This document shows positions 1-64,000 of a stretch of DNA of 64,000 nt, in pieces. Under the pieces are notes generated by a model, which saw nothing but the letters and a program-made list of their open reading frames with translations, ran no database searches and was not told the origin of the DNA. The stretch covers positions 62,001-126,000 of the forward strand of contig JBBHKE010001577.1 of the NCBI GenBank assembly GCA_037447655.1, read 5' to 3'. Within the stretch, counting starts at the first letter, position 1. Every line of letters starts with the position of its first letter. The stretch is from Zygnema cylindricum (taxonomy: Eukaryota > Streptophyta > Zygnematophyceae > Zygnematales > Zygnemataceae). The position numbers and the translations under genes are program-made.

Positions 1-105
1 AGGAGGACGTTTCACTTGTCCGCTAACAATACCCCAGTATCGCTTTTCACACAAAGCCCTTGTCATTGTGGCTAGATGGGCACCCTAGAGGGTGGGGCCA
101 TAACC
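1..105 (-). mobile_element. Copia element (family B), 5' internal end, truncated by window edge
   Basis: On the minus strand this is the start of the internal region of a Copia element whose 5' LTR follows at 106. Positions 91-105 match the half-tRNA primer site seen in the A-family Copias (GGTTATGGGCCCACC on the element strand) with one change. Positions 1-90 resemble, in degenerate form, the first gag codons of Copia-1. The rest of the element lies outside the window. Confidence 0.6.
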
Positions 106-330
106 TGCAATTCTGTGTTTTCCATTGGTCTACAGAATCCAGGAAGACAATAGATAGTTATTAACTAACCCACTTTCAATGGCAATCAGTGCTGCCCAAG
201 CAAACAAGTTCACAATCTGACTGCACCCATTTGTAGCTTGAACTCCCTTGAGTCCGTAGGAAAATGAATCTTTGAAAACCCCCAACCAGGCGATTATTTA
301 TAGGGTGGCAAAGATGCAAATATATGCAAA
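106..330 (-). repeat. LTR family B, 5' LTR, outer part (split by Copia-1)
   Basis: Begins TGCAATTCTG directly next to the primer site and resumes at 6784 after Copia-1. The same LTR occurs complete as a solo LTR at 32121-33052, which fixes both ends. The split is flanked by the GCAAA duplication at 326-330 and 6779-6783. Confidence 0.75.
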
Positions 331-1382
331 TGAAACTCTGAGACCTCCATAAGTCCTCAGAGTGGACAACTTCTAAGAAGCCTCTAGGATAATCTGACCC
401 CTTTGTGTTTCAGCAAAAAAGAACTACCTCTCTGGCAGACAAAAACTCTGACCACCTGAACCTTTGTGAAGGCAAGACTCCCGTGAGTCTGTAGCAAATA
501 GAATCTCTGAATTTGCTCCCCTAAGCAGTAAGTTATGGAGGGTAAAAGTTGACCTTTTGTAGAGAAACTCTCTGGGAGAGAGGGTCCTATCTCCTAATTT
601 TTCTAAGTCCTATCTCTCTCACAGACTCTATCTATTGATGTACGAAACCAATCAGAATACAGTTCCGTACGCAAAAGTACAGCTGCCGGTGTACTTTATG
701 TACGGACATTATACCACATGGCCTAAATGTCCACACGTGGTATGTCTGGATTTGCTCTTTTAATCCTCGGAGATACCGCGCTCCAATGTAGCATCGCCAC
801 GTGTCATCCGATGTGGCGATGGCCACAAACCGCCGAAATCTTCTTCCGCGATCTCGGCGCTAATTCCGGCCGTCCGATTAAATTGGGATTTAATCGTAGC
901 CGTAATAAATACATGCGCGGTATTCGTTTCACTTAAGAAATAAATGCGCGGTATTGATTTCCTCTCCGTACCGTAACCCGTAATTTACACATTACCGGAT
1001 CTATGTATCCCGTAATAAATTACAGTTAAATGATTAATCCTACGTATACATGTTTAAATAAATATCAAACTATATACTACGTAACACTAGTCCTAGAATT
1101 AACGGCTAAGGCTACCGGCTATCTGCTGTCTGCCGGCCGGTAGGTACAAGGATCAAATCCTGTGGCCGGCACATACCTTTTAGATAAAATAAACCCTTTA
1201 ACTAATATAAATTTCCCGTAAACCTCTGGATAGCCTAGGTAGCCATGGCTCTAGCTCCCTCTCCAATTTCTCAGTGACTGCGACAAGTTTGAGAGTTAGA
1301 GAAAGAAGTTAGAGGTAGACTGCCTCGGCTTCTTTCTATATTAGACCTAGAAAATACTATAAATGGACCATTAATTTCTACA
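331..1382 (-). repeat. Copia-1 3' LTR (family A)
   Basis: Runs TGAAACTCTG...TTTCTACA on the plus strand, i.e. TGTAGAAA...GAGTTTCA on the element strand. It shares with all A copies a G-box hairpin, a cluster of GTAC motifs and a tRNA-like block at about 1099-1172. Confidence 0.9.
1099..1172 (+). other. tRNA-like segment inside LTR-A (antisense to the LTR)
   Basis: Read on the plus strand it has TTAACGGCTAAGGCTACCGG (A-box/D-arm-like) and about 45 bases later AGGATCAAATCCTG, a T-arm-like hairpin with a B-box-like loop. No acceptor stem pairs with the 3' side, so it is not a tRNA gene. It recurs in every A copy and in altered form in LTR families B and C. Confidence 0.4.
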
Positions 1383-1396
1383 CTCCCCTTATTTTC

Positions 1397-4300
1397 TAGT
1401 CAATCTTTAATTTCAAACCGCACTTCTCCCTGCAGAAAATTAGTTTAGGGGAAGGCACAGGTTTGGTCATCATATCTGCTACCATCTCACTATCTGGTCT
1501 GTACTCTAAAGTGATTATTTTGTTTTCTACTTTCTCTCTAACAAAGCTGAGTCTGATGTCCATGTGTTTAGCTTTAAAATGATGTTTAGGATTGGCAGAT
1601 TTAGCAATTGCTGCCTAATTATCACAAAATATTTGCTGCACACCACTCTAAAGGTGACTAAGCTCACCAAGCAAAGACTTGACCCACATCAATTCTTTTA
1701 CAGCAGAGCAAGAGGCCATATACTCAGCCTCCATGGTGGACTGAGCAATAAATTTTTGCTGTTTGCTACTCCAACAGCAAGCCCCATCACCCACATATAA
1801 TACATATCCAAAAGTGCATCTCCTCATCGGAGCATCACCATAACTGGCATCACTCCAAGTAGTGATGTCAGTATTTTCCCCACCCAAATGCAACCATAGA
1901 TCCCTATTTCCTATCAAATATCTAAGGACTCTCTAAGCTGCCTCCCAATCCTTCTTAGTGGGAGCATTTAGACTTCTACTCAATTCTCTTACAGCTGCAG
2001 CTAAATCCGGCCGGGTACAATTCATAAAATAGATTAGACTTCCACTACTTGCCTGTAAGGAATAGTCTGCATGAACTTGTGTTCTTGAGGAGATAATTTC
2101 TCGTCTAAGACTATGACTCCTTCTTCCTCACTCCCTTCATTTCCCCTCTTCAACTCCATTGGAGTTGTACAACTATTAGCTTTATCCATTTGAAATTTTT
2201 CAAGCATGTTCCCTATCGCTTTCTTTTGAGTCAGTCTTATAATTTTTCTTTTTCGGTCTCTCTCTACTTGAATTCCCAAAATATATTTTGCTTCCCCCAT
2301 ATCCTTCAATTCAAATCTCCCCTTAAGATCGGTTTTTAGTTTATTAATATTTTCCATTGATTTACTTAAAACAAGCAAATCATCAACATAAATTGCAATA
2401 AATATAAAACCTTCCTCATCTTTGAAAACATAGATTGAGTGATCTGAGCTGATCCGAATATATCCCAGACCGGTAAGAAACTCATCAAGCTTCTTATTCC
2501 ATTGTCGAGGCGCCTGTTTCAAACCTTAAAGAGATTTAATCAGTCGGCATACCTTACTCTCCTCTCCTTCCTCCAAAAAACCTTCGGGTTGTCGCATGAA
2601 AATCTCCTCTTCCGATTCTCCATGCAAGAAGGCTGTCTTGATGTCCATCTGGTGCACTTCCATGTCTTCCGCTGCTGCTAAACTGAGAAGTATGCGGACG
2701 GAGGGAAATCTGACCACCGGGGCAAAGGTTTCATTCTAGTCAATTCCCTCCTTTTGTGTAAATCCCTTTGCCACTAATCTGGCCTTGTAGCGCTCGATTG
2801 TGTTATCTGGGTTCAGTTTTAATTTGAAAACCCACTTACAACTGATTGGTTTTCGGTTAGGTGGACAATTCACCAGCTCCCAAGTATCGGTTGCCATTAT
2901 TGAGGCCATCTCCTCATTGATGGCTGTCTTCCACCGGTTTTTTTCTGGGCAAGTCATAGCTTCTCCATAAGTTTGAGGTTCATCTTGATGAGATAGTTTA
3001 GTTACCTTGTTATTAACCTGTTTTTTTTGCAGTCTTTTGCTACTTCTCCTCCCCCTCTCAAAATCTGAGGCCGAAATAGATGGTTCTCGTGGATTGTTTC
3101 GAACAAACTCGGCTTCTCCCCTATCCTTTGATTTTGTATCAATTTCCACCACGTCTTCCGCTTCGGGTAGAGTTGTCACTGGAGTTTCCAGAGCCGAGTC
3201 CTTTTCGGTCTGATTTGTTCCTGCAAGAATGTCATCTTCTCTAAAACCTGGATAGTTAGGAAGCTCAAAGTCATCGGAATTTTCTGACTCAAATCTGAAT
3301 TTTACTGACTTCGTATATTTGAAGGGATCCACAGACTTTCCTTCATCCATAACTACTAGATGCTTTACTAAGATTATATTATCCCTTTTTAGATCATAAA
3401 CTCTATATCCTTTAACATCCTCATCATATCCTAATAAGTATCCCAATTTTCCTTTAGGATCCAGCTTCCAATTGGACCGATCAGTATCTTGACTGAATAC
3501 TTGACTGCCGAAAACCTTTAAGTGAGATATGTCTAGTTTCCGGCCTGTCCATCTCTCATAAGGTGTTTGATCTTTTATAGCTAAAGTAAGAACTCTATTT
3601 TTGAGGTAATTAGCACAGCTCATTGCTTCAGCCCAAAACCTTTTTACTATCTTCTTATCTGACAACATACTTCTAGCACTATCACTTAGTGTTCTATTTA
3701 ACCTTTCAGCCACCCCATTCTACTCCGGGTTTTCTGGGACAGTCTTTTGGTGTTGGACCCCATCTTCCCTCAGAAAATCCTCAAACTGGTTAGAAGCATA
3801 CTCTCCACCATTGTCACTCCGTATTCTCTTGATTGGAGTTTCATGGAGTTTTTCGCACCATGCTTTATATTGTCTAAAACAATCCTGAGCTACAGACTTG
3901 TTTTTCAAAAAATATACTCGGGAATACCGAGACCAATCATCAGTGATAGTCATCATAATTTTCTTCCCCCTCGGTGAGGGCATTTAACCGGTCCCCAAAT
4001 ATCTGTGTGTACTAGATCTAGAATTTTTTCTACCTTATAGGTGGCTGTTTTAGGAAAAGGTAATCTGTGTGTTTTACCTTGAGCACATCCACTACAAACA
4101 CTTATATAATCATTCTCACTGAACTTAATCCCTTCCACCACTCCCATCTTTTTCATTTCTCTTAACTTGTCTAGATTCACATGCCCAAGCCTCATATGCC
4201 ACATCATAATATCATGAACACCAGCATAATAAAGTTTCTTCTTTTCATTACATAAAACTTGCCTAAACATCCGATGGCTACCTTTCTCAGCAGTGAAATA

Positions 4301-5749
4301 GACATCCTCCTCAAAACTAGCAGTAAAGACTCCTTCCCTAGTGCTAGTAAAAAAACCCTTATCATCTAATACGGATGTAGAGATGAGGTTTTTGTTCAGC
4401 TCCGAAATAAACAATACATCGGAGAATGTTACTATGGATGTCTTTCCTTCTACTAACACTTTCAAATCTACCGATCCTACAAGAGTAGTGGTGACTATCC
4501 TCCCATCCCCGTACTCTATCTCTACGGTGGGAATATTTCTTATCTTAGTGAATAGGTGCCTATCCTTACACATGTGCATGGAGAAACCTGAATCTACAAT
4601 CCAGCGTGCTTCATTTTTGAATCCACCGTAAGCACATTTCTGCCTTCGTGGAATTTCGACCTCGTTTTTGCCTCCAACTCCTCATCCAAAAGGAGCTCAT
4701 CGTCCTCGTCCTCGGATTCCGCCTCATGTACATGTGTCACAAGGGCCTTTTTCTTTCCTCTCGGGGTACCACCGGTCTGCCCCTACTTTAACCGAAGCGC
4801 GGTTATCTTAGTGCACTCTGCAATATAGTGCCCAGGTTTCTTACAAAAATGAAATAAACCTTTGGGAGCCCTTCGTCCAAACTCGTCGGTCTGATTTTTC
4901 TGCTCCCTCCCCCCATAAATTCCGACCGGTTTCCGAGAATCCTTGTTCCTCAAATCGGTTGCAGTTGCCAAGGCTTGGCCACTCTTTCTACCCTTCGGAT
5001 CTCAATCGTATTCTCCCGAACGAGAATCATCCCTACCACTGAGTTCCATATCCACCTTGAGTCCGGCAGGTCCTGCACATGGTTCACTATGTTTTCGAAC
5101 TCATCGGGTAACTTCATTAGTAAACAGTTAACCTTTTCCTTTTCACTAAAAACATTTCCCGCACTTTCTAGCTCCATAAAGAGTGTAGCAAGCTCATTGC
5201 AAAAATCCAACATCTTCCCCCCTTTGTATACATACTCCTTAACTTTCTGATCAGCCAACTGTTGTTGCTAGATCGTACCACTTAGTACATCTCTATGAGA
5301 GCCATCCAAAGATCGGATGCCCTTTCTACCTGCAAATGGGGACATGCAAGTCCTTGAGTGAGATGGCGTAGGATGAAGTGCTTTGCCGCCATATTGTTGA
5401 AGTCCCAGGTTTCAGTATCATTCTCCTCGTTCCTCGAAATAGGTGACATGAATGCCGAACCAGTTGCTATTGGTGTGGTCGCCTCCTTCTCCTTTCCTTT
5501 GTCCACCACCTCTCCTTCTTTTGTTTCCTCCGTTGAAGGTGGATCCTCTTTTCTAGTGAATCTGCTTCCTCCACACCCTAGAGGAATTCCAAGACTTGAT
5601 AAACGCCTCAACCGTCCACTCACTATCCCCCAAAACCTTTTTTCGCATAGAGCTCCTATCATCATACTTTCCCAGTATATGAAGCCAGTTCCATTAAAGA
5701 TTCGTACCCTACAGGGTGGGCCCATAACCTGAAACTCTGAGACCTCCAT
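1397..5749 (-). pseudogene. Copia-1 gag-pol polyprotein, broken
   Basis: Order on the minus strand: gag (5749 to about 4960) with the Copia N-terminal FNGTGF...W motif; a CCHC zinc knuckle, C-K-K-P-G-H-type, near 4850; retropepsin near 4590, where the expected DSGA reads DSGF; GAG-pre-integrase and integrase (about 4300-3000) with SDNGGEY and PENPE motifs; reverse transcriptase (about 2950-2030) with the YVDDLLVL catalytic motif; and RNase H (1917-1400) with WSDASYGD and STMEAEYMA. The frame starts in the LTR (ATG GAG GTC...) and runs through the primer site. A TAG near 5267 and later stops and frameshifts break it into eight or so pieces. The polyprotein would have supplied capsid, protease, integrase and RT/RNase H for replication in cytoplasmic particles. 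Confidence 0.9.
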
Positions 5750-6778
5750 AAGTCCTCAGAGTGGACAGCTTCCAAGAAGCCTCTAGGATAATCTGACCCC
5801 TTTGTGTTTCAGCTAAAACAACTGCCTCCTTGGTAGACAAAAACTCTCACCACCTGCACCCCGTGAAGGCAAGACTCCCTTCGTCTGTAGCAAAAAGAAT
5901 CTCTGAATTTGCTCCCCTGAGCAGTAAGTTATGGAGGGTCAAAGTTGACCTTTTGTACAGAAGCTCTCTAGGAGAGAGGGTCCTATCTCCTAATTTTTCT
6001 AAGTCCTATCTCTCTCACAGACTCTATCTACTGATGTACGTAACCAATCAGAATACAGTTCCGAACGCAAAAGTACAGCTGCCGATGTACTTTATGTACG
6101 GACATTGTATGACATGGCCTAAATGTCGACACATGTCATATGCGGATTCGGTGCCATAATCTCTGGAGTTTCCACAATCCAATGTAATTTTGCCACGTGT
6201 CATCCCATGTGGCGATGGCCACAAACCGCCGAAATCTTCTTCTGCGATCTCGGCGCTAATTGCGGCCGTCCGATTAAATCCGGATTTAATCGTAGCCGTA
6301 ATAAATACATGCGCGGCATTCGTTTCACTTAAGAAATAAATGCGCGGTATTGATTTCCTATTCGTACCGTAATCCGTACTTTACACATTACCGGATCTAT
6401 GTATCCCGTAATAAATTACAGTTAAATGATTAATCCTACGTATACATGTTTAAATAAATATCAAACTATATAATACGTAATACTAGTCTTAGACTTAACG
6501 GCTAAGGCTACCGGCTATTTGCTGTTTGCCGGCCGGTAGGTACAGGGATCAAATCTTGTGGCCGGCACATACCTTTTAGATAAAATAATCCCTTTAACTA
6601 ATATAAATTTCCCGTAAACCTCTGGATAGCCTAGGTAGCCATGGCTCTAGCTCCCTCTCCAATTTCTCAGTGACTGCGACAAGTTCGAGAGTTAGAGAAA
6701 GAAGTTAGAGGTAGACTGCCTCTGCTTCTTTCTATATTAGACCTAGAAAACACTATAAATTGACCATTAATTTCTATA
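5730..6778 (-). repeat. Copia-1 5' LTR (family A)
   Basis: Matches the 3' LTR over its whole length. The outer end reads TTTCTATA, one base off the usual TTTCTACA. The primer-binding site abuts its inner end. Confidence 0.9.
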
Positions 6779-6783
6779 GCAAA

Positions 6784-7566
6784 CTCTTAAAGAGAGAGAA
6801 GACCATCTACTAGATTTTTCTAAGTCTTAGCTCCCTCTCACAACCCCTATCTAATAACTCTACGAACCAATCAGAACACAGTACAGTACAAAAAAGTACT
6901 ACTGCCCATGTACTTTTTGTATGACATTTGTATAACAAGGCCATTAAGCGGACGCGTGCCCACTTTTCACTCGTCCCTACGCTCCTCGGAATTTCGGGGA
7001 CCGAATGTTCTCTCTCCACGTGGCGCCAGGTCATGCCACGTCACAAAATGCCAAAGTGACCATTCCAGGATCTCGGCCATGATGTGCGCTGTTGGATAGA
7101 ATTTAGTATTTGATCTCAACCGTCAAAACAAATGTCTGATTCATTTGTTTCGTGCGAAATCATATCAGTAGTGTATTTAACTCGTTCTATGTATGTATGT
7201 TTGAATTTTCGTTAATCGGAATAGCTACCGTAACACTGTTTAAATATTAATCAAACCCTCTATACTCTAGCGAACTTCTATGATAGACTGGTTAGAGCGA
7301 ATGACTACGCCATACTCTACCGATTGGAGGTTCGAGTCTTGCCAAACTCAACCTTTTGTTGAGAGAGACTTAGGTCACTCTTGTACTAGTGGAGATGAGG
7401 CAGCCATGGCTCCACTACTCTCTCTCTCTCTCTTTCCTTGAGTGACTACAACAAGTATAAGGGTTGGAGAGAGAGAAGTGGAGGCTGAATGCTTTCGCTC
7501 TCTTTTCTATTCATCTATTTAGACCTAGAAAAAATTTATATTAAATCTTTTTTGGTATTTTCAACA
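6784..7566 (-). repeat. LTR family B, 5' LTR, inner part (continuation of 106-330)
   Basis: Resumes after the GCAAA duplication and ends ...TTTTCAACA at 7566, the same end as the solo LTR-B at 33052. Sequence after 7566 belongs to gypsy-1. CT dinucleotide runs lie near 7420-7440. Confidence 0.75.
7277..7345 (+). other. tRNA-like segment inside LTR-B
   Basis: Contains TGGTTAGAGCG (D-arm-like) and, 40 bases on, GGAGGTTCGAGTCTTGCC, which matches the pol III B box (GGTTCGANTCC) at 10 of 11 positions. The acceptor stem is missing. It is antisense to the LTR, as in families A and C. Confidence 0.5.
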
Positions 7567-8098
7567 CAAATAACGTTTATCAATCCTGTCTACCATGCTT
7601 CCGAGCCAAATAACAATAAATAAACTATAGATCTAACCCCTTCAGCAGTGGCGTTACAGACTCTTCAAAACCATCGTAATGCTCTCTCCCTTCAAGCTTT
7701 CACTCTTGAAGAGCGTTCCAGCCTCACTCCTCACATAAGTTTCCTAGATAACAAATTGGGCGTATTCACAGCTAATGGGGTTACCCCTGTATTACCTCTG
7801 ATGGACACAAGAGCGAAACCAATTATACTTGGGTAAGATTTTGCCATCAAAATAGATCTTACTGCAGATACGCTACAACCCACCACCACACGCCTGTTGA
7901 CTTCTCCAGGTACCACAGAGCCGGTCCTCGGTTTTAGGATATGTCGAATCTGTTTTCAGTTTCAGTGTCAGTTAGCTACCGATTTCACAAAAATATACGC
8001 TCACGCCGTAGTCACCAAAAGAAGTGATTATGAATGCTAGGTCGACCAAGACTTTATTTTTCGAGTGGGGGTGGGGGGGGTGATATGCATGATCAAAC
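7567..8098 (+). pseudogene. gypsy-1 retropepsin (aspartic protease) region
   Basis: One frame from about 7648 gives a retropepsin-like stretch: a Leu-rich strand into D-T-R-A (7804-7815), where active enzymes have D-T-G-A, then a flap-like segment (SPGTTEPVLGF) and an AVVTK...DY..VDQDF stretch typical of the protease C-terminus. Stops occur at 7834-7836 and 8038-8040. In the living element it would cut the polyprotein. The Gly-to-Arg change and the stops make this copy dead. The methyltransferase follows in the same direction. The gag part lies to the left of the window or was lost to the LTR-B element. Confidence 0.6.
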
Positions 8099-8458
8099 AT
8101 TTTCGTAAAAACCGAACAACTTTTTGGAACGCAAAAATTGCTTACCCCTCATCTGGGCCCGACAACCCATTCCCACTACGGCTCATTCTTCGTTTATCTT
8201 GCGAGCCTATGCTGCAAATGGCATAGGCGCGGATATTCTTGAATCTCTAACATCGGATGAAATCTCACTAGACCCTCCGAGAATACCAGAATTATTTAGC
8301 ACACCCGGATTTATCATTGACTTTTCAAAATTTGACCGACTTTATAAATTGAAATGCGAATCCTTTTATTCAGTATTTTGGATCCACCCCGCATTACGTT
8401 GGATCCTTCCGGGTTCTTCCCCATTAAATAGAAGCTAGTCAGTTTACAACCTCACCCG
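8099..8458 (+). pseudogene. gypsy-1 polyprotein linker between protease and DNMT
   Basis: A poly-G run at about 8067-8080 precedes an open stretch (8124-8438, 104 codons) with no motif I recognise. It sits exactly between the protease and the methyltransferase and ends at a TAG just before motif I. I take it as the linker or a regulatory part of the same polyprotein. Alternatively it is unrelated open frame. Confidence 0.35.
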
Positions 8459-8912
8459 AATGGTATTGTTATCTTAGAACTTTTTGCAAGATTATGAACT
8501 ACACTTTTCTCTTGCCTTCGAAACGCTCTTCTGATTAAGCATTATTATTTTGTAGATATCGAACCCTTCGCTAGACGCGCTCAGATGCACCACTGTCAAA
8601 TCTTGCAAGAACAATATCCTCACCTCTTACCCCAGTCCGCTTTTCACGACATGCATTCGGCTTTACCACAGGATCTCCGCCTAATAGGAAATCACCATTT
8701 GTTTGAAGTAGAACCAATCGATCTCCTCTTCGCCGGATGGTAATGTCAAGGTATGTCTAGGGCCGGGAAGGGTTTAAGTCTTGCAGATCCGCGTACTAAA
8801 CTTTTCTTGGAAGTAGTGCGTCTTATCCACTTCTTCCAAACACTGAACTGTCTTTTCGGATACGTCTTAGAAAACGTTGCAGCTTATAATGACCCTCGAC
8901 CCATAGTTCTCG
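8459..8912 (+). pseudogene. gypsy-1 cytosine-5 DNA methyltransferase, N-terminal half
   Basis: One frame of 151 codons with two stops. It reads in order: motif I (ILELFARL, 8474-8494; AdoMet-binding FAGxG-like, followed by TGA at 8495); motif II-like YYFVDIEP; motif IV around 8735-8760, reading AGW-stop-CQGMSRAGKG, where the catalytic Cys codon TGT (8744-8746) survives but the preceding Pro codon has become TAA; an FLEVVRLIH helix; and motif VI LENV (8867-8878). Family members methylate C5 of cytosine in DNA through a Cys thiolate and an ENV glutamate. The frame continues without loss across Copia-2 at 18057. It looks closest to the DNMTs carried by retroelements of charophytes and is less like the host MET1/CMT enzymes (judged from memory). 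Confidence 0.8.
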
Positions 8913-9962
8913 TGAAACTCTGAGACCTCCATAAGTCCTCAGAGTGGACAGCTTCCAAAAAGCCTCTAGGATGATCCTGACCCCTTTGTGTTTCAGCAAA
9001 AAAAACTGCCACCCTGGCAGACAAAAACTGTGACCACCTGCACCCTTGTGAAGGCAAGACTTCCCTGAGTCGATAGCAAAAAGAATCTCTAAATTTGCTC
9101 CCCTGAGCTGTAAGTTATGGAGGGTCAAAGTTGACCTTTTGTACAGAAGCTCTTTGGGAGAGAGGGTCATATCTTCTAATTTTTCTAAGTCTTATCTCTC
9201 TCACAGACTCTATCTACTGACGTACGAAACCAATCAGATTACAGTTCCGTACGCAAAAAGTACAGCTGCCGGTGTAGTTTATGTACGGACACTGTACGAC
9301 ATGGCCTAAATGTCCACATGTGGTTATTTCTGGATTCGCTCCTTTAATCCTCGGAGATGCCGCGCTCCAATGTAGCATCGCCACGTGTCATCGGATGTGG
9401 CGATGCCGACAAACCGCCGAATTCTTCTTCCGCGATCTCGGCGCTAATTTCGACCGTCCGATTAAACTCGCATTTGATCGTAGCAGTAATAAATACATGT
9501 GCGGTATTTGTTTCGCTTACGGAATCAATGCGCGGTATTGATTTCTTATCCGTACCGCAATTCGTACTTTTACAATACCAGATCTATGTATCGCGTTAAC
9601 AATTATTGTTAAATGATTTTCCCTACGAATTAATGTTTAATTAATTATCGTACTATATAATACGTAAGATTACTTCTAGACTTAACGGCTAAGGCTACCA
9701 CCTATCTACTCTCTGTGGGCCGGCAGGTACCACAATCAAATCCTGTGGCCGGCATATACCTTTTAGTAAATAATCCCCTAACTAATATAAATTTTCCCGT
9801 AAACCTCAGGATAGCCTAGGTAGCCATGGCTCTAGCTTCCTCTCCGATTTCTTAGTGACTGCGACAAGTTTGAGAGTTGGAGAGAGAAGTTAGAGGTAGA
9901 CTGCCTCGGCTTCTTTATTTCTATTCAGACCTAGAAAATACTTAAAACCATTAATTTCTACA
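8913..9962 (-). repeat. Copia-2 3' LTR (family A)
   Basis: TGAAACTCTG...TTTCTACA on the plus strand, with the same tRNA-like, G-box and GTAC features as the other A copies. The purine tract follows at 9963 (element-strand AAGGGGAG). Confidence 0.9.
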
Positions 9963-9989
9963 CTCCCCTTATTTTCTAGTCAATCTTTA

Positions 9990-10724
9990 ATTTCAGACCA
10001 CACTTCTCCCTGCAGAAAATTAGCTTAGGGGAAGGCACAGGTTTGGTCATCATATCTGCTACCATCTCACTATCTGGTCGGTACTCTAAACTGATTATTT
10101 TATTTTCTACTTTCTCTCTAACAAAGCTGAGTCTAATGTCCATGTGTTTAGCTTAAAAATGATGTTTAGGATTGGCAGAAATAGCAATTGCTGCCTGATT
10201 ATCACAAAATATTTTATGCACACCACCCTTACGGTGACCAAGCTCACCAAGCAAAGACTTGACCCACATCAATTCTTTTACAGCGGAGCAAGAGGCCATA
10301 TACTCAGCCTCCATGGTGGACTGTGCAATAACTTTTTGCTGTTTGCTACTCCAACAGCAAGCCCTATCACCCACATATAATACATATCCAGAAGTGCATC
10401 TCCTCATCGGAGCATCACCATAACTGGCATCACTCCAAGTAGTGATGTCAGTATTTTCCCCACCCAAATAAAACCATAGATCCCTAGTTCCTATCAAATA
10501 TCTAAGGACTCTCTTAGCTGCCTCCCAATCCTTCTTAGTGGGAGCATTTAGACTTCTTCTCTGTACTCCTACAGCTGCAGCTAAATCCAGTCGGGTACAA
10601 TTCATAAAATAGATTAGACTTCCCACTACTTGCCTGTAAGGAATAGTCTGCATGAACTTGTGTTCTTGAGGAGATAATTTCTCGTCTAAGACTATGACTC
10701 CTTCTTCCTCACTCCCCTCACTTC
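9990..10724 (-). pseudogene. Copia-2 RNase H / RT C-terminus, fragment
   Basis: Encodes the RNase H part (WSDASYGDAPMRRC, STMEAEYMASCSAVKELMW) and the NCTRLDLAAAVG linker of Copia RT, with an open 166-codon stretch at 10153-10653. Continuity with the rest of RT is broken by the solo LTR-C at 10730 and resumes at 12032. Confidence 0.85.
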
Positions 10725-10729
10725 CCCTC

Positions 10730-12026
10730 TGTTGATATTTGAGTATTTTCTAGGTCTTTATAAGGATAGAAAAAGAGTAGAAGCAGTCTACCTCTGACTC
10801 CCTTCTCCAAGCCCCCACACTTGTTGTAGTCACTGAAGGCTGGAAAGGGAGCTAGAGCCATGGCTGCCTAAGCTCTCTGGAGAGACAGGTATAGATAAAT
10901 GTAGATTTACTAAAAAGAATGTTGACGGACCCAGGAATTGATCCTGGTCCCTTCTAGCCGTCAAGTCACCCGTAGCCGGTAGCTCTAACCGTTAAGTCTA
11001 GGAATAGTGTTACATTATATGGGGTTTGTTAACTATATAAACTGTTATACGTAGATTAATTCGATTAACGGAAAATAGATACTCAAGTGCATAGATATAG
11101 TTTTATTTAGTACGGATTACGATACAGGGACGGAACGAATACCGCGCCAATGTTCGACGGCTAAAATTGAATGCCGGTTTAAATCGGACGGCCGCAATAA
11201 ACACCGAGATCGCGAAATAGGTTTTTTTGGCGTTTGCGGACGTCACCACTCCGAATGACACGTGGCGACATCCTACGGGTTGCAGAATCTCCGGAACAGA
11301 ACATAATATATCCGGATGTGACAAATGTCACATTAAAGCATCATCGTACATCATCCGTACATAAAGTACTCCGGCACCTGTACTTTCTGTACGGTACCGT
11401 TTTTTCTGACCTGGCGCCACGTGGAGGGATAAGATTTGGAAGCATGAATTCCGGGGATTGTAGGAACAAATCTGGATATGGCACTTGTCGACATTTTGGC
11501 CATGTCGTACGATGGTACACCAGCACCTGTACCTTTATGTACTTTACAGTCTTGTTATTGGTTCGTACCTTAGTAATAGGGGGCTTAGAGAGGGGTTTTA
11601 GGACTTAGAATATTTCTGGTAGGTAGCTGCCTCTCCCAGAGAGCACCTTGTATAAATGGCAAACTTTGACCAGCCATAACTATCAATTCAGTTGACCAAA
11701 TTCAGTGATTCTTTTTGCTGCGGACTCAAGGGAGTCCAAGCTACACAGGGGTGTAGTCGGTCAGAGTTTTTTCCTGCCTGGGTGGCTGCATTTCTAAGGG
11801 AAAGTCAAAGTGGGTGAATGTGTCCAAATCACATATTCTAACTTTGCATTCTGTGGTGGAACTGAGCACACAGAAAGTCTTATTTCACAGGGGTGAAGCT
11901 ACCATGGGGTTCTAATTGTCAAGGGGTCAATCATTTGGGTTTATATAAACTTGGAGTCGCCACTATCTAGATTAGCTTCCTTTGGACCTGCGAATTCTGT
12001 GTGGCAATGGAGCCCATAGAATTTCA
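10730..12026 (+). repeat. Solo LTR family C (#1)
   Basis: TGTTGATATT...TAGAATTTCA, 1297 bp, flanked by the perfect duplication CCCTC (10725-10729, 12027-12031). Removing it joins the Copia-2 RT sequence exactly as in Copia-1. Its first 150 bases resemble LTR-A (TATTTTCTAGG, AGCCATGGCT), so A, B and C are related families. Confidence 0.9.
10922..10997 (-). other. tRNA-like segment inside LTR-C
   Basis: On the minus strand it reads ACGGTTAGAGCTACCGG and then CCAGGATCAATTCCTGG, a perfect 5-bp stem with a 7-base loop like a T arm. The 3' stretch GTCCGTC has no partner 5' of the D-arm part, so it is not a full tRNA. It is antisense to its LTR. Confidence 0.5.
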
Positions 12027-12031
12027 CCCTC

Positions 12032-12725
12032 TTCAACTCCATTGGAGTTCTACAAGTATTAGCTTTATCCATTTGAAATTTTTCAAGCATGTTCCCTATT
12101 GCTTCCTTTTGAGTTAGTCTTATAATTTTTCTTTTTCGGTCTCTCTCTACTTGAATTCCCAAAATATATTTTGCTTCCTCATATCCTTCATTTCAAATCT
12201 CCCCTTAAGATCGGTCTTCAGTTTATTAATTTTTTCCATTGATTTATTTAAAACAAGCAAATCATCAACATAAATTGCAATTAATATAAAACCTTCCTCA
12301 TCTTCGAAAACATAGATTGAGTGATCTGAGCTGATTTGAATATAGCCCTGACCGGTAAGAAACTCATCTAGCTTCTTATTCCATTGTCGAGGCGCCTGTT
12401 TCAAACCATAAAGAGATTTAATCAGCCGGCATACCTTACTCTCCTCTCCTTCCTCCACAAACCCTTCAGGTTGTCGCATGAAGATCTCCTCTTCCAATTC
12501 TCCATGCAAAAAGGGTGTTTTGATGTCCATCTGGTGCACTTCGATGTCTTTCGCTGCTGCCAAGCTGAGAAGTATGCGGACGGAGGAAAATCTGACCACC
12601 GGGGCAAAGGTTCTCTCGTAGTCAATTCCCTCCTTTTGTATAAATCCCTTTGCCACTAGTCGGGCCTTGTAGCGCTCGATTGTGTTATCTGGGTTTAGTT
12701 TTAATTTGAATACCCACTTACAACC
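12032..12725 (-). pseudogene. Copia-2 reverse transcriptase core, fragment
   Basis: Carries FAPVVRF, the catalytic IYVDDLLVL and LYGLKQAPRQWNKKL motifs of Copia RT. A frameshift near 12160-12180 separates it from the LGIQVERDRK part. It is bounded by the CCCTC and GATT target duplications of the two nested LTRs. Confidence 0.85.
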
Positions 12726-12729
12726 GATT

Positions 12730-14131
12730 TGTCAAGCTCGTGTGCATCTTCGGCACATTTGCACTCCCAGGAGTTCCGGGGCCTCATTCCACTTTGTACG
12801 GACTCTAGCGTACAAAGAAGGAAGAGGACAACTAGCCGGATCAGATCTATATATTTTCACTCTGGAGCCCTACGCAATTTAGTTCACCTTAAACGGAGGC
12901 CGAACAGCGGAGTTAGTCCGGTGCAAAGTGTCTGCTCCATTATATTGTGTGTTCTATGTAGCTCAAGTAGAGGGATACATTAGAGAACGACACGTAACCT
13001 TAGGGATTATCCCGTAGATCCTACTGTTAGCTGTCAGTAGGATGTTAGTTTAGGCCCAACAGCCGGGCCTAGCATTAATGACTGTGGGTCAAAGTTAGGC
13101 GGTTTCACGTCAAGTCAGAACTTTGGTCCCATTTTTGTGTATTAGAGGAGGACCCTCAGCCTCTAATCCAGCCGGGACCAGTCGTCTAACTTTTAGCCCT
13201 GAGTATGGTACAGTATGTTTTGTCTTATGTTAGTACGATAACAATTGCTGGCCGCTGATTGGCTCGTCACATTGCTTTGACTTTGGAACTTGCAGTAGGA
13301 CAAACTTTGGTTGTATAAGGCACTTGGGGCCAAAGGAGACAGGTTGTTTTTTTCAGTACTGTCTCCTGAGAAAACCCCCAGATAAAGAAATCAATCTTTC
13401 TGTTGGAGAACGTTTGCATTTTGTCTTTGACTCTATTGCCATCTTTGTTTTGGGATTGTCTTTTGTGGAGACCGTAGCACGGGTGGGTAGTTGGCACTAT
13501 CCCCCCTTTGGGCGGTTTGGACTTTCGCTGTTTGAAACTAAGAAGAGTCTTGTCGGATCCTTGCGGTGGAACCGAGAGGGGTGAGGGAGACTCATACCTC
13601 TCTTCGGGGCTATTGGGAGAGGTTTTCTTCTGCTGAGTTTGGTCATCGTTACACTCCGGGGTATGTGAATTCGCTTCACCATTATCATTTATTTCTATCT
13701 TTAATTCCGTTCTCTGGGGCAAGGTGATATTGTTTAATCTGAAAAGCCGATATTTGTTATTTCTATATTTCTGCGTGAGAGTTATTTGCACACTCTTGTG
13801 GTCATCTTTAGGTATGTCCGGAGTTTTTGCGGAACGGATCGGACGACTCCCATTTCCCTCTTATTCTTTGGAGAGTAGTTAGGAGTGTGGCATTTAGTGG
13901 GCTTCCAGCGGAGTAGCACAGTAGGAAATTCTGGGGGGGTACAGGGTACTTTTCTTTTCCACTCCATTCCTTCTTACTATCTATGCATATCCGTGGGGGG
14001 GGGTAATGGACAGAGATGGGCATTGTCACGGATCCGGGAAAGCATTGGCATTTGGGGTGGATTGCACGTTTCTCATGCACACCTCCTTGGACATCTTACC
14101 TGAACCTCCCGGTTCCCAGGCACGCTCGACA
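12730..14131 (-). repeat. Solo LTR family D
   Basis: Runs TGTCAAGCTCG...CACGCTCGACA, 1402 bp, with short inverted ends. It is flanked by a 4-bp GATT duplication (12726-12729, 14132-14135), unlike the 5-bp sites of the Copia LTRs. Removing it restores the Copia-2 sequence (ACCGATTGGTTTTCG). Related sequence lies at 59935-61025 and from 63000. The parent element is unknown. G- and C-runs occur at 13930-14010. Confidence 0.8.
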
Positions 14132-14135
14132 GATT

Positions 14136-16985
14136 GGTTTTCGTTTAGGTGGACAATCCACCAGCTCCCAAGTATCGGCTGCTATAATTGAGGCCAACTC
14201 CTCATTGATGGCTCTCTTCCCCCGATTTCTTTCTGGACAAGTCATCGCCTCTCTATAAGTTTGAGGTTCATCTTGTTGAGATAGTTTAGTTACCTTGTTA
14301 TTAACCTGTTATTCATGCAGTCTTTTGCTACTTCTCCTTCCCCCCTCAAAATCTGAGGCCAGAATAGATGGTTCTTGTGGATTCTTTCGAACAAACTCGG
14401 CTTCTCCCCTATCCCTTGATTCCGAATCAATTTTCACCACGTCTTCCGCTTCGCGTAGAGTTGTCACTGGAGTTTCCACAGTCGAGTCCTTTTCGGTCTG
14501 ATTTGTACCTGCAAGAATGTCACCGTCTCTAAAACCTGGATAGTTAGGAAGCTCAAAGTCATCAGAATTTTCAGACTCAAATCTGATTTTTACTGACTTC
14601 GTATATTTGAAAGGATCCACAGACTTTCCTTCATCCATAACTACTAGATGTTTTATTAAGATTATATCATCCCTTTTTAGATCATAAATTCTATATCCTT
14701 TAACATCTTCATCATATCCTAAAAGGTATCTCGGTTTTCATTTAGGATCTAGCTTCCAATTAGACCGATCTATATCTAGACTGAATACTTTACTGCCGAA
14801 AAACTTTAAGTGAGATATGTTTGGTTTCCGGCCTGTCCATCTCTCATAAGGTGTTTGATCTTTTATAGCTGAAGTAAGAACTCTATTTTCGAGGTAATAA
14901 GCAAAGTTCATTGCTTCAGCCCAAAACCTTTTTCCTATCTTTTTATCTGACAACATACTTCTAGCACTATCACATAGTGTTCTATTTAACCTTTCAACTA
15001 CCCCATTTTGTTCCGGATTTTCTGGAACTATCTTTTGGTGTTGGACTCCATCTTCCCTCAGAAAATCCTCAAACTGGTTAGAAGTATACTCTCCACCATT
15101 GTCACTCCTTACTCTCTTGATTGGAGTTTCATGGAGTTTTTCGCTCCATGCTTTATATTGTCTAAAACAATCCTGAGCTTCTAACTTGTTTTTTAAAAAA
15201 TACACCCGGAATACCGAGACCAATCATCAGTTATAGTCATCATAAATCTCTTCCCCTCGGTGAGGGCACTTTAGCCGGTCCCCAAATATCAGTGTGTACT
15301 AGATCTAGAATTTTTTTCCCTTATAGGTGGTTGTTTTAGGAAAAGGTAATCTGTGTGCTTTACCTTGAGCACATCCACTACAAACACTTATATAATCATT
15401 CTCACTGAACTGAATCCCTTCCACCACTCCAATCTTTTTCATCTATCTTAACTTATCTAGATTCACATGCCCAACCCTCTTATGCCACATCATAATAACA
15501 TGAACACCAGCATAATAAAGTTTCTTCGTTTCATTACTTAAAATCAGCCTAAACATCCCATGGCTACCTTTCTCAGCAATGAAATAGACATCCTCCTCAA
15601 AACAAGCAGTAAAGACTCCTTCCCTAGTGCTAATGAAAAAACCCTTATCATCTAATACAGATGTAGAGATAAGGTTTTTGTTCAGTTCCATTATAAACAA
15701 TACATCGAAGAATGTTAATATGGATGTCTTTCCTTCTACTAACACTTTCAGATCTACCGATCCTACAAGAGTAGTGGTGACTATCCATCATCCTTGTACT
15801 CTATCTCTACGGTGGGAATCTTTCTTATCTTAGTGAACAGGTGCCTATCCTTACACATGTGCAGGGAGGCACATGAATCTACAATCCAACTTGCTTCACC
15901 TTTCAATCCACCGTAAGCACATTTCTGCCTTCGTGGAATTTCGACCTCATTTTTCGCCTCCAACTCCTCATTCAAAAGGAGCTCATCGTCCTCGTCCTCG
16001 GATTCCGCCTCAAGTACCTCTGTGACAAGGGCGTTTTTCTTTCCTTTCGGGGTACCACTGGTCTACCCCTCCTTTAACCGAAGCTCGGTTAGCTTAGTGC
16101 ACTCTGCCATATAGTGCCCCGGTTTCTTACAAAAATGACATAAACCTTTGGGAGCCCTTGGTTCGAACTCGTCGGCCTGCTTTTTCTGCTCCCTACCCCC
16201 AATGTTTTTGACCGGTTTTCGGGAATCCTTCTTCTTCCAATCATTCGCTGTTGCCAAAGCTTGGCCACTCTTTCCTCCCCTTCGGATCTCAATGGTATTC
16301 TCTCGAACGAGAATCATCCCTACCAACCTTGAGTCCGGCAAGCCCTGCACACGGTTGACTATGTTCTCGAACTCATCGGGTAACTTCATCAGTAAACAGT
16401 TAACCTTTTTTTTTTCACTAACATCTTTTCACGCACTTTCTAGCTCCATGAAGAGTGTAGCAAGCTCATTGCAAAAATCCAACATATTTCCCCCTTTGTA
16501 TACATACTCCTTAACATTTTGATCAACCAACTGTTGTTGCTATATCGTACCACTTCAGTACATCTCTATGAGAGCCATCCAAAGATCCGATGCCCTTTCT
16601 CCCTGCAAATGAGGACATGCAAGTCCTTGAGTGAGATTGCGTAGGATGAAGTGCTTTGCCGCCATATTGTTGACGTCCCAGGTTTTAGTATCATTCTCCT
16701 CGTTCCTCAGAATAGGTGACATGAATGCCGAACCACTTGCTATTGGTGTGGTCGTCTCATTCTCCCTTCCTTTGTCCACCACCTCTCCTTCTTTTGTTTC
16801 CTCCGTTGAAGGTGGATCCTCTTTTCTGGTGAATCTGCTTCCTCCAAATCGTGGAGGAATTCCAAGACTTGATGGACGCCCCAACCGTCCACTCACTATC
16901 CCCCAAAACCTTTTTTCGCATAGAGCTCCTATCATCATACTTTCCTAGTATATGAAGCCTGTTCCATTAAAGATTGGTACCCTAA
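14136..16985 (-). pseudogene. Copia-2 gag, protease, integrase and RT N-terminus, broken
   Basis: From the element 5' end: gag (about 16985-16060) with ASDLWMALIEMY and a CCHC knuckle (FCKKPGHYMAEC near 16110-16140); retropepsin near 15880, reading DSCAS where DSGAS is expected; GAG-pre-integrase (15745-15440); integrase (15223-14740) with RSDNGGEYTSNQF and PENPEQNGVVERLNRT; and the variable region up to the RT start at 14136. Several frameshifts and stops. The same protein family as Copia-1, -3 and -4. Confidence 0.88.
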
Positions 16986-17002
16986 AGGGTGGGCCCATAA
17001 CC

Positions 17003-18051
17003 TGAAACTCTGAGACCTCTATAAGTCCTCAGAGTGGACAGCTTCCAAGAAGCCTCTAGGATAACCCTGACCCCATTGTGTTTCAGCAAAAATAACTGTC
17101 ACCCTGACAATAAATAACCCTGACCAACTTCACCCCTGTGTAGGGAAGACTCCCTTGAGTTGATAGCAAAAAGAATCTCTGAATTTGCTCCCCTGAGCAG
17201 TAAGTTATGGAGGGTCAAAGTTGACCTTTTGTACAGAAACTCTCAGGGACAGAGGGTCCTATCTTCTAATTTTTCTAAGTCCTATCTCTCTCACAGACTC
17301 TATCTACTGATGTACTGAACCAATCAGATTACAGTTTTGTACTCAAAAACTACAGTCGCCGGTGTACTTTATGTACGGACACTGTACGACATAGCCTAAA
17401 TGTCCACACGTGGTATGTTTGGATTCGCTCCTTTAATCCTCGGAGATGTCGCGCTCCAATGTAGCATCGCCACGTGTCATCCGATGTGGCCATGCCCACA
17501 AACCGCCGAATTCTTCTTCCAAGATCTTGGCGCTAATTTTGGCCGTCTGATTAAACTCGCATTTGATCGTAGCAGTGATAAATACATACGCGGTATTTGT
17601 TTCGCTTACGAAATCAGTGCGCGGTATTGATTTCTTATCCGTACCGCAATTTGTGCTTTTACAATACCAGATCTATGGATCGCGTTAACAATTATAATTA
17701 AAGGATTTTTCCTACGAATTAATGTTTAATTAATTATCGTACTATATAATACGTAAGATTACTTCTAGACTTAACGGCTAAGGCTACCGGCTATGTACTG
17801 TCTGTCGACCGGCAGGTACCAGAATCAAATCCTGTGGCCGGCATATACCTTTTAGTAAATAATCCCCTAACAAATATAAATTTCCCGTAAACCTCACGAT
17901 AGCCTAGGTAGCCATGGCTCTAACTTCCTCTCCAATTTCTTAGTGACTGCGACAAGTTTGAGAGTTGGAGAGAGAAATTAGAGGTAGACTGCCTCGGCTT
18001 CTTTATTTCTGTTCAGGCCTAGAAAATACTTTAAAACCATTTATTTCTACA
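17003..18051 (-). repeat. Copia-2 5' LTR (family A)
   Basis: Pairs with 8913-9962 and ends TTTCTACA just before the TCTCG duplication. The primer site (GGTGGGCCCATAACC on the plus strand) abuts it. Confidence 0.9.
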
Positions 18052-18056
18052 TCTCG

Positions 18057-18543
18057 CAGATTACAAACGTATTGAATCATTAATTGGACCACCACTGATC
18101 ATCGATGCCGCACGCCACGGTTCCATGGCCCACTGGGTTTGTTCCAAGTGGACTAACCTGGGGGACATGGGCCGGCTCCGAGAAGCTAACCTCGCTGTCC
18201 ACCACCTAACCTTTCCATTTAGGATGCACTTCTTCCATTTTATAAGGTACATACATGTATCCAGATAGAATATTCTCTTGATTTTTGTCTTAACATCCTT
18301 GGCCAGCAACTACGTGCACTTTCTACACTAGTCACATATCCACACTCTCACGCATAATCACATAATGGACCGGGCATGCTTGAAAATACTAATACGGGCA
18401 GCTTAGAAGAACCTGTTGCCGCAAAACGAGAACACCTTGTACATTTCATCCCAGGCACCACTGCTGCCCCGGGACACACCGAGCGGCACCGCTGCACCTT
18501 ACTTGGTCGTGTCATGGATCCCCAATCACTGTCATTTGTCTTC
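18057..18543 (+). pseudogene. gypsy-1 cytosine-5 DNA methyltransferase, C-terminal half
   Basis: Continues the frame of 8459-8912 after Copia-2. It starts with ADYKRIESLIG, then a motif VIII-like segment IIDAARHGSMAHW (about 18095-18135) and the SKWTNL strand. A frameshift near 18225 moves the frame to DALLPFYKVH, which runs through the target-recognition region to NTGSLEEPVAAKREHL, then TAAPGHTERHR and LLGRVMD, matching the motif IX-X end of DNMTs. A TAA lies at 18355-18357. The domain ends close to 18543, where the LTR-C insertion begins. All the main DNMT motifs are therefore present across the two halves, in the right order and strand. Confidence 0.78.
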
Positions 18544-18832
18544 TGTTGATATTTGTGTATTTTCTAGGTTTGTTTTAGGATAAAACAAGGCAAAGGCAGT
18601 CTGCCTCTTACACCCTTCTCCATGCCCCCACACTTGTTGTAGTCACTAAAGGCTGGATAGGGAGTTAGAGTCATGGCTGCCTAGGTCTTCTATAGAGACA
18701 TGTGTAGAAACTGGTAGATTTACAAAAAAAGGGTTTGACGGACCCAGGATTTGATCTTGGTACCTACGGTCCATCAAACACCCCGTAGCCGTTAGCTTTG
18801 TCCGTTAAGTGTATGACTAATGCTGAGGTATA
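18544..18832 (+). repeat. LTR family C (#2), left part, split by Copia-3
   Basis: TGTTGATATTTG... matches LTR-C#1 and resumes at 25281 after Copia-3. The flanking duplication is TCTTC (18539-18543) and TCTTG (26106-26110), one base apart. Confidence 0.8.
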
Positions 18833-19883
18833 TGTAGAAATTAATGGTTCATTTTTTAGTTTTTTCTAGGTCTAAATAGAAAGAAGCCGAGGCAGTCTAC
18901 CTCTAACTTCTCTCTCCAAACTCTCAAACTTGTCGCACTCACTGAGAAATTGGAGAGGGAGCTAGAGCCATGGCTACCTAGACTATCCAGAGGTTTACGG
19001 GAAATTTATATTTGTTAGGGGTTTATTTATATAAAAGGATCATGCCGGCCCACAAAATTTGATCCTTGCACCTACCGGCCGGCAGGCAGCTAACAGCCGG
19101 TAGCCTTAGCCGTTAAGTCTAGGATTAATGTTACGTAGTATATAGTTTGATGTATATTTAAATATGTATACGTACGATAAATCATTTAACTGTAACAGAT
19201 TACAGGATACATAGATCTAGTAATATATAATGTACAAATTACGGTACAGACGAAAAATCAATACCGCGCATTTGTTTCGTAAGTGAAACAAATACCGCGT
19301 ATGTATTTATTACGGCTACGATTAAATCCGAATTTAATCGGACGGCCGGGATTAGCGCCGAGATCGCGGAAGAAGATTTTGGCGGTTTGTGGCCATCGCC
19401 ACATCGGATGACACGTGGCGAAATTACATTGGATCGTGGAATCTCCGAAGATTATGGCATTGAATTCGGATATGACATGTGTCGACATTTAGACCATGTC
19501 GTACAATGTCCGTACATAAAGTACACCGGCAGCTGTACTTTTGCGTACGGAACTGTATTCTGATTGGTTCCGTACATCAGTAGATAGAGTCTGTGAGAGA
19601 GATAGGACTTAGAAAAAATAGGAGATAGGACCCTCTCTCCCAGAGAGCTTCTGTACAAAAGGTCAACTTTGACCCTCCATAACTTACTGCTCAGAGGAGC
19701 AAATTCAGAGATTCTTTTTGTATCGACTCAAGGGAGTCTTGCCTTCACAGGGTTGGAGTTGGTTAGAGTTATTTACTGTCAAGGTGGCAGTTATTTTTGC
19801 TGAAACACAATAGGGTCAGGGTTATCCTAGAGGCTTCTTGGAAGCTGTCCACTCTGAGGACTTATGGAGGTCTCAGAGTTTCA
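18833..19883 (+). repeat. Copia-3 5' LTR (family A)
   Basis: TGTAGAAATTAATGG...GAGGTCTCAGAGTTTCA. The gag ATG lies inside its last 20 bases (19864). Confidence 0.9.
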
Positions 19884-21353
19884 AGTTATGGGCCCACCCT
19901 TTAGGGTACCAATTTTTAATGGAACTAGCTTCATATACTGGGAAAGTATGATGATAGGAGCTCTATGCAAATAAAAGTTTTGGGGGATAGTGAGTGGACG
20001 GCTGAGGCGTCCATCAAGTCTTGGAATTCCTCCAGGGTTTGGTGGAAACAGATTCACCAGGAAAGAAGATCCACCTTCAACGGAGGAAACAAAAGAAGGA
20101 GAGGTGGTGGACAAAGGAAAGGAGAAGGAGGCGTCCACACCAATAGCAACTGATTCGGCATTCATGTCACCTATTTCGAGGAACAAGGAGAATGATACTG
20201 AAACGTGGGACTTTAACAATATGGCGGCAAAGCACTTCATTCTACGCCATCTCACTCAAGGACTTGCATGTCCCCATTTGCAGGTAGAAAGGGCATCCGA
20301 TCTTTGGATGGCTCTCATAAAGATGTACCAAAGTGGTACGATTCAGCAACAACAGTTGGCTGATCAGAAAGTTAAAGAGTACGTATACAAAGGGGGGAAG
20401 ATGTTGGATTTTTGTAATGAGCTTGCTACACTCTTCATGGAGCGCGGGAAAAGTCTTTAGTGAAAAGGAAAAGGTTAACTATTTACTAATGAAGTTGCCT
20501 GATGAGTTCCAAAACATAATCAACCGTGTGCAGGACTTGCCGGACTCAAGGTGGATATGGAACTCAGTGGTAGGGATGATTCTCGTTCGGGAGAATACGA
20601 TTGAGATCCGAAAGGGAGAAAGAGTGGATGAACAAGGATTCTCGAAAACCGGTCAGAAACTATGGGGGGAGGGAGCAGAAAAATCAGACCGACGACTTTG
20701 GACCAAGGGCTCCCAAAGGTTTATGTCCTTTTTGTAAGAAACCTGGGCACTATATGGCGGAGTGCACTAAGATAACCGAGCTTCGGTTAAAGGAGGGGCA
20801 GACCGGTGGTACCCCGAGAGGAAAGAAAAAGGCCCTTGTGACACAGGTACATGAGGCGGAATCCGAGGATGAGGACGATGAGCTTCTTTCTGATGAGGAG
20901 TTGGAGGCGAAAAATGAGGTCGAAATTCCACGAAGGCAGAAATGTGCTTACGGTGGATTGAAAGGTGATGCAGGCTGGATTGTAGATTCAAGTGCCTCCA
21001 TGCACATGTGTAAGGATAGGTACTTGTTCACTAAGATAAGAAATATTCCCACCGTAGAGATAGAGTACGGGGATGGGAGGATAGTCACCACTACTCTTGA
21101 AGGATCGGTAGATTTGAAAGTGTTAGTAGAAGGAAAGACATCCATAGTAACATTCTCCGATGTATTGTTTATTTCGGAGCTGAACAAAAACCTCATCTCT
21201 ACATCCGTATTAGATGATAAGGGTTTTTTTACTAGCACTAGGGAAGGAGTCTTTACTGCTAGGTTTGAGGAGGATGTCTATTTCATTGCTGAGAAAGGTA
21301 GCCATGGGATGTTTAGGCTGGTTTTAAGTAATGAAAAGAAGAAACTTTATTAT
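19864..21353 (+). pseudogene. Copia-3 gag and protease, broken
   Basis: Starts MEVSEFQVMGPP in the LTR and primer site, like Copia-1 and -4. A TAA follows ALCK near 19970. Gag resumes through ASDLWMAL, frameshifts near 20450, and continues to a CCHC knuckle (FCKKPGHYMAEC near 20725-20765). Retropepsin near 20985 reads VDSSASMHMC, so the Gly of DSGA is Ser. The open stretch 20601-21353 ends where a foreign LTR segment replaces the next about 130 bp. Confidence 0.88.
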
Positions 21354-21511
21354 GCTCAGGGGAGTCTTGTCTTCACAGAGGTGAAGTTGGTCAGAGTTTT
21401 TGTCTGCCAGGGTGGCAGTTATTTTTGCTTAAACACAAAGGGGTCAGGATTATCCTAGAGGCTTCTTGGAAGCTGTCCACTCTGAGGACTTATGGAGGTC
21501 TCAGAGTTTCA
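21354..21511 (+). repeat. LTR-A 3' terminal segment embedded in Copia-3 coding sequence
   Basis: Begins GCTCAGGGGAGTCTTG and ends ...GAGGTCTCAGAGTTTCA, identical in type to the last about 158 bp of LTR-A. It replaces the GAG-pre-integrase codons that Copia-4 has between TTATTATGCT and AGTGGATGTGCTC. No target duplication is seen. Short homology (GCTCAGGGGA) at the left joint fits template switching. Confidence 0.85.
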
Positions 21512-22653
21512 ATTGAAGTGGATGTGCTCAAGGTAAAGCACACAGATAACCCTTTCCTAAAACAATCACCTATAAGGGAGAAAAAATTCTAGATCTAGTA
21601 CACACAGATATTTTGGGACCGGCTAGAGTGCCCTCACCGGGGGGGAAGAGATTTATGATGACTATAACTAATGATTGGTCTTAGTATTCCTGGGTGTATT
21701 TTTTGAAAAACAAGTCAAAAGCTCAGGATTGTTTTAAACAATATAAAGCATGGAACGAAAAACTCCATGAAACTCTAATCAAGAGAGTAAAGAGTGACAA
21801 TGGTGGAGAGTATACTTCTAACCAGTTTGAGGATTTTTAGAGGGAAGATGGGGTCCAACACCAAAAGACAGTTCCAAAAAAATTGGAATAGAATGGGGTA
21901 GCTGAAAGGTTAAATAGAACACTAAGTGATAGTGCTAGAAGTATGTTGTCAGATAAAAAGATAGGAAAAAGCTTTTGGGCAGAAGCAATGAACTGTGCTA
22001 ATTACCTCAAAAATAGAGTTCTTACTTCAGCTATAAAAGATCAAACACCTTATGAGAGATGGACAGGTCGGAAACGAAACATATCTCACTTAAAGGTTTT
22101 CGGCAGTCAAGTATTCAGTCTAGATACTGATTGGTCCAATTGGAAGCTGGATCCTAAAGGAAAATCGGGATAGTTATAAAGATATGATGAGGATGTTAAA
22201 GGATATAGAGTTTATGATCTAAAAAGGGATGATATAATCTTAGTAAAGCATCTAGTAGTTACGGATGAAGGAAAGTCTGTGGATCCCTTCAAATATACGA
22301 AGTCAGAAAAAATCAGATTTGAGTCAAAAAATTCTGATGACTTTGAGCTTCCTATCTATCCACGTTTTAGAGAAGATGACATTCTTGCAGGTACAAATTA
22401 GACCGAAAAGGACTCGACTGTGGAAACTCCAGTGACAACTCTACCCGAAGCGGAAGACGTGGTGGAAATTGATACAAAATCAAGGGATAGGGGAGAAGCC
22501 GAGTTTGTTCGAAAGAATCCACGAGAACCATCTATTCTGGCCTCAGATTTTGAAGGGGGGAGGAGAATTAGCAAAAGACTATAAGAAAAACAAGTTAATA
22601 ACAAGGTAAGTAAACTATCTCCTCAAGATTAACCTCAAACTTATGGAGAGGCT
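21512..22653 (+). pseudogene. Copia-3 integrase, broken
   Basis: Contains the SDNGGEY motif with changes (KSDNGGEYTSNQFED then TAG near 21838), AERLNRTLSDSARSML and the 76-codon open stretch at 21943-22173. Several stops. The zinc-binding HHCC part is missing because of the 21354 replacement. Confidence 0.85.
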
Positions 22654-24216
22654 ATGACTTGTTTAGAAAGAAATCGGTGGAAGACAACCATCAATGAGGA
22701 GATGGCCTCAAACATGGCAGCCGATACTTGGGAGCTGGTGGTTTGTCCACCTAACCGAAAACCAATCGGTTGTAAGTGGGTTTTCAAATTAAAACTGAAC
22801 CCAGATAATACAATCGAGCGCTACAAGGCCAGATTAGTGGCAAAGGGATTTACACAAAATGAGGGAATTGACTACGAGGAAACCTTTGCCCCGGTGGTCA
22901 GATTTCCCTCCGTCCGCATACTTCTCAGTTTAGCAGCAGCGGAAGACATGGAAGTGCACCAGATGGACATCAAGACAACCTTTTTGCATGGAGAATTGGA
23001 AGAGGAGATCTTCATGCGACAACCCGAAGGTTTTGTGGAGGAAGGAGGAGAGAGTAAGGTATGCTGGCTGATTAAATCTCTTTATGGTTTGAAACAGGCG
23101 CCTCGACAGTTGAATAAAAAGCTTATTGAGTTTCTTACCGGTCTAGGATATATTCGGATCAGCTCAGATCACTCAATGTATGTTTTCGAAGATGAGGAAG
23201 GTTTTATATTTATTGCACTTTATGTTGATGATTTGCTTGTTTTAAGTAAATCAATGGAAAAAATTAATAAATTGAAAACCGATCTTAAGGGGAGATTTGA
23301 AATGAAGGATATGGGAGAAGCAAAATATACTTTGGGAATTCAAATAGAGAGAGACCGAAAAAGGAAAATTATAAGGCTGACTCAAAAGGAATCAATAGGG
23401 AACATGCTTGAAAAATTTCAAATGGATAAAGCTAATAGTTGTACAACTCCAATGGAGTTGAAGAAGGGAAGTGAGGGGAGTGAGGAAGAAGGAGTCATAG
23501 TCTTAGACGAGGAATTATCTCCTGAAGAACAGAAGTTCATGCAGACTATTCCTTACAGGCAAGTAGTGAGAAGTCTAATCTATTTTATGAATTGTACCCG
23601 GCCGGATTTAGCTGCAGCTGTAGGAGAACTGAGAAGAAGTCTAAATGCTCCCACTAAGAAGGATTGGGAGGCAGCTAAGAGAGTCTTTAGATATTTGATA
23701 GGAACTAGGGATCTTTGGTTGCATTTGGGTGGGGAGAATACTGACATCATTACTTGGAGTGATGCCAGTTATGGTGATGCTCCGATGAGGAGATGCACTT
23801 TTGGATATGTATTATATGTGGGTGATGGGGCTTGCTGTTGGAGTAGCAAACAGCAAAAGGTTATTGCTCAGTCCACCATGGAGGCTGAGTATATGGCCTC
23901 TTGCTCTGCTGTAAAAGAATTGATGTGGGTCAAGCCTTTGCTTGGTGAGCTTAGTCACCTTTAGAGTGGTGTGCAGCAAATATTTTGTGATAATCAGGCA
24001 GCAATTGCTAAATCTGCCAATCCTAAACATCATTTTAAAGCTAAACATATGGACATCAGACTCAGCTTTCTTAGAGAGAAAGTAGAAAACAAAATAATCA
24101 GTTTTGAGTACAGACCAGATAGTGAGATGGTAGCAGATATGATGACCAAACCTGTGCCTTCCCCTAAGCTAATTTTTTGCAGGGAGAAGTGCGGTCTTAA
24201 AATAAAGATTGACTAA
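22654..24216 (+). pseudogene. Copia-3 reverse transcriptase and RNase H, largely open
   Basis: An unbroken 436-codon frame (22654-23964) covers the whole [34 protein letters not shown], the catalytic LYVDDLLVL (about 23218-23245), YTLGIQIERDRK, and RNase H with WSDASYGD and STMEAEYMA. A TAG after GELSHL (23962-23964, AAG in relatives) cuts off the last 80 codons, which stay open to 24216 (FCDNQAAIAKSANPKHHF, DMMTKPVPSPKLIFC). It is the best preserved RT in the window. Without gag, integrase and protease it cannot act alone. Confidence 0.9.
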
Positions 24217-24229
24217 AAAATAAGGGGAG

Positions 24230-25280
24230 TGTAGAAATTCATGGTTCATTTTTTAGTATTTTCAAGGTCTAAATAGAAAGAAGCCGATGCAGTCTACCTC
24301 TAACTTCTCTCTCCAAACTCTCAAACTTGTCGCAGTCACTGAGAAATTGGAGAGGGAGCTAGAGCCATGGCTACCTAGGCTATCGAGAGGTTTACAGGAA
24401 ATTTATATTTGTTAGGGGTTTTTTTATATAAAAGGATCATGCCGGTCCACAAAATTTGATCCTTGCACCTACCGGCCGGCAGGCAGCTAACAGCCGGTAG
24501 CCTTAGCCGTTAAGTCTAGGATTAATGTTACGTAGTATATAGTTTGATAATTATTTAAATATGTATACGTACGATAAATCATTTAACTGTAATAGATTAC
24601 GGGATACATAGATCCAGTAATATATAATGTACGAATTACGGTACGGACGAAAAATCAATACCACGCATTTGTTTCGTAAGTGAAACAAATACCGCGCATG
24701 TATTTATTACGGCTACGATTAAATCCGAATTTAATCGGACGGCCAAGATTAGCGCTGAGATCGCGGAAAAAGATTTCGGCGGTTTGTGGCCATCGCCACA
24801 TCGGATGACACGTGGCGAAATTACATTGGATCGTGGAATCTCCGGAGATTATGGCACCGAATCCGGATATGACATGTGTCGACATGTAGGCCATGTCGTA
24901 CAATGTCCGTACATAAAGTACATCGGCAGCTGTACTTTTGCGTACGGAACTGTATTCTGATTGGTTCCGTATATCAGTAGATAGAGTCTGTGAGAGAGAT
25001 AGGACTTAGCAAAATTAGGAGATAGGACCCTCTCTCCCAGAGAGCTTTTGTAATAAAAGTCAACTTTGACCCTCCATAACTTACTCCTCAGGGGAGCAAA
25101 TTCAGAGATTCTTTTTGCTATAGACTCAAGGGAGTATTGCCTTCACAGGGGTAAAGGTGGTCAAAGTTTTTGTCTGCCAAGGAGGCAGTTGTTTTCGCTG
25201 AAACACAAAGGGGTCAGATTATCCTAGAGGCTTCTTGGAAGCTGTCCACTCTGAGGACTTATGGAGGTCTCAGAGTTTCA
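24230..25280 (+). repeat. Copia-3 3' LTR (family A)
   Basis: TGTAGAAATTCATGG...GAGTTTCA, preceded by the polypurine tract at 24215-24229. Confidence 0.9.
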
Positions 25281-26105
25281 GTATGAATGGTTTGATAGAT
25301 ATTTAAACATTTACAAATAGGATATTTTGTTTAACTAATAATTAGTACGGTAGAACATAGTACTAGTTGTGTACTAAAGTACCGCATGAAACAAATGTTG
25401 CGAACATTTATATCAACGGCTAATATTCAATTCGGACTTCATCGAACCGCCGTGATAGGAGCCGATATCGCGGAAAGGGCATTTTGGCGTTTTCTGGAAG
25501 CCGCCACTCCGAATAACACGTGGCAGCATTGTACGGGTTTACAAAATCTTCGACGAGCAAGACGACAAACCCTGATGTGACAGATGTCGCTGTTTTGGCC
25601 ATGTAGTACAGTTACCGTACATAAAGTACACCGATACTTGTAATTTTTGTACTATACAGTCCTATGATTGAACCTTAATTCAGTAGAAGGGGTTGTAGAG
25701 AGGAAATAAGACTTAGAATTTTTTTGTAGGTAAAAGGCTAACTTTGAGCAGTCATAACTATTCACTCAATTGACCATTTTTGGTGATTGTTTTTGCTGCG
25801 CACTTAAGGGAGTCCACGTTACACAGAGGAGTAGTTGGTTAGAGCTTTTTCTTGCCAGGGTGGCTACATATCCCATGGAAAGTCAAAGAGGGTGAATGTT
25901 TCTAAAAGTCATATTCTAACTTTGCATTCTGTGGTAGAACTGAGCACACAGAAAGTCTTATTTCACAAGGGTGAAGCTATAATGGGGTTTTGATTGTCAA
26001 GGGGTCAATCATTTGGGTATATATATATACTTGGAGTCAGCACTACCTAGATTAGCTTCTTTGGATTTGCGAATTTTGTGGGACAATGGAGCCCATAGAG
26101 TTTCA
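25281..26105 (+). repeat. LTR family C (#2), right part
   Basis: Continues 18544-18832 after Copia-3. It shares the LTR-C#1 3' half (GAGCACACAGAAAGTCTTATTT) and ends CATAGAGTTTCA at 26105. Confidence 0.8.
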
Positions 26106-26110
26106 TCTTG

Positions 26111-26381
26111 GGGAGGGGGTTCGCAACCGGTCGATACCCACATAACAATCCGTCTAAATTAGCTAGGGGGGGGGGGGCATATACCATTCAAATACACAAC
26201 ATCTATTTCCACACCTTCTCTTCGGGGTACAACTTTATAACTCTCCCTTTTTCATTCCTCTACCAAGTCAGACACACAGATCACACTATTTATGATTTTT
26301 TAGAACCTAGTCACATGAGTTGGTCTCTCCTCCTAGCATACACAACTGCTAAATCTCACGAAACGGTAAGGGCGTCAACAC
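26111..26381 (+). pseudogene. gypsy-1 residue between DNMT and RT
   Basis: Sequence between the LTR-C#2 duplication and the LTR-A stub. It is open on the plus strand (26108-26386) in the frame of the DNMT end, with a G13-type run near 26165. No motif recognised. From its place it is the spacer after DNMT motif X. Confidence 0.35.
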
Positions 26382-27437
26382 TATAGAAATTAATGGTCTT
26401 TTAAAGTATTTTCTAGGTCTGAATAGAAATAAGAAAGAAGCCGAGGCAGTCTACCTCTAACTTTTCTCTCCAACTTCTCAAACTTGTCGCAGTCATTGAG
26501 AAATTGGAGAGGGAGCTAGAGCCATGGCTACCTAGGCTATCCAGAGGTTTACAGGAAAATATATTTTAGTTAGGGGTTTTATTTACTAAAAGATATATGC
26601 CGGCCACAGGATTTGATCCTGGTACTTACCGGCCGGCAAACTGCCGGTAGCCGTTAGCCTTAGCCGTTAAGTCTAGAAGTAATGTTACGTATTATAGGGT
26701 TTGATAATTATTTAAACATTTATACGTAGAATAGTTCATTTAACTGTAACTGATTACGGGAGACATATTTCCAGTAATGTACAAGTACGGATTCCGGTAC
26801 GGATAAGAAACAAATACCGCGCATTTGTTTCTTTAGTGAAACGAATACCGCGCATGTATTTATTACGGCTACGATTAAATGTGAATTTAATCAGACTGTC
26901 GGAATTAACGTCGAGATCGCGGAAGAGGATTTTAACGGTTTGTGGTCATCGCCACATCGAATGACACGTGGCGAAATGACATTGGATCGCGGCATCTTTG
27001 AGGATTAAGGGAGCGAATCCGGACATACCACGTGTCGACATTTAGGCCATGTCGTACAGTATTCGTACATAAAGTACACCGACAGCTATACTTTTACATA
27101 CACAGGAGTAATCTGATTGGTTCCGTACATCAGTAAATAAAGTCTGTGAGAGAGATAGGGTTTAGAAAAATTAGAAGATAGGACCCTCTCTCACAGAGAG
27201 CTTCTGTAAAAAAGGTCAACTTTGATCCTCCATAACTTACTGCTCAGGGGAGCAAATTCAGAGATTCATTTTGCTATCGACTCAGGGGAGTCTTGCCTTC
27301 ATAGGGGTGAAGTTGGTCAAAGTTATTTTTTGTCAAGGTGGCAGTTATTTTTGCCGAAACACAAAGGGGTCAAGGTTATCCTAGAGGCTTCTTGGAAGCT
27401 GTCCACTTTGAGGACTTATGGAGGTCTTTGAGTTTTA
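26382..27437 (+). repeat. LTR-A stub with primer site, internal region lost
   Basis: TATAGAAATT...GAGTTTTA is a full-length A LTR with one change at each end. It is followed by GGTTATGGGCCCA (27438-27450), so it was a 5' LTR. The next base belongs to other sequence: the Copia internal region and 3' LTR are missing. No target duplication is found. Confidence 0.8.
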
Positions 27438-27450
27438 GGTTATGGGCCCA

Positions 27451-28450
27451 ATTTCCATCTAGAAGTTGGCATCATGCATTTAATTGTTTGCATCAGCTTC
27501 CAGTTGAGTATGAGTTGGGACACTCATAGCGGATGAGCAGCTAGCATTTGCACAGGCCATGGAAGCCATGACCATCTTTAAAAACCGACATGGAAATTTT
27601 GAACAGGAATAACAAAACCGGAACACGAACTTTCAGATGGAGTCACAAACCAACATGTAGACGGGTTCGCTTTCCCCATGAAAGACTTAGGTCGACACAC
27701 CACTTATAGAATGTCTATTGATCCAGAAAATGACAGACCCATATTCAAGCCCAAGCATCGTCTATTACAAAACTGAATGGGAACCCGTGGACAAACGATG
27801 CGCAGAATAAGAAGAGGCAGGCCTGATTTATAGGTCCGATTCCACCTTTGCGGCGCCCACCGTTATGCCTTGTAAAGAGACGCGGAGGGGAATTTTACAC
27901 AATGTCGCATGTGCGGGGACTATCGAGAACTAAATTCACCTACAATCCAAGACCGACATCAAATGTTTTTGGCGGAGGACATTTTTGATCATGTCGACGG
28001 AGCTAAATATTTTAGCATCTTAGATCTACAACAAGGGATTTACCAAATCGAAATAGAGGAAAAGGACCGACACAAGACTGTATTTTGGGGAAGTGACGGA
28101 CATTGGGAATGGGGAGTTATGCCTTTTGGCTTGAAAAATGCACCGGCAGTATTCCAAAAAGTCATAGACTTGGTTTTTGGGGGATGTAATTTTGCCCGTT
28201 TCAATATCGATGATTTAATCATCGCTTCAGCCTTTATAGAGGAACATGTAGCGCATATAGAGTGGGTATTGAAGGAATTATTAAAGGTAAGACTCAAATG
28301 TTAACCTGCCAAATACACCTTCGGGGCCGAAGGGTTACCATATCTTGGGCATTTTATCTCATCTGAGGGAATTACTCTACTAGAAGTCAAAGTGGAAGCC
28401 ATTAGTAAAATACCTGCCCCAACTGATCTGACCAGTCTGCGGCGCATTCC
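27451..28450 (+). pseudogene. gypsy-1 reverse transcriptase
   Basis: Degenerate RT start near 27690 (HTTYRMSIDPENDRPIFKPKHR). The open frame 27909-28304 gives CGDYRELNSPTIQDRH, YFSILDLQQGIYQIEI, MPFGLKNAPAVFQKVID and a catalytic box FNIDDLIIAS (28200-28229), where YxDD has lost its Tyr. PAKYTFGAEGLPYLGHFIS follows after a TAA at 28302. It is the Ty3/gypsy type and stands on the same strand as the protease and DNMT to the left. Stops at about 27775, 27830 and 28302. Confidence 0.85.
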
Positions 28451-28452
28451 TA

Positions 28453-29030
28453 ATGTTAGCCAATTATTATCGGAGGTTTATTCATAGTTTAAACACACTT
28501 GCATCTCCACTAAATGAACTCTTGAAGAAATCAATCGCGTTTACGTGGGGACCCTCTCTGATCGAGGCATTTCAAGGATTAAAGAACGCACTGTCCACCG
28601 CTCCCATTCTTCGTCCACCATATCACGAGTTACCATTTTGCCTACAAACAGGCTTTGGTAAGCTCGGTATTGCGGCCACCCTAACTCAGCGTGAAGTCAC
28701 AGGTGAGGAATATGTGGTGGCTTATGCCAGTCGGAGCAACAATCAAACGGAATCTAATTAGAGTAGTTATGAGGGGGAGTGCCTTGCCGCAGCTTGGGGA
28801 ATTGTGCATTTCCGCCATTATCTTTATGGCAAGCCTTTCACCCTTCTTACTGACCATCAACCATTGCATTGGCTCATGACCAATGAGAAGCTGTCCCACA
28901 AATTAGCTCATTGGGCTCTTATCTTACAAAAATTTGATATGGAAATAACCCATCGACCCGTGCTTCTCAGTTTGAATGTTGAATGCTTTTCCAAAAACCC
29001 TTTACCCAACTCTACCGATAATGGGGTACG
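28453..29030 (+). pseudogene. gypsy-1 RT thumb and RNase H
   Basis: YYRRFIHSLNTLASPLNELLKK, then the RNase H region with EEYVVAYASRSNNQTESN, a TAG near 28759, then YEGECLAAAWGIVHFRHYLYG and LLTDHQPLHWLM. This is the usual gypsy order with the conserved Glu and the second Asp visible. A frameshift near 28445 separates it from RT. Confidence 0.85.
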
Positions 29031-29239
29031 ACAAGGTTTCGATGGCGAACCACTTGCATCTCTATCAGCTGGAGCACATCTGATTTACATTTTTGCAGCA
29101 CCTACAAATCACAAAACCCAACACGATCCATGGCGGGACAAGGCTTTGGTTCTCTTTTTATCCACTCAGTATTTTCGAGCGGGCACCCTACCAAGAGAGG
29201 AGGAGCGTGTTCGTAAGAGAGTCCAAAGTTACTTGTGGA

Positions 29240-30474
29240 TGGGAGGCTGACTTATTCGTCTTCTCGCATATTGAAGTCGTTTTCATGTTCCTCGGCCGAC
29301 AGAACGACTATTGCTTATTGACCAGATTCATATTGACCTTGGACACTACGGTACTAAACACACTTTGAGTTTGGTACAGGTACGCTACGCACTTTGAGTT
29401 TGGTACGGGCACGCTATTGGTGGTAAGGCATGCAGGCCAATGTGCCGGCTCTGTTGCAAGAATGCAACACATGTGACCGGTTATGAACCTCTTTTTGTAA
29501 CAGGTAGACTACACTTCAACCATTGCCTATCCAAGGACTATTTTACAAGTGGTCGTGTGATTTAGCAGGTCCTTTCCCCATCTCTCGAAGGGGCAAGCAA
29601 TATATTAGGATTATGATCGAAAATTTTAGCAAATGGGTGGAAGTTGGTGCCCTCCCGCAGAAAAACGACCAAACTCACCACTACAGCTTTCAAAGAGCAT
29701 GTGCTCCTTCGATATGGAGCCCCCGCAGAAGTACATATAGACCAAAAAACTGAGTTTCGTGACGAATTTCAAGAGATGTTGGACGAGGCGTTAATCGATC
29801 ACCGTCAAACAAGTCGAGATCATCCCCAAGCAAACGGTTTGGCAGAGAGAGTTGTACAAACATTTAAGCAGGCTTTGCGTAAACATTGCTTAGAAAAACA
29901 TATTACTATGTGGGATGAATCATTGGGGTATATCGTCATGGGTTATCGTATGTCTATACAGGCTAGCTTGGCAAATTTCAGCCCCTATTATGTGCAGTTT
30001 GGTCGAAAACCACTACTAGGTAGAAATGTACAAAAAGCCGGTAGCTTACCTTTGCCTCTTATGTTTGATTCTCTTTTTCTGGAGGAATTGACCAAACGAA
30101 CATTGATTTTTGCTAGGGAAATGCCCATGGCCTTTGAAAATTTGCAGATTGCCCAACATCGCGACTCGTTACGGTTTGCAACAACTCGAAGTGGCAGCTA
30201 TCGGCCACAACAAAAACCCTTTCGGGTGGGGGGTTACGTTTATTTGCGACGGCAATCATTTGACACACTCAACACGGATGTTTCAGCTCACATTTTGAGG
30301 ATTACAAAAATCGACCCCAATGGATTGTTGAGCCTACAAGGGGCCGTCACGCGAACTTTGCGAGAACATTCAAAAAATTGTGCTCCCTACTACCTACCCA
30401 ATCTTTCCCACAGCATGGACCCGTGGCGGATAACGATTACCGAGGCCACTAGATCACTTGTGTCGGCGATCTGA
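29240..30474 (+). pseudogene. gypsy-1 integrase
   Basis: A degenerate zinc-binding N-terminus near 29400-29500 precedes the core: WSCDLAGPFP (first Asp), HIDQKTEFRDEF (second Asp) and HPQANGLAERVVQTFKQALRKH (catalytic Glu), in frames 29523-29753 and 29644-30474. After the core the frame continues through AQHRDSLRFATTRSG, a strand-rich C-terminal domain and CAPYYLPNL, directly into a PHD finger. The same integrase is found on the minus strand at 61300-62310. Confidence 0.85.
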
Positions 30475-30590
30475 TGGAGAAAAAACAATGATTTTTGTGA
30501 CTATTGCAATCTGGGATTCCATATGGAGTGTTTGGTTGCACGTCTACACATTACCCCGACTCGATAGTGGTTTTGCCACGGATGTCGCAA
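30457..30590 (+). pseudogene. gypsy-1 integrase C-terminal PHD finger
   Basis: In the integrase frame, after a TGA near 30473, lie Cys codons at 30496 and 30505, His at 30520, Cys at 30529, then Cys at 30574 and 30583: C-x2-C-x4-H-x2-C-x14-C-x2-C. This reads FCDYCNLGFHMECL...WFCHGC, the second half of a C4HC3 PHD zinc finger. A TCVGDL stretch just upstream in another frame is a plausible remnant of the first Cys pair. A TAG at 30565-30567 breaks it. PHD fingers read histone tails; at the integrase end this would guide insertion, as chromodomains do in chromoviruses. The second family copy (61085-61205) has the same motif. Confidence 0.72.
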
Positions 30591-30644
30591 CCTATTGGTT
30601 GTCCTTACAACCTCCCCCACAGGCTAAGGAGCGAGGGGGGGGGG

Positions 30645-30883
30645 ATTCCATCCTTACTTCCCTGACTTTGCCTTGTATTTTATTTTTTGCTTAGTCCATG
30701 TGTTTGGTATTTTTTGTTTTTTTGGGCAGATTCAATTATTATTTCTTGCGGTATATATGCTTTGTACTCCGGTTGTGGTCAAGAATATTGTACATATGTA
30801 ATGGTTATCTATTTTTTGGTGTTTATCGGCAACACAAGTTGTATTTGATCCATGCCACTCACGGTTCTATAATCATGCACGAC
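30645..30883 (+). repeat. 239-bp direct repeat, copy 1
   Basis: ATTCCATCCTTACTT...CATGCACGAC, repeated in the same direction at 31822-32061 with scattered differences. It lies just 3' of the gypsy-1 coding region. It could be part of that element's 3' end or a local duplication. Confidence 0.75.
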
Positions 30884-31821
30884 AGCTATCATGCCGTAAG
30901 GTGTCGACGAGTATTATTACTAAGTCCTATATTAATGGACGTACATGTGATGTGACAGCTTCATAACTACACGTACAGCTCAAGGTACGAACAAATCGAA
31001 GACCGTATTACATTCACGTATGGCACAGTGGGAACACAATGTGGAATCAGCGTAGAATTGGACTGCGGTAGGGCATCGGATGTTAAGATCGCAAAAGGCC
31101 CCAAACTTGGCAGATGTCTAAAGTCATGAACCCTCGGACGTTGGTGCAATATTTTGTTTAGCTTAGGGAGGGTTTTTATCCTCAAGGATGTAAGGCATCT
31201 TGAGGCGGCCACGCATCGGCTGTCTTTAGAAACTGGCAGCGTTTGAACATAGAAACCTACATGCTCAGAGATATTTAGGAGTTAGTGTGGATGTACTGTT
31301 AGCGAAAGCATAGGATTAATGCCATTTGGCATTTTAGGAACAGTTGCAAATTAAAACACGGGAATCCAACATTGGAAAGTTGTCGTTTTCTAGCAAGCTT
31401 TTTCTTGGGATTTGTCGTATTTTGTGATAGTTCGGGTTTCACCTAAATATTTAGTGACGGGCTAGTTTTGAGTTATGGTTTTTTTCACACCCATAGTCTA
31501 TGCTAGTGACTGTCTTTGAGCTCCATATTCTCTCTTGTACGAAGTTCTTACCTAATTTACCAGCGCAAGCCAGCCTGCAAGGTTTCCCTCCAGAATGTGT
31601 TCCAATTGCCGTGGTGTACGAATTGTGTTGTGCAGATTTGGTGTTTTCTTGATGTTAGAGCGTCGACTTTGCAGTCTAGCTCTCCTCCAATCTGGCCTAG
31701 GGGAACAGCGGCTTTCTCGGCTCCTTCGTCCAGCTAAGGAAGGGTTTTTGTCTGCAGGTTGGACTCCTGTAGGGAATATTAAAAGACTTCAGGGCCTTGT
31801 GGCTACTGTCGCAAATATTAA
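30884..31821 (+). other. Spacer between direct repeats, nothing recognised
   Basis: About 0.94 kb without a convincing frame or motif. A few short GTAC-containing stretches near 30960-31010. No function proposed. Confidence 0.4.
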
Positions 31822-32061
31822 ATTCCATCCTTACTTACCTGACCTTGCCTTGTCTTTTATTTTTTTGCTTAGTCCATGTGTTTGGTATGTTTTACTTTTT
31901 CGAGCAGATTCATTTATTATTTCTTGCGGTATATATGCTTTGTACTCCGGTTGTGGTCACGAATACTGTACATATATAATGGTTATCTATTTTCTGGTGT
32001 TTATCGGCGACACAAGCTGTATTTGATGCATGCCACTCACGGTCGTATTGTCATGCACGAC
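31822..32061 (+). repeat. 239-bp direct repeat, copy 2
   Basis: Second copy of 30645-30883. The two could be LTR-like ends of a 1.4-kb unit, but I see no TG/CA ends or target duplication. Confidence 0.75.
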
Positions 32062-32120
32062 ATTCCTTTCCACAGATCGAAGGAGCCTGACCGGCTCGCC
32101 TATTGGGCATGAGAGCTACG

Positions 32121-33052
32121 TGCAATTCTGTGGTCTCCATTGACCCACAGAATGGGCAGCCTATGTAAAGCCTCTATGATAATACTTGCCCCTTTCACTT
32201 TCCCACTGAATAAGTTCCACCTAGGCACACAAGTATTCTGACCACCCTCACTCCTGTGAGGACCCGACTCCCCTGAGCCAAACGCAAAAAGAATCACTGA
32301 ATTTGCTCCCCTTGAGCCAAACGTAAAAAGAATCACTGAATTTGCTCCCCTGAGCAGTAAGTTATGGATGGTCAAAGATGACCTTTATAGTTACAAGCTC
32401 TCTTAGAGAGAGGTACCTAAATTTCACTAAGTCTTAGTCTATCTACTCACGTCTACTAAACCCTTGTCCAATAGGAACACTGTGTAGTACAAAAAGGTAC
32501 AGTGGCCGATGTACTTTTTGTACGGCTATTGTACGACATGGCCTTCAAGGTGACGCCTATCAAATCAGGAGCCATGGTTTCTCCTCCCATCTTCCCGGGT
32601 ATCTAATAATGTAGCGCCACGTGGCATTGCGTGACGCTATATCTAATGGCCGCCAAAAAACTCATTCTGGGTGGCAACTGCAACGACGGCCGTCCGATCA
32701 ATTAAATTTACATGGTTCGGATTCGCGTCTGTGCATTAATTTTTTCACATGCGCCTCTTCGTCAAATTGGTATGTTTCAGCCGACGTGTTAAACAATAAG
32801 TACTTATCAAACCTCATAAGTGTATCGTTTCATTATAGCCTTAATGGTTAAGGCGCACAGGATACAAGCCTAAAAGCCTGTAGGTCGCATGTTCAAACTT
32901 TGGGACATCTGTTTTGGTAAAATGCTCTCAACTCCAATCTGCCACTATCTAAATAAGGCGACACCAAGCCGTGTCTTTGATCCTCTCTCTCTCTCTCTCT
33001 TTACAGTCTAACTAAAATAGAGAAGTGAAGTATTAATTACCTCTTTTCAACA
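32121..33052 (-). repeat. Solo LTR family B (#2)
   Basis: TGCAATTCTG...TTTTCAACA with the perfect duplication CTACG (32116-32120, 33053-33057). An internal tandem duplication of about 44 bp lies near 32275-32360. A tRNA-like stretch occurs at 32838-32905. CT dinucleotide repeat near 32983-33000. Confidence 0.9.
32838..32905 (+). other. tRNA-like segment inside solo LTR-B
   Basis: AGCCTTAATGGTTAAGGCGC (A-box/D-arm-like), a possible anticodon stem around AGCCTAAAAGCCTG, and ATGTTCAAACTTTGG (B-box-like). The acceptor stem is lacking, so it is not a tRNA gene. Confidence 0.45.
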
Positions 33053-33057
33053 CTACG

Positions 33058-35079
33058 GATGATTTTATTCCGACGTGAATTAGGGTATTTGGTTGAGTTG
33101 GTGCTTTTAATGATTTTCTCAGATCTTATGGTCCACACTTCTCTTGGATGGGGTGACCCAAGCGCCATCCACCTCATATGAGCACAGCTGTTAATCATGG
33201 GCATTTATATGCAGATTTACAATGCCTGAAGGATTCCTTTTTTGTTTTAGAGGTGATGTATCGTTGTTGTGTTGTGGACTTCCATTTGCAAGTTTCCTTG
33301 AGCACGGGATAGGTACTAGGGTGAGCCCTCTTTTAGGGAGCTTTTCGGGAGCCTTTAATTCTTTTTGGGGGTTTGGTTTTTTACTTGTAATACTTGTGGG
33401 GGTGGGTTTGTCATTTGTAAGGTTTTGACCCTGGCTCAATTACACTCGTTGGTCAGAATGCTCAACATGTTGGTGTGGTTGCACCTAGTGTTGTTGGAAA
33501 GGGAAGGGTGGGATTATGCACAGCGTGTTGCTATGGATGGCTTGATTTTGATAGCGGTCGAGATATTTGGTTGTTTGGCTGTTGCTTCGGATGAGTTCCC
33601 CCATTCTCATGGTTGTTGTTCTTTCAAGAGGATCGGCCTTAGGAGACCTCACGCTTCGTGTCTTGATTTCTTTTTGTCGTTAGTGTTCATTGTGGGCTTT
33701 ACAATGAGAGCAAGCTTTTAACACCCATTTGGTGCTATTGGATCGTCGACGTGTCTTGGAACAAAACACTGCCTAAACTTGCTTCGGTATATATGCATTA
33801 GATTATCCATGCTACAAAATAGTGTGGATAATTTTGTCAAGTGCGCCTCTCTATTTCTCTCACTGTCGACCCAAATGTGTAGACTTTACATCACATAAAA
33901 AACCATGTACTCCATAAGCTTTCGCAACCAGTCATTCGCTTCGACCATAAGTTAAAAGAATAGAGGGCTCCATTCCATACGGATTTTATCCCAATGATTG
34001 CAACATGTCAAAACCTATCGACAAGGACGCACTTACTTCGATGTCCACTTCATAATAATAATAACAATAAGAAAAAAATATCGCCTTAAATTTAACCTGA
34101 TGTAGGCAAGATAGTCGCAGAATGACGATTTTAAAAGTAAAAAATTCCAGTAAAAAAGCAATATACATAGGAGCTTGAAAGTACAATGAGTCTAAACTGT
34201 CTAAAACAAGTTCGTTGTACATCCAAGTAGGAACCCTAAAAGAGAAATGAGAAAAGTTTGTTTCTAGAACCTATGAACAAATTTTAGTCTCTCCTTCCTA
34301 GAATAGATCAGCGGTAAATAACCGCAGAGTCATATTTCCTTTTATCTCTAAACTGACCAGTAATCCTTTTCCCACAATGTCTCTTCCTTTTCTTTTTTTC
34401 TTTTCCCTAAGTCCTTATACTTGAACTCCAGACCTTCCTCTTCGGGTGTAAAACAAATGCTTTCCTTAAGAATCTACAGTTTCCGATAGATCTACAAACT
34501 ATTAACAAAAAAATTATAAAATAAGGACGAATAAATTCAATGCAGCACAAATCCGGCCCTAAAATATCGTAAAACTTCGTACCGTCGGTTCTATCCCGTG
34601 TCAACCTACCATTTTTATCGCTGACAAATAAATAGAAAAATAACAATACACATTTTTTTTCCACCCTACTCTATTTCCTTTTCTACAGCACATACATCCA
34701 CACACTCCTACATTCCTAATATTCCCTCTCTCCCTTTCTCCCTCTCCTGCCCCTCTTCCTCTCCTTCTCCCTCTCTCCCTTATCTCTTTCGTCTTTGTGA
34801 AGAGGACAAACCTGTAAGCAGTCAAAAATTTGCATCTCACTTCTGAGGGTCCAAGACTGAAAAATGGACGTACCTCTATCTCTCCCGCCTCTCTACTTTG
34901 GAAAAGAAAAAAAATAAAAACAAAAAAGAAAAAAAAATGAAAAAAAATCCTCCCTCTACGATTAAGCCATAATGTTTAACAGTAGCAAACACTTTTTGAC
35001 CCGTACACCGATTCCCGTTTTGACCTTCGAGCATTCAACTCAGAGAGCCATCCCAAACAACCTAAACTATCTCTTTCTC
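33058..35079. other. Low-repeat DNA 3' of the host gene, no gene recognised
   Basis: Short open frames on both strands near 33190-33720 show no known motif and overlap each other. A CT-rich stretch lies at 34723-34790 and an A-rich stretch at 34905-34950. Any polyadenylation region of the host gene (minus strand) should lie here. Confidence 0.4.
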
Positions 35080-35356
35080 CCTCCCTCTCTCCCCGTTCCT
35101 ACTCTTTCACCTCTCCGCCCTCTCCCTCTCCTCTCCCTCTCCCTCTCCTCTCCCTCTCCCTCTCCTTCCCCACCCTCCTCTCTCCTCGCCCGTGTCTCTC
35201 GTTCCCCTCTCTCTCTCTCTCTTGTTCTCTCGTCTCCCTCCCTTCCTTCCCTCCTCTCCTCCCTCCTCTCCTCCCTCTCCTCCCTCTCCTCCCTCCCTCT
35301 CCTCCCTCTCATCCCTCTCCTTCCTCCCTCCCTCTCGTCCCCCTCGTCCCTCTCTC
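35080..35356. repeat. CT/GA-rich microsatellite-like tract
   Basis: Interrupted repeats of CTCTCCCTCTCC type, purine-rich on the minus strand, directly after the stop codon of the host gene. Apparent frames in it encode only Arg/Glu/Gly or Ser/Pro/Leu runs. Confidence 0.85.
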
Positions 35357-38300
35357 TCACGCATGATTTGCTTGCAACCGTAGTTTCTTCAAAGCGGCTG
35401 CCACGGCCCTCGCCTCTGCTTCGTTTTGGGGCCTCCCACTGAGTCTCTCCATCACTTGGACCGCACTCAAATGCTTAAAACCTCTCTCGGATCGGAGCTT
35501 TCCAGGCAACTTCCCGCCATTTTGAAGACCATTTCCATGGTGTCCACCGTTTCTGTGATGCTCGCCACTATGTTGTTGTCTCCTCCCAACTTCTACGCCT
35601 CCTCCTCCATCTCCTCTCTTCGGCGCTCGAACGGGAGGATGCAATCCTGGGGCTCCACCTCCTCCTCCTCCTCCAACTTTGTCTCCTTTGTCTCCTCCTC
35701 CTTTGTCTCCTCTGCTTGCCTCTCTCGGTACCTTCCTCTCCTCTACCCAACCCCAAGAAACTCTTCTTCCCCCCACACGCTCCCCTTTTACTGGAGAATC
35801 GGGGGTAGTGACAGATGGCGTCGTCCCATTTGCTGATGGGCTCGCTTGTGAGGAGCTAGAATGTGATTGGTCCACATCCACAGTGGAGAGGTTCGCAGTA
35901 GAGCTTTGACGGGCAGAAGAACCATTTTCCTCTCCCTCTTGTGGGCTACTAAGTCGATTTCCCTCTCTTCTCCGAACCGCCGAGGGTCCAAATCGGTTTT
36001 CGGGAGCTTCAGTCCATGGCTGCCCTCCAGAATTTTGCCCTTTTCCGCTATCGTTCCCATTAATGTTAACATTTCCGTTTCCGTGACCTTTCACGTAATA
36101 TCCGATGTTCAGAGGATGACCTAAAAATGGACCTCCGAGAAAATCGGAGTCGTCTATTGCCACGGCTATGGCTATTGGGATATCCTCGTCTAATTCAAAA
36201 TCGTCTTTACCTGTTTCTAAATCCACTATTCCTTCTATCCACCCATCCCTCACAAGATTCTCCAAATCAGTATCTGTACATTCGATTTCACTCACAAGCC
36301 TAAAACCGTCGTCATCCTCGGCCACTACCACTTCCCAAAGACCGTCGGGAGTGACAAGCATTTCCCTCGTTTCCTCCTCCTCCTCCTCCCCCCTTCTCCA
36401 ACTTAAGTCGGTTTTCCCAACTACTTCCTGTGATGGAAATTCTTGAGGATGTAATCCTTTCCCTCCATTTCCATCTGAAATGTTTTCCCTCTCATCTCCA
36501 TCACCATTCTCTTCCGCTTTCCTAACGTCATGGGGTTGTCCATTCAACCATGCCTCAATTTCTTGGTTTTTCTCTCCACCATTATTTCCCCGACTGCCTC
36601 CTCCTCCTCCTCCTCCTCCTCCTCCTCCTCCTCGACCAGCTCCAACTCCCAAAGTCTCTCCCTCTCTCCCTGTCCCTCTCAGTGAGGTTCCAGCTTGCCC
36701 TTCCCATTCTCCCCCTCCTCTCTCCTCCCTCCTGCTACATTTTATCCCTTCTTCTGTCGGGGCTCTCAGCCTTCCTCTTCTTTTCGTCTCCTTGTTAACT
36801 CTATTCAAACCGCTGGGCATCCATGTCCCATCTAAAGCCATCCCTCCTGAAGAAAACATTTCTGTTTGTAACCTCGTGACAGGTAATAACTCACCACTAC
36901 GAGACAAATGTTGTCTGCCATTATTGTGTCCAGGCGTCACTCCTTTATCGACAAAAGACACACGAGGACGCAAAGGCCCACTACCACCTTGAGCAAGTTT
37001 AAGCGAACCTCGATAGGGTTTTTCCGAGACTCCGTCTCGAGAACTTATTTCCTTTCCTTCCTTATTTCGAATATCTCTCTCTAGCTTTCGAATACTCTCC
37101 GAATCTATCTTTCCGAGAGAAGGCGATCGGTGGTTATTTTGCACAGAAAACACCTGACGTGGTTTCTTAGGAGGACTACTTCTTAGGGCGGATTTCAATG
37201 CAGGTTTTGGGGGAGGAGGTTGAAGGATAGGAGCTGCTTGTGTCTGCTGTAGAGCTTCAAAAAAGGCAGGTCTTGCCAGTCGGGCTTTCTCCTTTAAAAC
37301 CTTAGGAACAAAAACTGAATAACATTCTGGAACTGATACTACCGAAAGGCCACACGAAGGTGACATTTGTCCATCGGCTTCCGCATCCGGATTGGAAACA
37401 GGGATGGGATCGGCGACAGTGGCGAAACTCGACTTGCTTTGTCTCTTAAGATGTCGCTTACCACTCATCAGTTGCTGCCAACTGCTGTGAGCTTGAACGA
37501 TCTCTTTCATGGTTGTCAATTTATCCGCTGCACGTTCATTCAAACCAAATATGCAATCTTTGCTATCTGCAACCGCCGTAAACAGAAGTGTCAAGCATTT
37601 GCAGGAACAGAGAGGGAGAGGGAGAGGGAGGAGGAGAGGGAGAGAGAGGTAGCTGCAAAAAACCTGCTTGCAATATCAGTGTAAGGTAATGTGTGTGCAC
37701 ATCCATGACAAACTATTGGTCAAATGGACGCATCAAGGCTCTCCACTTCCAAGAACAAGCTTATCTCCTTTTCACGATGAGGAGATGTCGGCCTTCCAGT
37801 ATCAAAACTTAAGCTTGCTAATAAAATATGGTCAAGAATGTTCACTAAGAGTGTAACAAATGTCAACCCTAAAACTATGTTCCGACATAACATTGTGCCA
37901 CATCATTTCATACTCACTACATTCTTTATCATTATAATGCACACTCCATTATATGCATCTGCTTTCTTCTCATGACTTGATGCCTCCCACTGTCCTAGTG
38001 GTCTCATTTAACAAAAGAAATTAAACAAGAGTTTCTGTACAATTAAGCTGATTACTAGCCAGTACCGCCAGTAATAGCATGTGTATAATTAAGTTAGTGT
38101 AGCACGAAAAGTTTCCTTTTGTCGAAATATTTTTCCATGCCATCACATGTATCACATGAGATGGCATGGCTTCTGTCCATTCTGTTTATGAAATTCTTAT
38201 TACATGCGAATGATCCATCACAAGTAGAGAAAAACGACTACAGATTTTTTTTCTTAGCACAACCGAACTGCAAGCTGAAGTTTGTAGCTCCAAACCCTAA

Positions 38301-39264
38301 CAAATAAATCGTACACCATCAACGAACAAAAAATTATCGAACACCGTTCAGCCCTAAATATTCAACCCTGAATATTCAATGACAACTACAAATTTTCGAA
38401 AAAAATCTAAACTCCTCAAACTTCTCCAAACTTTCAATATTCGAACTCACCTTTCTCGACACTTCGACAAACTCGAAGCCATTCCCTAACCTCTTCCAAA
38501 AGCCCTGGAAGTATATGATGTACATCCTTAACATCGTTTAATCTCCCAGCCATAGGATCATCCAAATCAACGGCTATAATTTTCCAGGACAATTGTCCAC
38601 CTTCCGGGTCTATGACTGCAAAACCTCCCAATACCTTGACACTATAAATCTCTCCCATTAGACGTGGTATGGAGCCAACTTCTACTACTTCCAAAGGGAG
38701 AGAATTGTAAGAAAGGCCTCCATAGTTCACATTAGGAAGGTCCGGGTCTGCCCACGTTTGTGGTAACATACATATATTCCATGGAGAGTTATACCGATAA
38801 TGTGAAAAATTATTCCCAATTACTCTCAATTTCAAAGCCGGTTTCGCACTATCCATGGAGACCTCCATATCCATCCATGTGCCACGTGGCGTTTTGTTAA
38901 CCACTCGTAGAGTTTGATCAGAAGCAAACAAAGAAATGTCGGTCCATGGGGACAGAATGTGCCCTGCCTTTGTCTGTAATAGGAGGCGATGTGAATTTGT
39001 GCCTTTTTCTCCACTGTGTGACGGTTCTATGTCCGCGGTGCTCAGTTCAGTCAGTTTTGGAAACGTTGTATCGTGTGGTGAAGCGTCACGAGAGTCACGA
39101 GAATCTGTTTTTTGGCCATTGACCGGTTTGACCGTCCGATGCTCCGAGCCCTGCGACCGGTTGTTCCGACGGCCGGCATCCAAAGATAGATAGGTAGAGG
39201 AAGTCATTGCGGGGGATGTTGCCACGTGGCCTCCTGCTGAAAATTCCGTGGAATGAAATGACAT
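35357..39264 (-). CDS. Two-exon gene: pyrophosphatase-fold pseudoenzyme with long disordered C-terminal tail
   Basis: Exon 1 is 39264-38451 and exon 2 is 37566-35357; the 884-bp intron has a consensus donor (AAAG/GTGAGT) and an acceptor (TTGCAG) behind a long pyrimidine tract. The spliced frame is 3024 nt, 1007 residues. Residues about 90-310 match the eukaryotic family I soluble inorganic pyrophosphatase: SPWTDISLFA, LPQTWADPDLPNV, SYNSLPLEVVEVG, WKIIAVDLDDP, RLNDVKDV, LLEEVREWLRV and, across the intron, FGLNERAADK and SSWQQLMSGK. Those enzymes hydrolyse PPi with Mg held by five Asp. By comparison with yeast PPase from memory, Asp115 and 117 become Asn and Leu, Asp120 becomes Glu, Asp152 becomes Ser, and only Asp147 stays, so catalysis is unlikely. 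The first about 85 residues and the tail of about 690 (Gly run, basic KKPRQ, acidic block, C-terminal helix near LSAVQVMERL) are low complexity. A binding or scaffold role is only a guess. Downstream introns in the tail cannot be excluded. Confidence 0.82.
36597..36633. repeat. (CTC)n microsatellite in exon 2
   Basis: About twelve CTC units. On the coding (minus) strand they read GGA/GAG-type codons and give a run of Gly in the disordered tail. Length is likely to vary between individuals. Confidence 0.9.
37567..38450 (-). other. Intron of the pyrophosphatase-like gene
   Basis: Donor GTGAGT at 38450-38445, acceptor ...GTTTACGGCGGTTGCAG ending at 37567. Phase 1: the split codon GAT joins exon 1 G to exon 2 AT. 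A pyrimidine-rich stretch (complement of 37605-37650) lies just before the acceptor. The frame and the PPase alignment both continue across the junction. Confidence 0.85.
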
Positions 39265-42200
39265 CTGCTAACTGAGAGGCAAAAACAACGCCATGGAGGA
39301 ATTACAAATCGCTTGATCAAGCAAGGAAAGGACAGATATGCCAGAAATGAACTAAAAACAAAAGATATTGAAGGAGATAGCAAATGTGCTGATAATTATT
39401 ACTGATATTAAACCAGAAAGCAGTTTAAAACAGAGAGAAGCAAGCGCTTGAAGAAAAATAAATTAGTCTGTCAGGAAAAAACACGTGTGAGAAAGCAGGC
39501 AGATAAGGTTTACATGAAAATTCCGTGAAAAGTACGCCGTGCGACATCGGCATTGGTCAATCTTTGGTCAATCTCAGGTAAACCCTAGAGTTTCCGCAAA
39601 TTCAAATGAGCAGCCATGGCGAAACCAAACAGGTTGAAGGCAGACAAAGTAACCGAAAGTACAGTTACCATTGTGACGGCTGTCTAAGGGTCTCTACAAC
39701 CTGTACGGACAGTGGACAAAGCTACTGGGGTGGACGCTTCGAGTACCATGGCATTGTACGAACGGACGAGACGTACGATAAACTTTACGAAAGGTACGAG
39801 ATGCATGTGGAGCTGTACGAAATGTCGACAATATGATCGTACGGAAAGCACTAGATACATCAATTGATGGCTACAAAAATTACAAATTGTTTTTGTCGGC
39901 GATAAAGAGGAACGTGACAGGAAATGAGAGATTCCAGGAATTTGGCGGTGAGCGAGGAAGTAAAAAAGCTGATCATTCGTAAACAGAATAATAGGAAATG
40001 TCGGACGAGTTTTAGAACACGGGCTCGTGCGGAATTAAATATATCGGCACGTGTCAAACTGTCAATACTCGCGGCTGTCATCCAGGACAAAACTGATATT
40101 GTGTGTCTTTTTCTTCGTTTTCTTTTCCCGTCGTGGCCTCGTGGGTGCCTGGATTACGATAAACTAAATAGTACAAGTACAGCATTGTTGTAATATCTAA
40201 TTATTAGTAGTTATCTGTAATCATCTACTTGAAAATTTTCTGGGATAATCATTTGGTGTCGGCCAGTAATTTCGCAGTTTTTGGTCGTCTAGATGAGAAT
40301 CTTACGGCCACGAATCATGCAATAAGCCAAAAAACAAAAGCCCCGCGCCGATCCCAAGTTCGAAGAAATTGGCGGGCAGTATTTAAGAAATGTACCGTAC
40401 CGTACTGGCTGTTCTAACTTTTTCCCAATACTAGAAGTTTAGAGTGATCTCTGCTAAAAAACCGGGCAACTGATTGCAATTTCCTGCGTGGATTTGATTG
40501 GCCAGAAAGCAATACCCATAAAAGATGGCTTCATTACTTTGTTTGTTGGAAACAACACACGTGCAGTTTTTTTAGTGGTATCACGTAAATAATTAAACGT
40601 TTTATGGTAGTCTAGTCGTTTTAACATTCGTGAAATCCCTTTAAACCACCACTTTTCATCGTAAAATATTCTATGGGTTACGCGAACTTGCCGGGATGAT
40701 TCGTTTGGTTCAATGTTTTTATTTCTAATTTGTTCTGTTATTTTCTGTTTTTTCAAATAGTTTGGGTACACAGTACATAGCGAGATTGGACAAAGGGCAG
40801 CCTGAAGAAAAGATGCCGTACATGTCACAAAAATTCACGGGAAACATTTTCAGGTTTTTTCAGACTTTCCTTTTTGTTGCTGCCGTATTTTTTATTTCTT
40901 AAAATGTACGTGTGAAGGTGTACTTTTACGTACATAAATTTTTCGTGATTTTTAAAGTGTAATTTGTCGTGTACTTGCAAGTTTTGTACCTGTACGAAAG
41001 TATAACCCTCTGTTTTACTGGTTGGCGGCAATCAAATGATTGCTGATTTTTATCTTAGAATAAAGGATGACGTGTCGCAATTACAGTAATCAAGCAAATT
41101 CTACCCACGGTCAGCAGGGAGAAAAAATATGAGTTGTATTTGTCGAGTATAATAATTTTTTAATTTTTGTCGAGTATAATAAAACAAAAATATCAATAGT
41201 GTGCAACAGTACAGTATCCTCCTCCTCCGTACAGGCGTTTCAAATTCCAAACGTGTGTTTTTCCGGTGCCAACGCCAGTCTTGTTTTTAAAATTTGTTTC
41301 TACGAAAGCGACAAGCCGCTCCAGGAAGTTTGGCACTTTCTGCGGAAGAAAATACGGAATCTAGAAAGGTCAATCGTCGGAGGGGCTTTGACGCCATAAA
41401 ATCTGGAGGATCGAGGATAAGGTTTGCTACGATTATTTTCGTCTTTGACCTGACACGTGTAGGCCTCAGAATTGACACCAGCAACTCAGCAAGAGTGGCG
41501 AACCTGAGAGTTGAGACAACTGCTTTCAAATTCGTACGGAATACGGTAGATACCGGCATGAGATTTTGCGTCCCGAACCGACTGACGAGTCGACGAAAAG
41601 ATATTAAGGGAAGAAAAAAAAGCATAAAAAAAACTTTTACTATGCTGTATAGGAAATGCATAATTGGAAATTTTCTTTTTCATTCTTAGTGAATCCGTTA
41701 AAAAGATGTAAAATTATCATTTGAACCAATAGGAGTATCTGAAGTAGAAAGTTTCACATTTGTGAATTTTTTTATCGCTTTTTGTATGTTAATACGTACA
41801 TTTTCAGAAAAAATGAAAATAAAGAATGCATAACCGACAATTTAGCATTGATTTTTTACAGAGCCAGTAAAGTTGTCCCTTCGCAAGCGCAAAAGATTCG
41901 GTTTCCCTTAGTACAACGTGTATCGTTATCAGCGTCCATTATTTTTCCGCCACTTAAAATCATATTTTCTCCGTCCATCCTTGTCGGCTTGTCAATCCGA
42001 CGGTTGCGGTGGTAAGGTGAGGACCTGACCTTCCGAATTAGGCGTCCCTAAAAACCGAATTTGGACAGGTGTGCACGGAGAAAAGCTGGTTACAGCGGCC
42101 AAAAAACATCGACGCTAATAAGTGATAAGTTAATAACGAGACACGGTGTACTTTTGCATGGTGGCGATTGTAATCTGTTAACTACAGTACAGTAACGTCT

Positions 42201-42442
42201 TGAGAGATGGTTTTCAATTTAGCTAAGAATCGTACGAAAAATCGAAGGCTGCCGTACAGTTTTGAAGCCGTTTTTAACACCTTCGCAAAACGACGTTAAC
42301 CTTGTCCGCACCTTGTCGCCTAGCGACTTTGACATTCTCAATTATCAAATTATTGAAATTAAGTTTAGCGTCGATTAATCATAACCCTATTTTCCGTGAA
42401 CCTCTCTACCCGCTGTAATAAAGTAATCAACTTGTTTACTTG
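39265..42442. other. Upstream region of the host gene, no gene recognised
   Basis: Promoter and 5' UTR of the minus-strand gene should lie in 39265-39900. TGTACGGA/GTACGAGA-type words are frequent at 39690-39840. Overlapping open frames on both strands near 41290-41690 show no recognisable domain. AT-rich runs near 41150-41190. Confidence 0.4.
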
Positions 42443-42600
42443 TTAAACTCTTCAAACTATATTATCGTCTATTTTTCGAAGTTTATTTAATTATTTCTAT
42501 GCATACTTATAACTAGGAGACCATTTTGAAGCGCGCCAAGCCGCGAAGTTACCTTTTTCGATTTCCGTCTCATCAGGTAAGCTTTTGCAAATCTTGTTTT
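42443..42600 (+). repeat. 158-bp direct repeat, copy 1
   Basis: TTAAACTCTTCAAACTATAT...GCAAATCTTGTTTT, repeated at 43742-43898 with a few changes. Both copies hold GACCATTTTGAAGCGCG and GATTTCCGTCT. No TG/CA ends. Confidence 0.8.
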
Positions 42601-43084
42601 TTAAGCGTATAAAAATAATTACCGTGGTGTACGTTATTTAAGAATTTTAAAATTTTGGAAAAAATCATGCATTCTAATTGTTTGATTATGGTAATTTGGA
42701 TCTTTGAAAAAAAAAATGTTGGTCGCAAACATGCTTACACTATTTTAGGTCTCCTTACACAATCTGACAAATCGTACATGAACCGTACATTCACACGGTC
42801 GAAACGCGGCTGTCGGACGAATATGTGCGAACGGGATTTTTTACGACCTAGTTTTTTTTCCTTTTTAGAATGCACATTCTCATGCGTCCGCGGTTTCTAA
42901 AACTAATTTATTGTACTTTTTAACTTAAAAAGGTACACTTATGTACGGTCTGACACTGACTGTATACCACTCTATTTTAGAGACAACATACTAAAAATAA
43001 CCCTAAATAGAATAAAGAAAAAAATAGAATGAACTACACTAATGGAGAATAATAAAAAAAAAAAGTGGGACGGAAATAGCGTAC

Positions 43085-43660
43085 ACAACGCTAATAACGA
43101 TTGGCGGTGTAGTTTTCGTTGTACGATGTACGAAAACCTACGAAACCGTCCCTTTAACCCTAAAAAACCATTAAAAAAACCTAAAAAGTACGAAAAACAT
43201 ACGAAAATGCACGGCATTGTACAACATGTGTACCCTTAAAAACCTAGGAGTACGGATAATGTAAGGCAGCTGTAGTGTAATTTACCGGAATGTACGAAAT
43301 GCACGAGAAGTACCCTAAACACCCTAAAATCCCCCCATCACTAACCCTAAAAGTACTGAAATATACGGACGCCGTACGTAGATGGACGAAAAATGTAAGT
43401 CCGTATAACTGAAATATATCGAAAAGAACGAAAATGTACCATAAAAATCTCAAAATAATAACCGTCAAAAGTACGAAAAAATACGGACATTGTACGTAAA
43501 TATACGAATAATAGTTGGTTGTTTAACATAAGTATTTGAGAACGCACGAGAATGTACCCTAAAATTCCTCAAACCTCCTAAAAGTACTGAAATGTACAAA
43601 AAAAGTACGCAAATGTACGAAAATGTACGGGTAAAGACAGGTACGCATTTAACAACATTT
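43085..43660. repeat. Degenerate GTACGAAAA motif array
   Basis: Words of the type TGTACGAAAATGTACG, separated by ACCCTAAAA-type spacers, recur over about 0.6 kb in varied spacing, between the two 158-bp direct repeats. It looks like a decayed minisatellite. Confidence 0.6.
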
Positions 43661-43741
43661 TTTTCATCGTTAAATGCGTATCGTGCGTAGTATTCGCGCA
43701 TTCGTTTCGTGCGTATTATGCGCATGGGACAACTATGCTTC

Positions 43742-43898
43742 TTAAACTCTTCAAACTATATTATCGTCTATTTTTCGAAGTTCATTTAGTTATTTCTGTG
43801 TATATTTATGATTAGAGACCATTTTGAAGCGCGTCAATCCGCCAAGTTACCTTTTTCGATTTCCGTCTAATCAGGAAAGCTTTTGCAAATCTTGTTTT
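43742..43898 (+). repeat. 158-bp direct repeat, copy 2
   Basis: Second copy of 42443-42600. Together they bound about 1.14 kb that includes the GTACGAAAA array. Confidence 0.8.
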
Positions 43899-44021
43899 AA
43901 AATACGAAAACAAAACAATGAACACGTTTATACTTTATTCCATTTTCTGTGTTTTTTTTTTAAAGTAAGACCACCAGGAGTCATTGAAGGATCGCATATT
44001 GGAGGTGGATTGGCGAAGCCA

Positions 44022-44437
44022 TGAAATTGTACACAAGAGAAAGATCAATGCATTGAGAGAGGAATTGATTTGTACTTGGGATGATTTCACTAAGTGAGAA
44101 GAGTCACTTATATACAAAATATACAATGCTAATTACTATGGAGTCTAAGCGCTCTACGGTGCGCTGTAACAAGGGATCCTAGTCTAGATTTTAACAAATT
44201 TATGTAGGACAAAAGACTGGACCGTCGCCCAAAAGACTGGACTAACGGTCAAAGGACTTGTACGTAAAAAGACTAGACCGACGTATGTAATGAAAAAGTA
44301 CAAATGACTGGACCGTCGTATGGAAGTACGGACAGGACCAAAAGTGAGACATCCGTATAAGACGGTCAACAAGACTTGACCGACATAAGAAAAGTACGAC
44401 AAGACAAAAATAATCTGATGCTAAATGTCCCTTAACA
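44022..44437 (-). repeat. Probable 3' LTR of Copia-5
   Basis: On the minus strand a purine tract CTTGAGGGGGGG (44449-44438) is followed by TGTTAAGGGACATTTAGC, the common start of plant Copia LTRs. The other end is placed at ...TACAATTTCA (44022) only because it ends in CA. AAAAGACTGGACCGTCG-like words recur at 44211-44320 and could be U3 repeats. No second LTR is present to confirm the left edge. Confidence 0.5.
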
Positions 44438-44449
44438 CCCCCCCTCAAG

Positions 44450-45960
44450 CGAAAACTAGGAAGTAGATTAAAATGAAAACAAAGGAAATTTAGCAAGGAG
44501 GAAAAGGAAGACGAAGGCCAGAGGAGAGGCGGTGCTGCTCAAAGTGAGGGCGATGAAGAGCCTTGGTGAGATAATCGGCCACTTCGTTGGCGGATTTGAC
44601 ATAAAGAAACTGGAGAGTGCCGTCTTCGACTCGCTCCCGCGAGTAGTGATACTGAATGTCGATGTGCTTCGTCCGTTTTTAGTGAACAAGATTGCGGATC
44701 AAAGCAAGGGCTCCTTGGGAATCGGAAAAAATAGGAGTTGGGGCTGAAGGGGGAAACCCAAGATTGGAAAGCATGGTCCAAAGCCAAACAACTTCTTTGG
44801 CGGCGTGACATGCGGCCATATATTCCGCCTCAGTGCTCGAGCATGCCGTGGTAGGTTGCTTTCTGCATGACCAAGAGATAACACCATTGCCCAAAAAGAA
44901 GCACGAGCTAGTGGTGGAACGACATGAAAGCTCATCTTGTGCCCAATCTGAATCAACAAAACCCGTAAGAGCACTGGAGCCAGAGGAAGAATATTTGAGA
45001 CAAAGAGTTTTAGTGCCCTATAGATAACGAAAGACACGTTTGGCTGTGGCAAGATGATCAAGAGAAGGACGTTGAAGGAATTGACTGAGTTTAGTGACAG
45101 CTAAAGCAATGTCAGGGCGGGTGGCCTACATGGCGTACATAAGGGCCCTGACCATCGAGCGGTAAGTGGCATGGAGGGAGGGGGAGAGAATGGAGTCAGT
45201 GGTAAGGAGGAGAGGGGCATTGGCATCTAAAGGAGTGGAAAGGGAGGAGGACTCTGCCATGCCAAAGAATTTCAAAAGATAAGAGATAAAGGTCTTTTGA
45301 AAGAGAGAGGGTGCGAGTCAAGCGATTACGAGAAACTTGAATGCCTAAATAATAAGTGAGCTCACCTAGATCGGCCATGTCAAAATGGGTCTGAAGGAGA
45401 GATTTGGCAGTGGAGATTTCAGAAAGGGAAAGACCAACAAGAAGGAGATCGTCAACAAAGATGGCAACAGTGGAGATTTCAGAAAGGGAAAGACCAACAA
45501 GAAGGAGATCGTCAACAAAGATGGCAACAATGATCAATGAAGTGCAGAGCCACGAGAGTAAATGCTAAAATCGGCATCAATTCGGGTGAATCCTTCTTTC
45601 CGCATAATGGCATCTATGGTATGGTTCCAGACAAGGGGGGATTGTTTTAATAAGATGGCAAACCAGATGTTCAGATCCAGGGGAAATATAGCCTTCATGC
45701 TGATGCATGTAAATGTCCCCGGACAACATCCCATTTAAGAAAGCATTTCTAACATCCATCTGATGAACATGGAAATCATGTTCATCAGCTAAAGCAAGTA
45801 AAGTGCTGATAGATGTCAACCGGAAGCAAGTAAAGTGATGATAGATGTCAATCGGGCAACAGGAGCAAAGGTTTCAGTGAAATCTATACCCCCGATTTGG
45901 GAAAAGCCCTTCGCCACCAAGCGAGCTTAATATCTGTCCACGGATCCATCCGTTTTTTTT
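44450..45960 (-). pseudogene. Copia-5 RT/RNase H fragment, a different Copia lineage
   Basis: On the minus strand: HVHQMDVRNAFLNG (about 45770-45720), the catalytic FVDDLLLVG (45470-45520) and ELTYYLGIQVSR of RT, then STEAEYMAACHAAKEVVWL and PIFSDSQGALALIRN of RNase H (44894-44680). It ends at the purine tract before the probable LTR. Integrase, protease and gag are missing; the 5' side is cut near 45960. Frameshifts are frequent. The motifs are like those of typical plant Copia elements and unlike the A family. Confidence 0.85.
45410..45529 (-). repeat. 60-bp perfect tandem duplication over the RT catalytic motif
   Basis: 45410-45469 and 45470-45529 are identical 60-mers. On the coding strand the duplication is in frame and repeats 20 residues that include FVDDLLL. 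A smaller imperfect tandem repeat (about 32 bp) lies at about 45790-45850. Confidence 0.92.
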
Positions 45961-46279
45961 TTACACGGAAGACCCGATGACTTTAAAGGAAAAGAACAAG
46001 ATTATGTTTTGTTAAAACCATCGTCAATAAGAAATTATCAAGGAGGCATCAAACGTTTGAGGGCACAAAGAAACTGAAATAAAAGGAATCATATCGCTCG
46101 AAAACAAAGAATTTTAATGATCTGAGGAGGTCGTCAAAATGAAGGTCGAGAGAGGATCGAAAATAAAAGTGAAGTCACGTCATCGAGGATAAATTATGGA
46201 TAAAGTCGAATGAAAGTCGGGGAGGGACTTGAAGATGATGAGGGGGAAAATATAGGAGGAGTATACGAGAGAGGGGTGG

Positions 46280-46763
46280 TTTAACAGAGTTACAGAGTTG
46301 GGTACTTAGTAGTTAGCGACTAGGCTGCTATGGTTGTGATGGCAGAGCAGCGCAAGTGTGATTCCAGACCAGCGCAACATAGCAGTATAGCAACTTAGCA
46401 GCATAACTACTTAGTGGCGTAGCAGCATAGCAACGTAGCTTAGCAGTATAGCAACGCCGCGGAACGTAGATAGACCGGTATTGTTTTAGAAGATATTTTG
46501 GGGATTTTTCTCGGTTGACCGTGAATGTCCACGTGTACAGTTGTACAGTACTAGGTTGACTAGCAGCTAGCTAGTTTAAATAGTCAGGTAGGCCTAGTGG
46601 ATAGGGACCTTCGCAGCGAGCGCAAACCTTGTACTCTCTTCCAAATAATAAAGCGCAACTTTGTTTGTCAGTGTTGTGTTCTCCTACTGTTGCTATGGGA
46701 AGATCCTTGGTGTTTTCCGCTGTGCATTGTGGCGTGTCGTGGTGCACTATTGTCCCTTTTACA
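46280..46763 (+). repeat. Gypsy-2 5' LTR
   Basis: TTTAACAGAGTTAC...CCCTTTTACA. The first bases have drifted from TGTAACAAGG in the 3' LTR. Holds a degenerate GCATAGCAACGTAGC-type tandem block at about 46365-46455. Confidence 0.8.
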
Positions 46764-46797
46764 CTTGTATCGGACCTATTTCCCTTGACTCGACAGC

Positions 46798-47450
46798 ATG
46801 GACGAACACGGCGTATCCACTACAAAAATGTTAGCGCAAGTTCTCAGGGAGTTGGAAAGTGTTAGATTACAAAACGCGCAGCTGAGAAACACCGTCACAA
46901 CCTTGGAGTCTCGTCTTGGGGAGCGTCCTCATGGAGGCATAGAGAGAAACTTCAGGAGACCGAAATTAAGACTTCTCGACAAGTTTGAACGTGCAAGACA
47001 CAAGAACCTTAACACATGGCTATTCTTTGTTGCGAAGTATCTCGCAAATTTTCCTAGCCTATCGGATCGTGAGAAGATTCACTATGCCGGTGGTCTTCGT
47101 AAAGGGGCAGCGAGGCATGGTGGAGGACATTGGTGGAGAATGATGAGATAACGACCGTTTGGGCTCTATTCATTCTACTCCTCCGTGACGCTTGGCAGCC
47201 CATCAACATGATGAAGGCGGCAAGAGATACGATTGCAGTGTTGAAGCAACGAACCTCTGTGTTGAAGTTTACAAAGCGGTTTTTGGAGTGCAAAGTTCAA
47301 ATACCTACAATGACGAAGGATGAAGCCGTGGATTGCTACGTGAAGGGGCTTAAATCATCTATTCGTAGGAATGTGGAACGATTGCTTGCTCGGGAAAGCA
47401 CAACTCCTAGTCTCTCGGCAATCATCCAGTTTGCGAAGCGGACTGATTCG
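46798..47450 (+). pseudogene. Gypsy-2 gag, N-terminal part
   Basis: ATG at 46798, 35 bases after the LTR. A coiled-coil-like start (QVLRELESVRLQNAQLRNTVTTLESRL) leads into the capsid-like region FERARHKNLNTWLFFVAKYL. A frameshift near 47130 leads to the second half (VLKQRTSVLKFTKRFLECKVQIP, DEAVDCYVKGL), which ends QFAKRTDS at the Copia-4 site and continues in frame at 53910 with VDFNLRRPYHYG. Confidence 0.82.
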
Positions 47451-48502
47451 TGTAGAAACTAATGGTTTTAAAGTATTTTCTAGGTCTGAAAAGAAATAAA
47501 GAAGCCGAGGCATTCTATCTCTAACTTCTCTCTCCAACTCTCAAACTTGTCGCAGTCACTGAGAAATTGGAGAGGAAGCTAGAGCCATGACTACCTAGGC
47601 TATCTTGAGGTTTACGGGAAATTTATATTAGTTAGTGTTTATTTATTTAAAATGTATGTGCCGGCGACAGGAATTGATCCTTGTACCTACCGGCCGGCAG
47701 ACAGGAAATAGCCGGTAGCCTTAGCCGTTAAGTCTAGGATTAATGTTACGTAGTATATAGTTTGATATTTAATGAAATATGTATATGTACGATAAATTAT
47801 TTAACTGTAACAGATTACGGGATACATAGATCGGGTAATATATAATAAAGTACAGATTACGGTACGAACTAAAAATCAATACCGCGCATTTGTTTCGTAA
47901 GTGAAACAAATACCGCGCATTTATTTATTACGGCTACAATTAAATTAGACTCTAATCGGACGGCCGCAATTAGCGCCGAGATCGCGGAGGAAGATTTCGG
48001 TGGTTTGTGGCCATCGCCACATCGGATGACACGTGGCAAAATTACATTGGATCGTGGAATCTCCGGAGATTATGGCACCGAATCCGGATATGACATGTGT
48101 CGACATTTAGGCCATGTCGTACAATGTCCGTACCTAAAGTACACCGACACCTGTACTTTTGCGTACGGGACTCTATTCTGATTGGTTCCGTACATCAGTA
48201 GATAGAGTCTGTGAGAGAGATAGGACTTAGAAAAATTAGGAGATAGGACCCTCTCTCCCAGAGAGCTTCTGTACAAAAGGTCAACTTTGACCCTCCATAA
48301 CTTATTGCTCAGGGGAGCAAATTCAGAGATTCTTTTTGCTATCGACTCAAGGAAGTCTTGCCTTCAGAAGGGTGCAGGTGGTCAGGGTTTTTGTTTGCCT
48401 CGGTGGCAGTTATTTTTGCTGAAACACAAAGGGGTCAGGATTATCATAAAGGCTTCTTGGAAGCTGTCTACTCTGAGGACTTATGGAGGTCTCAGAGTTT
48501 CA
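47451..48502 (+). repeat. Copia-4 5' LTR (family A)
   Basis: TGTAGAAACTAATGG...GAGTTTCA. Six GTAC words lie within 48119-48193. The hairpin CGCCAC...GTGGC with a G-box (ACGTGG) lies at about 48015-48038. The antisense tRNA-like block lies near 47660-47740. The gag ATG is at 48483. Confidence 0.93.
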
Positions 48503-50198
48503 GGTTATGGGCCCACCCTCTAGGGTACCAATCTTTAATGGAACTGGCTTCATATACTTGGAAAGTATGATGATAGGAGCTCTATGCGAAAAAAGGTTTT
48601 GGGGGATAGTGAGTGGACGGTTGGGGCGTCCATCAAGTATTCAAATTCCTCCAAGGTTTGGAGGAACCAGATTCACCAAGAAAGAGGATCCACCTTCAAC
48701 GGAGGAAACAAAAGAAGGAGAGGTGGTGGACAAAGGAAAGGAGAAGGAGACGACCACACCAATAGCAATTGGTTCGACATTCATGTCACCTATTCCGAGG
48801 AATGAGGAGAATGATACTGAAATCTGGGACTTCAACAATATGGCGGCAAAGGACTTCATCTTACGCCATCTCACTCAAGGACTTGCATGTCCTCATTTGC
48901 AGGTAGAAAGGGCATCCGATCTTTGGATGGCTCTCATAGAGATGTACCGAAGTTGTACGATTCAGCAACAACAGTTGGCTGATCAGAAAGTTAAGGAGTA
49001 TGTATACAAAAGGGGGAATATGTTGGATTTTTGCAATGAGCTTGCTACACTCTTCATGGAGCTAGGGAGTGCGGGAAAAGATTTTAGTGAAAAAGAAAAG
49101 GTTAACTGTTTACTGATGAAGTTACCTGATGAGTTCGTGAACATAGTTTACCGTGTGCAGGACTTGCCTGACTCAAGGTGGATATGGAACTCAGTGGTAG
49201 GGATGATTATCGTTCAAGAGAATACAATTGAGATCCGAAGGGGAGGAAAGAGTGGCCAAGCCTTGGCAACAGCGACTGATTCGAGGAACACGGATTCCCG
49301 AAAACCAGTCAGAAACTATGGGGGTAGGGAGCAGAAAAAACAGGCTGATGAGTTCGAACCAAGGGCTCCAAAAAGTTTATGTCATTTTTGTAAAAAACCG
49401 GGGCACTATATGGCAGAGTGCACTAAGCTAACCAAGCTTCGGCTAAAGGAGGGGCAGACCGGTGGTACCCCGAGAGGAAAGAAAAAGGCCCTTGTCACAC
49501 AGGTACTTGAGGCGGAATCCGAGGACGAGGACGATGAGCTCCTTTTGGATGAAGAGTTGGAGGCGAAAAATGAGGTTGAAATTCCACGAAGGCAGAAATG
49601 TGCTTACGGTGGATTGAAAGGTGAAGCAGGCAGGATCATAGATTCAGGTGCCTCCATGCACATGTGTAAGGATAGGCACCTGTTCATTAAGATAAGAAAG
49701 ATTCCCACCGTAGAGATAGAGTACGGGGATGGGAGGATAGTCACCACTACTCTTGTAGGATCGGTAGATCTTAAAGTGTTAGTAGAAGGAAAGACATCCA
49801 AATTAACATTCTCCGATGTATTGTTTATTCCGGAGCTGAACAAAAATCTTATCTCTACATGAGTATTAAATGATAAGGGTTTTTCAACTAGCACTAGGGA
49901 AGGAGTCTTTACTGCTAGTTTTGAGGAGGATGTCTATTTCATTGCTGAGAAAGGTAGCCATGGGATGTTTAGGCTGATTTTAAGTAATGAAACGAAGAAA
50001 CTTTATTATGCTGGTGTTCATGATATTATGATGTGGCATAAGAGGCTTGGGCATGTGAATCTAGATAAGTTAAGAGAGATGAAAAAGATGGGAGTGGTGG
50101 AAAGGATTCAGTTCAGTGAGAGTGATGATATAAGTGATTGTAGTGGATGTGCTCAAGGTAAAGCACACAGATTACCTTTTCCTAAATCAGCCACCTAA
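48483..50198 (+). pseudogene. Copia-4 gag and protease to GAG-pre-integrase
   Basis: A 459-codon open frame (48483-49862) starts in the LTR and reads through the primer site. It encodes gag (VPIFNGTGF..., ASDLWMALIEMY), a complete CCHC knuckle FCKKPGHYMAEC (about 49386-49421) and retropepsin with an intact IIDSGASMHMC (about 49637-49669). It stops at a TGA (49861) where relatives have TCC. The frame resumes to the zinc-binding MWHKRLGHVNL...CSGCAQGK (HHCC) of GAG-pre-integrase, ending at a TAA near 50198. Confidence 0.9.
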
Positions 50199-51458
50199 AA
50201 GGGAGAAAAAAATCTAGATCTAGTACACACAGATATTTGGGGACCGGCTAAAGTGCCCTCACCGGGGGGGAAGAGATTTATGATGACTATAACTGATGAT
50301 TGGTCTCGGTATTCCCGGGTGTATTTTTTGAAAAACAAGTCAAAAACTCAGGATTGTTTTAGACAATATAAAGCGTGGAGCGAAAAACTCCATGAAACTC
50401 CAATCAAGAGAGTAAGGAGTGACAATGGTGGAGAGTATACTTCTAACCAGTTTGAGGATTTTCTGAGGGAAGATGGGGTCCAACACCAAAAGACAGTTCC
50501 AGAAAATCCGGAACAGAATAGGGTAGCTGAAAGATTAAATAGAACACTAAGTGATAGTGCTAGAAGTATGTTGTCAGATAAAAAGATAGGAAAAAGGTTT
50601 TGGGCTGAAGGAATGAACTGTGCTAATTACCTCAAGAATAGAGTTCTTACTTCACCTATAAAAGATCAAACACCTTATGAGAGATGGACAGGCCGGAAAC
50701 CAGACATATCTCACTTAAAGGTTTTCGGCAGTCAAGTATTCAGTCTAGATACTGATCGGTCCAATTGGAAGCTAGATCCTAAAGGAAAACCAGGATACTT
50801 ATTAGGATATGATGAGGATGTTAAAGGATATAGAGTTTATGATCTAAAAAGGGAAGATATAATCTTAGTAAAGCATCTAGTAGTTATGGATGAAGGAAAG
50901 TCTGTGGATCCCTTCAAATATACGAAGTCAGTAAATATCAGATTTGAGTTCGAAAATTCTGATGACTTTGAGCTTCCTACCTATCCAGGTTTTAGAGACG
51001 ATGACATTCTTGGAGGTACAAATCAGACCGAAAAGGACTCGGCTGTGGAAACTCCAGTGACAACTCTACCTGAAGCGGAAAAGGTGGTGAAAATTGATTC
51101 GGAATCAAGGGATAGGGGAGAAGCCGAGTTTGTTCGAAAGAATCCACAAGAACCATCTATTCTGGCCTCATATTTTGAGGAGGGAAGGAGAAGTAGCAAA
51201 AGAATGCAAGCAAAACACGTTAATAACAAGGTAACTAAACTATCTCATCAAGATGAACCTCAAACTTATGGAGAGGCAATGACTTGTCCAGAAAGAAACC
51301 GGTGGAAGACAGCCATCAATGAGGAGATGGCTTCAATCATGGCAGGCGATACTTGGGAGCTGGTGGACTGTCCACCTAACCGAAAACCAATCGGTTGTAA
51401 GTGGGTTTTCAAATTAAAACTGAACCCAGATAACACAATCGAGCGCTACAAGGCCTGA
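50199..51458 (+). pseudogene. Copia-4 integrase and RT N-terminus
   Basis: A 401-codon open frame (50253-51458) holds the integrase core: TDDWSRYSRVYFL, VRSDNGGEYTSNQFED and ENPEQNRVAERLNRT (catalytic Asp, Asp, Glu all present), then ARSMLSDKK, GRKPDISHLKVFGS and the RT entry NRWKTAINEEMASIM...CKWVFKLKLN. It ends at a TGA (AGA in relatives) after ERYKA. Confidence 0.9.
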
Positions 51459-52841
51459 TTAGTGGCAAAGGGATTTACACAAAAGGAAGGAATTGACTAC
51501 GAGGAAACCTTTGCCCCGGTGGTCAGATTTCCCTCCGTCCGCATACTTCTCAGTTGAGCAGCGGCGGAAGACATGGAAGTGCATTAGATGGACATCAAGA
51601 CAGCCTTCTTGCATGGAGAATTGGAAGAGGAGATTTTCATGCGACAACCCGAAGGTTTTGTGGAGGAAGGAGAGGAGAGTAAGGTATGCCGGCTGATTAA
51701 ATCTCTTTATGGTTTGAAACAGACACCTCGATAATGGAATAAGAAGCTTGATGAGTTTCTTACCGGTCTGGGATATATTCGGATCAGCTCAGATCACTCA
51801 ATCTATGTTTTCGAAGATGAGGAAGGTTTTATATTCATCGCAATTTATGTTGATGATTTGCTTGTTTTAAGTAAATCAATGGAAAAAATTAACAAACTGA
51901 AAACTGATCTTAGGGGGAGATTTGAAATGAACGATACGGGAGAAGCAAGATATATTTTGGGAATTCAAGTAGAGAGAGACCGAAAAAGTAAAATTATAAG
52001 ACTGACTCAAAAGGAAGCAATAGGGAACATGCTTGAAAAATTTCAAATGGATAAAGCCAATAGTTGTACAACTCCAATGGAGTTGAAGAACGGAAGTGAG
52101 GGGAGTGAGGAAGAAGGAGTCATAGTCTTAGACGAGGAATTATCTCGTGATGAACAGAAGTTCATGCAGACTATTCCTTACAGGCAAGTAGTGGGAAGTC
52201 TAATCTATTTTATGAATTGTACCCGGTCGGATTTAGCTGCAGCTGTAGGAGTACTGAGTAGAAGTCTAAATGCTCCCACTAAAAAAGATTAGGAGGCAGC
52301 TTAGAGAGTCCTTAGATATTTGATAGGAACTAGGGATCTATAGTTGCATTTGGGTGAGGAAAATACTGACATCACTACTTGGAGTGATGCCAGTTATGGT
52401 GATGCTCCGATGAGGAGATGCACTTCTGGATATGTATTATATATGGGTGATAGGGCTTGTTGTTGGAGTAGCAAACAGCAAAAGGTTATTGCTCAGTCCA
52501 CCATGGAGGCTGAGTATATGGCCTCTTGCTCTGCTGTAAAAGAATTGATGTGGGTCAAGTCTTTGCTTTGTGAGCTTGGTCACCTTAAGAGTGGTGTGCA
52601 AAAAATATTTTGTGATTATCAGGCAGCAATCGCTATTTCTGCCAATCCTAAACATCATTTTAAAGCCAAACACGTGGACATCAGATTCAGCTTTGTTAGA
52701 GAAAAAGTAGAAAACAAAATAATCAGTTTAGAGTATCGACCAGATAGTGAGATGGTAGCAGATATGATGACCAAACCTGTGCCTTCCCCTAAGCTAATAT
52801 TTTGCAGGGAGAAGTGTGGTCTGAAATTAAAGATTGACTAG
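51459..52841 (+). pseudogene. Copia-4 reverse transcriptase and RNase H
   Basis: RT palm with IYVDDLLVL (about 51841-51867), ARYILGIQVERDRK and NCTRSDLAAAVG, then RNase H with WSDASYGD, STMEAEYMA and DYQAAIA (Asn to Tyr in DNQAA). Stops near 51556, 51585, 51733, 52290 and 52341 come from single-base changes. Ends KLKID before the AAATTAAGGGGAG tract at 52842-52854. Confidence 0.88.
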
Positions 52842-52854
52842 AAATTAAGGGGAG

Positions 52855-53904
52855 TGTAGAAACTAATGGTTTTAAAGTATTTTCCAGGTCTGAAAAGAAA
52901 TAAAGAAGCCGAGGCAGTCTATCTCTAACTTCTCTCTCCAACTCTCAAACTTGTCGCAGTCATTGAGAAATTGGAGAGGAAGCTAGAGCCATGGCTACCT
53001 TTGCTATCTTGAGGTTTACGGGAAATTTATGTTAGTTAGTGTTTATTTATTTAAAATGTATGTGCCGGCGACAGGAATTGATCCTTATACCTACCGGCCG
53101 GCAGACAAAAAAATAGCCGGTAGCCTTAACCGTTAAGTCTAGGATTAATGTTACGTAGTATATAGTTTGATATTTAATTAAATATGTATACGTACGATAA
53201 ATCATTTAACTGCAATAGATTATGGGATACATAGATCTGGTAATATATAAAGTACGGATTATGGTACGAACTAAAAACCAATACCGCGCATTTGTTTCGT
53301 AAGTGAAACAAATACCGCGCATTAATTTCTTACCGCTACGATTAAATTAGATTCTAATCGGACGGCCGCAATTAGCGCCGAGATCGCGGAGGAAGATTTC
53401 GGCAGTTTGTGGCCATCGCCACATTGGATGACGCGTGGCGAAATTACGTTGGATCGTGGAATCTCCGGAGATTATGGCACCGAATCCAGATATGACATGT
53501 GTCGACATTTTGGCCATGTCGTACAATGTTCGTACATAAAGTACACCGGCAGCTGTACTTTTGCGTACGCAACTCAATTCTGATTGGTTCCGTACATCAG
53601 TAGATAGAGTCTGTAAGAGAGATAGGACTTAGAAAAATTAGAAGATAGGACCCCCTCTCCCAGAGAGCTTCTGTACAAAAGGTCAACTTTGACCCTCCAT
53701 AACTTACTGCTCAGGGGAGCAAATTCAGAGATTCTTCTTGCTACCGACTCAGGGGAGTCTTGCCTTCACAGGGGTGCAGGTGGTCAGGGTTTTTGTCTGC
53801 CAGGGTGGCAGTTATTTTTGCTGAAACACAAAGGGGTCAGGATTATCTTAGAGGCTTCTTGGAAGCTGTCTACTCTGAGGACTTATGGAGGTCTCAGAGT
53901 TTCA
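52855..53904 (+). repeat. Copia-4 3' LTR (family A)
   Basis: Near-identical partner of 47451-48502; ends GAGTTTCA at 53904, then the ATTCG duplication. Confidence 0.93.
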
Positions 53905-53909
53905 ATTCG

Positions 53910-54195
53910 GTCGACTTCAACCTCCGGAGACCTTATCATTACGGGTCAAGCAGCGGCGGAGGAAGCCGACGAGACGATGGTCCAACCCCCATGGAGCTCG
54001 GAGTAATTGACGAGGATAAGGAAGTGGTCAACGTCCTGCGGAGAAAGAAGAAACCTACCAAGACCAATAACTTATCTTCGAGGAGCTCCAGCGGAGGAGG
54101 CAAAATGGCCTATGCTTCCAGTGGGGTTCCCCACATCATATGGCTCGAGAATGTCCTAAACGAAAAGGTCCCAAAAAAGGAAAACTTAACGTTAT
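53910..54195 (+). pseudogene. Gypsy-2 gag C-terminus with altered zinc knuckle
   Basis: Continues gag after Copia-4 (VDFNLRRPYHYGSSSGGG..., TPMELGVI). In one frame the nucleic-acid-binding knuckle reads CFQWGSPHHMARECP, with the second Cys of CCHC changed to Trp. A frameshift lies near it. Confidence 0.8.
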
Positions 54196-54730
54196 GAGGT
54201 TAGCCAAAGAAGGAGGAGACCATTTGATATTTCAGGGTCAAATCGGAGTGAACGCGACTTACTTCATGGTGAACTTTGGAGCATCGGGGAACTTTATCAA
54301 CGAGGCGACGGTGAAAAGGTTGAAACTTCCTCTCGTAGTGCTAAAGGATCATCAGTCGGTAATATTGGCTGACGGAAGTTCCTTATCGATTACTTATCGT
54401 ACTCCGAGGTTACGCGTCGAAATTGGGAAATTTCGATGGTATGACACGCTTCAAGTATTACCTCTTGGGGACCATGAGGTAATCCTAGGGAAATCGTGGC
54501 TGCAAAAATGGAATCTGACGATCGATTGGCGAAGTGGCAATATGAGAGTGAAGAAAGGTGAAGAAGAGTTTGAGGTAAAAGCGGAAGCGACTGGTAAGGA
54601 AGCGGAAGAGGGACGCCTACTTTCAGCCTTACAGCTTAAGAGGGCACTCAAGAAAGTAGAAACGATTGGTATGGCGATCGTCCAACCAATGGAAGAGGCG
54701 AAGGAGGAGATCCCGAAAGAATGGAATTAG
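54196..54730 (+). pseudogene. Gypsy-2 retropepsin
   Basis: Open frame from 54140. The active-site motif expected as VDSGASGNFI reads VNFGASGNFI (about 54270), so the catalytic Asp is Asn. The rest is well kept: VILADGSSLSI, LPLGDHEVILGKSWLQKWNLTIDW. Inactive as it stands. It ends at a TAG before the RT spacer. Confidence 0.85.
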
Positions 54731-55925
54731 AAGGACCCCTGACTTTGACTCAAAAGAAAGTGACGACACTGGAATGACTTCCAAAGAGGCCCCGAAAGTC
54801 GTGACAAAACTTCTCGAAGAGTAAGCAGATGTATTTCCCCCGAAGCTCCCCGAAGGATTACCACCGAAGCGCGAAGTAGACCATAAGATAAAGCTTGTTC
54901 CAGGAGCGATACCCCCGGCTAAACAGATGTACAAGATGACTTACACCGAGTTGGACGAACTCAAAAAGCAACTCGCAGAGTTGGTCGAAGCCGGAGCAAT
55001 TGAACCGAGCAAGTCACCGTATGGAGCCCCCGTTCTCTTCGTAAACAAAAAAGATGGAGGTTTTCGTATGTGTATAGACTACCGAGCGCTAAACAAATTA
55101 ACGGTGAAGAATGCGTACCCTTTACCGAGGATAGACAAATTATTGGATCGACTTCGAGGTGCTAAATATTTTTCGGAAAAGAAGGCTTTTAGAACTTGGT
55201 ATGGTCATTTCCAGTTTCGGGTAATGCTGTTCGGGTTGACTAACGCACCGACAATTTTTATGCATTTAATGAATTTTATCTTTCGGCAATATCTGGACGC
55301 GTTTGTCATCGTCTTCCTAGACGACATCTTGGTGTATAGCCGAACGCTGGATGATCATATAAAGCATCTACGGACTGTCCTACAAGTCCTTCGGGAAAAT
55401 AAGTTTTACGCATAGAGAAGCAAATGTTACTTCTTCAAGGAGAAAATTGATTTTCTGGGCCATGTGGTGAGTTGGTACCGAATCGCAGTGGATCCGAACA
55501 AAACAAGGGCAGTAAAGGAGTGGGCGGAGCCGGCGAATATTACGGAGTTACGGAGCTTTCTAGGATTATGCTCCTACTATCAACTTTTTGTCGAGGGTTT
55601 CGCAAAAATCGCTGCACCGCTCATGGAGTTGCTCAAGAATGACGTGCCCTATGATTGGAAATCGGGGCAAGGGGCAGCCTTTAACACGCTAAAGGAGCGG
55701 TTGGTTACCGCCCCCGTGTTAGCTGTTCCCGACCCGGACTCACCTTGGACGATAATCACCGACGCCAGTGATACGGCTATTGGAGCGATCCTTATGCAAG
55801 ATCAAGGAAAAGGTCTTCAACCAATTGCCAACGACAATCGAAAACTAAAGGCAGGGGAGCTTAACTGGGCCACCCATGAGAAGGAGACAACCGCAATGAT
55901 CAATGCGGTGGAGTTTTGGAAGTGA
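54731..55925 (+). pseudogene. Gypsy-2 reverse transcriptase and RNase H
   Basis: RT from about 54830 ([18 protein letters not shown]) through [39 protein letters not shown] (YxDD reads FLDD, about 55309-55350) and FLGHVV. Between AKYFS and [11 protein letters not shown] the usual about 20 residues (DL.SGYHQIRI), including one catalytic Asp, are deleted. RNase H follows with ITDASDTAIGAILMQD and THEKETTAMINAVEFWK, ending at a TGA (55923). Further RNase H sequence (VITDHHGLQYLQTQPKLS) is readable to about 56010. Confidence 0.87.
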
Positions 55926-56010
55926 TACGTTTAGGGGAAGCGGATCACGGTTATCACGGATCACCACGGCTTACAGTACCTACAAACACAGCCGAAGTTG
56001 TCTAAGAAAC

Positions 56011-56399
56011 AAGTGTGATGGATGACGTTTCTTCAAACCTTCGGACCGGAACTAGTCATCGAGTACAAACCGGAAGACGAACACGGCGAATGTGCTGTCA
56101 AGAAGACCAGGAGTTGCTGCGCCAGTAGCGGAGCAACGACCGCAAGCATCACAGAATGTAAAAGTAAGCTCTGAAAATGGGACACCGCAGCGTCGACCGC
56201 AGCGCAAGATACGAAACTCAGCGCATTCACCAGTACGATGCAAGTGGACAAATAGAGGTTAAGTAGGATAAAGGTCGCCTACGACGACGATGACACACTG
56301 AAGGAACTCAGTAAACGGAAGGTACTAATTCGAACCGCCAATGGTCTGTCGCGATAAAGACCGAGCAAAACAACACGACTTTATGTTCTGACAAATACG
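56011..56399 (+). pseudogene. Gypsy-2 RNase H to integrase linker, decayed
   Basis: Joins RNase H (QTFGPELVIEYKPED) to the integrase zinc-binding start (HDEPLNGHSGREKT at about 56430). Several frame changes; repeated GCAGCG words. No separate gene. Confidence 0.6.
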
Positions 56400-57263
56400 C
56401 AGATACGTCACGCGATTCTTAAACTGAGTCACGACGAGCCGCTCAATGGACACTCTGGGCGGGAAAAAACAATCGCGCGTGTTTGTGAGGCGTATTACTG
56501 GCCGAACATGACTCGCGACATTGCGGAATATTTCCGGACGTGTGACTCGTGTAATAAGAACAAATCGGATTCAGGGCAACAAAGCCTGTTACAACCCCTT
56601 CCCATACCATCTGTTCCTTGGGAGGCGATTTTGATGGATTTCATTGTAGCTCTTCCGCTGACTAAGGAGGGCTACGACTCAATCTTCGTTGTCGTGGATT
56701 ATTTGACGAAAATGGCCCATTTCCTACCCACTTCCACCACAGCCACAGCACGAGATATCGCGGACTTATTCTTTCGAGAGATATTCCGCCATCACGGACT
56801 TCTGAAGAGGATCGTCAGCGACCGCGATTGCAAATTCGTGAGCCACTTTTGGCAAAATCTATTTGCGCTGTGTGGCACGCAGTTGGCCATGTCCACAGCT
56901 TACCACCCTCAAACTGATGGTCAGACTGAAAGGGTGAATCGAACTCTTGAGGAAGCGTTGCGAGCTTATGTCTCGGTAAACCATACGGATTGGGTGGACC
57001 ATTTAACAACGATTGAGGTGGAGTACAACAATGCGGTGCACTCGTCTACGAATGCTAGGCCATTCGCCCTTAATGGACGACAACCCACTCCTCCCCAAAA
57101 CTTATTGGTAGCGGACTGCCATACGCCGGCAACTTGTGATTTCGCCTGCGAACGTGGAAAAGGCGGTAAAGGGGTTCCAATTAGCAAAGGATCGCCAAAA
57201 GTCGCAGTCCGACGCTCACTGGAAGGACGCCGTCTTTTGCGTGGGGGAAAAGGTTTGCCTTAA
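56400..57263 (+). pseudogene. Gypsy-2 integrase
   Basis: Zinc-binding H..H (LNGHSGREKT) and C-x2-C (TCDSCNKNK), then the core WEAILMDFIVALP (Asp), IVSDRDCKFVSHFW (Asp) and YHPQTDGQTERVNRTLEEALRA (Glu). The 251-codon open frame begins at 56508. A frameshift near 57170 leads to the C-terminal part. Confidence 0.88.
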
Positions 57264-57660
57264 TATAGCAAACCTCTCCTTGCCAAGTGCCCTCTCTAAG
57301 AAGTTGGCACTAAAATTCACGGGCCCATTCACAGTTCTTTCCCGTGTGGGCGAAGTGGCTTATAAGTTGGATATTCTGAAGGACTGGCATATCCATAATG
57401 TCTTCCATGTTTCCCTCCTTAAACCATTTGGCGACCTTGATTCGATGTTTCCTAATCGACGCCCGAATACTCCTTTACCACCCGTTCGGGGTACCTCGGA
57501 AGAGTATGACGTGGAAGATATCCTTCAGTTGCACCGCTCTCGGAATTCTAACTCCAGCCAATATTTGGTGCGTTGGAAGGGCTACGGTGCTGAGGATGAC
57601 TCTTGAGTGGATGAGGAGGATCTGCATTCCCCAGAGTTGTTGCACCTGTTTCAGCAGAGC
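57136..57660 (+). pseudogene. Gypsy-2 integrase C-terminus and chromodomain
   Basis: The GPY/F-like region (LALKFTGPFTVLSRVGEVAYKLDI, HNVFHVSLLKPF) is followed by a chromodomain: VEDILQLHRSRNSNSSQYLVRWKGYGAEDDS, then a TGA (57604) at the position of the usual Trp, then VDEEDL. Chromodomains bind methylated histone H3 and direct chromoviruses to heterochromatin. Confidence 0.87.
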
Positions 57661-58129
57661 GAGGACACACGGCTTCACCAGAGGGGCAATCGCAGCGGCT
57701 GCAATATAGGAGCGAATCGTAGTGTCGCAACCATCGCAATTATATTAGGGACGCGGCAAAGAAACGCAATGGCGTTGTTACCGCACTGCAGCGCAGCGCA
57801 ACATAGTCACGGGGTCGTCAGAGGAACGCAACACCACCGATGCCCTGACAGGAAAGCGCAACGGCGCAATTGTATTTCACCACGTTGGTAAAAACGAACT
57901 CTCGGTTTCGCCGCAGGAGCGGAGTCTTATAAATGTTGGACGCTGCGATACCCTCGCACACTGCGACACTTCGCAGAGTCCAAAAGTGAAACCCTCAACC
58001 CTCGTTGATAAAGCCGCCATCCGCCCTCGCGACCAACCGAGTCTTGGTTGCTTAGAGATTCCTTCTTTGCGCGTAGTCTGTTTGCCTTCACTTCTGAAAT
58101 TACCAGAATTATCTTGTTCAACAGTGTCT
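57661..58129 (+). other. Gypsy-2 spacer between pol and extra ORF
   Basis: Holds GCGCAACATAG-type words like those in the gypsy-2 LTR (57680-57870) and a TATAAA-type sequence near 57929 that could be an internal promoter for the extra ORF. Homology with the copy at the window's right end starts at about 58051. Confidence 0.4.
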
Positions 58130-59375
58130 ATGGCGTCATCGTCCTTTTCACCACTGAAAAAGAGGAGACTTGTACGACTGGGGCAAGGAGATGTGACCCG
58201 TCCCAAGAGATTGTTAATGGCGGCGGAGGCCATGGTGGAAGCAGACAGGAGAACAGAGGTGGAAGCGGAGCCGGAACCCGAGGAAACCGCCAGTAGCGAG
58301 GCCGGGCTGGCAAACACCAGTGGAGGGGAGGGGTCAGAGAATTCACAGGACCCCAAGTACAATCCACTACAGGAGGGAGATGAGGAGGATGAGGAGGATC
58401 ATGAGCTTTCGAATGCGGAGGAGTCTGAGCGGAAACCAACACCCCCAACAATTCAGGAGCCTGCCTCAGATCTGGAGGTGATGAGGGACCTGAATAAAGA
58501 GAGTACCGCGGACGAGCAGTCGTCTGAAAGTGCGGAGAAGAAGGCAGAGGCACAATACCCTAGTGGCGACGATGTGTTCCTCCTTCGAGGAAACCAAAAG
58601 GGTACGGAGGAGGAAAGTGAACAGTGAGAGGAAATCCTTGATTACGTTTTCCCACTCCTTGTCGACACCTGGCATCCGGACCTCACTTTCAGCTTCGCTA
58701 AACGGTTTTATTGGGATCCCTCGGAGTGGCCCAAGGAGTGGCGTATAGAAAGCCTGGAGATCCTTTCAATATCCCCGCCGACATACCGTCACACCCAGCG
58801 TGGAATTTTATGCGGAGAAAGGACCTGGGGAATAATCACAAGGGTTATGTGCAGCTAGACCCGCATGTCTTGCCGTTTGTGGAAGTAGTGGAAGATAACT
58901 ACCGGTACAAGATAGATGTCCCCGATTTACTCTGTCATTACCACCCGTGGGATGTTCGCCTCCATGACATCATCTCCTGGGTAGAGGTTACACCTGAGAA
59001 ACGGGCACTCAAGTTGGCCGGGAAGAACGCTCTGCAGCGGGCTCGAGCCGCCAGGAAACACGCGTCCTTCAAGCTAAGGAAGGTACCCTGGTGGGAACCG
59101 GTTGAAGAAGAGGCAGAAGAGGAACAACAACTTGCAGAACCCGAAACGCCCCAAATTCCGCCGCAACCGGAGGGACCAAAGGCTGTACCGGAGGAATGAG
59201 AGGACGAAGTTCGGGAGCGAATCACTCGCAGACGATAGGCAGCGGCAGATCATCGTATTGCGTTGCTGGAGACCCGATGTGAGCAACTCCAAAACCAACT
59301 CTACACCATGCAACAGGAATTCGAAGAGTTCCGTGAAGAGACGTACGGCATACTCCGGCAATTGCAGTCTCCCTG
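58130..59375 (+). pseudogene. Gypsy-2 extra ORF (about 415 residues), function unknown
   Basis: ATG at 58130 (MASSSFSPLKKRRLVR). The first 165 residues are acidic and disordered with a basic, NLS-like KKRR. After a TGA (58626) and a frameshift near 58745 the frame continues with a Trp/aromatic-rich central region (DLTFSFAKRFYWDPSEWPKEW, IPSHPAWNFMRRKDLGNNHKG, LLCHYHPWDVRLHDIISWVEV) and a helical basic stretch. After two more stops (59197, 59236) it ends in a Leu/Glu/Gln coiled coil (LLETRCEQLQNQLYTMQQEFEEF) at a TGA near 59373. There is no signal peptide or membrane segment, so it is not env-like. It sits between the chromodomain and the polypurine tract. A nearly identical start lies at 63538-64000. 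Confidence 0.7.
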
Positions 59376-59420
59376 AGTCAGTAAGGTTCAGCGGGACGTT
59401 GAAGCCCTAGTGGGAGGCAC

Positions 59421-59919
59421 TGTAACAAGGTTACAAAGTTGAGTACTTAGTAGCCAGTAACTAGGTTGCTACAGTTGCGGTGTCAGAGCAGCGCAACTGC
59501 GATCCAGACCAGCGCAACATAGCTGCGTAGCAACTTAGCGGCGTAGCAACATAGCAACGCATTATAGGAGCGCAACATAGCAACGCAACGTAGCAGTATA
59601 GCAACGCCGCAGGATGTAGTTTGAATTGTTTAGTTCTCGAAGGATGTCTTGAGATTGATCTAGGAGGACCTTGAAGGTCCGCGTGTGCACCCGTACAGTA
59701 CAAGGGTGACTAGCAGCTAGTGAGTTTATATAGTCGGGCAGACTTAGTTAAGCGAAAGACTCTTTGAGTAGACCTAGTTAGCGAGCGCTGGATATTGTAC
59801 TCTTCTCCTGAGTAATAAGACGCAACCTTTACATGTCCTTTTGGTGTGAGTCTTGCTGTTGCTACGAGGAGGTCCATGGTATCTTCCGCTGTGTATTGTG
59901 ACATTTTGTCCCTTTTACA
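59421..59919 (+). repeat. Gypsy-2 3' LTR
   Basis: TGTAACAAGGTTAC...CCCTTTTACA. Contains the AGCAACATAGCAACGC-type block (59515-59610). It is directly preceded by AGTGGGAGGCAC. Confidence 0.85.
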
Positions 59920-59934
59920 TCCAGTGTCCGTTGC

Positions 59935-60719
59935 TCGGAACCGGCTAAACTCTTCTCGGTTTCAAACAGCAAAAGTCTAAAAATCACCCAAAGAGCAGAT
60001 AGTGCCAACTACCCACCTGGACTGTGATACAAAAACAAAGATTTTCTAAAAGAAGGTTTGTTGGAATTTATGAGAATTTTCACAGGAGACAATACTTAAA
60101 AACAACCTGTCTCCTTCGACCCCAAGTGTCTTGTACATCAAAGTTTGCCAAATTTCAGGTCCAAAAGTCAAAGCTACGCTATTAACCAATGAGCAGGAAG
60201 CATGTGTAATTGAACCGACACAAGACAAAATAATCCGTACTGCACTCTGGGCAAAAAGTCTTGTTTTGAACTGCAGCTAAATCCGCGGGCGGAAGTAATT
60301 ATTTGGTTCACTATTATAAGACAAAGTTCTGAAAGGGACACAAACTTGCCAGACTTTGACCTAACGTAATTAATGGACAAAAAGTCAGCTGAGGCTGAAC
60401 TTAATTCCAATTGACGGCTACCAGCATAATCTAAATGCAAATCCGGAAAGTTACCTGCCAATCCACAATGTACCCCCCACGGGGTCTGGTGGTAAGTGGT
60501 TCCATGTAACCGGATGGTAATCTTTGAGACGGTATAACTTGGTTGTTTGGCCTCTGTAAGGCGCGAAACAAACTGCGTTCCGCTGAGTTGGGAAAATCCA
60601 AGAAACAAGCTCAACTGGGTGCACTCCTTACTCTGTATAGTGATGACCGTAGAGGTTGAAAAGGTCTTGGAAATCCTTGGTGATATAAAGGTGTGCCTAG
60701 AAAGCACACAGGCTTGACA
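59935..60719 (+). repeat. LTR family D, 3' portion
   Basis: Matches the solo LTR-D (12730-14131, opposite strand) from its middle (TTTCAAACAGC, ATAGTGCCAACTACCCACC, AACAACCTGTCTCC) to its end GCACACAGGCTTGACA at 60719. The 5' half is missing at the gypsy-2 boundary. Confidence 0.7.
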
Positions 60720-60721
60720 AC

Positions 60722-61025
60722 TATCGAGCGTGCCTGATTAACGTGAGGTAAGGGCCCACCGTCCGGTGTCGTCGGCATTGGATTCCTCTTAAAAAACCTC
60801 AAATGCGAATGTTTCTTAAAATGATGATCATGCCCACTGCTGCCCACATCCCTCCCATAGATATGCTAGCCAAATAAGAGAGATGGTTGGACAGGGAATA
60901 CGGATGAGCGAAAGGGGGACGACAAAAGTTATCCCCTCCCCCTTCCTTTCCCCCCCCTTGGCCATAGAAAGGGATTTGGGTCTCGGTAATCGGGCAGATA
61001 TCCCAATTTCCCCCCCTCTTAGTCA
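60722..61025 (+). repeat. LTR family D, 5' portion
   Basis: TATCGAGCGTGCC... matches the LTR-D start TGTCGAGCGTGCC and the copy from 63000, including a shared C-run block (GATATCCC/CCCTCCCCC). It begins two bases after the preceding LTR-D end. Confidence 0.6.
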
Positions 61026-61084
61026 ACCGTGACTAAGATATATAAAAAAATCAATTACCCACTCCATTCGTAGTTCCCAGAAAA

Positions 61085-61205
61085 CCAGGTGTTAGAGGGT
61101 AAAGGGGTGGCCCCTAAGAGGAGGGGAGACAGGATGAATGCCAACCCTGACCACACTGATTGCAGACCAATATGTCGAGCAGCTGGGAGGACTGATTGCA
61201 AGCTG
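61085..61205 (-). pseudogene. PHD finger of the second gypsy-1-family copy
   Basis: On the minus strand ACNQSSQLLDILVCNQCGQGWHSSCLP gives the C...C-x2-C-x4-H-x2-C core of a PHD finger (CNQCGQGWHSSC, 61163-61128). A TAG follows and the last Cys pair is lost. It lies downstream of an integrase of the same family as gypsy-1, as at 30457-30590. Confidence 0.7.
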
Positions 61206-61299
61206 ATGAACAGGAACGAGGGTCTGCAAAGTAAGTTAAGTGGAAAGTGGGTTCGTCTTCCATAAAAGCAGGGGACATAATTGATTCATTTAAAATGAC

Positions 61300-62310
61300 A
61301 TAACCCTCGGTAGAACATGTTGGAATTTGACCCTTTCAAAATTACTCTCCGACAAATATCTTGCGTGTCTTTCTTATGTTGCATCCAACGCGCAGAGTCC
61401 AGACATAATGCGTCGTTAGAGACACCAATTCCGCTCCGCGTTGAGAATCACAAGTGATCTCGGTGTTGAGCCGCCTGCAAATTGCTCATTGCGAGAGGTA
61501 TCTCTCGGTGGAATATCTTGGCTTTGTCAGCGATCAGTTTCTCGACTGTCCCCTTGTCATCCATCTCCAAGAGGACCACCGCTGGGGCCTATGCAGCCCC
61601 GGGCAAGATGGGGTGCCTTTGAAATAGAATGAAATAAGGGCTATAGGAGTGGAGAGAAGCATATCTACTGAACCTGTAACCCATAGCAATCCAAGGCACT
61701 TTTCTGTCCCACTCCCCTAAATCTTCTTCAACTGCATATTTTCGTAGTGACCGCTTCACTGATTGTACGCACCTTTCGGCCAAACCGTCGGCTTGAGGGG
61801 GGTCACGGCTGGTCAACCGATGGTCAACCAAGCATTTTTCCAAGAGGTTGGGAAATTCTCCGCCGAATTCGGAGCCTTAGTTGGTTAGAACTTACGCAGG
61901 CGCCCCGAATTGGGCTAAAACCCTCTACAACAAGGAATCTGCAATTTCCTTGAAATCCTTCCGGGGTAGAACCACCAACTCAATCCAACAGGAAAAATGT
62001 TCTATCATGACCAGTACGAAGCGATTCCCACGCCTGCCGGTCGGAAGAGGTCCCTAAAGATCCAACGACCACCTATAAAACATCACCGGATAGGAAGTGA
62101 ATGAAGCTCAGTCCCGCACATTTTCTCGAAAGATGCCTTGACTCGATGGCATGAGGAGCAAGTTTGCACAATTCGGTTAACTTGGGTCCGTAGCCCATGC
62201 CACCAATAAGAGCCTGTAACCAATGAAGTGGTCCGCTTTTGCCCGAAGTGTCCACATTGGTGATGGAGATTGGAAATCAGAGTTTCTCCGTCAGAGGGGG
62301 GGGGGACCAC
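61300..62310 (-). pseudogene. Integrase of the second gypsy-1-family copy
   Basis: Minus strand: zinc-binding HHQCGHFGQKRT...CSSCHRVK (62310-62083), core remnant GSEFGGEFPNLLEKCLVDHRLTSRDPPQADGLAERCVQSVKRSLRKY (about 61880-61720) with the catalytic Glu, then AMGYR and the C-terminal part IPLAMSNLQAAQHRD. It matches the gypsy-1 integrase (ALIDHRQTSRDHPQANGLAERVVQ). Stops and frameshifts throughout. Confidence 0.82.
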
Positions 62311-62999
62311 TATTCTCGTGCCGTTTGAGTATTTCCTAATGAGAATGCCTCTGTCCCAACCATACGCATTCCTCCGGGTTTGTAATCGAGAGAATTCCAG
62401 TCAAGTGGGGAAGCGGCGACCCCTGCTGGATAGATTGGAGAGCATGAGGGTCGTTCCAGATGTCCTTCCATCCGACCCTTATTGGTGCCTGCCCCTCCAC
62501 ATTTGCCGAGAAAGTTGACAGTTCCCCCCCAGATTGGGGAAGCCACATGAAAGCGGTGGATGCTCGATTGAGCCCCAGACTGATCTTAGGGTCCTCATCA
62601 TGCCGAGCCCCGGTATAATCCATTGTGGAGGATCAGGATTCTAGCTAAGTCCGTCAGCATTCCCATGAATTTCCCCTCCCCGATGAATAATGTCGAAATC
62701 ATATTCCTGCAGGATGAGAACCCATCTGGCGAGTTTGCCGGTTAACTTACTATTTTCCATGATCCAAGGGTTTGTGATCCATAATCAAGTCGAAATGGAC
62801 TCCGTACAAATAAGGCCAGAAATGCTGAATGGCCCAAACCGCTGCGAGTAAGTCTCCGTGGTAATTGCTATAATTCCCCTCTACTGTGTTGCTACTCCGG
62901 CTGGCGTAGGCCACCACATATTCAGCTCCATCGTCATCAATTTGAGTTAAAAACTGCTCCAAATCCAAACCTGCTCCAATCGCTATAAAGGAGGAAAGG
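62311..62999 (-). pseudogene. RNase H region of the second gypsy-1-family copy
   Basis: The first catalytic Asp segment YSDWSRFGFGAV is at 62985-62950. GAEYVVAYASRSSNTVEGNYSNYHGDLLAAVWAIQHFWPYLYG and MDHKPLDH follow (62935-62765). The region to 62311 is the RNase H to integrase linker. The element is cut at 62999/63000 by LTR-D sequence; RT, DNMT and protease are not seen. Confidence 0.82.
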
Positions 63000-63402
63000 T
63001 GTCGAGCGTGCCGGAAACATCGGAGGAGGGCCCACTACCCTGGGTGATTGGCATTGGAGTCCTGCAAATAACCTTCCCCAGAATGCGAATTCTCCCCACA
63101 ACCATGCTTGTGCCCAATGATGCCCGCCTTGTTCCTATGGGCATGTATGCAAAGGTGGGGGTGAGTGCTTGGGGAGGTGGAAAAGATATCCCCTCCCCCC
63201 TCTCTTTCCCCCTCCGGGACGGGGGAAAGGAGGGAACCCTTAGAGGTGGAGCCGGGTCCTTGATTTTGACTATCTGTTGGAAGCCTAACAAAAATCCTCT
63301 CAAAATCCGCTATTCTGGTACAAAAGATTCTGGTAATCGACCCCGGAAGAAACCCAACCAAAGCCCCAAAAAGGACTACCAAAGAGAGAACCCAGATGCT
63401 TC
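63000..63402 (+). repeat. LTR family D, 5' portion inserted in RNase H
   Basis: Starts TGTCGAGCGTGCCGG and resembles 60722-61025 and the solo LTR-D start. It runs to the assembly gap. It interrupts the RNase H of the minus-strand gypsy copy. Confidence 0.6.
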
Positions 63403-63412
63403 NNNNNNNNNN
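63403..63412. other. Assembly gap (10 N)
   Basis: Ten N bases. Sequence on the two sides belongs to different repeats (LTR-D on the left, a gypsy-2-type extra ORF on the right), so true length and linkage are uncertain. Confidence 0.98.
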
Positions 63413-63537
63413 GAGTTAACCACTCCCACGACCAAGGGCGAGGCCGAGGAGGCGCAAGTTTTCGAGTACTAGGAGGAGTAGGAGGAGTAGAGGAAGGACA
63501 TCACCTAACATGAACCCCAGGAGACTTAAGAGACTGG
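63413..63537 (+). other. Short unassigned sequence after the gap
   Basis: GGAGGAGTA repeats near 63472-63490. Does not match the region before the extra ORF in gypsy-2. Confidence 0.4.
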
Positions 63538-64000
63538 AGAGATTCCTTCTTTGCGCGTAGTCTGTTTGCCTTCACTTCTGAAATTACCAGAATTATCTTG
63601 TTCAACAGTGTCTATGGCGTCATCGTCCTTTTCACCACTGAAAAAGAGGAGACTTGTACGACTGGGGCAAGGAGATGTGACCCGTCCCAAGAGATTGTTA
63701 ATGGCGGCGGAGGCCATGGTGGAAGCAGACAGGAGAACAGAGGTGGAAGCGGAGCCGGAACCCGAGGAAACCGCCTGTAGCGAGGCCGGGCTGGCAAACA
63801 CCAGTGGAGAGGAGGGGTCAGAGAATTCAGAGGACCCCAAGTACAATCCACTACAGGAAGGAGATGAGGAGGATGAGGAGGATCATGAGCTTTTGAACGC
63901 GGAGGAGCCGGAGCGGGAACCAGCACCCTCACCAATTGAGGAGCGTGCCTCAGACCAGGAGGTGATGAGGAACCCGAATACGGAGAGCACCGCGGAAGAG
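63538..64000 (+). pseudogene. Second copy of the gypsy-2 extra ORF, N-terminal part, cut by window end
   Basis: Homologous to 58051-58515, with the same ATG (MASSSFSPLKKRRLVRLG, 63614) and acidic region. Differences are scattered single bases. A TAG at 63778 (63776-TGTAGC) replaces a Ser codon in the same frame. Its upstream sequence is different from gypsy-2, so it is a separate element copy or a rearranged one. Confidence 0.75.

What the first reader, a model, noticed from the sequence alone, without database searches (positions are those of the whole stretch)
8459..18543. A retrotransposon-borne cytosine-5 DNA methyltransferase, split by a Copia insertion
Seen: in one frame, motif I (ILELFARL), motif IV with the catalytic Cys codon at 8744, motif VI (LENV), and after exact removal of Copia-2 with its TCTCG duplication, motif VIII-like and IX-X-like segments up to 18543. 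A retropepsin lies upstream and a Ty3/gypsy RT downstream on the same strand. Known: C5-DNMT domains inside retrotransposon polyproteins have been reported for charophyte algae and dinoflagellates. Inference: this element could once methylate DNA, perhaps its own copies, which is unusual because methylation normally silences elements.
Basis: partly seen in the sequence, partly recalled or inferred. Interest (0 to 1): 0.9.

Follow-up and report, generated by a model that had tools for sequence, protein, structure and literature searches.

The report
Retrotransposon DNA methylase with altered motif
The window holds a dead copy of a family of jumping genes, from an alga or plant relative, that carry their own DNA-methylase-like enzyme; in this family the residue next to the enzyme's catalytic cysteine, normally proline, is glutamate, which raises the question of what chemistry or target the enzyme now has.

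Summary
Confirmed and extended. The window carries a decayed Ty3/gypsy-type element encoding a DNMT3-like cytosine-5 methyltransferase (PF00145, E 2.7e-8), broken at TCTCG by a Copia element and by further Copia insertions. The genome (353 Mb, species unidentified, probably green lineage) holds at least 123 PF00145 places. A long-ORF relative of the window copy reads gag region, protease, methyltransferase, reverse transcriptase, RNase H, integrase, PHD finger, and has identical terminal repeats, so it inserted recently. The kind is known (KnitGypsy-Dnmt3 of Klebsormidium, with the same odd split repeats).

New here: motif IV is Glu-Cys-Gln, not Pro-Cys-Gln, in 29 of 29 other places read of this family; a second gypsy family in the same genome has Pro (11 of 11). 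In my sample of relatives, Glu and Pro are about equally common and interleave; one Glu clade is rejected (AU test). The catalytic Cys, motif VI Glu and motif VIII Arg stay intact. A pattern accepting either residue gave 34 of 34 confirmed viral- or bacterial-collection loci with Pro. Glu-type loci are less CpG-depleted (0.80-0.94) than Pro-type (0.59-0.63). Activity is untested, and the Klebsormidium gypsy enzyme showed none in yeast (published as inconclusive).

The parts
7603..8348 (+). retropepsin region and spacer of the gypsy polyprotein (two overlapping frame pieces)
   Evidence: tblastn 71-80% identity to residues 653-900 of the L009 polyprotein; L009 residues 708-760 match Asp_protease_2 only weakly, E 0.012, below cut-off
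8360..8912 (+). methyltransferase piece 1: motif I, motif IV with Cys codon 8744-8746, motif VI LENV
   Evidence: PF00145 E 2.7e-8 on 8411-8907; 78% identity to L009; codon check
8908..8912 (.). target-site duplication TCTCG, left copy
8913..18051 (.). Copia-2 element inserted in the methyltransferase; LTRs about 8913-9948 and 17003-18051, LTR distance K 0.082
18052..18056 (.). target-site duplication TCTCG, right copy
18053..18543 (+). methyltransferase piece 2: motif VIII region (DAARHGS.AH) and motif IX-X-like segments, with a frame break near 18208-18247
   Evidence: tblastn 73-78% identity to L009 residues 1088-1251
18544..26098 (.). further inserted DNA, including a reverse-strand Copia with LTRs 18853-19883 and 24250-25280
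26099..26381 (+). methyltransferase piece 3 (end of the domain) and linker
   Evidence: tblastn 46% identity to L009 residues 1248-1337 and blastn 79% over 276 bases
26400..27435 (-). reverse Copia LTR inserted in the linker; no target duplication recognised
   Evidence: 86% identity to the Copia-2 LTR
27446..30624 (+). linker, reverse transcriptase, RNase H, integrase and PHD finger of the same element
   Evidence: tblastn to L009 residues 1342-2395, 73-74% identity over the two long segments; L009 domain limits
30645..30886 (+). terminal repeat B1
30889..31817 (+). terminal repeat A2 (78% to repeat A of L009)
31821..32062 (+). terminal repeat B2, right end of the element; B1/B2 distance K 0.089

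Best explanation
This is a dead copy of a recently active family (A) of Ty3/gypsy-type retroelements whose polyprotein is gag region, protease, DNMT3-like C5-methyltransferase, reverse transcriptase, RNase H, integrase and PHD finger, bounded by split direct repeats (A-ORF-B-A-B). Shown: the anatomy, a lower bound on copy number, the youth of one copy, conservation of the catalytic Cys, Glu and Arg residues, some constraint on the domain, and replacement of the motif IV proline by glutamate. Inferred: the enzyme stays with the reverse transcriptase in the particle and acts on a cytosine in newly made element nucleic acid (cDNA, or the RNA:DNA hybrid) through the usual Cys nucleophile, with the Glu tuning its rate, context or substrate; the PHD finger, placed where chromoviruses carry a chromodomain (recalled), helps choose the chromatin for integration.
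Against: No activity was measured here. In PMC5890265 the gypsy-borne enzyme of K. nitens and the LINE-borne one gave no methylation in yeast (called inconclusive, since human DNMT3B also failed), so no gypsy-borne domain is yet shown active. The motif IV proline is missing, so ordinary rates cannot be assumed. CpG observed/expected is 0.80-0.94 in 13 family-A loci against 0.59-0.63 in 5 family-B loci, which does not suggest heavy CG self-methylation. dN/dS in the domain is above that of reverse transcriptase in L009-L021 (0.18 against 0.03) and in L014-L019 (0.39 against 0.29, few changes), and above the Ka/Ks under 0.2 reported for K. nitens. 17 of 30 copies, the window included, carry at least one stop in the domain.
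Confidence: 0.55

Rival explanations
1. The Glu-type domain is catalytically silent and serves as a structural or DNA-binding module in the polyprotein, as DNMT3L does for DNMT3A (recalled).
For: The motif IV proline is lost; CpG is less depleted than in the Pro-type family; the domain evolves faster than reverse transcriptase; even the Pro-type K. nitens domain gave no methylation in yeast, inconclusive.
Against: The other catalytic residues stay intact in Glu-type rows (Cys 57 of 57, motif VI Glu 57 of 57, motif VIII Args 54 of 55 readable), no worse than in Pro-type rows (56 of 58, 55 of 58, 54 and 51 of 58). A dead enzyme should lose these too.
Confidence: 0.25
2. Ordinary CG methyltransferase of the KnitGypsy-Dnmt3 kind; the Glu is a tolerated substitution with no meaning.
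For: Same architecture and split repeats as reported for K. nitens; Glu and Pro lineages interleave in the tree, with Pro rows inside a mostly Glu clade.
Against: If any residue were tolerated others should be commoner: among 119 tree rows 57 are Glu, 58 Pro and 4 another residue. Family A keeps Glu in 29 of 29 places read, through a synonymous codon change, though silent sites in some comparisons between its subgroups are too diverged to compute.
Confidence: 0.16
3. The domain is a host methyltransferase gene fragment that merely lies beside a retrotransposon.
For: In the window alone the pieces are broken and separated.
Against: Single open frames join methyltransferase and reverse transcriptase in L009, L011, L012, L013 and L018; nearest tree rows are retroelement polyproteins or fragments. 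A chromomethylase-like exon of the same genome (L007) has PPCQG and is unlike it.
Confidence: 0.02

Closest known systems
KnitGypsy-Dnmt3 of Klebsormidium nitens (de Mendoza et al. 2018, PMC5890265; abstract, sections 9, 10, 11 and passages read; supplementary figures not seen)
   Same: Dnmt3-class methyltransferase inside the Pol ORF of a Gypsy element, copies without introns, DIRS-like repeat structure with Gypsy domains (Fig. 4 legend), purifying selection
   Different: Of the two K. nitens proteins returned here one has Pro-Cys (P0133) and one lacks the stretch (P0139), and the paper calls the key residues conserved; family A has Glu-Cys. The paper's main text has no mention of PHD. P0133 sits in another clade.
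SymbioDIRS-Dnmt3 and SymbioLINE-Dnmt of Symbiodinium (same paper)
   Same: Methyltransferase carried by retroelements; the two DIRS domains tested methylate CG de novo in yeast
   Different: Other retroelement classes (DIRS, LINE)
DNMT3A/DNMT3B catalytic domain
   Different: About 26% identity over the structural alignment; retroelement context; Glu for Pro in motif IV
Fungal RID/Masc1 putative methyltransferases (PMC6709928, passages read)
   Same: A C5-methyltransferase family with a non-canonical catalytic motif
   Different: There the change is in motif VI (EQT or EET for ENV) and the motif IV triad is given as PCQ; here motif VI keeps Glu-Asn and motif IV is ECQ

Membership tests
C5 cytosine methyltransferase (PF00145) | profile match over curated cut-off | tested here: met
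   window piece 34.1 bits, cut-off 22; L009 44.4 bits
C5 cytosine methyltransferase (PF00145) | catalytic Cys (motif IV), Glu (motif VI), Arg-x-Arg (motif VIII) | tested here: met
   relatives; Cys codon in 30 of 30 family-A copies including the window
C5 cytosine methyltransferase (PF00145) | Pro before the catalytic Cys (PCQ triad, PMC6709928) | tested here: not met
   Glu in 29 of 29 other family-A places read, TAA in the window
C5 cytosine methyltransferase (PF00145) | methyl transfer to cytosine C5 | not testable with these tools
   needs an assay
Dnmt3 class | closest to DNMT3 among solved relatives, in sequence and fold | tested here: met
   L009 and L011 sequences; fold of the relative P0002
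Ty3/gypsy element | order PR, RT, RNase H, INT | tested here: met
   L009, L019 pair of frames; the protease match is weak, below cut-off
Ty3/gypsy element | plain long terminal repeats at both ends | tested here: not met
   A1-ORF-B1-A2-B2 split repeats in L009, B-A-B in the window; TG...CA ends and a 4-base duplication are present
KnitGypsy-Dnmt3 | Dnmt3 inside Gypsy Pol ORF, no introns | tested here: met
KnitGypsy-Dnmt3 | DIRS-like repeats | tested here: met
   against the Fig. 4 legend
KnitGypsy-Dnmt3 | canonical key residues | tested here: not met
   motif IV Glu against Pro in P0133
KnitGypsy-Dnmt3 | purifying selection, Ka/Ks under 0.2 | tested here: inconclusive
   median 0.39, range 0.18-0.52 over 25 usable pairs: constraint, but weaker, and partly decayed copies are included
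Dead DNMT3L-like module | loss of several catalytic residues | tested here: not met

The most novel reading that the evidence does not exclude
Retroelements of the green lineage have repeatedly evolved a second catalytic form of the C5-methyltransferase, with glutamate next to the nucleophilic cysteine, that acts on a different substrate or context from CG in double-stranded DNA, for instance the RNA:DNA hybrid or single-stranded cDNA made in the particle. This would explain why the residue moves almost only between two states, why the other catalytic residues are kept, and why Glu-type elements are not CpG-depleted while Pro-type elements of the same genome are.
Probability: 0.3. Interest if true: 0.88.

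Novelty: new variant of a known kind. Interest (0 to 1): 0.73.

Why it matters
DNA methylation normally silences transposons, so elements that carry a methyltransferase are a puzzle; the 2018 paper described two lineages, and a later opinion piece lists methylase-coding Gypsy and DIRS elements more widely, green algae included (PMC6338049, passages read). Here a large, recently active set shows two gypsy families with different catalytic motifs in one genome, relatives in records named Haematococcus lacustris, Closterium, Klebsormidium and in many unnamed ones, and an exchange of the proline next to the catalytic cysteine with glutamate that happened more than once. That gives natural paired enzymes with which to ask what the motif IV proline does and what the elements methylate, if anything.

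Tried and rejected
Host gene beside a retrotransposon: rejected by fused frames. Fungal RID/Masc1 as precedent for Glu-Cys: I recalled such a motif, but the passages of PMC6709928 give PCQ in motif IV and EQT or EET in motif VI, so it is not a precedent; PMC2432034 held none of the four terms sought. A paper naming ECQ: the ten paper searches were made; only asked for ECQ itself (with DNA methyltransferase, motif IV, catalytic, whole words) and it found 0 papers. The library is open-access papers only and no supplements were read, so absence in print is not shown. One origin of Glu: rejected (AU p 5.9e-42 on 60 rows that I picked by hand from 119); the 119 are those of 180 rows with at least 55% of columns and a readable motif IV. 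Change of motif VI along with motif IV: looked for, not found. Heavy CG self-methylation of family A: not supported; the loci are related, so the p-value printed is not a test of independent events. Organism: the genome search did not answer the rRNA and RuBisCO queries, so the species is not identified; the green lineage rests on one exon whose best solved matches are filed as DNA (cytosine-5)-methyltransferase 1 (that 4fsx is maize ZMET2, a chromomethylase, is recalled), and contamination is not excluded. Gag and left repeat of the window copy: not found. No census of Glu against Pro over the whole genome was made: 41 distinct places were read, of 123 scored. Two pairs of these 41 (L009/L010, L044/L045) are over 99% identical over long stretches and may be haplotypes or duplicated contigs, so places are not the same as insertions. 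Of 50 viral and 24 genome stretches that matched the either-residue pattern, only the 24 and 10 confirmed by tblastn were read. DNMT and RT distances correlate among 38 polyproteins (Spearman 0.51), which allows a long joint history but does not exclude exchanges.
Full report
1. The observation. The stretch 8411-8907, stops written X, matches PF00145 at E 2.7e-8 with 34.1 bits against a curated cut-off of 22. TCTCG stands at 8908-8912 and 18052-18056, on either side of a 9.1-kb Copia element at 8913-18051 whose LTRs are 92% identical, K 0.082. The frame goes on at 18053; that piece alone gave no Pfam match but is 73-78% identical to the methyltransferase of open relatives.

2. The element. Against the 2395-aa frame of locus L009 the window shows, on the + strand, protease region 7603-8348, methyltransferase 8360-8912, 18053-18543 and 26099-26381, then reverse transcriptase to PHD finger 27446-30624, and terminal repeats B1 30645-30886, A2 30889-31817, B2 31821-32062. 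It is dead: 4 stops among the aligned methyltransferase codons and several frame breaks. B1/B2 distance is K 0.089 over 240 sites and the Copia-2 LTR distance is 0.082 over 1034 sites; the order agrees with the nesting, but the difference is too small to prove it. Window against L009 has dN/dS 0.24 in the methyltransferase, so much of the separating history was under constraint.

3. The family. The assembly (352.8 Mb, 2689 contigs) has at least 123 PF00145 places, all over the cut-off, with 123 of 782 candidates scored. I read 41 distinct places plus the window: 29 belong with the window (family A), 11 to a second gypsy family (B), and one (L007) is a host-like exon with GGPPCQG, best matched by a solved plant-type enzyme filed as DNA (cytosine-5)-methyltransferase 1 (its identity as chromomethylase is recalled). 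Two pairs of the 41 are near-identical and may be haplotypes. L009 has in one frame: zinc knuckle and protease (both weak, below cut-off), DNA_methylase, RVT_1, RNase H, integrase zinc-binding and core, PHD finger. Family B has methyltransferase, RT, RNase H, integrase and a weak PHD match in one frame (L011, L012), with a weak protease match in the frame before it in L012. L009 shows A1-ORF-B1-A2-B2 repeats, A1 and A2 identical over 931 bases, ends TGTC...GACA and a TTGG duplication: a recent insertion with DIRS-like split repeats but an integrase, as the Fig. 4 legend of PMC5890265 says for K. nitens.

5. The altered motif. The residue before the catalytic Cys is Glu in 29 of 29 other family-A places read (GAG 18, GAA 11); the window has TAA. 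The Cys codon is kept in 30 of 30. Family B has Pro in 11 of 11 distinct places. Among 45 polyproteins found with L009 the residue is Glu in 38, Pro in 6, Asp in 1. Over all 166 returned proteins, 49 of them without the stretch, the pair is EC 56, PC 53, QC 3, PY 2, DC 1, SC 1, EF 1; the searches were seeded with chosen sequences of both types, and the third listed its best 120 of 161, so these are not population frequencies. In 119 tree rows Glu (57) and Pro (58) interleave, with 7 changes at least, of which the well-supported branches force 2. On 60 of them, motif columns left out, 7 changes again, 3 forced, and a single Glu clade is rejected, p-AU 5.9e-42, difference 152.6 log units; gain and loss cannot be told apart, and several long branches are in the set. 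Other catalytic residues in Glu rows: Cys 57/57, Gln 57/57, motif VI Glu 57/57, motif VIII Args 54/55 readable each. As a control, patterns accepting Glu or Pro gave 24 confirmed viral-collection and 10 confirmed bacterial-collection loci; all 34 have Pro. One of the 34, L077, encodes a close relative (47%) in two long frames and sits in a cyanobacterial MAG, probably algal contamination.

6. Selection and methylation traces. In 13 open family-A copies, 25 of 78 pairs were usable (dS 0.05-1.2): median dN/dS 0.39, range 0.18-0.52. In the pair L009-L021 the methyltransferase gives 0.18 and reverse transcriptase 0.03; in L014-L019, with few changes, 0.39 and 0.29. CpG observed/expected, per aligned stretch, is 0.80-0.94 in 13 family-A loci and 0.59-0.63 in 5 family-B loci; two Copia elements of the window are 0.67-0.68. 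The loci share history, so this is a lead, not a test.

7. Reading. The methyltransferase probably travels with the reverse transcriptase and modifies new element nucleic acid. De Mendoza et al. proposed cDNA methylation for their DIRS elements (section 11) and showed de novo CG methylation in yeast by two SymbioDIRS domains; the LINE and KnitGypsy domains gave none, which they call inconclusive because human DNMT3B failed too (section 10). So no gypsy-borne domain is yet shown active. For family A the Glu leaves open whether rate, context or substrate differs, or whether the enzyme works at all. A PHD finger after the integrase, nearest to PHF12, BAZ2B and WSTF fingers, stands where chromoviruses have a chromodomain (recalled), so targeting of integration is a fair inference, untested.

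8. Novelty. The kind is published. I found no paper that names Glu-Cys in motif IV, but only one search asked for it directly, in an open-access library, and the supplementary figures of PMC5890265 were not seen. I therefore rate it a new variant of a known kind.

Noticed in passing
window 38434-39267 (-): ORF of 277 aa with an inorganic pyrophosphatase domain (PF00719, E 2.3e-16), probably part of a host gene; an ORF of 772 aa without Pfam match lies beside it at 35357-37675 (-).
   Followed up: partly
window 331-6759 (+), 18853-25280 (-), 47467-53904 (-): Three more copies of the same Copia family besides Copia-2, LTRs 85.7-88.5% identical to its left LTR.
   Followed up: partly
window 10738-11786: Inside Copia-2 a stretch resembles the element's own LTR in antisense (66-70% identity); the other LTR copies in the window show parts of the same relation.
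   Followed up: no
window 54912-57104 (+) and 61430-62953 (-): Two further gypsy-like fragments similar to the RT-integrase part of family A (28% and 39-62% identity); no methyltransferase match there.
   Followed up: no
L009 (C1344:85514-96151) and window 30645-32062: Split direct repeats (A-ORF-B-A-B) typical of DIRS-like elements, together with an integrase core domain, TG...CA ends and a 4-base target duplication: how such an element replicates is unclear.
   Followed up: partly
L077 (CADCWO010000201.1) and P0049: Relatives of these methyltransferases filed under cyanobacterial and Obscuribacterales MAGs; probably algal contamination.
   Followed up: no
P0065 (Calypogeia fissa): A liverwort record on a 25-Mb contig holds a related Pro-type methyltransferase (329 aa; whether in an element was not checked); [quoted passage not shown]
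   Followed up: no
P0057, P0098: Two relatives with Pro in motif IV have Tyr for the catalytic Cys (PY), so inactivated copies exist.
   Followed up: no
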